From Mesostigma viride (lineage: Eukaryota; Streptophyta; Mesostigmatophyceae; Mesostigmatales; Mesostigmataceae), in NCBI GenBank assembly GCA_009746045.1, contig RPFO01000366.1, forward strand, positions 392,501-456,500: 64,000 nucleotides of DNA, written 5' to 3'. A program made the position numbers and the translations under genes. This document shows, piece by piece, positions 1 through 64,000 of this stretch (its first letter is position 1; every line of letters starts with the position of its first letter). The notes under the pieces are model-generated. The model ran no database searches and had not been told where the DNA came from. It was given only the letters and a program-made list of their open reading frames with translations.

Positions 1-707
1 GCGAAATATCGCCACGCCCGAGGCTCATCTCATAGCTAGGAACGCTTGCTTGCATCGCCGCTGTGGCCGGTGGCTCGGCCCCCGCACCGTTGGGTAGGCG
101 TGCATGGCCGCGAGCATGCCAGGGAACTACAAGCTGCTAGGGGATCATTGACACGTGTGCAATTCCTGAGATTAGATAGTCTAGACATTGCCATAACAAT
201 GATGTTTACTAATTACTAAATGTACTATTTAAACACCTGAATACTCGAAGTCAGGAAGTAGCGGCTAGTTCTGCTTCCGGCTGTTGCAGGCATCACAGTT
301 CTGGTCCTGTGAGCGGGCTACGGTAGGTTCCCAAAATAAACACAGGGCGGCAAAGGGCCACAGGCATACGATAGCATGCCTGAATTTGTTTGGGAGCCGA
401 GAGAGAGGCAGAAAACACCAACGTGCGAGGAGGTCGTAACGAGATTTGCTGGCCGGGTTACTCCGCATTATTAATTTATAAGCTTTGGGTATCTTGGCAT
501 GGCTTCGATTACCATGGATCGTAATGCTACGTAGATATTAGTGTCTGTGTGTCGAGGAGCTGCCAGGGGAAGAGGCGGCGTAATATGCACCTGGAATGCC
601 CTTGCTAATCTCGATGCGTGCATGAGCAAGATTGGCGAGAATTCCGAGCTTGAACTGCCCACGCCGGCCAAAATTTACTAAATTCTGGTTATAGCTCGGC
701 ATTAGCA
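1..707. other. Upstream region of the p28 gene, no gene seen
   Basis: No reading frame here has coding character; all frames are short and broken. The last stretch before the ATG at 708 must hold the promoter and 5' leader of the dynein light chain gene, but I see no clear TATA box or other named element. The left window edge cuts whatever lies further upstream. Confidence 0.4.
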
Positions 708-3591
708 ATGATCCCCCCACTTCAATCCCTCGTAAAATATGACAATCCCGTGCTCATCAGTACCACTAAGGACAAGAAAGGGAAGGACACCAAAAAGGTG
801 TGTGGTTTGGCATTTCTTGGCTCCGCGCGCGTGACGTTTCGGACACTACCAAGGAGGCGCCGTCACATATTCGTTTGCTGCTATCTAGTTTGCCTTGCAT
901 TGATACAACCGTGTGTATTTGATGAAGACCCTAAGCATGAATTCCCGATAACGACACCCACTGACTTCCAGGGCGTGTAGAACGCTTCGCCCTTTGATTA
1001 CGGCGGCGTTTATCTCTTACGTTTTGCAGGGCACGAAGCAGCTCCCTCCTGTTGAACAGAAGCCTGGACTGACACAGACCGAGGATATCCTCAATTCCAT
1101 CCTTCCCCCAAGGTAAGCGTCGCATGCCGCAACTGTTTACCTGGGGTTTCGCCGCCTTCCTCACGTATTTTCTATCGCCTGTGCGTTTGTCTGTTATATC
1201 ACTTAGACACAATCCTGGCTTCTCCCTCACGATGAAATTGCTGATGTTGTTGGTTTTCTCCCGCGGACACCCTTGGTTGTTGCAGGGAGTGGACCGAGGA
1301 TGGTCAACTCTGGGTGCAGTACGTATCGAGCACGCCGGCCACGCGGCTGGACGTTATAAACCTGCAGGAGAAGTTGGACCAGCAGCTCCAGCAGCGGCAA
1401 GCCAGGGAGACGGGCATCTGCCCGGTCCGGGAGGAGCTGTATGCGCAGGTGAGGGGCGCAAGAATACCAAACAGGCAGTGATTGTGAAAATCCTGCGGAT
1501 AGCTAACTATATCACCTTTGCGTGTTCTCCTGCATTGCAAAGCTATTGCGGTAGACAACACAGATATAGGCAAGTAAGCGCGTATCCGCTCAAGTACATA
1601 CCGGCGTTAGCTTCTTATGTCCCTCGTCTATTCGTCATGGCTATCAGAGCCTGACTGCTGTGAATGGGAATAATTTTTACTATATACTTTGATGGCCATG
1701 GATGTGCATGCGTGGATAGTGCAGAGACAAGGGTTAAAGGTGGTTATAGAAGGGTCCTATAGGGTTGAAGGTGCTTATGCTTCCATCCATTCCCCAATAG
1801 GGCGACCCCTACCTGTGCCTTGTATACGCTACCCGATGGCCATGAGAACAGGAGGGAGCTGAGCACAAAGGCACTAATTTGCTGCTCAGGTACTCCCAGT
1901 TCGTACGAGGCACGGCACACACCGTTACAACACTCTCATGCTTCAAACTCTCTGCTGGGGTGAAGCACACCGTGGACCTGCGCATGTGAAAAGGTGCTGG
2001 AGCTGCTTGGCCATTAGGTACTACTATATGTCTTGGGTTTTCAGTGAAGAGGAAACCCTAGCCATGACAAATACCTGAGTCAAGGCCTTGCCTGCAAGGC
2101 GTGCCTACGTTCCACAATACTTGCACCATTGGTAAAGGCATTGCATTTTCTCGGCGTCAAGGACATACAGTTATGGACATGTTTTAATTCCCTGCGCTGA
2201 TCCTCCAGTGCCGGTCCATGGATGGGGCCGCCTTCTACCACCCCCCTCCCCCGTCCTGGATGTCCCCAACCTCGACCTGTGCCCCCTCCATCGTATCCCC
2301 CACCCCCCAACCCCCCACCTCCACCCGCAGTGCTTTGACGAGATCATCCGGCAGGTGACCGTCAACTGTGCGGAGCGGGGCCTGCTTCTGCTGCGCGTGC
2401 GCGACGAGATGCGCATGGTGCGTGGGGGGGAAGAAGAGAGGAGTAGCCACGAATGACCGGAGCAAGGAGTGGGCACAGAATGGCCAAGCCAGTTGGTAGC
2501 ACTGCGGCAGGTAGTTGACAGGGTTGTGGCCACATATATCGACATGACTGCCAAAGAATATTAGCGCTCTTTTGGTGCAGCCATGTTTGGTGCGTTGTCG
2601 CACCCACACATTACAACTTGATAGCCAGCCACTTGGTTCTTTCTAGCTGGCCGTTGAAGGTTAGATGGTTGTCCACCTAGGAATGGCATTCTTTCTGTAG
2701 ATGGACGTGACCTGGCTGCTCGCTAAAATGGTGATTCAGAGGCCCTACCGTGTTCGCGAAGTTGCGGTGATAAGATCCAAGCATCTAGCATGTTAGCGTA
2801 GCCATGTACCAGGTCCGCACTGAAGTGTTGACGTGTTTCTGCAGGTTGTGGTTTCTGCCCACTGGTGGCCATTGGGCAGTGGGGGTCAACCCCCTGTAAG
2901 GAATACCTCCTTGGGTTTCCTGCGAGGAAGGGCAGAACAGCGGCGCTTGTCGATCTGACTGCTTTAGGCGCGCCCCCATTCCTCCTCGCATTCTTCCAGT
3001 TGCCTTGGACATCCCAGTCAACCCACGTGTCTCCCACTTCCTCCCCGGTCTCCTGCTCCCTGTCTCCTTATGCCTGCACCCGTGCCGCATATGCAAGCTG
3101 CAGACTTGTATCGCACCTTTCTCTTTTGGGACTTTTTGGGAAAAAGAGTATGGAAAAAAGAGTTTTGATCCTTGGTCGCCCTCCCCATGGCTGTGGGCTA
3201 CCTTACTTGTCACTGGGTCGGCCACGGTGCTGCCTGCTCGATGCCTCACTCTCCATGCCATCCCCGAGGTGCCTTCCCGGGAACGATCGCTTGCATAACC
3301 TTTCATACCCTATATATACCCACAACAAGGAATGGGTCTGCTGGGTCCCAGCCCCTGCTCGCAAACACTTCTGCTCTTACTTGTGAGTGCAGTCTCCCCA
3401 CCGGCGCACCTGTTCATCGGCATGAACCCCTAAACCCTGGCCTGTAGACCCTAAACTGTCTGCCTCCCCACTCTAAGACACTTACCCCTCAACCCCTCGG
3501 CACCCTGGATCTTAAACCCTACCCCCCCCCGAACACGCAAACTCCTGAACGCTCCCCCCCCCCCCCCCACTATATCCTATCCCTTCGACAC

Positions 3592-3627
<36 letters not shown>

Positions 3628-5084
3628 AACACAACACACACACAAACACACACAAACACACACAAACACACACACATACACACACATACACACACATACA
3701 CACATACACACATACACACATACACACATACACACACATACACACACAGCCACACACAGCCACACACAGCCACACACAGCCACCACTTTTAACCTCCCTT
3801 TCTTCTCCCCACACCTTACATGAACCTTGCTCTCCCACCCACCCACCCACCCTAAACAAAACTTGCACTCCTACCCCCCTTCCTTCCGCCACCCACCCTA
3901 AACAAACCTTGCGCACACGCACCAACCCCCCCCCTCCTTCACCGCCCCCACCAGACCATTGCGGCGTACCAGACGCTGTACGAGAGCAGCATCGCGTTCG
4001 GCATGCGCAAGGCGCTGCAGACGGAGCAGGGCAAGGCGGACATGGAGACGCGCATCGAGCAGCTCGAGGGGGACACCAAGGAGCTTGAGCGGCAGCTCGC
4101 GGAGTGGAAGGTGAGCGCTGCCAGCGGTGGCCACCAATTGCAGGACAGCCATGTATGCATGGGTTGCGCCATGGGCTGTGGGCGTCCTCCTTGAGTGGGC
4201 TTGAACCGTGCATGTGCTGTATTGGTTTTGATGGAGGGGACGGGGAGGCAGGGAGGGGAGGGAGGGGAGGGGAGGGGAGGGGAGGGGAGGGGAGGGAGGG
4301 GAGGGGAGGGGAGGGGAGGGGAGGGGAGGGGAGGGGAGGGGAGGGGAGGGAGGGGAGGGGAGGGAGGGGAGGGGAGGGGAGGGGAGGGGAGGGGAGGGGA
4401 GGGGAGGGGCAGTTTCTTGCAGGGAGTTCCCGTTCGGTTTGCTGGAAACCCAGATTGTTTGGGAGCTCTGGGGCGGAGGAAGCGGGGGCAAATGCAACTG
4501 ATGTGTTTTTCCACGCAGCACTTAGTATTTTTGCCTTTATCTAGCCGGCTGGTGGCTAAGGTCCGTGTTGCCATTTTTACCCATGGCAACCGCTCAGCAG
4601 TGCATTGCTAGTCCAGATCTACATGTTTGAGGAGGTCTGCAGCTGTCTTGATGGGAATTCTCATGCTCTTTGTGATTCCATATGTCCCGCTTGCCGCTAA
4701 ATGCATCAGTGCACGAATCCCAAACTATATCCCATGCACGACACAGATTTGATGTCATAGATGGACTGTTGATAGACAAGCAGACATATGGTCCTGCCGC
4801 TCTTATACCTGCTCGTTGTCTCGTCAATATCCTACGGAAATTTTATGTGTCTCATGTGGATGTGTCCTATCTTTGACGTCTGCTACCCTTGCCAAACTAC
4901 CTTTGATCATGTCGTTCCTGTCTTTGCCTATGCCCAGGCCAAGTGCGAGGCGATCGAGAAGCGCGAGAATGAGCGGAGAGCGCTGGACGAGAAGAAGCAC
5001 ACGGAGGAGATCGCGTACCTCACGCGCGCCAACAAGCAGCTGAAGGCGCAACTGGAGACCTTCCTGGCCCCCTCCAAGAAGTAG
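708..5084 (+). CDS. DNALI1: Axonemal inner-arm dynein light chain p28 (DNALI1/IDA4 family), six exons, complete
   Basis: Exons read as 708-797, 1030-1112, 1286-1448, 2331-2417, 3955-4110 and 4938-5084. All junctions are GT-AG with matching phases, giving 241 residues, close to the 250-260 usual for the family. The start MIPPLQSLVKYDNPVLIS, the block QLWVQYVSSTPATRLDV in exon 3, the ERGLLLLRVRDEMRM segment in exon 4 and the charged coiled-coil tail ending FLAPSKK are hallmarks of p28/DNALI1. Known role of the family: p28 sits with actin on the tail of single-headed inner-arm dyneins (a, c and d in Chlamydomonas) and is needed for their assembly in cilia. Its presence implies a motile flagellate stage. 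Introns 4 and 5 carry large simple repeats (3590-3780 and 4243-4409), but every exon is intact. Identity is nearly certain; exon edges are inferred from phase and family sequence. Confidence 0.95.
3590..3780. repeat. (CA)n / (CACATA)n compound microsatellite in p28 intron 4
   Basis: A run of CA dinucleotides passes into CACATA and CACAGCC units and ends about 170 bp before exon 5. All reading frames called here are artefacts of the repeat. Confidence 0.95.
4243..4409. repeat. (GGGGA)n purine-rich repeat in p28 intron 5
   Basis: About 165 bp of GGGGA units, with occasional GGGA, lie on the sense strand between exons 5 and 6. The sequence shows dense G4 runs, so transcribed RNA or the coding-strand DNA could form G-quadruplexes. 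No effect on splicing can be judged from sequence. Confidence 0.95.
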
Positions 5085-5413
5085 CCGCCTGCGGGTGGGG
5101 ACCTGCTTTCTACTACCTGTGGGGACCCGGTTGCTTTGCATGTTATCATCTTGCGGGCCAGACCTTGCGATGTCTTTTTCGTCGTTTGTCACAAAAGATG
5201 GTTAGATTTATTTAGCAGACAAGCATGTTTGTGTGCAACCCGCAGCAGCGCGGCTTCCCGGCGTCCTGCGGATCTTTTTCTCAGGGTTTAAAACTATCTT
5301 CTAAAGTCATCTGCGTGCAAGGCAGTTAGGAAGCTAATGATTTCTTGTACATGATGCAGCAGCGAACGCAACGTATGAAATAATGGTGATTCCATTCACT
5401 AATGATCAATGAT

Positions 5414-5418
5414 TGTAA
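5414..5418 (+). terminator. Candidate poly(A) signal TGTAA of p28
   Basis: TGTAA, the usual chlorophycean polyadenylation motif, occurs about 330 nt after the p28 stop. A five-base word is common by chance, so this is only a candidate. Confidence 0.35.
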
Positions 5419-5554
5419 TGAAATGAATGAAATTGACAAAGTATATGTCGCAGGCGTGGTCCATTGAGCCTTTTTCGGATCTGCCCCTGCTACTGTGCTG
5501 TTGCAATTGTGCTCCGTATCTCCCATGCAACGAGACACGTAGCTAATTAGCATG

Positions 5555-5953
5555 AAGGAGACAACCAACGCAGGCCATAAATCGGGAGAATCCGGACATG
5601 CTAGCTCGAGCTTACCGTTATCTTGTCCGCGTTTTCGAGTCGTTCAGGATGATGAATATGAATGGAGATGGAAATGTGTACCCTTGTGCATTGAAATTAT
5701 CAAGGAGACAACCAGCGCAGGCCAGAAATCGGGAGAATCCGGACCATGGTAGCTCGAGCCTGCCGTTATCTTGTCCGCGTGTTCGAGTCGTTCAGGATGA
5801 TGAAGATGAATGGTGATGGAAATGTGTATCCGTGTGCATTGAAATTATGGCTGGCTTACGTGTAGAGCGACTAGATGACCTAGACAGCATATTTGTGTGG
5901 TAATTTAATTAATTACATTTGGCCCATTTCTGGCCTGCGCTGGTTGTCTCCTT
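5555..5953. mobile_element. 399-bp non-autonomous TIR element with an internal 147-bp duplication
   Basis: The left end (5555-5577) and right end (5931-5953) are 23-bp inverted repeats with one mismatch, core GAGACAACCAGCGCAGGCC. The same end sequence recurs in direct orientation at 5702, because a 147-bp unit (5555-5701 and 5702-5848) is tandemly duplicated. There is no coding capacity. Related sequence appears near 16577 and around 23930-24400. No clear target duplication is seen, so the class is unresolved. Confidence 0.6.
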
Positions 5954-6084
5954 GACATTTTGGGTACTTTCCAACCAGTCAGTGCCCCTTTGTTTTTGCC
6001 CCTTCATCGATATGCATTATGTCAACAAGAAACTGTGGAAGCCCCCCCGGGCTCCCCCGGGATAGATCACTCAAGCTAGTTGAG

Positions 6085-6925
6085 AGATCCACGAAAATGG
6101 CTGACGGCGGAGCTCAGATCTTTTGCGTCTGAGCCCCAAATTCGGTCAGACCACTTGCATTCGATGCGCTTTATTCAGACGCACACGCCAGTATAATCGG
6201 TTACGGCTGAAACGCAGTATTGCCAAAGTTATCACGTGACAAGCAGCTATGACGACCCCAAAAGCAAAACCGGGTTTGGACAAGGAGCTTTCCGGCTCCC
6301 AGCCCAACCCACTCGCCATCGTCCTTGCCCAGCAGCCTGGGCTTGCCAACCCATCGCCAGCAAAACCATCGCCAAGCGCCTCGCCTGAGCCCAAGAAACC
6401 ATGCCACGACCGCCACAAATGGAGCCTATTCTTGCCCGGCGACAGCAGGTTCTCCCTCCTCGAGTGGCAGAAACTGTCGCCGCAGGAAGTCGTCGAGATC
6501 CTCCGGTTCCTCACACAGGAACGGAAGCTCTTCGTGCCCCAGAAGGGGGGGGCGGCTATCGACTACCGCGACACGTCCTGGCTCTACACTTATGAAGAAC
6601 CACACCAACGCCTGTTTATCTTGACCAGCTACTACCAGCGCAGCCTCGGCAACATCAGCAGAGTGTCAACGCCCCTGCCCCCGCACAGCCGGCAGCCCCT
6701 TCGGCTCCCTCCCTCTGCAAGGATGACATCCGCGCAGTGCTGGAGGAGCACGTGACCTGGCCGCTGTCCGAGAAGCTGACATCGCTGAATACCACGCTCA
6801 ACACGGTCGAGGCCCGGGTCTCCAATGTGGAAACCCGGGTCGTCCACAAGCTACAACCCCAGTTCACGGCGCTACACACTACGGCGCAGGCTTCGGAAAC
6901 GCATGCTGCACTTGTCTCTCGCCTT
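6085..6925 (+). mobile_element. Non-LTR retrotransposon ORF1 fragment (copy 1), decayed
   Basis: An ATG at 6249 opens a frame beginning MTTPKAKPGLDKELSGSQ that matches a second copy at 27256 almost residue for residue. The roughly 150 bp of leader before the ATG is also shared between the copies. The frame shifts near 6700 into a coiled-coil segment (residues such as TLNTVEARVSNVETRV) and stops resembling ORF1 after SRLN at about 6925, where a minisatellite takes over. ORF1 proteins of this kind are RNA-binding chaperones of LINE particles. The copy is a pseudogene by frameshift and loss of its 3' half. Confidence 0.75.
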
Positions 6926-7700
6926 AACCCACAGACCGAGCACATGTTCACCCCACTGACCAAGCACACACTCAGCCCACTGACCAGACACGCGTTCAAC
7001 CCACTCACCAAGCACAGGTTCTATTCACTGACCAAGCACACGCTTAACCCACTGAACAAGTAGTCTTAAGCACTGTCAGACAGGTCCAACCCACTGACCA
7101 AGCATACCCTCAACCCCCAGACCAAGCACACATTTAACCTACTAACCAAGCACTCATTCGACCCCCTGAACAAGCCCACGTTCCACCCATTGACTAAGCT
7201 CACATTCAACCTCGTACTGACCAAGCACAGCTTCAACCCACCAACCAAGCGCATGTTTAGCCCACTGGCCACGTACACGTTCAAGCCACTGACCGAGCAC
7301 ACACTCAACCCACTGACCACGCATAGATCCCGCATACTGACCAACCAGATATTGAACCCACTTAGGAAGAACAGTTTCAACATGCCACTGACCAAGCACA
7401 CATTCAACCCACCGACAACCTAGTGCACACGTTTCCCCACTGACCAAGCACATGAGCACCATACCGACCAAGCACATGTTCAACCCACTGGTCAACAAAG
7501 CATGCCACAGTCAACCCACTACATAACCACACGCACACGTTCAACCCACTGACCAAGCGATATGAAGCACTGACCAAGCACTGTTTCAACCCACTGCATC
7601 ATCATGACCAAGCACACGTCCAACCAACTGAGCAAGCAACCACAGGTCCCCAACGGAGGTCAAGCACACGATCAACTCACTGACCACGCAGACATTCAAC
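6926..7700. repeat. 24-bp minisatellite abutting LINE ORF1
   Basis: Roughly thirty degenerate copies of a unit of the type CCCACTGACCAAGCACAC plus a few bases follow one another. In one frame they read as an eight-residue NPLTKHTF repeat, in others they are interrupted. The array starts exactly where ORF1 homology ends, so it probably arose from or replaced the ORF1 3' half. Confidence 0.85.
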
Positions 7701-9818
7701 TCTTGTACTGTCAGCAGCGGAGTGGGGTTGACACGCGGGGGCTGCCGGGCCGGGGCCTGCTGCAGCTGGGGGGTTGCTGCAACAAGTAGTAGTACTGCAA
7801 TACTACCAGTATACCAGCCCCTTGTAGGTAGTATACCAGCCCCTTGTAGATATTTAAACCTTGACACGAAGTACGTACAAAATACGTACCAGCTTCACCG
7901 AATGAAATGGAATGGAATGGAGTGGTGACGGGGCGCTGAAGATGGAGGATCCCGACCAGAACGAACAAGGCCGCTCGACCCCAATAACTATGCCTGGATG
8001 CAGCATGGTTATTGGCGATCGCGTACTATCCAATTATGTACAGTACGTACGGGACTTGCTTGCTGAAAGCAGCTCGCGTGCAGATCAAGCGGTTTCAGCC
8101 GACAATTGTCATAGAAGCAAAAAGAATATGAAATGAAATGACGTGTCAGTGATCGCCGATAACTATCATCCACCAGAGCTGGATGGGGCATGGCTTTAAT
8201 TCACATGAACTGACATGTGCAGCTGGAAATAGATTGCATATCATCGACTAGAAAATGAAAGAATAACTTGTTCATAAAACAGCGGCAAAATACGAAAGAA
8301 GGGGGAAAACGCGCCCCCTTAATTAGTGCTTTCACCTACCTAAAATGAAGTGAAACGCCTTGAAATGAAAAATGAATGGCGCAGGGCAGCAGGCTGCAGC
8401 GCCACCGGGTCGACAACGTTAAGTCACTTTGCTCAAGCCGGCATATTGTACACATAGTACACTGAACTCATGAATTCTATTCAGTGAGGGTTGAACTAAT
8501 TAACTAGTTCATTTTCTTCTTCTTCTTCTTCTTAATATTATTATTTTCATTTTAAAATGCTTTTTTAGCGCGCAAGACCTCCTACCGTTCCTACCGGGGG
8601 AAATGGTTGGCTTGATCGACCGGTAAAGTAGGAGTTCGGGACTCCGCTTGGAAAGAGATTGCTATTAACGAGCGAAAATATGGAGAATTGGAGATGAGGC
8701 ACATCCAACTTAGGAACGATCCAACTTTGGACTGAGGCACCCCACAGGCTGCACAAGGGTACAATTGGGCCAAGCGACACGTGTACCGCTGGACGTGTCG
8801 CCAGCAACGGCATGCAGGACGCGGCGTCCCTCCCGACGCAATGAACCTGTTTACCTACTGTTTACCAGTTTACTCCAACTTCGTGTTATTTTATGTCAAA
8901 CTTTTCAATTACCAAGGATCGCAATTACCAAACCAAGAGCTAAACGCATTGGGAATTCACTGGTAACTCAGGGGTAACTGCCCAGATTCTGTAATGTTTT
9001 ACGATGGCAATGGATACTATGACATGTACGGTTGCATCATCAGAGACACCCGCGCATAAGAGTCAGCAGGTGTTGTTGTTGTTGTGTCCCACGCCGCAGA
9101 TGGGCAGCAGAGAATCTATGAGTCAACAGTATGTAGATAGTTTAACAAACGGCGCTCGTACGGTAGTTACCTCAGTCATTTCAGTGGCAAACTGGCAATA
9201 TCCCCGCTAGCGGTCATAAATAGCTGATCGTATATTCCCTAATCCCTCGGTCAAAACCATGAGAAGTTTTAGAAGCATGTCCCATTACTATGAATACTAT
9301 CCCCTATCCCACTCCGTCAGACCGTCACGCGAGTGTCGATGGTCACGGTCTCACGGATGACCGGCAAGAATACATCTTGTTGCATGTGAACAGCCTCGGC
9401 GGATTCCGTGTTTGTCTGCAACGTCTGCTTCTCGGTTAGCTAGATCCAGGACACGTCGAACCTTTGTTCAAGTTCCCATCAATTTGAAATACGGGCATTT
9501 GCTGAGGACGTACGGATGAACACCCGCGATCACGCCGTAAATCGAGCTGGCTGTACGTATCATGTCTGTAGCGAATTCCAAGTGCGCGTAGAGAGTTCGC
9601 TTGCCAGGAAGCCTGCCTCCGCATGCTTACAGTATTCCTGGTCTCGCTCATGTTCGTTTTCACATCCACCCGAGGCCACACTTCTAACGTCGTTAACGTT
9701 GCCATCCATAGCGGCCTCGCCAATAGAATTCACAACATCCATGAATTCGGTAGTGACCGGGCTTGAATGTAGCGTTGTGAATTGCGGTTGCGGCCGCACC
9801 TAGGGCAAGCACGGCGCC
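7701..9818. other. Gene-free interval
   Basis: No frame here has coding character or a recognised domain. There is a short direct repeat containing TATACCAGCCCCTTGTAG near 7810-7850, an AT-rich stretch with (TTC)n near 8517-8535, and a GTTGTT run near 9072. The last few hundred bases are the likely promoter of the gene that starts at 9819. Confidence 0.5.
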
Positions 9819-12800
9819 ATGTATGAAGACACGATAGCCGAGGAGGGTCATGGGGAACCCCCGCTTCCTGATGCTGAAGCTGGGGATGGCCAGCCAGACG
9901 TTTTGGACGAAATTGCCCCTGAGCCTAGAAGATACCGAAGACTGCCCCACTTTATGGGCGGTGGGCTAATTGAGATACCATCCACGCCAGAGTACAAGAA
10001 AAAGATCAGGGCAGAGTTTGACGATTTGAAAAAACGGAGAAGCGTTTCACACCACAGAGTGCCCAGTGGTAGGCGTGTACCCCGTGGGCAGCCAGGGGGC
10101 TCAAACAAAGGCCGAAACCAACGCGACGGTCGCTTAAGGTCTATAGGCGAGGGTCTTGGCGACGACGATGATGGTTACTCGCCGTCTGCTGAGGAATTGG
10201 GCGGTACGTTTCCGCCCGCCTTCGCAACTAATCGTGTCGCTCGCAGTTAACAGTTCTTCTAGTTATAGGCACAGCGATCAACACCGCTTTGCATCGCTTC
10301 ATGTACGGGACACACATATGTGAAGCAGTGGGATCTTTGAGCAGTTCTCTCGGGTGCAGCTCGCCAGCCACGATTGGATGGCGTGAACGGGATGCCCTTG
10401 TAGGAAACCATCAAAGTTGGCCTCGTGTACTGTGTTGCCGCGTGAGGTGGTGGCTGGATAATTCAGCGAGCAAGTTCTATTCTCCTCATTCCCCTTATCC
10501 CACCCACGTTCCGTGTCTTTCCTTCCCCCTCCCACGTTTGTTTCGAGTGGCCGCACCCGCCCCTTGTATTCTGTCGTAATTCCTTCTACCACAGGCCTGA
10601 AACCGCTCACTTACAGGCCCATTCACCCGCGGGTGCATTTGCAAGTACTACTAGCACTCGCACCGCATAGGTTGCCTACGCCCATGACCCCCTTTTCTTC
10701 TGTTCCACTTTGATACCCCAAGGACTGACGCGTGCCCATCATGCAACCGCAGCAGATGCATGGCACATGCAAGATGCTCGCACGCAGCGAGCTTGCCAAG
10801 TAGTAGTGCCAGTATTACGAAGCAGCAGCATTGTCAATTCACTCGAGTGTAGCGTCTAGTAGTGGTCGCGTCACTGCCATCCTCCCATGCTTCCTGGTTG
10901 ACCGCAAACGTCCAGGTTTACTGATCACGCCACAGCTGACCTTATTCTAAATGCCCCCCCCCCCCCCCCTCTCCCCTTTTATCATGCGCGCGTTTCTCCC
11001 GCCCATTCCCACCCCTGTGGACAACGCACGACAGAAGTGTCCACCACTGCCACCAAACCACCACCACCGTCACCAAACCACCACCGCTACCGTCACCAAA
11101 CCACCACCGCTACCGTCACCAAACCACCACCGCTACCGTCACCAAACCACCACCGCTACCATCACAAGACCACCACCGCTGCCGTCACCAAACCACCACC
11201 GCTACCGTCACCAAACCACCACCGCTACCGTCACCAAACCACCACCGCTACCGTCACCAAACCACCACCGCTACCATCACAAGACCACCACCGCTACCGT
11301 CACCAAACCACCACCGCTACGGTCACCAAACCACCACCGCTACCATCACAAGACCACCACCGCTACCGTCACCAAACCACCACCGCTACCGTCACAAGAC
11401 CACCACACTGCGGCCACCAAACCACCGTATCCCCCCCATCCTGCTTTCCCCCACGACGCACCTTTTCTCCCTCCAGCAACACCATCACCCACTACCACGA
11501 CTACCACCGCGACGACCACTGTTACTAGTACCACTGCTGCTGATATTACAACCGGTGCTGATAATAATGCTACCACTGCCACTGCTACCGCGTACTGCTA
11601 CTACCACAACCACTCTACCTACCACTCCATCACGACCACCCCAACCAAAACAAGAACATCGGCGATAACAACAACAACCACCACAACCACAATTACAACC
11701 ACTGCCACACCAACCAACCAACCAACCAACCAACCAACCAACCAACCAACCAACCAACCAACCAACCAACCAACCAACCAACCAACCAACCAACCAACCA
11801 ACCAACCAACCAACCAACCAACCAACCAACCAACCAACCAACCAACCAACCAACCAACCAACCAACCAACCAACCAACCAACCAACCAACCAACCAACCA
11901 ACCAACCAACCAACCATGTTCGCTCGCCATAAAACACCACCCTTCAGCGCTAGGCGACCTCCAGCTACAGTCAGCGGCCGCGACCTACATCGAAGCCCGT
12001 GTGCGGGGTTACCTCGTCCGCCACCACCGCCTGGAGGGTCTCGCCGTGCGCGCGGCGCTCGCCCGCCGGCGCGCCGCCATCACCATCCAACGCAAGGTGC
12101 GCGGTTGCCTGCGCCTCGGGCCCCTGTGGCGTGACAAATGCCAGGTTCTCCGCATCGAGCGCGAGATCCTCCGGCAGGAGAGAGCCGCCGAGGAGGCCCG
12201 CGTCCGTCAGCTTAAGGCCGAGGAAGACGAGCGCCTCCGCCGGCACTCCGCCGCCGTCACCATCCAGCGGCACGCCCGCGGCTGGGCCGCGCGCAAGAAC
12301 TACGAGCGGCTGCACGCCGAGGCGGCCATCTGCTACTGTAACCGTGTCCCGTATGGCGACCTGCTCGCGTGCATGGACTGCTATGAGCGCTTCCATGTCC
12401 ACTGCGTGCTGCGCATGAGCCCCGCGGAGCTCGTGCAATCCCATTGGCCGAACAATAGGGGTCCCGCGGTCGTGGCAGCGGGGGTGGGGGGGTGCGAGTC
12501 GCCCGTGTTGGGGGGTCATTATAGCAGAGGGAAAGGAGGGGATGGCCGGCTGGTGAGCCAAGACGATGGCAGTGGGGGGAGCATGGGTCGGCCCGTGCCG
12601 GCGGCGAGAAAAAGGGAGGCGCGGCGGAGCAGTGAGGCGGACGCGGTGCGGGTTGCCAGCATGATGCGTCTGATGGAGGTGGCCGAGGAGGGCGAGGAGG
12701 AGGAGGAAGGGTGGGCCGTTGGGGGGCCACCATCCGGAGGAGGAGCGGGAGGGGGGGTATGTCGAGAGGGAGAAGTAGCGGGGATTTCCTCGTCTGTGCA

Positions 12801-15678
12801 AAATGGGCCATCATGGGATGGAGTTGGTTCTCCCAGCCCTGACTCCCCCGTGACGGTGGGAGCATCCAGCACAGATCAGGCCTCGTCATCGGGGCCACCC
12901 TCGATTCGCACTAGGCCGACGAAAGAGGACGACCTTACGGGCACGCCTCCCTCGTTGCGGGCGCCCCTGCGGTCGGATTCCCCCGGCCTGCCCTCCTCCC
13001 CCTCCTCGCCCACCCTGCCGACGTCACCGCTGTCCCCGATGGGGTCGTCTTGGTACCTCACGCAGGCGAGGGCTCACGGGTGGCGCTGCCGCCACTGCGA
13101 GGCGCTGCACTCGGGCGTCAAGCTGCGGGTGCGCGTAAGCTCATGCGTCGACGTCCCTTTCGGGTCCGCTTTCACCAGCGGCAGCTCCCCCACTGGCATC
13201 AGCGACACCCACCACAGCGGCAGCCACGGTCGACGTCACAGCCTCCCCGTCGGCTCCAGCGGTGGCATAAAAAGCAGCGTTCAAGGTGGCGGTGACGGCA
13301 TGCTGGAGCAGCGCAAGCGGCCGGTGCAGAGCACCTGCCTCATGCGATCCTCAGGCTCCCTCCCGGTCACCGTGAAGGCATCCACGGCCGCGGCAGCCAG
13401 CATTAACGCGTCCCTCGCGGCGGCGACGGCGGCCACCGCCACCGGGGGTGCTGGCGGGAACCAGCTGTTGGAAGCCAGGCTGGGGACGGACGCCGGCAGT
13501 GGCAGCGGCGGTGGCGGCAGTGGTGCTATTAATCGCGGGGACCGTTTCGCGCCGCTCTCGGGACCGGCAGCGCCGCCTGAGGTCCTGGTCTGGTGCTCGG
13601 GAATCGCGACGCCCCCCGCAACGCCGCCGGTGGCGTCTGGCAGCAGCGGGAGTGGTCCGTTGGGGCTCGATGGGGGGATCCTGCCCGCCGGGGCGTCGGC
13701 ATCCTCCTCGTTGTTGTCGCCGAGCTACTTGGCGCGGTCGTCATCGTCGTCAACGCCGAGAGGTGCAACAACTTCGAGGCTGGCAGGCGGTGGCGAGTAT
13801 GGTCCTGTTGCAGCGGCCAGCAATAGTGGTGATGGGGCTGCGTTGCCCCCTGGAAATGGCCCCGATTTCGACCTGCAGCAGCGGTTGCAGATGCCAGGGC
13901 AGGATGCGGCCAGGCTCGGCCCCGGCGATGGGCTGGCCATGGCTAGCGGGGGCGGCATCACGGGTCCTGGTAGTGACAGCGACCGGCAGAACAAGTTTGC
14001 TAACCCGCTCCGGGCCGGCGCGGGGGACAAGGAGGGTGCCTCGGCGCTGGATTTGTCGGAGGACAGTGACTGCGTTGTGATTGCGGGCGACTTGGACCCC
14101 TTGATGGCATCCCCGCCGGTGAGCCCTGGGGCCAGCCGGGGGGTTAGTGCCAGGACTACCCCTGTCTCCGTTGGGGGCGGTGTCAGCAGTACTGCGGGGG
14201 GGAATAGCAGCTCGCCCGTAGCCGTGGGCGCCACCAGCATGACCCCCTTCAACATGGGCGGGTTGGCCGGTCCTAGTGGCGCGTTCCCATCCCCTAGCCC
14301 CACCCTTGTGGGCGTGTCATTGGCGCGGGCGGATAGCCTAATCGCCAGGCAGGGCCGCGTGTCCTTGGACCCGCTACTGACACCTGTCCCGACCTTCCCC
14401 CCGTCCCCGACTGGCAACAGCGCTAGCGCCAGCATGTCGCCATTTGGGCACGGTCCCCCGCCGCTATCCCTTGAGATGCCCACGCCCCCGTCGGCCATTC
14501 CGCCCGCTCTCAGCCTTCCGGGGTCGAAGGTAGGCCCGGGTGGCAGCCCCCCGGGGTCGAATGGAGGTCCGGGTGGCCCGGGGGAGCTCCCACGGCGGCC
14601 GAGTGCGCTGCGGCCGTTACGGATGCCAGATCCCGTACCCGCGGGGGCAGTGGTGACGGCGGCGGCGGCAGCAGGGATAGGGGTGACCAGGGAAGTGGGG
14701 TCGGTGCCCCCTTTGGTGGCATCGCCCTCGCCGCGGCTCGGTCTGTCCTCGTATAGCAAGGCGTCATCGTGGGCGCGGCGTAGCGACCCGAATATTCTCC
14801 TCGACCCTAGGGCGGGCGCGTCGCTGCCATCACAGGGTGGAGGCGCCTCGGGAGCTCTGGGTGGTGGCACGGGTGGCGTTGGGGGGAGCGGGGGGAGCGG
14901 TTTTGGAGACGCACGTGTCACGAGCGACACTGGTGACTATAGCTCTTCTGCCATGCTCGCTAGTGGCGTGACGGCGGACGGAAGCGGCTACACCGACGAA
15001 CAGCTGCAGAAGATGGCGGCGATGACGCCTCGCTCGGCGGCCGCGTACGCGTGCTCCCTCCCCGGTGGGAAACGGCTCGTCGCGATCGCGCCAGGTGTCT
15101 ACCGCCGCTCGCTCGACAGCGCCGATTTTGCCAGCGAGGTCAAGGGCATCGGGGGCATCGCGGGGACACCCAGCGGGATGCGGACGGACCGATCGGCCAG
15201 CTGGGTCCCTGGGGCATCTTCCATGGCGTCACCCTCGCTGATGAAGCCGCCCCCCCCGGGTGGTGGATTTGGGGGGGGCGGGACAGGGCACGGGGCGGTG
15301 GGACTTGGGAACTGGGGGGGGCTAAGTGGGGAAGGGGCTGGAATGACAGGTGGCAGCGCGAGGGATGCCCCTCCAGGGCAGGCCAGGTCCACAAGCTCGG
15401 CTGTCCGACGGGGGAGTCTTGGGGGGGAGGTCAGCCGGGGGCCCCTTGGTGGTGGGGTTGTGGCGGATGGTGGTAGTCATGTCGGCCAGGGTGGCGGGGG
15501 GGAGCATTTCCTGCCCTCGGTCGCGCCATCCCCGGTTGCAACGGCGGCGGCGGCGGTTCGAATGAGCTCAGCGTCGCAGTGCCGTACCGCATCGCCGCGT
15601 GCGAGGGAGGGGCCGAGTCAGCCCGCTGTCGGCACGTTCCCGGTGTCGCTGCCTGCCATATGTGCGGGGCGCAGCTGA
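9819..15678 (+). CDS. IQ-motif and PHD-finger protein, about 1371 residues (two-exon model)
   Basis: Exon 1 is 9819-10203 (donor GTACGT) and exon 2 is 11948-15678 (acceptor TTCAG); the phases agree and give 1371 residues. Residues 1-128 are charged and unrecognised. Residues about 140-250 carry three IQ-like segments ([25 protein letters not shown] and [15 protein letters not shown]), separated by a charged helix, which would bind calmodulin-like proteins. A PHD finger starts near 256 ([17 protein letters not shown], then ERFHVHC), but its last zinc ligands (HGWRCRHC) come about 220 residues later, after a stop-free insert (12433-13065). The remaining 850 residues are Gly/Ser/Pro/Ala-rich low complexity. 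PHD fingers usually read histone H3 tails, so a chromatin role is an inference. A strong GTAAGC at 13135 warns that part of the C-terminal frame could be intronic. Nothing names an orthologue. Confidence 0.65.
11040..11410. repeat. 23-bp minisatellite in intron 1 of the IQ-PHD gene
   Basis: About sixteen copies of a 23-bp unit built on CCACCACCGCTACCGTCACC. The long frame open across it is a product of the repeat and is removed by the proposed intron 10204-11947. Confidence 0.9.
11708..11915. repeat. (AACC)n tetranucleotide array
   Basis: About fifty perfect AACC units lie 32 bp upstream of the proposed splice acceptor of exon 2. Because four bases times three gives a 12-base period, all frames stay open and read NQPT on the plus strand or GWLV on the minus strand. 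These are not proteins. Confidence 0.97.
12433..13065 (+). other. Candidate exitron (stop-free intron) splitting the PHD finger
   Basis: This 633-nt stretch begins with GTGCAA and ends with CACGCAG, both at codon boundaries, and is a multiple of three with no stop. If it is removed, the finger reads from FHVHC through [17 protein letters not shown] with the normal spacing of about 16 residues between the H-x2-C and final C-x2-C ligands. If retained, 211 low-complexity residues interrupt the domain. Both forms keep the frame. Confidence 0.5.
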
Positions 15679-16576
15679 TCTACTCTTTGTGCTTTTTTAT
15701 TATCGGCCGTCCTTCTTTGGATTCTTGGAAGACTTTGTGGTGTTTTGGACGTTTGTGGTGGGGGGGGCGGGGGGCCAATGGGATTATTTGGCCCCAGCGA
15801 TGCTTCCAAGCGCGTTTGTGTTAAGAAAATTCGTTGGTTATTTATAGGGTACTCATGTCAACATTGGAAGCAGAATAGATATAGGAATATGACATCTATG
15901 TAGGAATAATGTAGATGTCGACAGGGAGTAATTGCTGCTATTGTGCCTCTGTTGACTCGTTCAATGCTGCATCTCCTGCATCAATGTTTCTCCGAGCGCA
16001 GCGTGGGTGGCTGAATTCATGTGGCTTTTACTATTTCTAAGGTTGGCCTGCGGCTCCTCGGAGTAGTAATGATTATGGCCACGCCACATCGACTTGTCTT
16101 GCGGCCCAACCCCGGGGTTCATCGAAATGGCGTGCGTTACCTAGTACCTTGTCATGGTCCCTGTGGTTCAGTGAACTCGTGATGCAACCGACCTAGACGC
16201 TCCACAAGGGACACCCCGGTGGGCTCCGCTTCCTACGGCGTAGACGCAGTTTTGTTGACTACCCAGCATGGCCAGCCTGGTGAGCATCCGGCTCGGCCAC
16301 TCTTGTGTTTCGCAGCCTCTTGTGCAGGAGTAGTCACCAGGCTGCAGGCCTGCACTGCACTGCACTGGTTAAGGAGGTTATTTTACATAAGCATTTCCCA
16401 TGTGTATTATATCATGTGATGATGCATGTATGATCTCTGTAACCAAGAAGATGATTGCCGGTCAACCCCCTGACAAAGGCCGTCTGAATCGCCCATGCAC
16501 CTCCCAACAGAAGCTCGCGTTCAGTAATCATTACTAGTAATAATCATGCAAATCATTTGACTACATGTAGTAACAA
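15679..16576. other. 3' flank of the IQ-PHD gene
   Basis: No gene is seen. A TGTAA at 16438-16442 is a candidate poly(A) signal about 760 nt after the stop. The rest shows no domain, RNA gene or repeat that I recognise. Confidence 0.4.
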
Positions 16577-17950
16577 TGAGACAACCAGCACAGGCTTAGA
16601 ACCAGCACAGGCTAAGAAATGTGGATAATCCGCGCCATGCCGCAGCCCAGGAGCACCGCCGCCAAGCAACTCCGCTTCTACGCCGCCGTTCTTCTTCAGG
16701 GACTACGCTTCGCTTTACGACCTGTGCCTCCATCTCCACGACAACAATCGCCTCCTCCTCCCGGACGGCCGCCGCTGTCTCCACCTCACCTTGCTGCCCG
16801 GGTGCACCCGCCCCGAACTCCAGCACGCCATCCTCAACTCCCTTCTCCAGCGCTCCGACGGCGAGATCTGGGCTCCATCCATCTCCGCCCCCACACTTCG
16901 TTCCATCCTCGCGGAAGCCTTTCAGCAGCACGTGACCCCCCTTGCTGCCGACGTAGCAGCCATCGGCGGCACGCTGGCTACTGAACTTCCTCACATTTCC
17001 ACCGCCGCCGCCTCCTGACCTCCACTGCCATTTCCGCCTCCACTGCCGACATCACAGCCCAGCTCCTCGACCTCGACCAACGCCTTCAAGCCACCGCCAC
17101 CGCCCTTGAGTGCTTGCATGACACCGCCGGCCTCACCGCCCAGGCGGTGAAGGACATCGCCGCCCAGCCGGCACCTGCTGGCCCGGCCGGCGATGCTCCC
17201 TCCACCTGGGCGGACTTGCTTAAGCAGCACACCACCTCCACCACCTCCACCATCTCGGCACAACTCAAGCAACAAGCCCTCGACCTTCGCGAGGAAGCCG
17301 ACATCGCCCGGCGCAGCCACAATGTCATCGTCAAGCACTTCGACCAGCCGGCAGGTGAGACCTCAACGAGCCTTCTTGAGGCATTTAAGCGCGCCATTTT
17401 TGCCCCCATGTTACTCACTGGTGAGCTGGACATGTCGGCTGTCCGCCTCCCCCGCGCGCGGGGGAAGGCTGGCCCGGCACCCGTGCTCCTCACCTTTAAG
17501 TACATGGCGGACACGCTGGCGTTCCGCAAGAAGCTCTCGGAGACTCGCTTCACGCTGGACGACAACTTGACCCTGGCCCAGCAACAGCGGCGACGCGAGC
17601 TATGGCCGACCTACCTTCAGCTCCGGCAGCGCGCAGGGGGGAAGCCGGTATACTGGAGGGGGGCGGTCATCCACGTTGACCACAAGCCCTGGCAGGCCCC
17701 TCCTGCCACCTCAGACTAGGGAATATATACCAGTAGTGTAGATTTACTAGATTAGACAGGCTTAGCCTTTGCATGTGGCCCACGCGCATGTGCGCCCATA
17801 CATACATGTAATGGCCCCCATGGATGATGCTTTCAGTATTTAGCCACGCCCTGCCTACAATGGGACCTCCCATGGATGATGCCATGCATCAGCCATGCAT
17901 TGACTCCCAACGGAGTGATGGTGATAATTAATTAATTAATTAATGGATTA
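16577..17950 (+). mobile_element. ORF1-only LINE-like element (copy 2), frameshifted ORF1 plus own 3' tail
   Basis: From about 16690 one frame reads FFRDYASLYDLCLHLHDNN through ELPHISTAAAS with a stop at 17018. The coding sense continues in another frame from 17020 to 17719, ending in the typical L1-type ORF1 C-terminal block (RFTLDDNLTLAQQQRRREL, then GGKPVYWRGAVIHVDHKPW). Directly after ORF1, with no endonuclease or RT, comes a 3' region that closes with the hairpin CTCCCAACGGAG and a (TTAA)n tail at 17929-17945. The copy is inactive by frameshift. The 5' end begins in or near sequence related to the TIR element at 5555. Confidence 0.7.
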
Positions 17951-18287
17951 TGCATTAAGAATTTAGCCATGCTATGCCTATGCAGGGAGTTACTCTCTGC
18001 TGAGATGCCATGTGTACACCAGCTATAGCCTAGCCACATACCTTCCACCCCATATGTCATGCAGGCCTTCTAGGCCCTCTCCTCAAGCCGCCCTGGGTGC
18101 CTGTGCTTGTTAAGGAGGCATGAACCATCATGGCGGTGCAGGTGCACCTTGTGCACCCAGAGCAGGTGATAGTTGTACATCCTCCACCTGCAGGTTGTCG
18201 CCCTGATTGTATTACAAACCCATAGATGTCCCTTTCTCAGGGCTATGTGTTACATATGCTCCCAACGGAGCTATGATTACGCCGCCG

Positions 18288-19844
18288 TTGGACCTGACCA
18301 GCTCCCAGCCCCGGTGATTAAGCTGACGGCGCTCACGAGGTTCCTGCTTGACGTCTGCAACCGGATCCTGCTCGCCGACGCGCCGCCGATTCCTGAGTGG
18401 CAGCACAGCTGCCGTATTATGCTGTACAAAAACAAGGGTTCCCCTGACGACCCCGCCAACTACAGAGGAGTCTGCATCCAGAGCGCCGCACTCAAGCTGT
18501 TCATGCGCATGATCCTCAACCGCCTTAGTTCTGCTCTCGTCACCTTGGGGAAAGTCAAATGGGCTTCCGTCCTGGGCGCAACACCGTCATGGCCATATCT
18601 TCGTCGCGCGTCGCCTCTTCTAGGAAATCGCTCTCCTATGTACAACCTGGTGAGTTTCCCGCCATCCTGATCTTCGTCGACTTCCTCAAGGCTTTTGATT
18701 CTGTCCTCTGGGACGCTCTATGGGCTGTACTTGCTCGCGCTCGCGTCCCCACTCCCGGCCCTGATTACCGTCATCCGCACGCTGTATGAGGGGTCGACCA
18801 CTTCGGTGCGCACTCAACACGGCATTACCCCGCCATGCCCACTGCAGACCAGCGTCTGGCAGGGTTGCGTCCTGTCGCCGTACCTGTTTATTATTGTAGT
18901 GGATTATGTTATGCGCCAGGCACGTGCTCGCTTTGCTAGCGGTTGCAGGCCGTGCCCCTGGCCTATAGCGATCACGAACGAGCTTGGAGAAGGGGGGCCG
19001 ACGAACAAGCAGAATTTACCAGCTGACCTCATTTATGCCGACGACATCACGCTCATCGAGAAGCCGGAGTCTGCCCAACTTTGGCTTGACTGCCTGGCGC
19101 TCGAGGCTCGGGCGCCGGTTGGTCTAGAAATCAGCCCCAAAATGGAGGCCCTGGCCCTCGGCATGGCAGGGCCCCCACCCACGCTCCGCCTCTTAGACGA
19201 TGCCGAGGTCAACTACCCTCCTTCAGGCCGCTTCAAGCTGCTCGGCAGAACTTGGCTTCCCGACTGCGAGGACGACATGACGACACGGATCGGCATGGCG
19301 TGGGCGCACCTCCATGACCACCGCCGCTGGTGGAGCAACCCCGCCCTGCCCGGCCCGGATCGTCAAGCGTGACCTCTAATGTTCAAGGTCGTCATTCTGA
19401 CGATCCTGACCTACGGCGCCGAGACCTGGACACTGACGCAGGAGCTGGAGCAACGACTCGACGGCGCCGTCATCAAGATGCTGCGCAAGGCCCTTAACAT
19501 CCCCTTTGGTTTGCACATTAGTAAATTATCAGGACTTGTACGCTGATTTGCCCTATGTTTTCCACATTTTTTGGCACAGGCGCCTGGGCCTAGCCGGGCA
19601 CCTGGCCCGCACAGATCAGGTAGATACATCAGATAGACTAGCTGGCACCAAGCCTGCCCAGCCTGGGCGTTATGTCCTCACCTGGCGTGCCCCCGGCCGC
19701 GCGCAGCTAGCAGGGCCGCCACCCGTGGTGGACTTTTCGTGATAGACTCGGCATGGACATGTGCTACACTAGACGTGACGGGCTCACACCCGGGCAGCCT
19801 CCTGATTTGTCTGTTATATGGAGGCAGATGGTGCGCAAGGATAG
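18288..19844 (+). mobile_element. Non-LTR retrotransposon reverse transcriptase fragment (copy A), multiply frameshifted
   Basis: In successive frames the RT core can be followed: fingers (WQHSCRIMLYKNKGSPDDPA), motif A (FVDFLKAFDSVLW), motif B (VWQGCVLSPYLFIIV) and motif C (LIYADDITLIEK). A C-terminal region with LTYGAETWTLTQELEQ and a 3' UTR follow. At least three frameshifts break it. The 5' part with the endonuclease is missing. The 3' UTR is cut at 19844 by a 3.85-kb TIR element and resumes at 23702-23935, where it ends in TTAA-rich sequence. A close paralogue lies at 49499-51055. Confidence 0.8.
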
Positions 19845-19962
19845 TGTCAGTGCTCCCAAGAAAAGTCCTTATTTTAGGACCAGTTTGAATTTAAAAATAT
19901 ATGTGCAAACATAAAATTTTGACCCGGCCGGGCATTTTTACCCATGACAGATAACACACTTC

Positions 19963-21770
19963 TATTCCCACTATTACCAATCCACCAACATTTGATTAAA
20001 ACAATAAGTGGGCAATTACAGAACCCATGAGTGAGCCTAGCTGCCACGCTGCACCCATTTCATGATTGAATTGTAGTTCTCGTTACCCTAGAAACAAACA
20101 CAAGAAGAGGGAGGGAGGGCGGGACAAGAAAAAGAGACCTAGAACATTGTGCAAATGGCACTTTAGGGCGGCGTAGCCCGGGCTCGCCTCTGACATGAGC
20201 CGTCAGCAACAGTAACTTAATTGCTACTTAACTTAACGAACTAGAAATGGCCATACAAAACTGGCCAACTAATTCTAACTCATGGAACCGGTCCAGCCCA
20301 AGGCCCACCGTCCCGTATAGTACCACTCACATAGCGGCGTTCATTCTCATCTGTTATAAAGAAACTACGTTCAGAGAACACCGATTCTATTCCCACTATT
20401 ACCAATCCACCAACATTTGATTAAATTAACAATAAGTGGGCAATTACAGAACCCATGAGTGAGCCTGCCACGCTGCACCCATTTCATGATTGATTGTAGT
20501 TCTCGTTACCCAACCCCCCTTTCCTGGTGCTTTATCTCCAAAGCTCCGCCAACCACTTTCGCTCAGTGGCTCTCGAGGCTGCCCTGCCGCAACGGTCACG
20601 ACCATTACAATCACCGGCGGCTGTAGCGAGCCTCATGCACGATAACCCTTCGCAGGGCCCCCCCAGCCTTCCACCCTCGGCCAGTAAAAGAGGGTGTTGA
20701 ATGTGCACGCAAAGACAAGGAAGAAGACGCCTCGTTTAACGATCACGGACCTCCCTCAAAGGCCAGTGCCGCCCTAACGTGACGACAACTTGTAGGACGT
20801 CACCCGATGCCACCATATCTCGATTACTGTCAACGTTGTCACCTGGGGGAGTAACTTTCCATATTTCAGGTTTTAGTTGATGAGCAGGCTCTCATCACAC
20901 ACCCCAGCGGCCGATAAAGCGCAAGCGCAACTGGGCCGGCCAAAATATTTGGTCCTGCCCGGCCCAGGTCCGTCTGTTAAACTGGCCCCTTAAGTCTCGG
21001 TCTGAATCGAAATATTGCATAATTCCGGAATTCGTCCCCACCACATTCCCGAGACCTCACGCACCCATAAGAGCGGATGCTGGTAAATATTTTTCTACTT
21101 ACGCGAGGGCCGACAGACTTGTCGTCCATGCATCACAATGCCCACTAAAAGTAACCCGACCACCCTTCCTTCGGCAGTCAGCAGTCAGGAACTGCAACCC
21201 TGCTGCGACATTCCGCAGCAAAGCGGTAGGCACTGCAGCGTGGCACGGAACCCTTACTCATGGTTTCAGAGTTCCGTACAGGTGCCACGCGCAGGCAAAC
21301 GCGAAGTATTTTATAGTCTCTCGTCGGCCAAGAACCCAGCTGCGGGGAGAAAACCGACGAGGGTAATTTTAATTTCTTTTTCACAGTCACGTGACTGTTC
21401 AAGCTATGTCAGTCACGCGCCATCTGTAATCGGCCACCGCCAGCCAAAAAGGCTGACGCGATTAGGGCAGCATTAAATTTCTTGTAATCCGCCATACCCA
21501 TACCCCATACATCCGATTACAAGAAAAAGAGACCTAGAACATCGTGCAAATGGCACTTTAGGGCGGCGTAGCCCGGGCTCGCCTCATGAGCCGTCAGCAA
21601 CAGTAACTTAATTGCTACTTAGAACTAGAAATGGCCATACAAAACTGGCCAACTAATTCTAACTCATGGAACCGGTCCAGCCCAAGGCCCACCGTCCCGT
21701 AGTACCACTCACATAGCGGCGTTCATTCTCATCTGTTATAAAGAAACTACGTTCAGAGAACACCGATTTT
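19963..21770. repeat. Two interleaved direct repeats inside the 3.85-kb element
   Basis: Unit 1 (about 128 bp, 19963-20091, containing CCAATCCACCAACATTTG) recurs at 20386-20512. Unit 2 (about 260 bp, 20122-20390, containing GTGCAAATGGCACTTTAG) recurs at 21517-21770 with small indels. They have no coding potential. The arrangement suggests serial internal duplication. Confidence 0.85.
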
Positions 21771-22949
21771 TTTGAATTTTGGACAAAAACCTGTGTTCAA
21801 ATAATTACATTTAGTGCCTGAATGGACCCTGACCCATGGCAGGCCTCAAACCGCGAATTTGGTCAAAATGAGAACTTAGGACCAATAGGACCAATTAGTG
21901 TCAACGCATGACCGTGCTATCCACACGGTCCCTTGAGCATCTTATGTACAAGCGCTAGGGGACCCTACGAGGCCTTGGGATGGCGGGGCAGCGTATAACA
22001 AGGCCATACCCTGCTGTGGCTGCCTGTATATATACGCGTGCTTAACGGTGTCACAGATGGTGCAGGTAATGCAATATACGGTTGCATGGTTGCTGAGATT
22101 GCCCGGCTTGAACATGGCCCACCCCGGCCTTGCGGTAAATTTTCTCTAAGCATATGCCAAACCTTCTTTGACATCACGGACATGATGGCCACCACCCAGC
22201 GATGAAAAAACATTGCATTTGCATTGCAACTAACACATGAATGCAGCCAAATCAAGTTACAAAACAACGTTGTGCTAACATGCAACGCTTTGTGAGCGAA
22301 TTCAGGGTGCATGTAACACGTAAACCATACTGTATATACTGTCTGAGAAAACCCTGAACGACTGCAGGCCATAGGACCATGGTTTATAACTAACACATGA
22401 GTAAAACTGCTCTTACGCATGTGTGTTTTGGCTGCAGCGGACGACGAAGATAGAGACGTAAAAAATTGTATGATGTAAACCAACTATGTGTGACAGTTAT
22501 GTGCACAGAGAGCGTCCCCTCTTTTTAGGCATAGCTGGCTGACTCAAAACACCACGACAGCGTTGCCAGTTACACTCATGATCTAGGACACCCCGGCACG
22601 TACCTGCTAAGTTTACGTCGCCTCATTCCAGATGGTTGCAAAAAAGTCGCTGAAATCCGCAGCGAGGTCAGCTTTCCGAGATCGAGCTGAGCGCACCAAA
22701 GCTGGCCAACCGGTTCGAAAATGATATAAACCATGCTTGTGCTGCGTTCTAGGTCCAAGAAATACCGAAAGTGAAGACCTATAAGGCCGGTGCGCTCGCT
22801 GCCCAGCCTGAACGTCCCTAAAACATGGTCGACAATGGAAATCGGGCAAGAATATCACGGCCCAGGCGCTCCCATGTCAAATACTCCGTTTCTATAAACT
22901 CCAGACTATAATCAAAATCGTCCACAAAAATTTCCTGGCTTGATTCGCA

Positions 22950-23200
22950 CCACCATTAATTAATTAATTAGGAACATAACTCCGTTGGGAGTATATGTAG
23001 CACATAGCCCAGAGAAGGGGCATATGGCCTATCATACATTCTAAGCTACTTCCTGCAAGGGTGGGAATGTAAACGACCCTTGCTCTAGGTGCACCAGGGC
23101 ACTTGCAGCCCCATGATGTTCAAGCTATGCCCAGCTAAGGGGGAGCCTGTCATGGGGGGGAAGATCAGCATAGCTATACAAAAGCTAGGGCATGGCGTCT
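22950..23200 (-). mobile_element. LINE-type 3' end in antisense inside the TIR element
   Basis: Reading the minus strand, this ends in CTCCCAACGGAG followed by a TAATTAATTAATTAAT tail at 22955-22970. The preceding 60 bases match 18228-18280 closely (GGGCTATGTGTTACATATGC type sequence). It is a short 5'-truncated insertion with no coding sequence. Confidence 0.6.
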
Positions 23201-23701
23201 CAGCACCACCATTGCTAATACACTAACATGTTTGTGCCGAAATCGACCCTCCGCGAGCAGGCGATCTGCGACCCATTCGTATTGTGCCGCTGTGCTACAG
23301 CGCTACACATAAAAACTTGCGCAGAAAGTTTTCACAGCCTACTATAACTAACAACCTTTCGTTTTTGCTACTGGGCGCCCGAAATGATAATTAAACGCAC
23401 GTGAAAACGCCGGCCACGATTGTCAGGTCGCCATATCCACCTCAGATCATTCCCGCACGCACTTTTTCGCTCCAAAAACGGTTATATTTTTGGTCGAGGT
23501 ACCTACTTTCCCGCCATTATATACCCGGTACCCGGGTACGGAATCCGGGTACCATGTGCCGGTACCACGGGTCGGGTACGGTCCACATGGGGTACGGTCC
23601 ATATAGTGACCCCCCCCCCCCCCGGTACCTCGGTTATAGTAAATTGGTCCTAAATTTAGGACAAAGTCCTAAATTAAGGACCGTGGGAGCGCTAACAATA
23701 G

Positions 23702-23935
23702 ATGGCAAGTAGTGATGAAGGAGACCACCCCCAAACCTGTGCATGGGGGCTCCGCGTGTGACCAAGTATGGGATTCATAGTGATTCAGGCCGCTGTGCCC
23801 ACACCCCTGTAACTAGGACCTAGATAGCTTGCACCATCCATTCCATCCCATCTTCCCCTCCCACTGAGGACTTATGCTCACGTGACGCAGTCACGTGTCT
23901 ATTAATGAATTACTTTATTAACTAATGCCGCAGCT
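23702..23935 (+). mobile_element. 3' UTR remainder of RT copy A
   Basis: It continues the LINE 3' UTR interrupted at 19844. The stretch GATGGCAAGTAGTGATG through ACGCAGTCACGTGTCTATTAA matches two tandem copies at 50425-51025. It ends in AT-rich sequence derived from the TTAA tail. Confidence 0.8.
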
Positions 23936-23950
23936 CGAGCCTGATGTTAT

Positions 23951-24356
23951 TAATTAATTAATTAATTAATTAGACTCGTGCTCCCGTTGGGGAGTCACGG
24001 AGCATTAACCCCGATGGATGGATGGATGGATGGATGGATGGATGGATGGATGGATGGATGGATGGATGGATGGATGGATGGATGGATGGATGGATGGATG
24101 GATGGATGGATGGATGGATGGATGGATGGATGGATGGATGGATGGATGGATGGATGGATGGATGGATGGATGGATGGATGGATGGATGGATGGATGGATG
24201 GATGGATGGATGGATGGATGGATGGATGGATGGATGGATGGATGGATGGATGGATGGATGGATGGATGGATGGATGGATGGATGGATGGGTGCAAACAGT
24301 CCTACCGGTCTAATCTATCTACATCAGCTACCTACAACATCTATCTATAACAGCAT
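23951..24356 (-). mobile_element. 5'-truncated LINE 3' end with TSD and a giant internal (ATGG)n
   Basis: It is flanked by an 11-bp target duplication CCTGATGTTAT (23940-23950 and 24357-24367). On the minus strand it runs from ATGCTGTTATAGATAG, through ATTAGACCGGTAGGACT and (CATC)n, to CTCCCCAACGGGAGCACG and a TTAA tail. This matches 34470-34616 nearly base for base. The difference is the tetranucleotide: about 69 units here, four there. The flanks outside the duplication match the TIR-element family of 5555-5953, so the target was a copy of that element. Confidence 0.85.
24013..24290. repeat. (ATGG)n microsatellite, about 69 units
   Basis: About 278 bp of perfect tetranucleotide. The frames it opens read MDGW or HPSI and are not genes. 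Confidence 0.98.
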
Positions 24357-24539
24357 CCTGATGTTATCTTATCCGCGTTTTCGAGTCGCTCAGGATGACA
24401 GAAATGAATGCGCACATGTATGCGTCCTTCATATGCATGCATAACTTTATTGCTCCCGGGCAGGACAGTGTGCATGGTCAACAATGTCCAGCAATTATAT
24501 TGCATGCATGTGTGCATAAGCACATGTATATATGCTCGT

Positions 24540-25720
24540 ATCTCTCCCACCCCCGGCAGGTGCCGCCGCCCCCCCCAATACAAGTTCAGCTCGACGTACG
24601 GCATGTCTGTACGTAGGAGTGTCCACAATTAAGCTGGGCACCCCGCCGAAGACCGCGCAGCGTTTTTCAACCAGTTGCTCGACCTTGAGCGACAGATCCC
24701 ACGTCAATACATCGTTGGCATATTGGTGGATGCCAATGCGACCCTGCCCGTGGCCGCTGGGGCTGCATGTACGCGCGCCGCGCCTAACCGATATAGCAAA
24801 GCCAACACCCCCCTCCAATTGAGCAACTATACTCATGCACTGAGCTAGGTTGACTTGATCGACTGTCAGCTGCCAATACGCTGTTTGCTACATAAGCCGA
24901 CTGCATGATGCGCTAGTGACCGTTGTGGGCCCCGCTGCCATGCAGGGCGGCTGGCTCGGTACTCCCCCGCCGGCGCCGGGTGTGTTTCCTTGGACGTACT
25001 ATACATACTTGTGCGCAAGTGCTGGCGTTCTGCCGTCATCAATGCCCGTACGCTGACCATGCACCCTGAAGTGTCGCATCGGATCACCACATGGTCACCG
25101 CAAACTTGCTGTGGCCTACGTCTTCAGGTGGCCCCGGAGCGCCGACACGCCGGCCCCCGCCCACGCCCTGATTGGACCTGCCTACGCCCCGCATGCGGGC
25201 ACCGGGAGAAGACTGTGGTCCCAGCCGGAGGAGAAGCGCCGCGACGCAATCAGGTCTGCCTTTGTGGCTGCGCAACCCATTGATCACACCTGGAGGCCGA
25301 ACGCGGCATGCATGGATCTCACGCGCCACCCTACGAACTGTTCATCATGTAGTTCGGCCGATCCGTGGATCTTGGCTCTCAACCGCTCCCTGAGCAACCC
25401 CGCGCCCGCCCAAGACCGCTCTACTTGGGCGATGCCCGGGTGGTCGCCGGCGGCCCGGCTGGCGCTAGTGCATGCAGGCCCTCCGCCGCGGGGAGGACCT
25501 GTACCCATACCATGAGCGGCTTACTCAAGCATATCCTGTTGTTTTTCATTTTACTGCCGCACACGACTGAGGAGGAGGTGGAGACACTTGCCGCCGAGAT
25601 CAATCGCCACACGGCCGCCAACCATGCAGCACAAGGTGGCATGGCGGTCTCGATCTATAGCTCGACCGTCTCACCGAACGCCGGGAAACGAAAAGGGCTG
25701 ACATCCCGGGCATGACCCCC
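24540..25720 (+). mobile_element. LINE endonuclease-domain fragment, decayed
   Basis: One frame near 24660 reads FFNQLLDLERQIPRQYIVGI followed by LVDANATLPV. Near 25000-25090, pieces read DVLYILVRKCWRSAVINART and, after a frameshift, SDHHMVTANL. These match the late motifs of the apurinic-type endonuclease/exonuclease/phosphatase fold of LINE ORF2 (the D-x-N and S-D-H motifs). Several frameshifts and stops intervene. The DNA then runs through a linker-like part to 25720 and abuts an ORF1 fragment. Confidence 0.55.
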
Positions 25721-25759
25721 AGTGAACGCCTTTGGTTCAGCTAGCTCTCAGGCCAAACT

Positions 25760-27025
25760 ATCCGCGGGGAGATTCCAACACGGTCGAGGCCCGGGTCTCC
25801 AATGTGGAAACCCGGGTCGTCCACAAGCTACAACCCCAGTTCACGGCGCTACAAACCGCGACGCAGGCTTCAGAAACGCATGCTGCACTTGTCTCTCGCC
25901 TTAACCAGGTGGAGGGCAAGTGTGGCGTGCTCATGAAGAAGCTTGAGGCCATCACCGCCCACACCGAGGCCCTGGCCACACAGGTCCCCAAGATAGCGGA
26001 GCAGACGGCCACCATTGCATCCCAGCCACCCCGCGGCAGGATGCTGGTGACCTCCCGCCCCTCTCCTACGCGGACCTGCTGCGGTCAGCGACCGCCTCCA
26101 CCACTGACACCATCGCCACGAAGCTCCAGGAGCTGGAGGACCACCGCCAAGCCCAGCAACGGGAGGTCACCGACCGCGCTCGCCGCGAGTGCCGAGTGGT
26201 GCTACGTCGCTTCCCCCAGAAGCCAGGTGAGACGTCAACCTCTCTTGCTGATCGCGAGCTCAAGAACCAGCTCCCGTTACCCTCATGGGCCTGGTAGGTG
26301 AGGTAGAACTGCGTGGGTGCCACCGCCTTCCCCACTCACGGGACAAGGCGGCTCCCCCACCAGTCCTGCTCACCTTCCCCTCCCCTGAGGATAAGCAGCG
26401 GTTCCTCTCTCGTCGCAAGTCAGGTTGCACGACCTCACCTGGACGCTGGATGACGACCTGACCCCCGCTCAGCAACAGCAGCGACGCGACCTGTGGCCGG
26501 AATACCTCCGCCATAAGCAGGACCCCCAGAAGCCCAAGGTGTACTGGAGGGGCGGGGACCTGACGATCAACCACAAGATGTGGACGCCCCCAGTGAGCTA
26601 GAATAGCCATAGCCCTAGCTTGTAACCATTGGAGTCACTGCCGCTACGGCAGCCATGCCCTGAATGTTTGCCTAGCTGTGCCAACATCCCTAGTCACGTG
26701 CCGCCAACGCACGGTACACAACCAGCCATAGCCTTAGCCTAGTCCTAGTACAGCCATGCTACGCCCTGGCTATGTTCAGATGACTTGCCCACACTATACT
26801 TGTTATGCCACGCTTACATGGGTCTTATTGCACCCACAGTCTGCCGGATCGTTAGCCTGTCCTTTTAGCTAGCGCGCCCGAATGCAGCTGTGGCATGCCT
26901 TTGGCATGAAGGAGACTGGGGGTCTCTGCCCTTTCTCCTGTCGTGCACACACAGGGATTACAAGCACTTCGGTGCTCCGTGACTCCCCAACGGGATCGCA
27001 CGTGTTTAATTAATTAATTAATTAT
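25760..27025 (+). mobile_element. ORF1-only LINE-like element (copy 3), 5'-truncated
   Basis: It begins in mid ORF1 (TRVEARVSNVETR region) and continues in one frame through LNQVEGKCGVLMKKLEAIT to about 26035, then shifts frame several times. The C-terminal block (LTPAQQQQRRDLWPEYLRH, then KVYWRGGDL) is visible at 26455-26580. About 400 bp of 3' UTR follow, ending with hairpins AGCACTTCGGTGCT and CTCCCCAACGGGA and a TTAA tail at 27007-27024. No RT follows ORF1. Confidence 0.75.
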
Positions 27026-27049
27026 CCGCGGGGGCTCCTGCAGCATGGA

Positions 27050-29095
27050 CTATTTAGAGAGCATCCGAAAATTAATGGCTGATGGCGGTATGGCTGACGT
27101 CGGCGGAGCTCAGATCTTTTGCGTCTGAGCCCCAAATTCGGTCAGACCACTTGCATTCGATGCGCTTTTTTGAGACGCGCATGCGAGTATAATCGGTTAC
27201 GGCTGAAACACAGCTAGTATTGCCAAAGTTACGCACGTGACAAGCAGCTATAGCTATATGACGACCCCAAAAGCAAAACGGGGTTTGGTAAAGGAGCTTT
27301 CCGGCTCCCAGCCCAACCCACTCGCCATCGTCCTTGCCCAGCCGCCTGGGCTCATAACATCGCCAGCAAACCCATCGCCAAGCGCCTCGCCCGATCCCAA
27401 GAAACCCTGCCACGAACACAAATGGCGAAAGTACCTACCTGATTACGCTCGCTTTTCTTTTCAGCACTGGCTAGAGCTGACCACAGAAGAATGCGCCGAA
27501 ATAGTGCACTTTTTTGCACAGGAAAGCAAGCTCCATATGGGGCCACAGGGCCCATCCCCGACGTGAACCTGGAGAGGCTCTTTACCAGGGGAGACCTCAA
27601 CCACCGCCTCGCCATCCTGTGCATGCAGCTTCTACCAGCTATACCTATGGCCGAAATCGACGCCAAGATCCGCGTGCCCCAGCCTAGCCTGCGCGGCCGA
27701 CAGCCACCTCGGCTTCCTCCCTCTGCAAGGATGACATCCGAGCAGTGCTGGAGGAGCACGTGATCATCAGGTCGACCTGGCCGTTGGCCGAGAAGCTGAC
27801 CTCGCTGAACACGACGCTCAACACGGTGGAGGCCCGGGTCTCCAATGTGGAAACCAACAAGGTCGTCCACAAGCTCCAGCCCCAGTTCATGACGCTGCAC
27901 ACCGCGGCGCAGGCATCTGAGACGCACGCTGCACTTGTCTCTCGCCTTAACCAGGTGGAGGGCAAGTGCGGCGTGCTCATGAAGAAGCTTGAAGCCATCA
28001 CCGCCCACACCGAGGCCCTTGCGTCGCAGGTCCCAAAGATAGCGGAGCAGACGGCCACCATCGCATCCCAGCCACCCCGGCTGGATGCTGGTGACCTCCC
28101 GCCCCTCTCCTACGCGGACCTGCTGCGGACAGCGACCGCCTCCACCACCGACGCCATCACTACGAAGCTCCAGGAGCTTGAAGACCTTCGCCACTGCTCA
28201 ACAACGGGAGGCCACCGACCGCGCCCGCCGCGACTGCCGGGTGGTGCTGCGTCGCTTCCCCCAGAATTAAGCCAGGTGAGACGTCAACCTCCCTTGCCGA
28301 CGACCAGCTCCCGTTACCCTCGTGGGCCTGGTAGGTGAGGTAGAACTTCGTGGGTGCTGGCCACCGCCTTCCCCACTCACGGGACAAGGCGGCTCCCCCA
28401 CCAGTCCTGCTCATCTTCCCCTCCCGTGAGGACAAGCAGCGGTTCCTCTCTCGTCGCAAGCTCGGTTGCACGACCTCACCTGCATGCATGGACACTGGAC
28501 GACGACCTGACCCCCGCTCAGCAGCAGCAGCGACGTGACCTGTGGCCTGAATACCTCCGCCACAAGCAGGACCCCCATAAGCCCAAGGTGTACTGGAGGG
28601 GCGGGGACCTGATGCATGATCAACCACAAGAATCATGTGGACGCCCCCAGCGGGCTATATAGAATAGCTTGTAGCCCTAGCTTGACTTCATTGGTAGCCA
28701 CTGCCGCCATGGAAGCCATGCTTAGAATGTTTGTCTAGTTGTGCCACCTTACCTAGCTAGTCACGTGCACCGCTATAACGCACGGTACACAACCAGCCCT
28801 AGCCTAATTAGCATAGTCCTTGTACAGCCATGCTACGTCCCATGCATGGCTTCGATCAGATTACCTGCCCACGCTCCTTGTTATGATATGCTCACATGGG
28901 TCTTATTGCACCCGCAGACTGCCGGATCGTTAGCGTGTCCGTTTAGCTAGCGGCGTGCCGGCATGCAGCTGTGGCATGCCTTTGGCATGAAGGAGACAGA
29001 GGGTCTGGCTGCCCTTTCTCCTGTTGTGCACACACAGGGATTAAAAGCACTTCGGTGCTCCGTGACTCCCCGGGGAGCACGTGTTTAATTAATAA
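27050..29095 (+). mobile_element. ORF1-only LINE-like element (copy 4), nearly full length
   Basis: It has the same 5' leader as copy 1 (GCGGAGCTCAGATCTTTTGC) and an ORF1 start at 27256 (MTTPKAKRGLVKELSGSQ). The coiled coil runs to about 28080 and the C-terminal ORF1 block lies at 28440-28640. The 3' UTR ends in the two hairpins and the tail GTGTTTAATTAATAAAT at about 29080-29095. ORF1 is broken by frameshifts near 27560, 27740 and 28190. The element goes straight from ORF1 to its 3' end, so it lacks endonuclease and RT and would need help in trans. Confidence 0.75.
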
Positions 29096-29339
29096 ATAAT
29101 GGACCCCCCCCCTCGCTGGACCCAGCTGCCGCTGCACGCCCTGCGGCTAGCCGCGGCGGACCTCACCCCGCAGGCGCCCCGACCCGCGAAACGAACTTAA
29201 CTTGGCCGGTCTCCAGACTGTCTCCTGCACCGCTCTCGATCCGGTCGATCCCCTGGTGGATGGCCCCTCGGCCCACGACGAGTGGATCGACCCGGGCCCA
29301 GGAATGGGCTGCTGCCATCTCCACCGGTCCGCAGCGATG

Positions 29340-30250
29340 CTGCCATTAATTAGTTAATTAATTAATTAAACTCGTGCTCCCGTTCAATGGGGAGTCACGG
29401 AGCACCGGAGTGCTTTTGATCCCTGTATGTGCACAACATGAAGAAAGGGCAGATCACCCCCTTTCTCCTTCATGCCAGAGGCATGCCACAGCAGCAATGG
29501 GACATGATAGACGATCCGGCAATTAATTAGTTCTGTGGGTGCACATTCGATGACTAGACCCGCGTGAGCATTATCATCATAACAAGGAGCGTGGGCTTAA
29601 GTAAGCGAAGCATAGCCAGGACGTAGCATGGCTCAGCTGTACAAGGGCTATAAGCTAAGGCTACTACTACAGTATGTATGGCTGCATGGTTGTGTACCGT
29701 GCGTTAGCGGTGCACGTGACTACTAGCTACCTAATAAGGTATGGCCGGTGGCACGGCTAGGCCAACATTCTAGGCAATAATGGCTGCCATGACGGCAGTG
29801 ACCGTACCAATGATTCAAGCTACTAGGGCTATTCTAGCCCGCAGTCCACATCTTGTGGTTGATCATCAGCTAGGTCCCCGCCCTGCCAGTACACCTTGGG
29901 CTTCTGGGGATCCTGCTCGTGGCGGAGGTATTCCAGCCACAGGTCGCATCGCTGCTGCTGCCGCGCTGAGCGGGGGTCAGGTCGTCGTCCAACGTACGTC
30001 CAGGTGAGGTCGTGCAACCTCGCGCGATGAGAAAGGAACCGCCGGCTTGTCCTCAGGGGAGGGGTCGAAGGTGAGCAGGGCTGGTGGGGGAGCCGCCTTA
30101 TGTAATTGTCTCGTAAGTAGTGGGGAAGGCGGTGGCACCCGCGCAGTTCTACCTCACCTCCCACCAGGCCCATGCATGAGGGTAAGTTAAGCTGGTCATT
30201 TGAGCTCGTCGGCAACGGTGCCGTCACAACATGCACCGTGACCCCCGCCA
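29340..30250 (-). mobile_element. ORF1-only LINE-like element (copy 5), antisense, 5'-truncated
   Basis: On the minus strand the ORF1 C-terminal block runs from about 30230 to 29870. The same 3' UTR follows, with hairpins at 29430-29380 and a TTAA tail at 29345-29368. It faces copy 4 tail to tail across about 250 bp. The coding part is frameshifted. Confidence 0.7.
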
Positions 30251-31333
30251 AACTTTGTCTTAAATTATTGTCCGCTTTTTGTCCGAGATCTAGATTTTTC
30301 CCACCACGCGAGAGGCGAAAACGACAAAAACACCCATGGGGCCAGGTCGAGCATGAGCTAGCGTTCTGAAACTTGCGTCTTTGCATGCAGCTGCTCGAGA
30401 TGTCAAAACGAAGCGTACATCACGACGAATTCATGGAATCATTTTGGAATGATACATGCTAAAATTACGATGAGGGCATTGAACGGAACAAGTTATTTTT
30501 TTCACAGCGCACCAGTTTTTCGCAAAAAACAGATTTCTGTGTGGTACGTGTCTCAAGGTCCTCGTCACATGAGGAGATAAAAATCTGGACGCGATAGCTC
30601 AGCTTGTTCGTTATAATATTCCTAAAACCGTTAGCGCGTTACCGTTTTTTGAGCTTCGCTTTGAATTTTCCGGCATTGGCGTGAATAAATATATGGGGGT
30701 GCGAAATCCGTCTGTTAATCTTGCTTCATGCATGCAATGCATAATATCTTCGTCGTCAGTTATAATTAGCTCTTTAGGCTATGCCTGACCTTCATATACT
30801 GCCAGCCTGCGGAAATAAGCCAGCAGGACATATGGGGTGCCCTATGGAGAGGTGCGATGGTGCGGGCGTGCGAGGGCACTATGGGCGGGCGCATGCCAGG
30901 CTGGCTGGTTTGGGTGTTGGGTGGTTATAGGTGGTTCGGTGATCGGGCTGTTTTAGAGTGGTTAGGTGGTTATAGGTGGTTAGGTGGTTTCCGTGGTTAG
31001 GTAGTTTTGTAGCTGGTTGATTGGTTGGTTGGTTGTTAAGTTTCCCAGGGAGTCTTCTTGGGTGGGAGGCTTAGGCTGTAGATGCTTCGAGGGATGCATA
31101 GAGGTGGGTGGTTTCAATGGCAGGTGGCCGGCTGAAAGGTGGATGCCTTGGTAAATGACTGGCTGAGGAGCTGGGAGCACGTACAGGCAGGTGGAGAGGG
31201 TGGGTGGGTGGGTGGGTGGCTGGTCATGGTGGGTGGATGAGTGTTAGCCTGTTAGGGTGATCAGTTATAGGCAGATGGCTAGGTGTCTGGGTGATGATAG
31301 GCTTTGGGGACTCCGAAGTGGGTGGGTAGTTGG

Positions 31334-31336
<3 letters not shown>

Positions 31337-31400
<64 letters not shown>
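31337..31400. repeat. (GT)n microsatellite
   Basis: About 32 GT units without interruption. Confidence 0.97.
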
Positions 31401-31404
<4 letters not shown>

Positions 31405-33017
31405 AATTGCATGGGTTTGAGGGTGGTGGTCTAGTGGTTGGGTGGTTAGGGATGCGTGTGTGGGTGCATGGGTGGGTTGGTGGGCTGGCCATCGGTGGAT
31501 GGTAGAGTGGTGGATGTGTAGATGACTAGATGTGGGTGGGTGGGCTAAGGTAATGCCATCCATGCCTGGTAAAGCTTAAGCATCGTTTTCGTATCAATGT
31601 TTGACGTTTATATATACGTTCTAGCTTAATTGTGTAGCACATTCTTTTTGCATTATTCATGCTCTTTCTTGACCCTGGCCTGGCCCCTTTCTAATACAAC
31701 ACCCTTCTTAGATGCTTCCCTCAGTCAGTTGACCTGCCACAGGGTGATGGTGATACGTTTTATAGAGGCTGTATGGGTTTGATTACCTCCATATATGTTT
31801 GTTATACATTTCCCATATACACAAGTATTGCATGAGTGTGAGGAGTTGGCTGGTCTCTGTGGCATCATCAAGCACGTAACTGGTGAGTGAAAGCTTCCCA
31901 TTGACAGCATGTGCCACCAGGTGTGCTAGCTGGCCATCACCTGGCAAGCTATAGCAGCTTAGGCCTAGTTTACATGTATCCTTGCTACTAGGGCAGGCTG
32001 AAATAGGCTCAACATCACTAGTTTGTTGGTGGCTGCCTCCTAGAATGCATGCCTTGCGTAGGGTATCCGTACCACGTTACCTACGGGCATGGTGGACAAG
32101 GTGGCACCTGCACATAGGTGCCATGTAAGGGCAGTGTGATCATGCAGTTATTCTGATTTGGCACGCCGCAAAGGTGAAAACCATTTGTGTTCAGTGCCGG
32201 TCTGCGGAAAACGCGATCTGCAAATGAATCCAGTCCGGAATCGAACTGGGGATCGACCTCTCGCACAAACTTTTGCTGACTATAGGACGGACGTCTCCTC
32301 GGATCCTAACTAAGGCATCGATCGCCAGCTGACACATGCATGATGCAGTTATGTTTCCCCATCATTGCGAAAGGGAAATGTATTGTTTGGCATGGTTGGT
32401 GGCCATTAATTAGTAGGTAGTATGCCCAGGTGCCCCCACCCCCTTGGTTGCTTTTTACCAATGGTACCCCTACTATGGGCTGTACCGGGCGTAACTGCTG
32501 GTATGCCCACCCAAATGATGACCCCAATGGCTCAAACTGTTCAGCAACTAATTGTTTATCATCCCTGAAGTGGTAGGTGCCTAGGTCTTATAACATAATT
32601 CAAAATGCACATTCTACCAAGAATGAAAACGCGCGTCTTGACCCCCCTGACTTTGACGGCAGTTATATATAAACTGATAAGCACCTGAAGTCCAGAGGGG
32701 CACATGATGCTCCTGTTTTCCGGCTCCCCACGGGCCCCACGGCCCATTGCTAGAATGCAGGGTAGAAGTCCGCAGGTGGAGTTTATTGCCCCCGAGGATG
32801 ATAGCCGCTAAACAGTACCGCCTCGTAGACCTGCCATTACACTGAGTAGAGGACAACTCATTATTACTCACTGGATTATATCCCTCTCTAGTGACTACAT
32901 GGTTGGGGCATGATGCAGAGGATATTCATTGTAACTTTCTTGTAATTATTTTCTAACTTGAGATTAGCATAGTAGTACTCAACCGTGGCATGCCCATGCG
33001 CATGACACACAAGCGGT

Positions 33018-33045
33018 ACTTACTTACTACTTACTTACTTACTTA

Positions 33046-33076
<31 letters not shown>

Positions 33077-33089
33077 CTTACTTACTTAC
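33018..33089. repeat. (TTAC)n microsatellite
   Basis: About 17 tetranucleotide units with two irregularities, ending roughly 65 bp before recognisable RT sequence begins. Confidence 0.95.
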
Positions 33090-33155
33090 TCATACTCCGT
33101 ACAGGACGTAGACAGGACCTCGGCAAATGTTTGGACATGATTCTGGTGTTACAGG

Positions 33156-34616
33156 GTGTTTACTTGCATTCCTCACGGTGACCTTACGCGCCTTCAGCCT
33201 GGTGAGTCCCCTCTGCACCTTGTGCTGGTGGACTTCATCAAAGCCTTCGATTCGGTTTTCTGGCCTGCGCTTTGGGACATCCTCGAGTTGTTCCGGATCC
33301 CCCGCCCCCTTGTTGCTGTCATCCGCAACCTGTATGAAGGGTCCACCACTTCGGTGCGCACTTCTTACGGGACCACGCCCCCATGCCCTTTACAAAAGGG
33401 TGTGTGGCAGGGCTGCGTGCTGTCGCCCTACCTGTTCATTATTGTGGTCGAATACGTAATGATTCAGGCGTGCAAGCGATTTGCCCGCATCGTGGGTAGG
33501 GAACCAGGGGTGCAGGTCGCTAACAAATTCTGGCATGGCGGAGCGGACACGGAGATTCGGCTGGCAGACATCATCTACGCAGACGACACCACCCTCTTTG
33601 AGGACACTGGGCACGTGCAGACATGGCTTGACTGCCTGGCTATCGAGGCCCGTGCAGTGGGGCTTGAGGTCAGCAAGAAGACAGAGGCCCTAGCGGTTGG
33701 GCTCACCCACTCGCCGCCACCCCTCTATCTCCTCGACGGCTCTCGAGTCCTGTATCGGGACCGCGTCAAGCTGCTGGGCAGCCTGCTCCGCAGCTGCGAG
33801 GTTGATGTGGACCATCGCATCTCCCTCGCCTGGCACGCTTTACGCCAGTACCGGGCCCTGTGGCGCAAGCCCCTGGGCAAGATCGAGAAACAGGACCTGT
33901 TCAAGGTCCTCGTCCTTCCTGTTCTCACATATGGGGCCGAGACGTGGACCCTCACCGCCGACCTGGCCCGCAAGCTGGACGGCGTGGTCACCAACATGCT
34001 GCGTTCCATTTTCAGAGTAGGATATGCTGCTCATGTCCGCAATGAGGACCTGTACCAGGGCATGCCATATATCACCAGCACCATTAAGCAGCGGCGCCTG
34101 CAGCTAGTAGGGCACTTAGCTCGCACCAACCAGGTAGACACCTCACGTGGCCCCCCCGCACGTGGCCCCCCCGGCAGGTCTGCGACCAGCTCAGCCTGGC
34201 CGGCACCTCCTGACGTGGGCCGGGCCCAGTCATCATTAGACGCCGCAAGGCCCGCACCTTCAAAGAACAGCTAGTAGAGGACATGGGGGGCCTAGGCCTC
34301 TCCGTAATCTGGACGAAGATGATGGACAAGGCCAAGTGGGCCCTGGTCATAGAGGACAACGAGCCCCCCCCTGCGGGGAAGCGCCCGCGTGTGCAAACCC
34401 CTGGGAGGCACGCCAGCCAGCTCCCCTAGGGCAGCGTGAGGCTGTCTAGATAGATCATGTTGTAGTTAGAATGCTGTTTGATAGATGTCGTAGGTAGCTG
34501 ATGTAGATAGATTAGACCGGTAGGACTATTTGCACCCATCCATCCATCCATCGGGGTTAATGCTCCGTGACTCCCCAACGGGAGCACGTGAGTCTAATTA
34601 ATTAATTAATTAATTA
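33156..34616 (+). mobile_element. Non-LTR retrotransposon RT and C-terminal region (copy B) with complete 3' end
   Basis: A single frame from 33156 to about 34140 carries motif A (LVLVDFIKAFDSVFW), motif B (VWQGCVLSPYLFIIVV) and motif C (IIYADDTTLFED). The C-terminal thumb-like region has LTYGAETWTLTADLARKLDG and LQLVGHLARTNQVD. A frameshift or in-frame stop at 34140-34215 separates the last 70 residues (TFKEQLVEDMGGLGLSVIW), which end at about 34430. The 3' UTR has (CATC)4, the hairpin CTCCCCAACGGGAG and a TTAA tail at 34597-34615. The 5' part (endonuclease, fingers) is missing. It is the least damaged RT in the window. Confidence 0.85.
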
Positions 34617-35413
34617 CGCGCGTCACTTGGCTCCCCTGCCAGGTCACATAATGCTCCTTTCTAAACCTTTCACCTATCACACTACCCTCAGCAGTGTGAT
34701 AGGTGAATATATAACCAGCTGGTCGATACATGGTACCTCTTAACCTAACGATATTCTTATTGGTTAATAAAAAATACCCATTTACCCGGAAAAAATTCTG
34801 GTGTTGTCGGCGTTCGGCAAGCCAGATGCCGAATATATGAAAATGGCCGCCTTGGTTGGTTGGCGGGGTCGAGTCAGTTCTCAATGGTCGAGCGAATGCC
34901 CGCCATGAGACCGGGCAGCCGGCTAACTTTGGGCGGCACGCAAGACTGAACTGCTCAGTAGAACTGCAATATCAGGGTCACATCCGTCAGCCAGCACATG
35001 GCTGGCTTTGCACGGTGCGAGCAGGCCGGGCGTGCTGCGGGCCGGGTCCGCTTGGCGGCCGTCGGGACGAGTTCAAGACCGGGATTGGGACCGGGGCGGA
35101 GATGGCGCGGCGTTTGGCATGATGTGCCACGTGCACACGCGGGAAATGGCAGCGCTGCCGTGCACACCTACTTGCCTGCGCTTCATTCCTGACTTGGCAA
35201 GCGCTGCGTACAGGAAGCAGCGCAATAATGAGTGGCCCGCGCATGGCAGTCTCTGCTCGCGACTTGCAGCCCCATCTCATTCATTTTAAGCTTGGAGATA
35301 AGGAGCTCCTTTCCTCATGAATAACCACAATACTGGTAACGGTTGATCGCTGCAAGCTGCAGAGTTGAAACTGGTGTGGGCAGTGATGTAAGCAATTACA
35401 GATCCCCTTGAAA
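34617..35413. other. Upstream region of the SAP/C2H2 gene
   Basis: No gene is seen. A short inverted repeat built on CCTATCACACT lies near 34672-34705. The interval between the LINE tail and the ATG at 35414 must contain the promoter of the next gene. Confidence 0.4.
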
Positions 35414-38047
35414 ATGAATCACATGACCATGAAGGGCACGCCCGGCCCTTTATGGCTACGCTTTCCAACCCGGGACGAGCTCCTGGAAAAGTTCAACAAA
35501 GTCGCGGGCAAACTGTCCAATGAGAAGGCCGTATCGAGAATGCTCCATACCGAGCTCGCAAAACTCGTCGCGGTGGACTTATATTCCGCTTTAATGACTG
35601 CCTACTATCTGGTCGTGAAGGCCGACGTGACATGGTCAAGCAGGAATTGCAAGAAGATTATCGAGGCATTGGACGAGACAATGAAGTACAACAACTGCTC
35701 CATCGCGGCATTAGTTTTCTGCGTGGTCATCCTTGGCGACCTGTGGCAAAAGAGCCACGACGCCATGGTTGGGAAGAAGTTTGACTACATGATCATGGTC
35801 GGCCTAAGCACGTCCACGGCGCCCATTGACCCGCGCGACGACCCCATGGGCGCCCTGGAGTATTGCCCCGGTTACGTGCACACGAGAGCCAGCTGGCTTC
35901 TCCCAGAGTCCAAAGAAGGCCGCATCCGGGTTTGCAAGCAAATGCTGCGCGACGAGCAAGCGAGGAGTGGGCGGCCCCCGCAGGCGACAGGCGGGGCCGG
36001 CAGGCCCTTACCCTCATGGTTGGATGACGTCACCAGCTTGCCCGCCGCCGCGCACCAGACGCGGGCCGACAGCGTTGACTCCTCGGCCAGCACCCCTTCG
36101 CAGGGACAGGGAGAGGCTCCTGGGAATGCAAAGGGGCGCGGTACTAGTGCCGGAAGCGCACCGGGCAGGCCAGGTGGCGCCACCCGGGCCAGCGACACGG
36201 CTCCTGCCCCCCCCATGCGTCGTGATGCGGAGGAGGAGCGCCGGGCACGCATGCGCGAGCTTCCCCCGGAGGAATGCGCGCCGCTGCTCAATGTGTGAGC
36301 GCGCTCACGCTTGCGGCTTATGCTGGCAGCTCTGTTTTTCAATCTACACAGGGTGCTGCTGGTGCTGGGGGGACTATAGCCTGCGTGCGTCTTGTGGGGT
36401 GGAAGAGTGGGCGCGTGAGGGCCTTCATGCGGGTGCTGGGGGGACTGTAACCTGTGTGCGTCTTGTGGGGTGGAAGAGTGGGCGCGTGAGGGCCTATATG
36501 CTGGTGCTGGGGGGACTATAGCCTGCGTGCTTTTTGTGGAATTGAAGAGTGGGCGCGTGAGGGCCTTGATGCGGGTGCTGGGGGGACTGTAACCTGCGTG
36601 CGTCTTGTGGGGTGGAAGAGTGGGCGCGTGAGGGCCTTTATGCGCGCTCTGGGGGGACTATGACCTGTGTGCCTCTTGTGGAGTTGAAAGTGCGGCCCGC
36701 TGCTCAAGGCGAGTGTTGTTTATGCTGGCGGCTTGCATGCACTGCAATCTAATGTAGCAGAATGCTGGTGCTACCTTCCCTCCCCGCGTCCCTCCTTCCC
36801 TTCCTTTTACATGTCATGTACTCGGGTGTGCTCACATGCCCTGTCCACCTCCCTCTTTTCCACCCCTACCCCGACGCCAACCCTAACCCACCCGCCCACC
36901 CACCCCCACCTCCACCCCCACCCCCGGCCCCGGCCCCGGCCCCGGCCCCGGCCCCGGCCCCGGCCCCGGCCCCGGCTCCGGCCCCGGCCCCGGCCCCGGC
37001 CCCGGCCCCCAGGTCACGGTCCCCGAGCTCAAGGCCTGGCTGCTGGCTTCCGCCCCCGCGCCCCCGCTCGAGCCCAAGTCCCGAGCCGCGCTGCTGGCCC
37101 TGCTGGACGACTACCCGCGGACCGGGCAGGTGCGGCTCCAGGGTCCCTGCCCCTCCTGCGGCAAGCTCCTCCCCTCCATTTCCGCGCTGTACAGCCACCT
37201 GGTGATGGAGCACTTTCCCAACCGGTACTATGTGGACGAGTCGCTTCCGTTCCAGGGCATGCTGCTGATGAATCTGTTTCGGAGTCATGTTTGTGGGAGC
37301 GTGCCGGCCGATTTGGCGCATTACCTGGACGTGTTCCAGATGAACTCGCCCCCTGGGAACGAGGAGGGGAAGGAGAGGGGGGGGCGGGAGGTACCGAAGG
37401 GGCTGGGTGCGGGCTGTCAGGGGATAAATAACTTCCAAATCAAATATAATAAAAAGAATAGTCTCAGTGATCCCGAGCAAGGCTCGTCCGTGGGACAGGT
37501 GGCAGCACGCCACACGCAGGAGGAGCAGCTAACGAGAGGAGCGGTGGCAAAGGAGGAGAATGGGGTAAAGGGGAATGTCGGGGCGAGCGACAGCACCGGT
37601 GGTGGCGACAGAGGCGAGGGGGCACGAAAGAAGGGCAACCAGGGGGGACGCAAGCTGGTTGGCAGCGAGGACGCTCTCTTGGCAGCCTTTGGGGCGCGGC
37701 TGGAGGCGGCCGGATCACACGCAATGCTGGCACACCACGCGCTGGCGGAGGCCGGCGAATGCTCTTCGACTGTCCTGCAGACACTCACCCGACTGGCAGG
37801 CGTGCAGATAGACGTGTTGTTGGTGGTAGGGTTTGGGGAGGAGGTGCGGGACACCGTGTTCCACCTGGCGGCGCACCATTGGCTGGATCGGTCGCTCTGG
37901 ATGTTGCTCGATCGGGAGCTGGAGGCGATTGAGATTCAGGTGATGATGGGGCTGAAACAGGTGGGGACTGCGGGCCACAGAATGGGCTTTGCGATGAATA
38001 CCCCTTTAGAGTTCTCTAGTGCTAGGTGCAGGTGGCAGAGGAGCTGA
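35414..38047 (+). CDS. SAP-like and C2H2 zinc-finger protein, two-exon model, 637 residues
   Basis: Exon 1 is 35414-36292 and exon 2 is 37013-38047. The donor GTGTGA and acceptor CCCCCAG are both in phase 0. The joined sequence runs smoothly from PPEECAPLLN into VTVPELKAWLLA. Residues 1-170 form an alpha-helical, unrecognised domain (LLEKFNKVAGKLSNEKAV, then YSALMTAYYLVVKADV). Residues 185-290 are low complexity. Residues about 294-329 (VPELKAWLL, then KSRAALLALLDDY) fit a SAP helix-extended loop-helix. Residues 339-360 form a C-x2-C-x12-H-x4-H finger (CPSCGKLLP to LVMEH). This would be a nucleic-acid-binding protein, by inference. The stretch 37340-37500 looks intron-like in composition but stays open. 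The stop at 38047 follows a possible donor (GTGATG at 37939), so a further exon or fusion to the next gene is possible. No orthologue recognised. Confidence 0.55.
36361..36692. repeat. 71-bp minisatellite, about 4.7 copies
   Basis: Units start at 36361, 36432, 36503, 36574 and 36645 and share GGTGCTGGGGGGACTATAGC and AGTGGGCGCGTGAGGGCC. In the two-exon model the array lies inside the intron; otherwise it is in a 3' UTR. Confidence 0.95.
36921..37010. repeat. (GGCCCC)n hexanucleotide array directly before a splice acceptor
   Basis: About fourteen GGCCCC units with one CGGCTC variant replace the usual polypyrimidine tract and run straight into the acceptor CCCCCAG at 37006-37012. Confidence 0.95.
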
Positions 38048-39206
38048 TGCCGAAACAGGGTGTGGGTTGGGGGTGGATGGGGGTGGTGAGGGCTGATTGT
38101 GCGCAGCACATTCTAATAATCAATATTTCAATCAACTAAAACAATAGGTCATTTGGGCAGATTGTTAAACCTTGAAAAGCTACCAGTGGTGCATGACCTG
38201 ATGTCGAAAGAGTGTTGGTGGGCCTTGGGCCAGGAGCGGGTGCTGCCTCAGCGAGTGGGTAATTCCCGTGACAGAGTAAAGTAGATTGATCAAGGGGCGG
38301 CTCGTAAATGTAGTCGGGTAAACAGAGTGCGATAAGTGGAAAGGAAAAATGAGGCAGAATTGCGGTAGTCACATATCACAGCATATCATGAGCCCTGCCG
38401 CAACCTTATTGCAAGCCCGTAATCTTCATGGTGGGGGTGTAGGGAGAGGAAAAGTGGACGAGTGAAGAAATAGTCTCAATCGTTGTCACTGTACGTCATG
38501 GCTGTTCCCCGTATGTATCGGTACATCATGTGGTTTGGAAATATTTCTGTCAAACTTCGCAATCTTCCTGGCTTGCCGACATTCCCATTTGGCGTGTGGC
38601 CATCTGGCCATGTGGCATCTGCCCGCTCTCGTCTCCTCCATGCTCCCCTGTGCACGTGACTCCGTACCAGTCGCACGTTATAGACCTTGGATCCCAGTTT
38701 CGCTACAATGATCAAGACGCCAGTTCCTTGCATCAATCAAGACGTCAGTTCCGGGCGTTGATCACGACGCCTACACCAACCAAGGCTCCCCTGCATTCAT
38801 ACCACGTCTTTCCCCAGTCTAAATACTATGACGTCCTGTTTTTCGTGCTATTTATATTCATTGAGAATGATACATTGCGGAGGTGAGAGTGGCATATTTA
38901 TGTGAGTAAGGAGCAAATAGTAAACTAAATGCTGCGCTATCTATAGTATCCCAGTACGTACGCAGGTATCCTCTTCATTTTCCCTCGTCTATCGTGTATT
39001 CAAAAAAAGAGGGTGCTGGCGTTGGACCTGGGTGGAACCTTTTCACCTCAACTCCACTATCATATTTTTCTCAGTACCATGCTCACATAGTTTCTCACAG
39101 GCTTGCTCCCTCCTCGTCTCACGCCTTCTCGCTACGCCTTGCCCACCACGTGACGTCGGAACCGTGCCATCCCTCTTGCGCGGACAAACCAACCCACGTC
39201 GCGGGA
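38048..39206. other. Intergenic region between the SAP/C2H2 gene and the (AKEKE)n gene
   Basis: No gene is seen. A composite CACGTGACGTC site, a G-box overlapping a CRE-like core, sits at about 39148-39158. That is some 50 bp before the ATG at 39207, so it is a plausible promoter element. Upstream, 38050-38980 shows only short frames. Confidence 0.4.
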
Positions 39207-42200
39207 ATGACGAGGCAGGAGCCAGACATGGAGGATGCCCCAGGGACCCTGAAAGACAAGCGGTCCCGCGAGGAGATCCGAAGGCGCGGGTTCCTCCAGG
39301 CGCTGCAAGATCGTGAGAACCTGCTGAACGCCTGCAAAATCCTGTCCACTGTAACTCCCTTTCCATACGGCCCGCTGGGCAGGGACTTATCTCCAGCACT
39401 CGCGGTGACTGCAAATGACCCCGATGCCACGGGCGGCGGTGGCGGCAGTGGCCACGGTGCTGGTGGTGGTGGCGGCGGGGGCGGCAACACCATCCTCACG
39501 TCAACTTCTTTTTCCTTTCCTCTGGCCAGCTCCCTTTTTTTTTCACCCAGTGAGGGGCACCAGGTGTTCCCTGGGCTCCACGTGGGTGTGGTCCCACCGG
39601 ACAGTGGGGGTGGCCAGGGGGGCCTGCCGGGCCGCACGGGCGAGGCTGGTGGCGGCGAGGGCACAGGTGTCAGCAACAAGAGCAAAAAGAGGAGCAAGAA
39701 AGGACAGGGGGACAAGGGGCACGGGGCTGCGGAAGCAGGGGGGATGGGGCCGCAGGGCGTGACGAATGGCAACTCCGCGGCAGGGCCGAGTGAGCGTGCT
39801 CATGGGGGCGTGCCAGTTGCCAGTGTAGCACCTGGCAAGGGCGCTGCCAGTGACGGTGAGCTCATCATATCGCTGAAATACCTGTCCATGTACATTCCAA
39901 CTCACCCGCTGGCTGATGATTCTCCGGTCGCAGGTGCTTTGCCGGTGGCGGGTGGCAGTGCGGGGACGATTGCCGCCACTGTCTCAGGAATGCAAATGAG
40001 CAGAGGAGGGAGTCCCTTCCATCCTACGGGGGATGCATCGTCGGGCGGCCGCCTCCCAATGACATCGCCAGGCCTCCGCCACGCGTTCTACGAGCCGGTG
40101 TCCGTCGGCGCGCTGGGGATGTCAGCGGTGGCGGCGACGTCAGCGCTGGTCGGCATGGTGATGGAGGGGCTCTTGTACCGCCAGGCGATCACTTTCCTGT
40201 CCAACTTTTTCTCCCTGGAGATCGAGAAGTTGGAGCAAGGGGTGGCGGCGGCGACTTCCCGGGGAAGGGCGGGCAGGGGCACGGGCGCAGGGGCTGCGGT
40301 CGTGGCCGGGGGTGTGGCCTCTCCCCCCCTTCACAAGCTGCTGATGGACCAGGGGGGGCGCGTCAAGAGCTCCCACAAGGCGCTCAAAGACTTGGACGAG
40401 CTGTACGAGGCATGCCTTGAGGCGGTAAAAGCCGGGGCCGAGCTTGTCATGTACGTGCAGGATGTATTCAGGCCGGCATCTTCCAGCGCTGCTGGCGGGC
40501 ATAGCTATGCTCATTGGCAATTGGGTGGTGTGGGAGGATCTGGCCATTGGGTGATCTGTGAGTCGCCGGCTGCCGGCACGGGGGAAGCCGGCTCACCTAC
40601 GGCCCCTGCCCCTGAGGAGCAAATGGAGGCGGACATCTGGAACGAATGTATGGTCATGAGCGGCAAGTTTGTCGCGTTCGTCAAGCACCTGGGCGCGCAC
40701 GAGGGCACGGTGGCGCGGCATCTAGACCCTGTAGGGTGGGCCGAGACGTGCGCCCTGTTGAGCGAGCTCGTCGCGGAGCTGGCGTCCACGCTCAAGAAGA
40801 GTGCGGATGTCCAGATTGTGGACCAGGACGGGGAGTGCGAGGTTATCGCCACCATGCACGATTTTGCGCAGGGCTTGCCGGTGGTGGCGAAGGAGGGTCT
40901 GTTTGGGCAAATCTCAAGGATCACAGAGATGCTGGACCAGATGGTGAGGATGGTGGGGGGGGTATCAGGAGTGTAAGAGGAGGGGATAGAGGAGGGGTGG
41001 GGCAGGTGGTAAGGACGGTGGTGGACGGGGGGGTGGGGGGGAGATTTCGGAGAATATGGTACGGTGGTGGTGGGGGGTTACGACCCCAACTCTTGAGGCA
41101 CGCGTGTGCCCAACTCATGGGCACGTGAAGGAAAGGGGTGGACCGTGGCCGACAGGAAGCAGACAGATGGTAAGGGAGCAGAATGTAAGGGGGGTGGGGG
41201 TGGGGATGGAAATCAAATATAACCATAAGCGGAAGGTGAAGCAGGGGGCAAGCATAAGGATCAGCGTCCTCAGTACTAAGAGTTGCACTAGCAAAGGCGC
41301 CTCAGGGGGCTAGACAAGGGCCAGGGAGATTGCAGGGGACATAGTGGTAGGGGGAGAGGACGGGAGGGGAAGGGAAGGGAGGGGAAAGCGTGCACTGGCG
41401 GGGGCAGGGGAGGGAGGACGTCCTGGTTTATATACGTACGGTTATGTGTTATGTCCTGCGTCAGTAATGTGGGTGTGTTGGCGCAAACCGGGGAAAAGAG
41501 TGAAGGGAAGGGAAGGCCAAGGGGATAGGGGTGGAGGTCATCGACCTCCCAAAGCAGACACCTGTAAAATTCATGTCTACAGTCATGGATCGTCAAGTAG
41601 TTGGGCACTGTGGCAACCGTGCTTGCGTGGGTACTATGTTCTTTCCGGTGGTCCCACCCCGTGTGAGTACGTCTGATGCTGGGGTGCTAGCATCGTGGTG
41701 TTTTTGAAACAATATAGAGAATGTTCCCATTTGTTTATTACTGAACCCCTTACACACACATTCACACACACGCAGTATGATTGTTACCCCTGTCGGCCCC
41801 GGTGGTTGCTTGTATGTAAATAGTTTCGATGGGCATGTGCCTGCACTACCCACACACAACTGTCACGGAAGCAAGAATCATTGCTTGTATGATTGTGCCT
41901 TTCCATCTCTATATACCTGCCCATCCACCCCGCCTCAACCAGTATGACATCATCCTCCGCTGGCGCAGCCAGCTGTCGGCGGAGCTCCACCTGCAGACGA
42001 TCCAGAGCTGCCTGCTCTCCTTTTACGCGCCGCTGCTTCTGCTGGCACATGCGTACCAGGAGGTGGTCAAGGTGGGGTGGCACAGCGTGGCTATGGCTAT
42101 AGTGACAAGTATCGTGACCCGCTTTACTGTTGCGAGGGTGGCCAAGGTGGGTGGCACACCTTGGCCACACCGCTTTAGTGACCCGCTATACGATTTGCGA

Positions 42201-45200
42201 GGCTGGACAATGGTGTGTGCGTTCTGCTACTGCTTTGCAAGGCATTCCCCTACTAATATATACTACAGCAAAGCATAGTAAATCACCCAGCATCCTTTCC
42301 TACTGCTTGGCAAGGCAATCTCCCACCACTTGCTTCTCTATAGCTTCTTATAGTTAATCACCCAGCATCCCTTCCTCCCGAAGGCAATCCTTGAGTGGTT
42401 TGATTCTAATTGTCTAGTGGATGAGCCAAGGAAGGTAGGTGGTCCATGAACTGACACAGAAAGCATGAAAGGGAGGCACCGCGCGCACGCGTAGCAGGGC
42501 GACAAGCATCATGAATAGCGCACAGGTGACCTGGCTGTGAGTGTTTACGGTGGCTTGTGCCGCAGCACGTTTTTCTTTGTGCATTGTAACTTGTACTTTC
42601 TCGGTCCGGTTATTGATCTACTGGCCAATAGCTCTCTGAAATGCTAGTCTTGTTGCGAGCCCTATCCCCTCCACTCCCCCTCTTTCTCGCTTTCCTCCAT
42701 CCCCTTTAATCCCCTTCTATACTATCCCTCTTCCTCAACCGCTGCCATATGTATTCCCTCAACCCCTGCCATCACTCTTCCCTCAATTCTCGCCCCTTTC
42801 CTCAGGACAAGCTGGACATGGCGGTCAGCGAGCGCAGCCAGGCGTGGTTGCTGCGGGAGCTGATGGGGGAGGAGGGCGACAGGGGGGCAAAGGGCGAGCG
42901 GGGCGCCAGGCAGGCGGAGCAAGGGAAGGCCAAGAAGGAGGCCAAGGCCAAGGGGAAGGAGGCCAAGGAGAGGGAGGCGAAAGAGGCCAAGGAGAGGGAG
43001 GCGAAAGAGAGGGAAATGAAAGAGGAGGCGAAAGAGAAGGAGGCAAAGGAGAAGGAGGCAAAGGAGAAGGAGGCAAAGGAGAAGGAGGCCAAGGAGAAGG
43101 AGGCAAGGGACAGGGATGAGAAAGAGAAGGAGGCACAGGAGAAGGAGGCAAAGGAGAAGGAGGCCAAGGAGAAGGAGGCCAAGGAGAAGGAGGCAAAGGA
43201 GAAGGAGGCAAAGGAGAAGGAGGCACAGGAGAATGAGGCGAAAGAGAATGAGGCGAAAGAGAATGAGGCGAAAGAGAAGGAGGCGAAAGAGAAGGAGGCG
43301 AAAGAGAAGGAGGCGAAAGAGAAGGAGGCGAAAGAGAAGGAGGCGAAAGAGAAGGAGACGAAAGAGAAGGAGGCGAAAGAGAAGGAGGCGAAAGAGAAGG
43401 AGGCGAAAGAGGCCAAGGAGAAGGAGGCAAAGGAGGCAAAGGAGAGGGATCTGAAAGAGAGGGAGGCGAAACAAGCCGAGGAAAAGGAGATGACGGCAGA
43501 GTTGGAGCCGCATCTGAAGGCAGCCAAGGACGAGAGAGGGATTTGGGAGGAGGAGGCAACGAGAAGGGCGCGGCTCTCGCATGAGACGGCTGCAGAAGAG
43601 GAAAACGATTTAAAATCATCCGAGGCGGTAAAGGGGGCAAAGGAGGGAGAGGCAGCAGCAAGGGCAAAAGCAGCAAGAGAAGCAGAGGAGGCGGTGGATT
43701 TAGAGGAGGCGGAGGAGGCCCAGGTGAGGACAAGATGTGACTGGGAAGCTAGAGGATTTGAACCTCTAGAAGGACTTTTTTTTTTTTGCTTGAAAGGCAT
43801 GGCAGAGAGGTGCACGAGAAGGAGGAGGCCCAGGTGAGGAAGCAGAAGAGCAGGATCCAACCTTTTTCATAGCGGTTGCCTTGCAAAGCATAGCAGCAGC
43901 GGCCTAGGCACTACATTGGGCACATCGCGGTCACTGCAGTGGGAACCCATTGCGGCTGACTGGCAACGCGGTAGGAAGACCGTGACTGGGAGAGCTTGCA
44001 TGGGACTTGGGTGATTGGAAGGTGGTTGGTGAGGGCCAGGAGAGGGGTTAAGGAAGGTGAGGGGAAGACCTTGCTAGTTCGTGGGGGGCGGGGGAGGTAT
44101 GAAGGAGGGAGCAGGTTGGGGAAGGCTTGGGGAAGAGGTTTGGCAGGGGTATTTGTTGTCGTGGAATAGGGGGTTGCTTTCCTTGGGGTGTCGTGGAATA
44201 GGGGTTGCTTTCCTTGGGGTGTCGTGGGATAGGGGGTTGCTTTCTATCTTGGGCTGAAATCAGCTTTAGCAAACAAAGCATGTTGGGGACCCGGGGGACG
44301 GCAGGGGAAGAAGTGGATTTTGGAAAGGGCGAATGGAGAAGTAAGCTTAGTTTGTGTCTACCATTCTTGGAATGGAGCCTGCCTTTTGGTCTTGTTGGAC
44401 AGGACGCAAGGGGCGCGTAGACACCAACGAAGCGCGAATGATATGGTCGGTGCTCGCGTGCTCGTTGGCCCGGTATTCACGGCGGTCATTTCCTCCCCCG
44501 CCGTTGCGCGCCTAGCTACCGCCCCCCTTGCTCCCCGATGCCCGCTTGTGTCCTTTCTTTCGACAGTCCGTGATGTGTAGCCGCTGCATAGTCTCTAACT
44601 TGCTCGTGCGTGCTGGTTGCAACCGTGTGTTAATTGCCACCATGGATTTTTCTTCTTGCTCCACGCCCCCTCCCAAAAGCGCCTGTTCGAGCGGTCCACC
44701 GGTGTCCGGGAGCAACCGCAGCCGCAAAGGGTGGATGAGCTCCAGGAGTTGGAGTCGCGGAGGTAAGCTCCTATCTCTATATGTATGACGTGGAGACGCA
44801 GAGGTATGCTCCTATCTCTGTATGTATTAGGTGGAGTCGTGGAGGTAAGCTCCCATCTTTATACTAGTATGTATGATGCGGAGTCGCAAAGGTACGCTCC
44901 TATCTCTACATGCATTGTTGGATTTTCTCTTTTCTCTGTCTTTGTATCTGTTCGCTTAAGCAATCGTGCTGTTATCTAGGTGGTTGGGTTGTTGTCTGTA
45001 GTCATTATTATTATTGTTGTTTATTGTTATTTTTATTTAGACGGCTTTGTACGTGTATGTGCTAATGATGTGTGTATGCTGTACACACATATCCATACAA
45101 ACTGTTTGCATACATAGTTTACATTTTTTACGCAGGTTACTTTGTTTGCATACACAGACTGCTTTGCGCTTGCCCACACGTATTAAAGGACTTGAGGCTG

Positions 45201-45268
45201 AGATGAGGTTTGCTGAGCTGCAGATGTTGGACCATATCTTTTGTGCAGGTGTTGTTGTGTGCATGTAA
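39207..45268 (+). CDS. Uncharacterised protein with a long charged (AKEKE)n helix, five exons, about 999 residues
   Basis: Exons are 39207-40943, 41943-42071, 42806-43723, 44680-44762 and 45136-45268, with GT-AG edges and agreeing phases throughout. Residues 1-579 are mixed helix and low complexity; clearly coding parts are [40 protein letters not shown] and ITEMLDQM. Exon 2 encodes a conserved-looking helix ([18 protein letters not shown]). Residues about 668-848 are a nearly pure K/E/A repeat expected to form a rigid single alpha helix. The tail ([11 protein letters not shown], then [18 protein letters not shown]) suggests a coiled coil. I recognise no family. A TGTAA lies 14 nt after the stop, so the final exon could be misjudged (a GTGTTG donor at 45248 is the alternative). 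A 5' GTG-extended frame to 38994 has no ATG and was not used. Confidence 0.6.
42940..43480 (+). repeat. 15-bp coding repeat (AAGGAGAAGGAGGCA type)
   Basis: About thirty units of 15 bp encode KEKEA with few variants. The purine-only strand keeps all three forward frames open, and the reverse frames appear as long Phe/Ser or Leu/Arg proteins that are not real. Confidence 0.93.
44157..44243. repeat. About 31-bp tandem repeat, three copies
   Basis: Three units around GGGTTGCTTTCCTTGGGG with GTCGTGGAATA spacers lie in intron 3 of the (AKEKE)n gene. Confidence 0.85.
44748..44910. repeat. Tandem duplication of an exon end and its splice donor, four copies
   Basis: The end of exon 4 and its donor (GAGTCGCGGAG then GTAAGCTCCTATCTC) are repeated three more times with drift. 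They appear as GAGACGCAGAGGTATGCTCC, GAGTCGTGGAGGTAAGCTCC and GAGTCGCAAAGGTACGCTCC. Each copy keeps a GT at the donor position. Confidence 0.8.
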
Positions 45269-45281
45269 AATCTGAGGCCAT

Positions 45282-45838
45282 TGTAATTCTCTACTGGGTC
45301 ACCGTGTTACATGCATCACACATCGCAACCAGAACTCTCAATGGCTGCAACAGCTATTTGCAGGCATACCTTCATGATTAGGTGCTTAGTGTGGCATGCA
45401 AGGAAATTGAGTCATGGATGGTTTCATGCTCTGAAACGTGTCGCTCTGAAAACGGAGGGCGCTTTCAGCTTATGTTTCATTGCCTGGTGATAGGCCTGGG
45501 GCACTGGCTCGTAAGGAACCTCTTTGCATGCTGGCAACAGCAGTGCACGGATTAATCGCAATTAAGTTCGCAATAAATAGGGATTTTAGAAAATATATCA
45601 GGATATGAATATTACTTTGCACAATTTCCCCCCACCTTGATTGCAACTGAAGTGTTGATAGAGTGCTGTCTTGTACCGGTAGCTCGGTTTGAGCTTGCCT
45701 ACCCATCCCATGCCCCCTCACTCCCGCGGATGTAGCAAGGCATCCACTTAGCCTGTGATCTTGGCTCCTCCTTACTCTCTTCGTTTTACTTTGGTCGCAA
45801 GACGCATGCCTCTTTTGTTCCTTGTGCGTCATCCTTAA
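45282..45838. other. 3' flank, no gene
   Basis: It starts with TGTAA at 45282-45286. No frame of coding character is seen up to the piggyBac-type element. Confidence 0.4.
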
Positions 45839-47181
45839 CCCTTAGTCCGCTGACCCATTTTTGGCACTTTCATACCCCTGAAAATGAAAAAAATCATAAC
45901 TCACAGGCCACAACTCCAAATACCCCCAACCAAGATGCTAGGAGTATCTACACTTCAAGGGCTTTCAGAATATGCAATAATACCACGGCTTTATCAAAGC
46001 ATTTGGATGATAGCTCTACTCAAAGTTGGCCAAAAGACGATCTTTTTTCCCCAAGGAAAAGTCTACCCCCCCCTAACTTTCCAGGTAGGGTAGGGAATCT
46101 CAATATCAACATTGGACAACTTAGTTGGATAGTCCAATGGTGGTTTCCTTGGGTCAGACCACCCGGATAACCCATTAGACCCATATAAGGTGCTCATATA
46201 CGTGTGTGGGTTACGCGCGCGTAAACAGCCATCTATGACATGCAATACAAGAATGCATTATAACAAGCTATAAAAGATTGCCAAAGGTGCTGGAATACAA
46301 ACATGTTGCCTACCTGCATTAACGAAATGATATGCTCCAAAGAAATGCCATAAACTGGTCACTTTCAGGGCTAATACCGCTCTTTACAGCAGGCATGGAA
46401 GCTTGCTGAAAGGTGCACTAAAATCTCGTCAAATATAATGCATGGGAGACGTATTCCGCTGCAAAAGACACGCAAACACGTTGCCGTATCTGGCTCGTTC
46501 ACGTCCTGACCGGATTCCAGTGGCCGGGAGCCTCATATCTCACACATACCATTGCTTTACAGGCATAGGTCGCCATAGCCGCATCATGCATGCATCCTTT
46601 ATGATTACCAGTTGATGCTGCGTTCAAAGATTACCTATAAACGCGTCCGCATTCCCAGCAAACGCATCAGCGGACATCCCGTACCTAATCTGGATGCTTG
46701 GGCTGGCGCAGACTGCCCGGCCATGAGGATAAAATGGAAATGTGATAGGCGATGACTTGTCTGGCACTGACGACCAAGAAGGCAGTATTTTCCTACCTGT
46801 ATTTTCCCAATCCTAAAAATCTGGCCATGTCTGACCTACGAAAATCACGCATCATCATTCTGAGCAACATTCTAAACCGTTTCTAGCCGCGAGACGCAAA
46901 ATTTCCCTGATAATGGCACGTTGGCAGCCATATCTCGTCACGCGCGCGCGCGAGTGAAAATTTCCCGCCAAAGTCACGTGATCCCCTATGATTACAGCCC
47001 TATAATTACCAGGCTATGGCGGATATTACCCCCAAACCTATGCATCACCTTCGTCCCTAAGTGTTCCCGGACCCACCGGACAACTGTCCTCCGTCACGGG
47101 TGGCGCGGTGCTCTCGGCGCGGCGCGAAATTCGACCGTTAGTCAAACCCCCCGACAGGTCGGGGGGTTAGCGGACTAAGGG
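45839..47181. mobile_element. 1343-bp non-autonomous piggyBac-type element
   Basis: The ends are inverted: CCCTTAGTCCGCTGACCC on the left and, read inward on the minus strand, CCCTTAGTCCGCTAACCC on the right (17 of 18 match). TTAA flanks both sides (45835-45838 and 47182-47185). CCC termini plus a TTAA target duplication are the signature of piggyBac. A perfect stem CCCCCCGAC/GTCGGGGGG lies just inside the right end (47147-47166). No transposase frame is present, so it would be moved in trans. Confidence 0.85.
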
Positions 47182-47353
47182 TTAATGTGCTTGTGTTTGT
47201 CATCAGTAATCTGATCTTCAACATGCTGCGTGGGACTGGAAAGCAAATGTTCTATGCGTGGGCAACCAATTAGCCGCTCTTGGCAGGTTGAAGCGATGCA
47301 CAAACGGGGTTCATTCATAATCTGTGTAACAGGAATCTGATGTCCATGGCCCG

Positions 47354-48436
47354 ATGGAACTACTTGCTTATACTAGGCTTATAATATGGCGGCATTGGTT
47401 GTTCAACCTTGGCCGTGACAGGTCGGCAATTGAGGAAACGCCGGTGCATGCGCACCAGGATCTGCATGAGCAGACCGTGGCCGCAGGGGCTAGAGCCACC
47501 AGAGGCCAGACACAGGAGCCGGGCCCACCCGGCCGCAGCGCCGCCCCTGTATCAGCAGCGACGCCCGCACAGTCAGTGGCTGCGGTGGGTCCACGTGCCC
47601 GGGCCGCGACCGGGAAGAAGCCCATCCGACCATCCCCCCCGGCGATGCAGCCAGTGACGCCGCCCCTGCTTCCGCTGCAGAAGCGGTACGCGCACATGCA
47701 CGGGATGGGCCCGGCCGAGCTGGCGCGGCTGAACGGCCTGCTCACGTCCCTTCTCAAGTCCCAGCTGCTGGAGCCGAGCCAGAGCCCTTACTCTGCTGGC
47801 ATCCGCCTCCTGGCCAAGCAGGAAGGCCTCTCGCGCCTGGTGCTGGACTACCGGCAGCTGAACGCGATGACCGCCCTCTCCGACAACCGCTCGCTGCCTC
47901 GCCTCGATGACAAGCTGCTGGGCCGTGCCTCGGGCGCCGCGTATTTCACCCTGGCGGGCTGCTCGCACGCCACCTGGCAGGTGCGGCTCGCGCCGGGGGA
48001 CTGCATGAAGACAGCGTTCCTGACGCCGTTTGGGCGGTTCCAGTTCCGCGTGCTTCCGGTGGGGCTCGCGGGCGCGGCCGATTCCGTCCAGCTACTCATG
48101 AACGAGGTGTTTGGGGCGCAGATGGGCCTTCGATTGAGCCAACGCGGGGCCCAGGTTAGCTCAACTGGTAATAAAGGTTCATCAGAGAGCCGTGCAGGGA
48201 ATAGTGCCGCATCCCACAACAGTCCCCGCCCTTGCATGATAAACTACCTGGATGATCTCGTGGTGTACTCGCCCACTGCGGAGGGTCACATGCAGGACAT
48301 GGCCACGGTGCTGCAGGTCATGGCCGCAAATCAGATGACCACCTGTCACATCGCGGGGATGTGGTTTGATAGGCCAGTGACGGGCCGGTGCCGGACGCCA
48401 TCAGGCGAGACGGTCGGGACGGATCCCGATGAGTAG
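47354..48436 (+). CDS. Gypsy-like reverse transcriptase domain ORF, catalytically altered
   Basis: One 360-residue frame holds an RT domain of Ty3/Gypsy type. It has LVLDYRQLNAMT (about residue 161), YFTLAGCSHATWQVRLAPGD (196), KTAFLTPFGRFQFRVLPVGL (about 218), QLLMNEVFG and INYLDDLVVYSPT (295). In active enzymes the segment after YF carries the first catalytic Asp, and here that place reads G. The usual FGL of the next motif is VGL. A 35-residue Ser/Asn-rich insert precedes the YLDD box; it begins GTTAGC and ends CAACAG, so it may be an intron remnant. No protease, RNase H, integrase or LTR is found nearby. It is either a decayed fragment or a domesticated RT-like gene. The first 50 residues look non-coding. 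Confidence 0.6.
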   Translation: MELLAYTRLIIWRHWLFNLGRDRSAIEETPVHAHQDLHEQTVAAGARATRGQTQEPGPPGRSAAPVSAATPAQSVAAVGPRARAATGKKPIRPSPPAMQPVTPPLLPLQKRYAHMHGMGPAELARLNGLLTSLLKSQLLEPSQSPYSAGIRLLAKQEGLSRLVLDYRQLNAMTALSDNRSLPRLDDKLLGRASGAAYFTLAGCSHATWQVRLAPGDCMKTAFLTPFGRFQFRVLPVGLAGAADSVQLLMNEVFGAQMGLRLSQRGAQVSSTGNKGSSESRAGNSAASHNSPRPCMINYLDDLVVYSPTAEGHMQDMATVLQVMAANQMTTCHIAGMWFDRPVTGRCRTPSGETVGTDPDE

Positions 48437-49498
48437 AAGTAAGTCTGGTGGCCCCTGCTTTCGTGGGACTGTGGGCATGGGCTACATGACCGATTCGGTG
48501 GCACGTCATGCTGTACGTAAGCGTTGCGTGCATGGATTTATGCCTGCTGTCAGATGTCATCGGCTGGGGGCGCGCTAGGCATGCTTTATACAGTCTGGGT
48601 TACTATTTATTAAGTTGCCTGAAGATGGGAAAGCCCCCACGGCTGTGCGGGCAACAAGAAAATTCATAGTTTGGTGTTTAGCATGCATGGGCCATTGCGG
48701 CAGATGAAGAAAGATCTGGCGTGCGAGTTTCATGCTGCAGCCTGCTATGGTATGAAATGATAAACCCTGAGGGCAGGCAGGAAACATCACTAGTTGTATC
48801 TGCTTAGCTTGTGTATTCCACGGCGACCTCGCACGGTACAGCCAGTACTTGCGCGGCGTAAGTGGGCCGGGGTGTCGCCGCGACCCCCCTGCAGTGGCTG
48901 CCGGTGCCGTGGGCTGCCAGCATTCAGTGGGCGGAACTTGCGCTGCGGCGCACACATACCGCATGACGCAATGTGAACGTCAACGCACTGCCTAGCTGGC
49001 ACATCCCAATGCGCCGCGCACTGGCGTCCGCGACGACTTTGGTTCGGTCTTGGGCGACACTGGGCCAGTCCCCACCATGTATATATTGCACACGAGCTGA
49101 CTTTGCAGCGTAGCACGGTTATTAGGCTGTTTTACTTCATTCCGCGGTGTGGATCCAGTGTCCCATGCCGGCTGTAGTTGTTTTGTCGTTGTATCTCTTG
49201 TTACAGTAGCGTTGGCTTTGTTTATTTTTACGTGGGTGCCTTCACTCTGATGTGAGTAATTATATTTTTAAATATGTATGTATGGAAAGGTGCCAGCCAC
49301 GTTGGGCCAGCCACAGCTAGCCCCGCACTAGTCAGGGCCCCACCGGGACGTACGCGTCTACCTGGTCATTCGTCAGCTAGGATTTGTCTGCGCCCGGTAA
49401 TTAACTGGCCATCCTTTATTAGCCCCCAGGCAGCTAGGCCCGCGTCCGGATCCACTGGTGGTAGCATAGGCATTAATTGATTTTATTATTAATATCAA
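48437..49498. other. Gene-free interval
   Basis: No supported gene or RNA. The sequence is unremarkable apart from AT-rich stretches near 49200-49280 and 49470-49500, the latter bordering the LINE copy. Confidence 0.45.
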
Positions 49499-51055
49499 TC
49501 GGATTACGTTATGCGCCAGGCACGTGCTCGCTTTGCTAGCATTGCAGGCCGTGCCCCTGGCCTAGCGATCACGAACGAGCTTGGGGAAGGGGGGGCGACT
49601 AACAAGCAGAATTTACCAGCTGACCTCATTTATGCCGACGACATCACGCTCATTGAGAAGCCGGAGTCTGCCCAACTTTGGCTGGACTGCCTGGGGCTCG
49701 AGGCTCGGGCGCCGGTTGGTCTAGAAATCAGCCCCAAAACAGAGGCCCTGGCCCTCGGCATGGCAGGGCCCCCACCCACACTCCGCCTCTTAGACGATAC
49801 CGAGGTCAACTACCCTACTTCAGGCCGCTTCAAGCTGCTCGGCAGTTGGCTTCCTGACTGCGAGGACGACCTGACGACACGGATCGGCATGGCGTGGGCG
49901 CAACTCCATGACCACTGCCGCCGGTGGAGCAACCCCGCCCTACCCCGGATCGTCAAGCGTGATCTCTTCAAGGTCGTCATTCTGACGATCCTGACCTACG
50001 GCGCCGAGACCTGGACACTGACGCAGGAGCTGGAGCAGCAACTCGACGGCAACGTCACCAAGATGCTGCGCAAGGCCCTTAACATCCCCTTTGGTTTGCA
50101 CATTAGTAATGAGGATTTGTACGCTGATTTGCCCTATGTTTCCCACATTATTAGGCACAGGCGCCTGGGCCTAGCCGGGAACCTGGCCCGCACAGATCAG
50201 GTATGTAGACACATCAGATAGACTAGCTGGCACCAAGCCCGCCCAGCCTGGGCGATATGTCCTCACCTGACGTGCCCCAGGCCGCGCGCGGCAGGGCCGC
50301 CACCCGTGGACTTTTCGTGATAGACTCGGCATGGACATGTGATACACTAGACGTGACGGGCTCACACCCGGGCAGCCTCCTGGTTTGTCTGTAATATGGA
50401 GGCAGATGGTACGCAAGGATAGATGGCAAGTAGTGATGCATGAAGGAGACCACCCCCAAGTCTGTGGGGGCTCCGGCGTGTGACCGCGTATGGCATTCAT
50501 AGCGATTCGGGCCGTGGTGCCCACAACCCTGTAATTAGGACCTAGATAGCTTACATTCCATGTGATGGACACATCATCGATAGACTGGCTGCATTGCAAT
50601 GGCACCAAGCCCGCCCAGCCTGGGCGTTATGTCCTCACAGTCACCTTACGTGCCCCAGGCCGCGCGCGGCAGGCCGGGCCGCCACCCGTGGACTTTTCGT
50701 GATAGACTCGGCACATGGACATGTTGTGCTACACTAGACGTGACGGGCTCACACCCGGGCAGCCTCCTGGTTTGTCTGTAATATGGAGGCGCAGATGGTA
50801 CGCAAGGATAGATGGCAAGTAGTGATGCATGAAGGAGACCACCCCCAAGTCTGTGGGGGCTCCGCGTGTGACCGCGTATGGCATTCATAGCGATTCGGGC
50901 CGGCCCGGCGTGGTGCCCAGAACCCTGTAACTAGGACCTAGATAGCTTACACCATCCATTCCATCCCATGTTCCCCTCCCGGCACTGAGGACTTATGCTC
51001 ACGCGACGCAGTCACGAGTCTATTAATTAATTAGTTAATTATAAATTAATTAATC
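49499..51055 (+). mobile_element. 5'-truncated LINE (copy C): RT C-terminal half plus doubled 3' UTR
   Basis: It starts abruptly at the equivalent of 18900 in copy A and keeps one open frame (49511-50221) through LIYADDITLIEKPESAQ, LTYGAETWTLTQELEQQLDG and the C-terminal LAGNLARTDQ. The RT palm is cut just upstream of motif C, so it cannot be active. The 3' UTR occurs twice in tandem (about 50205-50570 and 50571-50960) and closes with ACGCAGTCACGAGTC and a TTAA tail to 51055. High identity to copy A suggests recent insertion. Confidence 0.8.
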
Positions 51056-52200
51056 GATCGGATTTCTTTGAAAATGGTTTAGTGTAGTGGTACGAGCGAG
51101 ACCGCCGCACGCGGCTGGGACAGCTGCCGGTGTTATGTCCCGCCAGCCGCGCGGGTTTCACGGGCGTCAGACATAAATTAAATATGGGCAATTGTGGGCC
51201 GGCCGTGCCCTTGGTCAGGCCGTGCGCCACTAGTCCTTAGGCAGCTAGTACGGAATGTATGCCATTGCTGAAAAACTGGCGTCACATGCTAGTGACGTGG
51301 TGATGGTCGCCACTTGTCAGTGGCCATATTTTGCATGTGACGAAAGCCCTTTGCGTGGCAAGCCCTAGTGGGCTTTGAAAGTAGCTAGGAGTAGGAATAG
51401 TTCAAAGCTTGTATAGTTCGTAGGGAGTTTGTTACGCAAGTCTGATGTTACACGGAAAGTGAATGAAGTTTGTCAACGGCTGTCCTGCTAATGGCCGAAG
51501 GGGAATATAGCCCATCGCAGTTTGAACATTGTCTAGGTAGTTTCTAACATCCGCCCACCCACCCCTTTTTTCGCTGGTGCTGGGGGCATGCACTACGTAC
51601 GTGCTGAATTGTTTTCTTATTCGGATACACCTTGCCATTCATTCATGATGGCCCAGTCCACTCATTGTTCTAATAAGAATGGGTGATTCCTGGGAGTGAA
51701 CGGGTGTAATAAACATAGCATGATATTTACAACGCCTTTGACAAGCATGCCCCTCCGCATGAATAAGTCCTTGCATGCTTAGTACGTGTAATTATACCTG
51801 ATTGTCCCTTTGATCCCTAGTGTAGTCACTATGGTCGCTACGGTCGTCTTTTTGATACCAGGATCCAGCTAGGGGGCGGCAGAAAGATAAATGAAATCGA
51901 TTACCATGGATAGGCCAGCATAGGCACTAGGATATGTTGCGTGTAATAAATATATTCAATTGACATGCATAATGAACAATTCGCATGAAATCTAAGGCAT
52001 AAGACTGTACTTTGTACAATATTGATTGATGACAATGCAAGAAGACCAAGTGATCGAGCCCTTTGCTCACATTGAAATGGTTAAGTATATGTTTTGTGCA
52101 TGTAAGCATCCTTTGGGCAATTACGGTTTGAGGTGTATACACATATGGTAATCGCACTAGACATCTTGCATGCATGAACAGCTTATAGTCAGGTAGTCCA
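51056..52200. other. Gene-free interval
   Basis: No frame of coding character. The interval separates the LINE tail from the 3' end of the minus-strand secreted-protein gene. I see no RNA gene or long repeat in it. Confidence 0.45.
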
Positions 52201-52206
52201 CGAGAT

Positions 52207-52211
52207 TTACA
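52207..52211 (-). terminator. Candidate poly(A) signal TGTAA of the GRKLLQ-repeat gene
   Basis: TGTAA on the minus strand lies about 350 nt beyond the stop codon at 52561. Chance occurrence is possible. Confidence 0.35.
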
Positions 52212-52560
52212 ATGAATGGAATGGCTAGGACGCGACCGGTGTGGCTAGCGCTCCCAGTGGAGCTAGAGCCTTGATTTGCCGGTGCGGGAGAAGCTATATG
52301 GTCACAGCGGCCCGCAAGCCCAACTGGGTACAGCCGTGTGTAGCTGCACACGCGTGCATGGAAAACTGGAAACGCTGTATACGAAGTATCCTAGAAGGTA
52401 CACAGCGGCGCTACAGAGGCAGGGACATGTATCAATCCCGGCCAATCAATGTGGTAGTCCAATTCAGGCTATCAACAATCGGAAGTGAGGTTTATGAATG
52501 TAGCATATTTGTGTGTCTCGAACTGAAATTGTTGATGTATCACGTTGTGGGCTCGGGGCT

Positions 52561-52607
52561 TCATTCGAAGTCTGCAGCGTCCAGCTCGGACTCCTGAACG
52601 TCCAGCG
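52561..52607 (-). CDS. Terminal A-type exon with stop
   Basis: After a TGCAG acceptor it reads LDVQESELDAADFE and then TGA. It is an A module that ends where others have FEA and a donor. The shared LD start links it to the two A-like variants rather than to the AYD modules. Confidence 0.8.
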
Positions 52608-55600
52608 CTGCATGTACAGTAAAACATTGGTTGCACATTCAAGCTTTAAAGCATGACTGGTCGTGAAAGCCAGCACAACTGTGCAAAAGTATCAGGGTAA
52701 TATCCAAAGACCAATCCCGTCCTGTGGACCTATCCTTTGGATATGTCCACAGTGTTCAGCGCTACAAACAGAAGTGCTCTCACACATCGAGCATGGAACA
52801 GATTACCAACAACAAGGTGCCCAATATTGTCAGGTAACAACTCAGTGCTGGCCTCGGAGGACATGTATGAGCATGCAATGCCGATACATACCTGCATGTC
52901 CTCGCAATTATCATCAAAACCGTACGTACTAGTTGTGCATCAACCCAGTCTCTGGAAAGCCGGAGTGCTTATGGCTGGAACATCATCCCACTTGAGGCAG
53001 CAAGAGAAGATAGGGTGCCCTTCCTCCTCGTTCTGTAGAGGGGTTCTTTATTGGCACCTGTGTGGCGCAGTCACGTGCCCCAAGATCTGCGAGTCCTCTC
53101 CGTGGAACCCCTATAAATAGTAATGATAGACAAACGCTATGGGTTGCCTTGTGAATAACTCATATCAAAACAGAGGTAGCGTGCTTACTTACCTCCAGCT
53201 GGAGCCGGCGCAGGCGCGGGCGCGGGCGCGGGTGCTGGTGCGTACTGCAGCAGCTTACGACCTGCAAATGATCAAACAAGGCATGGTAGACACATAGCAG
53301 GAAGGCAGTCGGGCTTATTATCTAGTGACCCATGGGCGATGCTAACAAGCGACAGAATCAAATTGACAGATAGGAGAGTCTTATCAGCGGGTGCATCAGC
53401 CAAGAGTATCAACTTCAATCGACGCATCTGCTGGACGGAATGGCTACATGCAAAGCTGAGGCTTCCTGCTTGGTGGATACTGTTAAGCGTCCCTTGCACG
53501 TTATTTGGTTCGAATTGCCTCTTCTTTTTCCCCCTTTCTCTTCTCCTTTTCGCGCTCCTCTTGAGTTAGGGCTGACTCACCGCGCTCACATGGAGAGACG
53601 TCACTCACCAGCCTCAAAGTCCTCCGCGTCCAACTCCGACTCCATCATGTCGTAGGCTGCGGTATGCATGGGTCGACCCCAAGAGCCAGCCAAGAACCAC
53701 ACCCCAAGTTCCAGCCAATAACCAGGCAAGTACCGGCCCAGGGAGCAGCCAGCCAAAGTTAGCGAGAATACGATAATGCAGGACCAGGGACAGAGGCAGG
53801 CCCGGGACAGTGGCACCAAGAATGATCAGTAACATGTCAAAGCAGCGAGCTTGCATCTTGCAGTCCCAGACATAATTTTAGAAGCGCACGCAAAAGTGCT
53901 TTAAGTGTCCCATGGACCTTGTGATCAGGAGAGGCATGTGGCACCCTCCCGGGCCAAACAAGAAATGTTGTGACAAAACATGTTCCTGGTTTCGCTCACC
54001 TCCTGCGGGGGCGGGTCCCGGCGCGGGGGCGGGGGCGAACTGGAGCAGCTTCCTCCCTGCCGCGATCAAATTCGGTCGCCACAATGTAACGAAGAAAGTA
54101 AGTCGGTTAATCGAAGAACCATGGTAGGTCCTGCATGTGGGTACTGCTACTGATGGTGCAGTCAGATATTGACACTCATCAATCAACATGCGGGAAACAC
54201 AAACAAGCCAAGGAATGGTGCCTGTGCAGGTGGGTCTCTCTCTGTCACAGGAGGCCTAGCCGAATACAGAGAAGGAAACAGAAGTGGACCACTCACTAGC
54301 TTCAAAGTCCTCCGCGTCGAGCTCCGACTCCATCATGTCGTAGGCTGTGGTGGGAGGAAAAGAAAAAAGGAAAAAGAACAAGAAGAGAAGAAAGAAGAGA
54401 AGAAGCACAAAGAGTGAAGGGAAGAAGGAAAAACACCAACATTAGTACCCCAACCCTCATCAATTCACAGGATACCGCGCAAGGGCGAAGAGGAAAAAAT
54501 TAAGTTGATGGAAAGATCTCAAGAACTGCAAAGTTAAAACAAATGATATCGTGAAATTGGTGGAACAAATGTACCATAGTAATGCCCAGGGTCACCGGAG
54601 TAGGTAAAATCCAAACACATGTTTTTAAGTACAAATCTCAAGGTGCGTTTTGGAAAGTGGTAAAGCAGAAAGACAGGAGGGTGGGCTGATTCACTTACCC
54701 CCAGCTGGGGCAGGCGCGGGGGCCGGGGCTGGGGCAAACTGGAGCAGCTTCCTCCCTGTGAAAGCGAAAGCAGGATGGGACGAGGTAAGAAGCAAGCCAC
54801 AGGAGAGCCAGTGTGAGAGAAGCAACAGCCCAAGAGAGATGTTGGGGAAAAAATATGCACGGGCATCTGAGGTGACTGCAACTGACAAGCATAATTAATG
54901 CCCCCGAGGCAAATAATGCCCCCAACGCAAATAATGCCCCAAGGCGCAAAACATTATGCTTGCTAATCACAAACGGCAGATTTCACTCACTGGCTTCAAA
55001 GTCCTCCGCGTCCAGCTCCGACTCCATCATGTCGTAGGCTGTGGTGGGACAAGGGCGGAGGATCAGCAGGGATCATATAGTGACCACGCATTGAACCCCA
55101 GAGAAAGATGAAATGCAGAAAACCTGTTATGAAAAATGTAAAAAGAATCGACGTATTTGTAGTACACAATAGCCCTTGTCTGTGTGTCAAAGGAACCTAC
55201 TGAACAAGACTGGCCGGACTAACTGCGACCAATCGTTAATCCAGGTAATGGTTCAAATCCATACACTGAAGGCAACCATGCCAGGCTGAAATTCCAATAT
55301 CATTGAATAAGTAGCGCGCAGACGTAGTGATGTAGGAGTACAGCTTTTAGTGGCAACAAAGCAATATGATTGAACGGGTGCATATGTGGGAATTACCGAT
55401 AACAACATGGGTCAACATGCCGATGGAGGCCTCGATACCATAGGATGCACAGAAGAGCGAGGGAAATGCCGTTCATTGCTTACCGCCAGCTGGGGCAGGC
55501 GCGGGGGCAGGTGCAGGGGCAAACTGAAGCAGCTTCCTCCCTGCATTGTGCAAAGGTGGACAGGCAGAACCAAACCCCCCAGATCCCGGAATCAGAGTTT

Positions 55601-58600
55601 TTGCCAAGTTTTCTCATCATACGCAAGGCCATACAAAAAACGTCTAGAAAGTTAATCGTGCTTATATACTCACCAGCCTCTGTGTCCAGCTCCGACCCCA
55701 TCACGCCAAGTGCTAACTTAGGTACTAACATACGTACTAAACATACGACTGCAACTACTACAGTCTATAGTGTGCGTTCAAATACTCACTGGCTTCAAAA
55801 TCCTCCGCGTCCAGCTCCGACTCCATCATGTCATAGGCTGTATGAGGGACATACGGTTGGAATGAGCGCCGGAAGGGACAGGTTTGACAGAAAAAAGTGA
55901 CAGTCAGAAACATTTCGGGATAAGTAACAGAAGGAAAAGATTTGGAATGAAGTACACAAGGAAAAGGCCTCGGATAAGTGACAGCTGACAGAATGAACCA
56001 ATTTCCCAGAAGTGCTAGGTCAGAGCGCAGCCATCCTCTTTCCACTACAGAATGTGAGGGAGTGATCTTTGGCGCAGCGCATAAGATATGAAATAAAAGA
56101 TCCTAATCACTATTGTGTGATAAGAATTATGTGTTTAGTCCTTTCACCAATCACTCGAGCTGCAACTGCCCAAGATTTTCAAAACTAGGGTCTGTACAAG
56201 ACAAATTTCCTTTGCAGGCAAGCACTGATAAGTGCAAGGGAAACCCTAGATTGCTTACCGCCAGCTGGGGCAGGCGCAGGGGCGGGCGCAGGGGCAAACT
56301 GGAGCAGCTTCCTCCCTGCTCGTGCAACGGTGGGCAGGGGAAAAGGCCATCAGGAAAGGAGGGTGGCAGTGAAAAGGCCATCGAATTCTGAGCAGACCAT
56401 GGACCCTTGTCTATTGTATGCAGCGAAACTGGGCCTTGCCATAACACAGAAGCAAGGTATAGCTAGCAATGCGTCCAGTGTTCAAAGCACCGTGAGGAGG
56501 ATAAAGAAGTGCAGCCCAATGTCAAGGCACCTCTCTGCCCATGAGGGAACAGCAAAGCAGACTCAAGGCATGTCAGTTAGTGCACCATACTAGGTCGGAG
56601 CTTCCAGCGTCACTCACTGGCTTCAAACTCCTCCGCGTCCAGCTCCGACTCCATCATGTCGTAGGCTGAGGAATGGGATGCGCAGATGGGCAGACAAGCA
56701 GGTTTTAGGGGTGGGAGGGAAAAAAAGGGGGAGTGAAGAGAGGAAGAGAGTTATTTTAGGGGAGGTGGGGGTGAGAGCATTGCAGTTTTAAAATGCAGCA
56801 AAGTCAGAAACAGTGAATAGGGGACGTACAGTCACATACTATGAGAGTTGAGACTCAATAGGAACTTCGGAATGGCTCTTGTCAAGATGTTAGGGTGCAA
56901 CGATCGTATTATACTCTTACCTCTGGGGTTCATTTCCCCCGACTCTCCCTCATTGGTGCGGCTGCGCAAGCATCAATTATGGTTGCATGGCTGCAAACAG
57001 AGTTGTGTCCTGCGATCGCGACTAGGTATACCCCTACCAAGTGCCGACAGCTTTAGTCAACAGGAGAGCGCCAATCGGCAAACTTCCTTGGCCAATCGGC
57101 AAACTTCCTTGGCCAAGCGGCATTCCTTGGCCATCGGCAAGCTTCCTTGGCTTATCAATCGATAATAGCCAGTAACCTACCCCCCAAAAGAGGGGACGCC
57201 CTGCTTGCTTACCGCCAGCGGGCGCCGGGGCAGGGGCAGGGGCAGGGGCGGGGGCAGGTGCAAATTGAAGCAGCTTCCTCCCTGCGCAAGCAAATCCAAA
57301 TCCACAGCAGAATGCCATGAAATGATGAGTCACTGCAACCTGGAGCAGCTTTTTCCTCCTTGCAGGGGTAATGGACACGTGGAACCAAGCAAGGGGCACA
57401 ATCCAAGAGTGCTTAAAACCTACGGCTTCGCAAGGCAACCCCCTAGAAAGTCTTTTTAGGAGTGACCGAGCAGCTGTCCATGGCAGCAGACACTTAGATA
57501 GGCAAGAAACGGAACAAATGGATGGGCAGGACGCTTAACATGTGGGAGATGGAAACTTGACACGTGGCGGATGGCCGGGACAGTGCAGCCGCAGGCAAGA
57601 GGCCAATGTGCATTTACATGCTGGCAGACATAATAACCCTAGCCCATACTTGTTAGCAGGGCAGAGCACGGCATGCGCCCTTGTGGATAGCATTATTTCT
57701 ATGGCTCTGATACCGCGCACGATTTTACTTGGAAGGACTAGCGATGAGGTGGCACATGGTGGAACGACATTTCTGCCCTCATGCCGCGTTAAATTCTACT
57801 ATTCCAGAAGCCAACTCACTATTGCCAGGGGGTTATGGGATGTGAGTAAAAAGTAGAAGCTCACTCACCAGCCTCAAAATCCTCAGCATCGAGCTCGGAC
57901 TCCATCGCATCATAGGCTGATGCGTAACAAGCAGGGAGAAGTCGACCGGGTGGAGTAGTACAGCCACTCAACGTATTATCAGGCACGTTTTTAATACTAA
58001 GATGCCATGAGGCCACTAGCCTGGAATGCTGAATAAGAACTGAGCAACCTCTGAATAAGTCAAAAGGTACATGGGGAAAGTCATGCAATGCAATGTCCTC
58101 CATAACTATCTGTACTGCTCTAGATATGACTCTGAATAAGGCAAAAGGTACATGGGCAAAGTCATGCAATGCAATGTCCTCCATAACTATCTGTACTGCT
58201 CTAGATATGACTCTGAATAAGGCAAAAGGTACATGGGCAAAGTCATGGAGTGCAATGTTCTCCATAACTATCTGAACTGCTCTAGATATGACTCTGAATA
58301 AGGCAAAAGGTACATGGGCAAAAGTCATGGAGTGCAATGTCCTCCATAGCTATCTGTACTGCTCTAGATATGACCTGAATTGCAGGGTCCCCAGGGTCAT
58401 GACTGCCTAGGTAGCCCCACAACACACAAGGCCTGGCACAAGGCATGGCGCAACACTCTCTGCTGGTGCTATGCTCCTGCCATCTTCACTCAACGAGTTT
58501 GAAGGTGGCATACAACATAGAAACACTAGCCACACGCTACTAAGCCTAGAGAAGCTGACCCACAGGGAGGATAACGTAGGCCGGAACGGCAGGCAGGAGC

Positions 58601-61600
58601 GAATGCAGAGCATATATGAACATGCAACACAAGAACTAGTACAAGGGTCTGCACTAGGATGGTTTCTCCCTTACATCGGAACATGCAACACAGGAGCCCC
58701 CGCGTGTGTCTGCACTGGGATGGTTTCTCCCTTACATCGGAACATGCAACACAGGAGCCCCTGCGTGTGTCCGCACTGGGATGGTTTCTCCCTTACATCG
58801 GAACATGCAACACAGGAGCCCCCGCGTGTGTCTGCACTGGGATGGTTTCTCCCTTACATCGGAACATGCAACACAGGAGCCCCCGCGTGTGTCTGCACTA
58901 GGATGGTTTCTCCCTTACATCGGAACATGCAACACAGGAGCCCCCGCGTGTGTCCGCACTAGGATGGTTTCTCCCTTACATCGGAACATGCAACACAGGA
59001 GCCCCCGCGTGTGTCCGCACTAGGATGGTTTCTCCCTTACATCGGAACATGCAACACAGGAGCCCCCGCGTGTGTCTGCACTAGGATGGTTTCTCCCTTA
59101 CATCGGAACATGCAACACAGGAGCCCCCGCGTGTGTCTGCACTAGGATGGTTTCTCCCTTACCGCCAGCAGGCGCGGGGGCCGGGGCAGGCGCGGGGGCG
59201 AACTGGAGAAGCTTCCGCCCTGCATGCCAGAACCAGCAAAAATTCACGTTCAGGGGCAGGCAGGAAGGTGGAGATGAAGAGGGTGCGTGAGGGGGGAAGG
59301 GGCGGATTAAGAAGAAGGGTAAAAGGGGGGGGGGCGGGGTGTGAGCAGAAGGCGAGCCGTGGCAGCTTTTTGACAAGAGAGTTGGCTGGGGTAATGTGCG
59401 CTTTGAAGAAACAAAACGCAAGTTCACATACTCCTATGGCTGTGTGCCTTGCTCAAAATAAATTGTTAAAGGTTCTTGAAGTATATGTTGAGAGTAGAAA
59501 CATGATGGGCACCAGATATCCAACAAAAACTGCCATCTGCACTCAACAGCACACAACCTCACCGTGCGAGCACCACTCATCAGCCACTCATCAGGCAAGT
59601 CTTCATCGTCCAGCTTCGACTCCATCATGTCAAGTGCTAACATACTACGTATTACAACTATTACAACTGTTACTACTATTACTACTATTACTACTATTAC
59701 TACTATATTACAACATCTTCTACTACTATAGGCTTTAGTATGCGCTCGAATACTCACTGGCTTCAAAGTCCTCCGCGTCCAGCTCCGACTCCATCATGTC
59801 GTAGGCTGTCGCGAGGGAGAAAACCCAAAGAAAAGAAACCAAGCACACAGACGTTGACCATGTCATGCCAGTCCTGGAAGAATGGAGGGGGTGCGGAAAC
59901 CAACCAGTCAAGTGCTGGGCTATGAGATCTGAAGCAGATGGAATTCGGCCCCAACCGCCAGACAGCAGGGCATTGGCCATGAGGGAGCGTGGTGATTCGC
60001 ATGCTGAGGTGACAGGTGATGCAAATGCTGACCACATGCGAAACAGGGGAACTGTGAACAACACACCTGAGACAAGAAGCCACTTGACAACGTGGAGGGG
60101 ATGGCACATGCAAGACTGGCTATCCGGATGAGTGGCGCGCCTAGTGACAAAAGAGGGGGGGGGGGATCTCGAAGAGACATGTGGCCACGATGGTACTGCA
60201 AAGCAGCTTGCTACTACTCCAGAAGCCCTTACATCACATCATGACCCTAAACATCCCAAAGACACTTCCAGATCATGTTCATAGCACGGTGCAAATGAGA
60301 ATATGCACGTGGTCGCATTTGGCTTGTGACTGTTAAGCTCCCTATGGAAACCTTGACAAAATCACTACTTAATGCGGCAGGTGTGCTTTTACTGAGGAAG
60401 CATCATTGCAGGAAATTTTGAAGCATGGGGAAAGCATGAGCAGGCCCAGGGCAACTTGTCGCTCAGTGTAGACAAGAGCTTACCGCCCGCGGGCGCGGGT
60501 GCAGGCGCGGGCGCAGGCGCGGGCGCGTACTGCAGCAGCTTCCTCCCTGCTTGCGCATTCGCCCACAAGGACATGAACGCGTTGCGGTCTTTGGGAGAAT
60601 AGTGAGAGCGGCGCGGGGGAATGGAACCGGGAGCAGCACCATTATCATCATGGTTGCAGGCAAATTATCAGTGTGCACGGCTACCAACCCACGTAAAGAA
60701 ACATCCAAATACCAAAACAGCGCTTTTGTGGTGGCTGCTGGCACTCTTAAGTGGCACCATCGTTTTGCAGTGCTCAGTCCTTCCACACAAAATGCACAAG
60801 GCAGCAAAGGCTTGTGTACCATGCAACTATGATGATAGCCTTGAGAAAAAACTTCAACTATGATGATAGCCTTGAGAGAAAACGTAGTCCTCACAGACAG
60901 GTGCGCCCTTGAGAACATTTCAAGCCGTGTCTGGGCATGTCACCTAGCAATGCCGCAGCAACGTTTAATGCCATGTCTACAAACAGAGGATGTGCCCTGT
61001 TGGATACTGGACAGTGCTCCATGTCTGGGTATAGGTCATGTGCCATGGTATAGACAAGCCGGCCACATCTTCTGTTGACATGAACCCGACATGAATGGCT
61101 CATCCCTGAGTCTGCCAGCGACCTTGCACAGAGATGGGCACGCCAGTCATAGTGTGCTGTATCCATGCGTAGTCTCCCCTAGCTGTCCCCTGCCCCCTTC
61201 GAGGCAGGAACAAGGAACAATCTATAGGCTGTCAAGGAACCTTCGAGGCAGGAGCCATCTATAGCCTTGCAAGCTAGGTTTTTGTCTGTTCAGTGATCGG
61301 TAAGCCTGTTCACATGGATCTGGATGCAAACAATGGTTTGTTAGCGTATGACGCAAGATACTAGCCAACTCCTACACTGACCGAAGACAAGCGCAAGGAC
61401 TACACGAGCCAACTCCTACACTGACCGAAGACAAGCGCAAGGACCACACGAGCCAACTCCTGTACTGACCGAAGACAAGCGCAAGGACCACACGAGCCAA
61501 CTCCTGTACTGACCGAAGACAAGCGCAAGGACTACACGAGCCAACTCCTACACTGACCGAAGAAAATCGCAAGGACTACACGAGCCAACTCCTATACTGA

Positions 61601-63424
61601 CCAATCTCAAAGTCCTCGGCGTCCAGCTCCGACTCCATCGCGTCGTAGGCTACGCGGGCAGTGGACCATTGAGGGCACATCCATGTAGATAAAAAGCACA
61701 AGTCGACGCAAGAATGTGTGTGACAGCAGGGATGTGTGAAGGGTTCAAGGTGATCGTTTAAATGGGATGATGTTGCAGGCCAGCAGCCAAATGCCGAACT
61801 TTAAGTACACATTTCTGGCTAGAGAGTGAGCAAGGAACACATGTTGCTGGGTGAACAACGAGGAATAATTGCCTGCATCAAACCTGCAACAAAATAGTGC
61901 CCAATTTTTCTGAGGACAAGTTACTACAAGGCCCAAGGCCCACGCCCAGGTACAATCAGATTTGTGGTGAAGTATACACGCTTAATGAGAGCCTTCTTAG
62001 AATATCAATGAACAGGTCAGAGCAGACCTAGACATAGGGCCTGCAGGTTGGTGTATCGTAAGCAGCACCGCAAGAATTCCAAGAATCTCAGCAAACCCAG
62101 AAATCAAAATGCGCGACCCTGCCCCATGCGTCATATCTCTTTAGTTAACGTACCAAGGGATAAGACCCAGAAACTACCACAAACATAATGCCCGACCCAG
62201 CCTCAGAACACCTCATTAAATTAATTTTACTTGATTTTTGCGCCTCTGGAAACATTTTTCAGACACATGATGTTTCTTAGCGTTCACGCTGCCACCGCAC
62301 ACACCGCGCTGCCCACTCACCGCCCGCAGGGGCAGGTGCCGGCGCCGGAGCCGGCGCAAACTGCAGAAGCTTCCTCCCTGCATGCACATACAATCAGCGA
62401 TGGGAGGTGGCATCAGGCAAGGGTGGGAAGTGTGTCGCAAACCAAGTTAATGGCCATCACTATTCAACATGACAGCCTACCTGGGACTATGCACTGGAAA
62501 TATGCAGAACAATATAGGCACCAAGATCGCAAGTGGACAGACCCTACAAGTCTGGCTGTCAGTGGGCGTGCAAACTGGAATGACGCCTAAGAAAGGATCT
62601 TGAATGCAGGGTGACCTGAGCAGTGAAGTAGCGTGCCCAAAGAATGCCATGAGTAGCATGTGCTGGCACGCATTTCGGAGTTCATGCCTGCTTCAGGAAG
62701 GACCAGCCAAACGCCATTTCCGGATAATCAGCCTCCTGCTACTGCAAATACTTGGACAGCTGCCTGCAGTTTGTCTTGTGACAAGCGGTAATTAGGATTG
62801 CCGTAAGTTTACGAACCTGCATTAGAGCCGACGACCAATTTATCATGAAGCACCCTCCCTGGACAAAGGCAGAGGACAAGCCAACGCAGCATGCACAGGC
62901 AATTACAACTGATTGAGGGTTGAGAAGGAGGCGGGACGAGTAGGAGGAGGGAGGAGGGCGGCAAGCTGTTTGCAGGGGAAACAGAAGAGAAGGTATGACT
63001 TGCGCAAGAATTTGTCAGTCAGTGCGTTGCAAGGTCTTCATACGATTTCGTCATGCATTATTAGCAGGAGCGACTTCCACTTTCGTTAAGGCAGCCTGTC
63101 AATAGGCGTCACCACCACAGCTGCCGCTTACTATAAACTTGCCATAACCACCCTGCCATATTTTGCTCGCAGCTGGTTGTATTTCATTTCCAAAGCCGTA
63201 TCGGAGCTGCCACGCTAACTAGCGAGGAGAAAGAGTATCCGAGCTTGGGATCGGTAACCTTGGGCTGGTGTGGAACCCTAGGGGGGCAGCATTGGTCGGC
63301 AATGTAGGGGAAAAAAATGTAGGACCGGGACGCCATTGCCGTCCCAATAGTTTCTCAACTTACCGGTGCAGAGCTGCAGACAACAAACCAGGGCCAAAGC
63401 CAGGAGGGACGCGCGGAAAGCCAT
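52561..63424 (-). CDS. Secreted modular protein: signal peptide plus alternating GRKLLQ-(AP)n and acidic micro-exons, about 21 exons
   Basis: The ATG at 63424 starts the signal exon (63364-63424, MAFRASLLALALVCC plus LQLCT). B exons encode (G/R)RKLLQ(F/Y) plus an Ala-Pro run: 62321-62377, 60484-60546, 59163-59219, 57213-57281, 56259-56315, 55484-55540, 54699-54755, 54000-54056, 53193-53261. A exons encode AYDMMESELDAEDFEA or variants: 61602-61649, 59758-59805, 57869-57916, 56618-56665, 55790-55837, 54991-55038, 54297-54344, 53609-53656. A-like exons lie at 59574-59636 and 55674-55712, and a terminal exon at 52561-52607 with a TGA stop. Every internal exon is phase 1 at both ends. The total is 378 residues, or 357 without 59574-59636. 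Ala-Pro runs are arabinogalactan-type glycosylation modules in green-lineage cell walls, so an extracellular glycoprotein is likely. Basic GRK sites would alternatively suit a multi-peptide precursor. I know no described family with this build. Confidence 0.8.
55674..55712 (-). CDS. Short A-type exon variant (13 residues)
   Basis: It reads LGVMGSELDTEA after a TTAG acceptor and ends in a good GTGAGT donor, phase 1 on both sides. It lies 77 bp after a normal A exon, mirroring the pair at 59758-59805 and 59574-59636, so the A plus A-like pair was probably duplicated together. Confidence 0.6.
57336..57362 (-). pseudogene. Relic of a B-type exon
   Basis: The minus strand reads AAGGAGGAAAAAGCTGCTCC and then CAGGTTGC, matching the first 20 bases of the B exons with two extra A bases. 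The acceptor AG is altered to AA and the Ala-Pro part is lost. It lies about 55 bp upstream of the intact B exon at 57213-57281. Confidence 0.5.
58035..58380. repeat. 81-bp minisatellite, about 4.3 copies
   Basis: Units carry CTCTAGATATGACTCTGAAT and AAGGTACATGGGCAAAGTC, with starts 81-82 bp apart (58121, 58202, 58283, 58365). It lies in the same 1.25-kb intron as the 61-bp array. The period is a multiple of three, which opens a false minus-strand frame. Confidence 0.95.
58615..59160. repeat. 61-bp minisatellite anchored at a splice donor, about nine copies
   Basis: Copies share GGATGGTTTCTCCCTTAC (at 58661, 58722 and so on to 59149, spaced 61 bp). The last copy runs directly into the B exon ending at 59163, so its TTAC is the GTAA of that exon's donor on the minus strand. 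Open plus-strand frames here are artefacts. Confidence 0.95.
59574..59636 (-). CDS. Degenerate A-type exon with a lost splice donor
   Basis: It encodes an A-like module (LDMMESKLDDEDLPD). At the place where sister exons have CTG then GTGAGT, this copy reads CTG then ATGAGT, so the GT is destroyed. A downstream GTGCTC would keep the phase and give 21 residues; otherwise the exon is skipped, which also keeps the frame. The adjacent A exon lies only 121 bp upstream in transcription. Confidence 0.45.
61365..61601. repeat. 44-bp minisatellite anchored at a splice donor, about 5.4 copies
   Basis: Units begin CCAACTCCTACACTGACC at 61365, 61409, 61453, 61497, 61541 and 61585. The last partial unit ends in the donor of the A exon 61602-61649. 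On the minus strand every unit therefore repeats GTCAGTGTAGGAGTTGG, a near copy of that donor. Confidence 0.95.
63364..63424 (-). CDS. Signal-peptide exon of the GRKLLQ-repeat gene
   Basis: It encodes a short Arg-containing n-region, a Leu/Ala/Val hydrophobic core and a Cys/Thr-containing end, then a GTAAGT donor with one base carried over. Joining to the first B exon gives GRKLLQ directly after LCT, so the mature protein would start at or near the first basic site. Confidence 0.8.
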
Positions 63425-63485
63425 GATGCAGGAGAGTAGCACGAGGGTTTGCGGCGGCCATCGACCGCTCCTGCGGGAAACAGCT

Positions 63486-63493
63486 GTTTAAAT
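63486..63493 (-). promoter_or_regulatory. TATA-like element upstream of the GRKLLQ-repeat gene
   Basis: The minus strand reads CATTTAAAC about 65 nt before the ATG. Position and composition suit a weak TATA box; nothing else supports it. Confidence 0.25.
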
Positions 63494-64000
63494 GCCAGGC
63501 CATCCTGTGCCGCGCAGAAAGGATGATCGAGCGGCAGATCGCTGATACAAGTAGAATACAGGCCCTGCATGCGCGGGGGGGCGGGTGACCATTGCATTTC
63601 CGAACTAACGCCGACATGACCGCTGTGGTGCCCTGTGCTGCTCGACTGTACAGTACGCATTTTGTGTAAGACGATATTCCGTTTTTGGAGGGTGCATCGT
63701 ACTGCTGGATTTCCAAGGCCGCTCGATCGCGCGGCAAATTGTCAATACTTTCATCTGACGGTCCAGAAAAGATTACAATTGGACGGCTTTGACACTTGTG
63801 AGTTCGTGGAACGCTGTTGCCATTTGCCACATTGTACTAACGGCACCAGTCCTGCTTCTTGCGCATGCCATGGCCATTCCATGCGCTGGCATGGAAGCCT
63901 CATTGCTGGCCACTGTCCACTACTGGCCAGACGTGGCCCGAGAACATCTGCCGGTGGCCACCGTACAGTACAGTCGCCAGTACGGGTGTGCGTGCCAGCC
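63494..64000. other. Upstream flank of the GRKLLQ-repeat gene
   Basis: No gene is recognised. The two frames open here on the minus strand overlap the signal exon out of frame. Short repeats of CTGGC/GCCAG and TACAGTAC type occur near 63870-63990. Confidence 0.4.

What the first reader, a model, noticed from the sequence alone, without database searches (positions are those of the whole stretch)
52561..63424. A secreted protein assembled from alternating phase-1 micro-exons
Nine B exons (GRKLLQ plus Ala-Pro run) and up to eleven A exons (AYDMMESELDAEDFEA type) alternate after a signal-peptide exon and finish in an A-type stop exon. Acceptors, donors and phases agree at every junction I traced except one. 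Exons are only 39-69 nt, while introns run from about 80 to 1250 nt. Seen directly: the exons, their near-identity and phase. Known: Ala-Pro runs are arabinogalactan glycosylation modules. Inferred: a modular extracellular glycoprotein family that I cannot match to anything described.
Basis: partly seen in the sequence, partly recalled or inferred. Interest (0 to 1): 0.92.

Follow-up and report, generated by a model that had tools for sequence, protein, structure and literature searches.

The report
Algal secreted protein of alternating micro-exons
An early-branching algal relative of land plants carries a gene, apparently for a secreted protein, built from nine near-identical pairs of tiny exons; a similar exon pair lies inside a copper-protein-like gene family elsewhere in the same genome, so the pair looks like a portable building block.

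Summary
On the minus strand, 63424-52561, a signal-peptide-like exon is followed by nine strictly alternating pairs of B (57-69 nt) and A (48 nt) exons, the last A ending in a stop. Every intron is phase 1 and GT-AG (18 of 18); the spliced frame is open for 344 residues. Exon copies differ almost only at synonymous sites (pN/pS 0.09 for A, 0.035 for B), while introns are unrelated: coding sequence under strong selection. The organism is Mesostigma viride, an early-diverging streptophyte flagellate covered by scales. A genome search with the A motif found only these nine A exons, but a weaker relative turned up: in three of four phytocyanin-like genes examined, an Ala-Pro exon and then an A-like exon, again phase 1, interrupt the copper-protein-like domain. 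So the B-A pair looks like a shared, shuffled exon module. Each repeat begins with R-K-L-L-Q (9 of 9), which fits the site preferred by the Golgi subtilase S1P/SBT6.1. I think the product is an Ala-Pro-rich secreted protein cut into nine units of 33-39 residues; an uncut coat protein is the main rival. No RNA or protein data were available.

The parts
63364..63424 (-). Exon 1: start codon and signal-peptide-like segment (MAFRASLLALALVCCLQLCT + first base of Gly codon)
   Evidence: hydrophobic core by eye, donor GTAAGT, phase 1
62321..62377 (-). B1 exon, (G/R)RKLLQF-(AP)n-AG
61602..61649 (-). A1 exon, AYDAMESELDAEDFEI
   Evidence: donor GTCAGT
60484..60546 (-). B2 exon
59758..59805 (-). A2 exon
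59163..59219 (-). B3 exon
57869..57916 (-). A3 exon
57213..57281 (-). B4 exon
56618..56665 (-). A4 exon
56259..56315 (-). B5 exon
55790..55837 (-). A5 exon
55484..55540 (-). B6 exon
54991..55038 (-). A6 exon
54699..54755 (-). B7 exon
54297..54344 (-). A7 exon
54000..54056 (-). B8 exon
53609..53656 (-). A8 exon
53193..53261 (-). B9 exon
52561..52607 (-). A9, terminal A-type exon ALDVQESELDAADFE and stop
55674..55712 (-). A5' relic or facultative A exon, 39 nt, in frame, AG and GT present, degenerate sequence
   Evidence: matrix score 25.25 against background maximum 23.0
59595..59636 (-). A2' relic A exon, no GT donor
   Evidence: matrix score 38; lower limit approximate
57330..57362 (-). B4' relic B exon, acceptor broken, Ala-Pro run lost
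   Evidence: limits approximate

Best explanation
This is a functional gene of Mesostigma viride for a secreted, probably disordered, acidic repeat protein. A phase-1 exon pair, an Ala-Pro exon followed by an acidic A exon, was multiplied nine times behind a signal-peptide exon. A pair of the same order and phase occurs once per gene inside phytocyanin-like genes, so the pair is a shared module, moved or kept by exon shuffling. In the secretory pathway the Pro residues are probably hydroxylated and O-glycosylated, and a Golgi S1P/SBT6.1-type subtilase cuts after each R-K-L-L, releasing nine units of 33-39 residues that begin with Gln (which could cyclise to pyroglutamate). The units act at the cell surface, either as coat or scale matrix pieces or as released peptides. 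Shown by sequence: exon anatomy, phase, purifying selection, likeness of the module. Inferred: expression, secretion, glycosylation, cleavage, final role.
For: Anatomy and open 344-residue frame. pN/pS 0.089 (A) and 0.035 (B) with unrelated introns. RKLLQ invariant in 9 of 9 units although the Arg, both Leu and the Gln codons vary (Lys is AAG in all). SBT6.1, the S1P orthologue, prefers R-(R/K)-X-L or R-(R/K)-L-X and cuts peptide precursors in the cis-Golgi, ahead of modifications that include Pro hydroxylation (PMC7162652, passages); RKLL meets both forms. The phytocyanin-like relatives read here carry AP and A-like exons without RKLLQ, so RKLLQ is a feature of the multi-copy gene. Three A-like exons score 41.25, 27.0 and 30.0 against a background maximum of 23.0 in 303,679 windows, each being the next exon found after an AP exon and in the same phase.
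Against: No transcript, peptide or proteome evidence; no signal-peptide or disorder predictor was run. No S1P gene was sought in this genome. An exact A-core search matched only two A exons of this gene and the A-motif search only its nine, so no second copy confirms the structure. The alternation would also suit an uncut structural protein. The fourth phytocyanin-like gene examined has neither an Ala-Pro run nor a detectable A-like exon. The A-like exons share only 23-32 of 44 bases with A6 and A9, so convergence on an acidic segment is not excluded for the two weaker ones, which I found with a motif written after seeing the first.
Confidence: 0.55

Rival explanations
1. The protein is not cut: it stays a chain of about 324 residues in which Ala-Pro glycomodules alternate with acidic segments, and works as a matrix or scale-coat protein that binds cations or the scale lattice.
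For: Alternating design, pI 4.07, no cysteine, 49 AP pairs. Mesostigma has basket scales with 2-keto sugar acids, and cellulose has not been found in its class (PMC10762512, passages). The related module lies inside phytocyanin-like proteins without RKLLQ.
Against: Does not explain why RKLLQ is invariant in 9 of 9 units, or why 5 of 9 sites read RRKLLQ.
Confidence: 0.33
2. Cleavage is at the basic run (RK or RRK) by a furin/prohormone-convertase type enzyme, followed by trimming and amidation at Gly, giving peptide signals of the kind known from Chlamydomonas.
For: Signal-peptide-like start, repeated units, dibasic sites, and G-R-K in 4 of 9 units fit the criteria used for Chlamydomonas precursors (PMC6313938, passages; PMC6919629, passages).
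Against: Only 4 of 9 junctions have the Gly needed for amidation, and one of those directly follows the signal exon. LLQ would be unexplained. That survey excluded RK from the 'known motifs' it used with NeuroPred. The search of this genome for the amidating-enzyme family PF01082 did not complete.
Confidence: 0.08
3. The main point of the structure is splicing diversity, as proposed for schistosome micro-exon genes: since all internal exons are symmetric, any subset gives an open frame.
For: 17 of 17 internal exons are phase 1-1; schistosome genes have a similar layout and alternative splicing (PMC10526429, passages). A5' could be a facultative exon.
Against: Copies are nearly identical in protein, so skipping would change length more than sequence; no transcript data.
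Confidence: 0.12
4. It is a dead or non-coding repeat array, and the exon-like likeness comes from recent duplication.
For: Three relic exons exist; the window holds retroelement reverse transcriptases.
Against: Introns are near chance identity while exons keep the protein (pN/pS 0.035-0.089); 18 of 18 introns have GT-AG ends; one stop only, at the end.
Confidence: 0.04

Closest known systems
Schistosoma micro-exon genes (MEG)
   Same: Signal-peptide start followed by many very short exons, mostly multiples of three, with long introns; secreted products; hard for automatic annotation (PMC10526429, abstract and passages). Its reference list also holds a paper titled 'Tandemly Repeated Exons Encode...' on a schistosome gene (title fragment seen), so repeated small exons are not new as such.
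   Different: Unrelated lineage and no sequence relative found. Here two exon types alternate strictly and copies are nearly identical in protein; that most MEG exons differ from each other is recalled, not tested.
Phytocyanin-like arabinogalactan proteins (stellacyanin/early-nodulin-like group)
   Same: In three of four Mesostigma phytocyanin-like genes examined, an Ala-Pro exon is followed by an A-like exon, phase 1.
   Different: The gene in the window has no phytocyanin domain; in the phytocyanin-like genes the pair occurs once, without RKLLQ, and lies inside the copper-protein-like domain.
Plant peptide precursors with S1P/SBT6.1 sites (RALF, CLEL)
   Same: Secreted precursor with R-(R/K)-L-X type sites (PMC7162652, passages).
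   Different: As far as I recall those carry one peptide each; here nine units in one chain. I did not test for known peptide-hormone motifs beyond Pfam.
Chlamydomonas amidated-peptide precursors (GATI-amide)
   Same: Secreted green-lineage precursors with dibasic and amidation sites.
   Different: No sequence kinship shown; amidation glycine in only 4 of 9 units.

Membership tests
Micro-exon genes (Schistosoma MEG type) | Short symmetric exons with long introns behind a signal-peptide exon | tested here: met
   19 exons, mean 54 nt, 17 of 17 internal exons phase 1-1, introns 235-1246 nt; signal peptide judged by eye
Micro-exon genes (Schistosoma MEG type) | Sequence kinship with MEG proteins | tested here: not met
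   No protein at E <= 10 for the full protein and only P0121 for residues 1-133; in each search only the 7995 candidates sharing most words, within 0.55-1.75 of the query length, were scored
Micro-exon genes (Schistosoma MEG type) | Variants by alternative splicing | not testable with these tools
   No transcript data
Classical arabinogalactan protein | Signal peptide | tested here: inconclusive
   N-terminal hydrophobic core seen by eye; no predictor was run
Classical arabinogalactan protein | At least 50% Pro+Ala+Ser+Thr (rule recalled) | tested here: not met
   44.8% of the 324-residue mature chain
Classical arabinogalactan protein | C-terminal GPI signal | tested here: not met
   Ends DAADFE-stop, no hydrophobic tail (by eye)
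Classical arabinogalactan protein | Hyp-linked arabinogalactan | not testable with these tools
   Ala-Pro runs are present (49 AP pairs)
Phytocyanin-like protein | Plastocyanin-like copper-binding domain (PF02298) | tested here: not met
   Not among the 11 Pfam families reported at E <= 10
S1P/SBT6.1-processed precursor | R-(R/K)-X-L or R-(R/K)-L-X site | tested here: met
   RKLL in 9 of 9 units; rule from PMC7162652 passages
S1P/SBT6.1-processed precursor | Cleavage at the site | not testable with these tools
   Needs protein data
Amidated peptide precursor | Gly-(Lys/Arg)-(Lys/Arg) at each unit boundary | tested here: not met
   Gly before RK in 4 of 9 units, Arg in 5 of 9
Amidated peptide precursor | Amidating enzyme (PAM) in the genome | not tested
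   Search with PF01082 not answered

The most novel reading that the evidence does not exclude
A multi-copy secreted peptide precursor in an early-diverging streptophyte lineage: nine glycosylated, pyroglutamate-capped units cut out by a Golgi S1P subtilase, made by amplification of a portable phase-1 exon pair that was also shuffled into a copper-protein domain. It would be an exon-shuffling and peptide-precursor system outside animals and land plants.
Probability: 0.3. Interest if true: 0.82.

Novelty: new variant of a known kind. Interest (0 to 1): 0.62.

Why it matters
As far as I know (recalled; searches), secreted-protein genes made of many symmetric tiny exons are known chiefly from schistosomes. 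A survey of plant and algal micro-exons of about 1-15 bp found few outside land plants and Zygnematophyceae (PMC11096116, passages), but it looked for conserved land-plant micro-exon tags and would miss a gene like this, whose exons are 47-69 nt. Here one gene has 18 such exons after its signal exon, and a likely relative of its exon pair sits inside a folded domain of another family, which makes exon shuffling directly testable in an early streptophyte. If the units are cut and released, Mesostigma would offer an early case of S1P-dependent multi-peptide processing. It also suggests that annotation passes over such genes: no Mesvir1 protein resembling the whole product was found (within that search's length and candidate limits), although Mesvir1 proteins are in that database; Mesvir1 may be another strain than the window's.

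Tried and rejected
Protein-family and structure routes: Pfam reports 11 families for the spliced protein, two of them above their curated cut-off (C4bp_oligo 39.2 bits against 29.6; DUF7082 32.9 against 27). They match different short stretches of the repeats, are unrelated to each other and add up over copies, so I took them for repeat artefacts (judgement, not tested). The fold of P0121 failed (mean pLDDT 38.8) and was not used for a fold search. Of 30 ORFs, eight were scanned with Pfam: IQ, PT-repeat and reverse-transcriptase domains only. No tRNA; no Rfam match at gathering score.

Homology routes: the full protein found nothing; a local control showed that phmmer detects even a copy with 60% random substitutions at this database size, but only the 7995 candidates sharing most words were scored, so the negative is not absolute. 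Two degenerate DNA patterns in viral contigs gave 0. A regular-expression scan of 210 kb of contig C47 outside the window (L002-L022) gave 14 RLLQ/KLLQ rows, none with an Ala-Pro run or A motif. The genome search with two A variants returned 9 matches, the nine A exons of this gene; the phytocyanin A-like exons were below its threshold, so other diverged copies may exist. One search listed 18 matches for P0121; I read DNA for four genes of that cluster and left the rest. Whether other genes carry RKLLQ-AP exons stayed open: that search did not complete. Nor was the amidating-enzyme search. Other genome-search runs not answered: 6, 8, 13, 18, 26, 30, 34, 39, 42, 46, 54, 59, 60, 62, 64, 66, 68, 70, 72, 74, 78, 81, 83, 85, 87, 89, 91, 94, 96, 97, 102-104, 106, 109, 112-114, 116, 118.

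One search listed 8 papers holding RKLLQ, none on algae by title. Seen: search listings and abstracts' beginnings; passages of PMC10762512, PMC6947507, PMC7162652, PMC6313938, PMC10526429, PMC11096116, PMC6919629; abstract and outline of PMC8831610 (an earlier try failed). None was read whole.

Considered and dropped: coding on the plus strand (no match to the three motif expressions in any plus frame); a recent-duplication artefact (BLASTN among the 18 introns at E <= 0.01 found one pair, 37 nt, A2-B3 with A5-B6).
Full report
What is there. Reading the minus strand from 63424 to 52561 gives 19 exons: one signal-peptide-like exon, then B-A nine times. B exons (57, 63 or 69 nt) encode RKLLQ, then Phe or Tyr, then an Ala-Pro run and Gly. 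A exons (48 nt; the last 47 with the stop) encode Ala-Tyr-Asp-x-x-Glu-Ser-Glu-Leu-Asp-Ala-Glu-Asp-Phe-Glu and close variants. All 18 introns are GT-AG and phase 1; the spliced frame is 344 residues with one stop at its end. In 5 of 9 units the intron-split codon before RKLLQ is Arg and in 4 of 9 Gly.

It is coding and under selection. Copies of each exon differ mostly at silent sites: A exons pS 0.504, pN 0.045 (28 pairs of the 8 internal copies; the terminal A9 was left out); B exons pS 0.649, pN 0.023 (36 pairs, first 12 codons only, because the runs differ in length). Bootstrap over codons gives ratio ranges 0.006-0.225 and 0-0.077. Intron flanks have 0.22-0.31 ungapped identity beyond the first 10 nt, and BLASTN between introns finds one 37-nt pair only. 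So the duplications are old enough for introns to have randomised, and the protein has been kept.

Relics. Three decayed copies lie in introns: A2' (no donor), A5' (39 nt, still with AG and GT, in frame), B4' (broken acceptor). A2' and A5' follow A2 and A5 in the same arrangement; the two A exons with neighbouring intron match at 89% over 93 nt, so they probably stem from one A-A' block copied as a piece (inference).

Organism. A reverse transcriptase in the window is up to 90% identical to Mesvir1 proteins, the own genome is 439.9 Mb, and the published Mesostigma viride genome is 441.8 Mb with mean exon 329 bp, 4.81 exons per gene and mean intron 1142 bp (PMC6947507, passages). This gene, with 19 exons averaging 54 nt, is far from that average.

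Is it alone? An exact A-core pattern matched twice in the genome, both here. A protein search with two A variants gave 9 matches from 9 candidates, all in this gene. No further A or B exon was seen in 210 kb of flanks.

A relative of the module. The first 133 residues found one weak hit (E 0.99): Mesvir1 Mv09166, P0121, with PAPAPAPAPAG-AAQ-SFDVQESAGDAADFE. Its resemblance is closest to the terminal exon of our gene (ALDVQESELDAADFE), which was not in the query. P0121 is probably phytocyanin-like: residues 30-71 align with cucumber stellacyanin 4-43 and residues 122-150 with 46-75, though weakly (E 0.03 for the protein; second stretch 2.4 bits, not significant alone). Pfam's plastocyanin-like family scores 15.7 bits as it stands and 19.5 bits with the insert left out, both under the family's cut-off of 20.8, so the family name is likely and not certain. 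The AP-A stretch thus appears to interrupt the domain.

Gene structure of that relative. In the own genome P0121 lies on contig C1402 as five exons. Reading the fetched DNA by eye: signal exon, domain N-part, AP exon, A-like exon, domain C-part, with all four introns phase 1. Two further genes of the cluster have an AP exon and an A-like exon (LDARESLEDPEAFE and FDAHESSEDPEVFE), also phase 1 at both ends by eye. In a fourth (L042) the exon that corresponds to the AP exon has no Ala-Pro run, and my motif scan found no A-like exon. One search lists 18 matches in all; the others were not read. Scored with a matrix made from the A exons, the three A-like exons give 41.25, 27.0 and 30.0; none of 303,679 background 14-residue windows (window plus 210 kb of flanks, this gene's strand and span left out) reaches 27, the highest being 23.0. 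The two weaker ones were located by motif expressions that I wrote after seeing P0121, so their scores are not free of selection; their place after the AP exon and their phase are independent of it. Base identity between the three and A6 or A9 is 23-32 of 44.

How it probably works. The pair order AP then A, the phase and the A motif are shared, so I read the window gene as the same module amplified behind a signal exon, with RKLLQ gained at the start of each unit (or lost in the phytocyanin-like genes). RKLLQ is invariant in 9 of 9 while four of its five codons vary. Plant SBT6.1, the S1P orthologue, prefers R-(R/K)-X-L or R-(R/K)-L-X, acts in the cis-Golgi and is described as older than the split of animals and green plants (PMC7162652, passages). 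Cutting after RKLL would give nine units of 33-39 residues beginning with Gln. Likelihoods of the steps, my judgement: real expressed gene 0.93; module kin to the phytocyanin-like exons 0.85; secreted 0.9; Pro hydroxylated and glycosylated 0.7; cut at RKLL 0.55; units act as signals rather than matrix 0.35.

Against. No RNA, no protein data, no signal-peptide predictor, no check of S1P or PAM in this genome. Mesostigma is covered by scales with 2-keto sugar acids, and cellulose has not been found in its class (PMC10762512, passages), so an uncut coat protein is a serious rival. The schistosome micro-exon genes (PMC10526429, abstract and passages) share the layout but not, as far as searched, the sequence.

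Verdict. It is a new variant of known kinds (micro-exon gene, Ala-Pro glycomodule protein, subtilase-processed precursor), and I could file it under none of them as a member.

Noticed in passing
61602-61363 and 59162-58647 (minus strand): Two tandem arrays (44-nt and 61-nt units) begin at the 5' splice sites of A1 and B3, so the donor sequence heads each unit: GGTCAGT in six successive units and GTAAGGGAG in nine. They could offer alternative donors or show how intron arrays grow away from an exon.
   Followed up: partly
58380-58049: A third array, 81-nt unit, about four copies, lies in the middle of the B3-A3 intron.
   Followed up: no
G000 contig C1402, about 3.068-3.132 Mb (outside the window): Cluster of phytocyanin-like genes on both strands, three of the four examined with an AP exon and an A-like exon inside the domain.
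   Followed up: partly
18671-19372, 33141-34274, 47330-48436, 49493-50221: Reverse-transcriptase ORFs; those at 33141 and 47330 match RVT_1, the other two were noticed by eye. Retroelement-rich surroundings.
   Followed up: partly
10951-15678: Long ORF with an IQ calmodulin-binding motif behind a run of Asn-Gln-Pro-Thr repeats; the repeat region may be non-coding.
   Followed up: no
42710-43837: ORF with a long Lys-Glu-Ala repeat (15-nt unit, about 33 copies).
   Followed up: no
63461: An upstream ATG, out of frame with the signal-peptide start at 63424, opens a 33-residue reading frame that overlaps it; possible upstream ORF.
   Followed up: no
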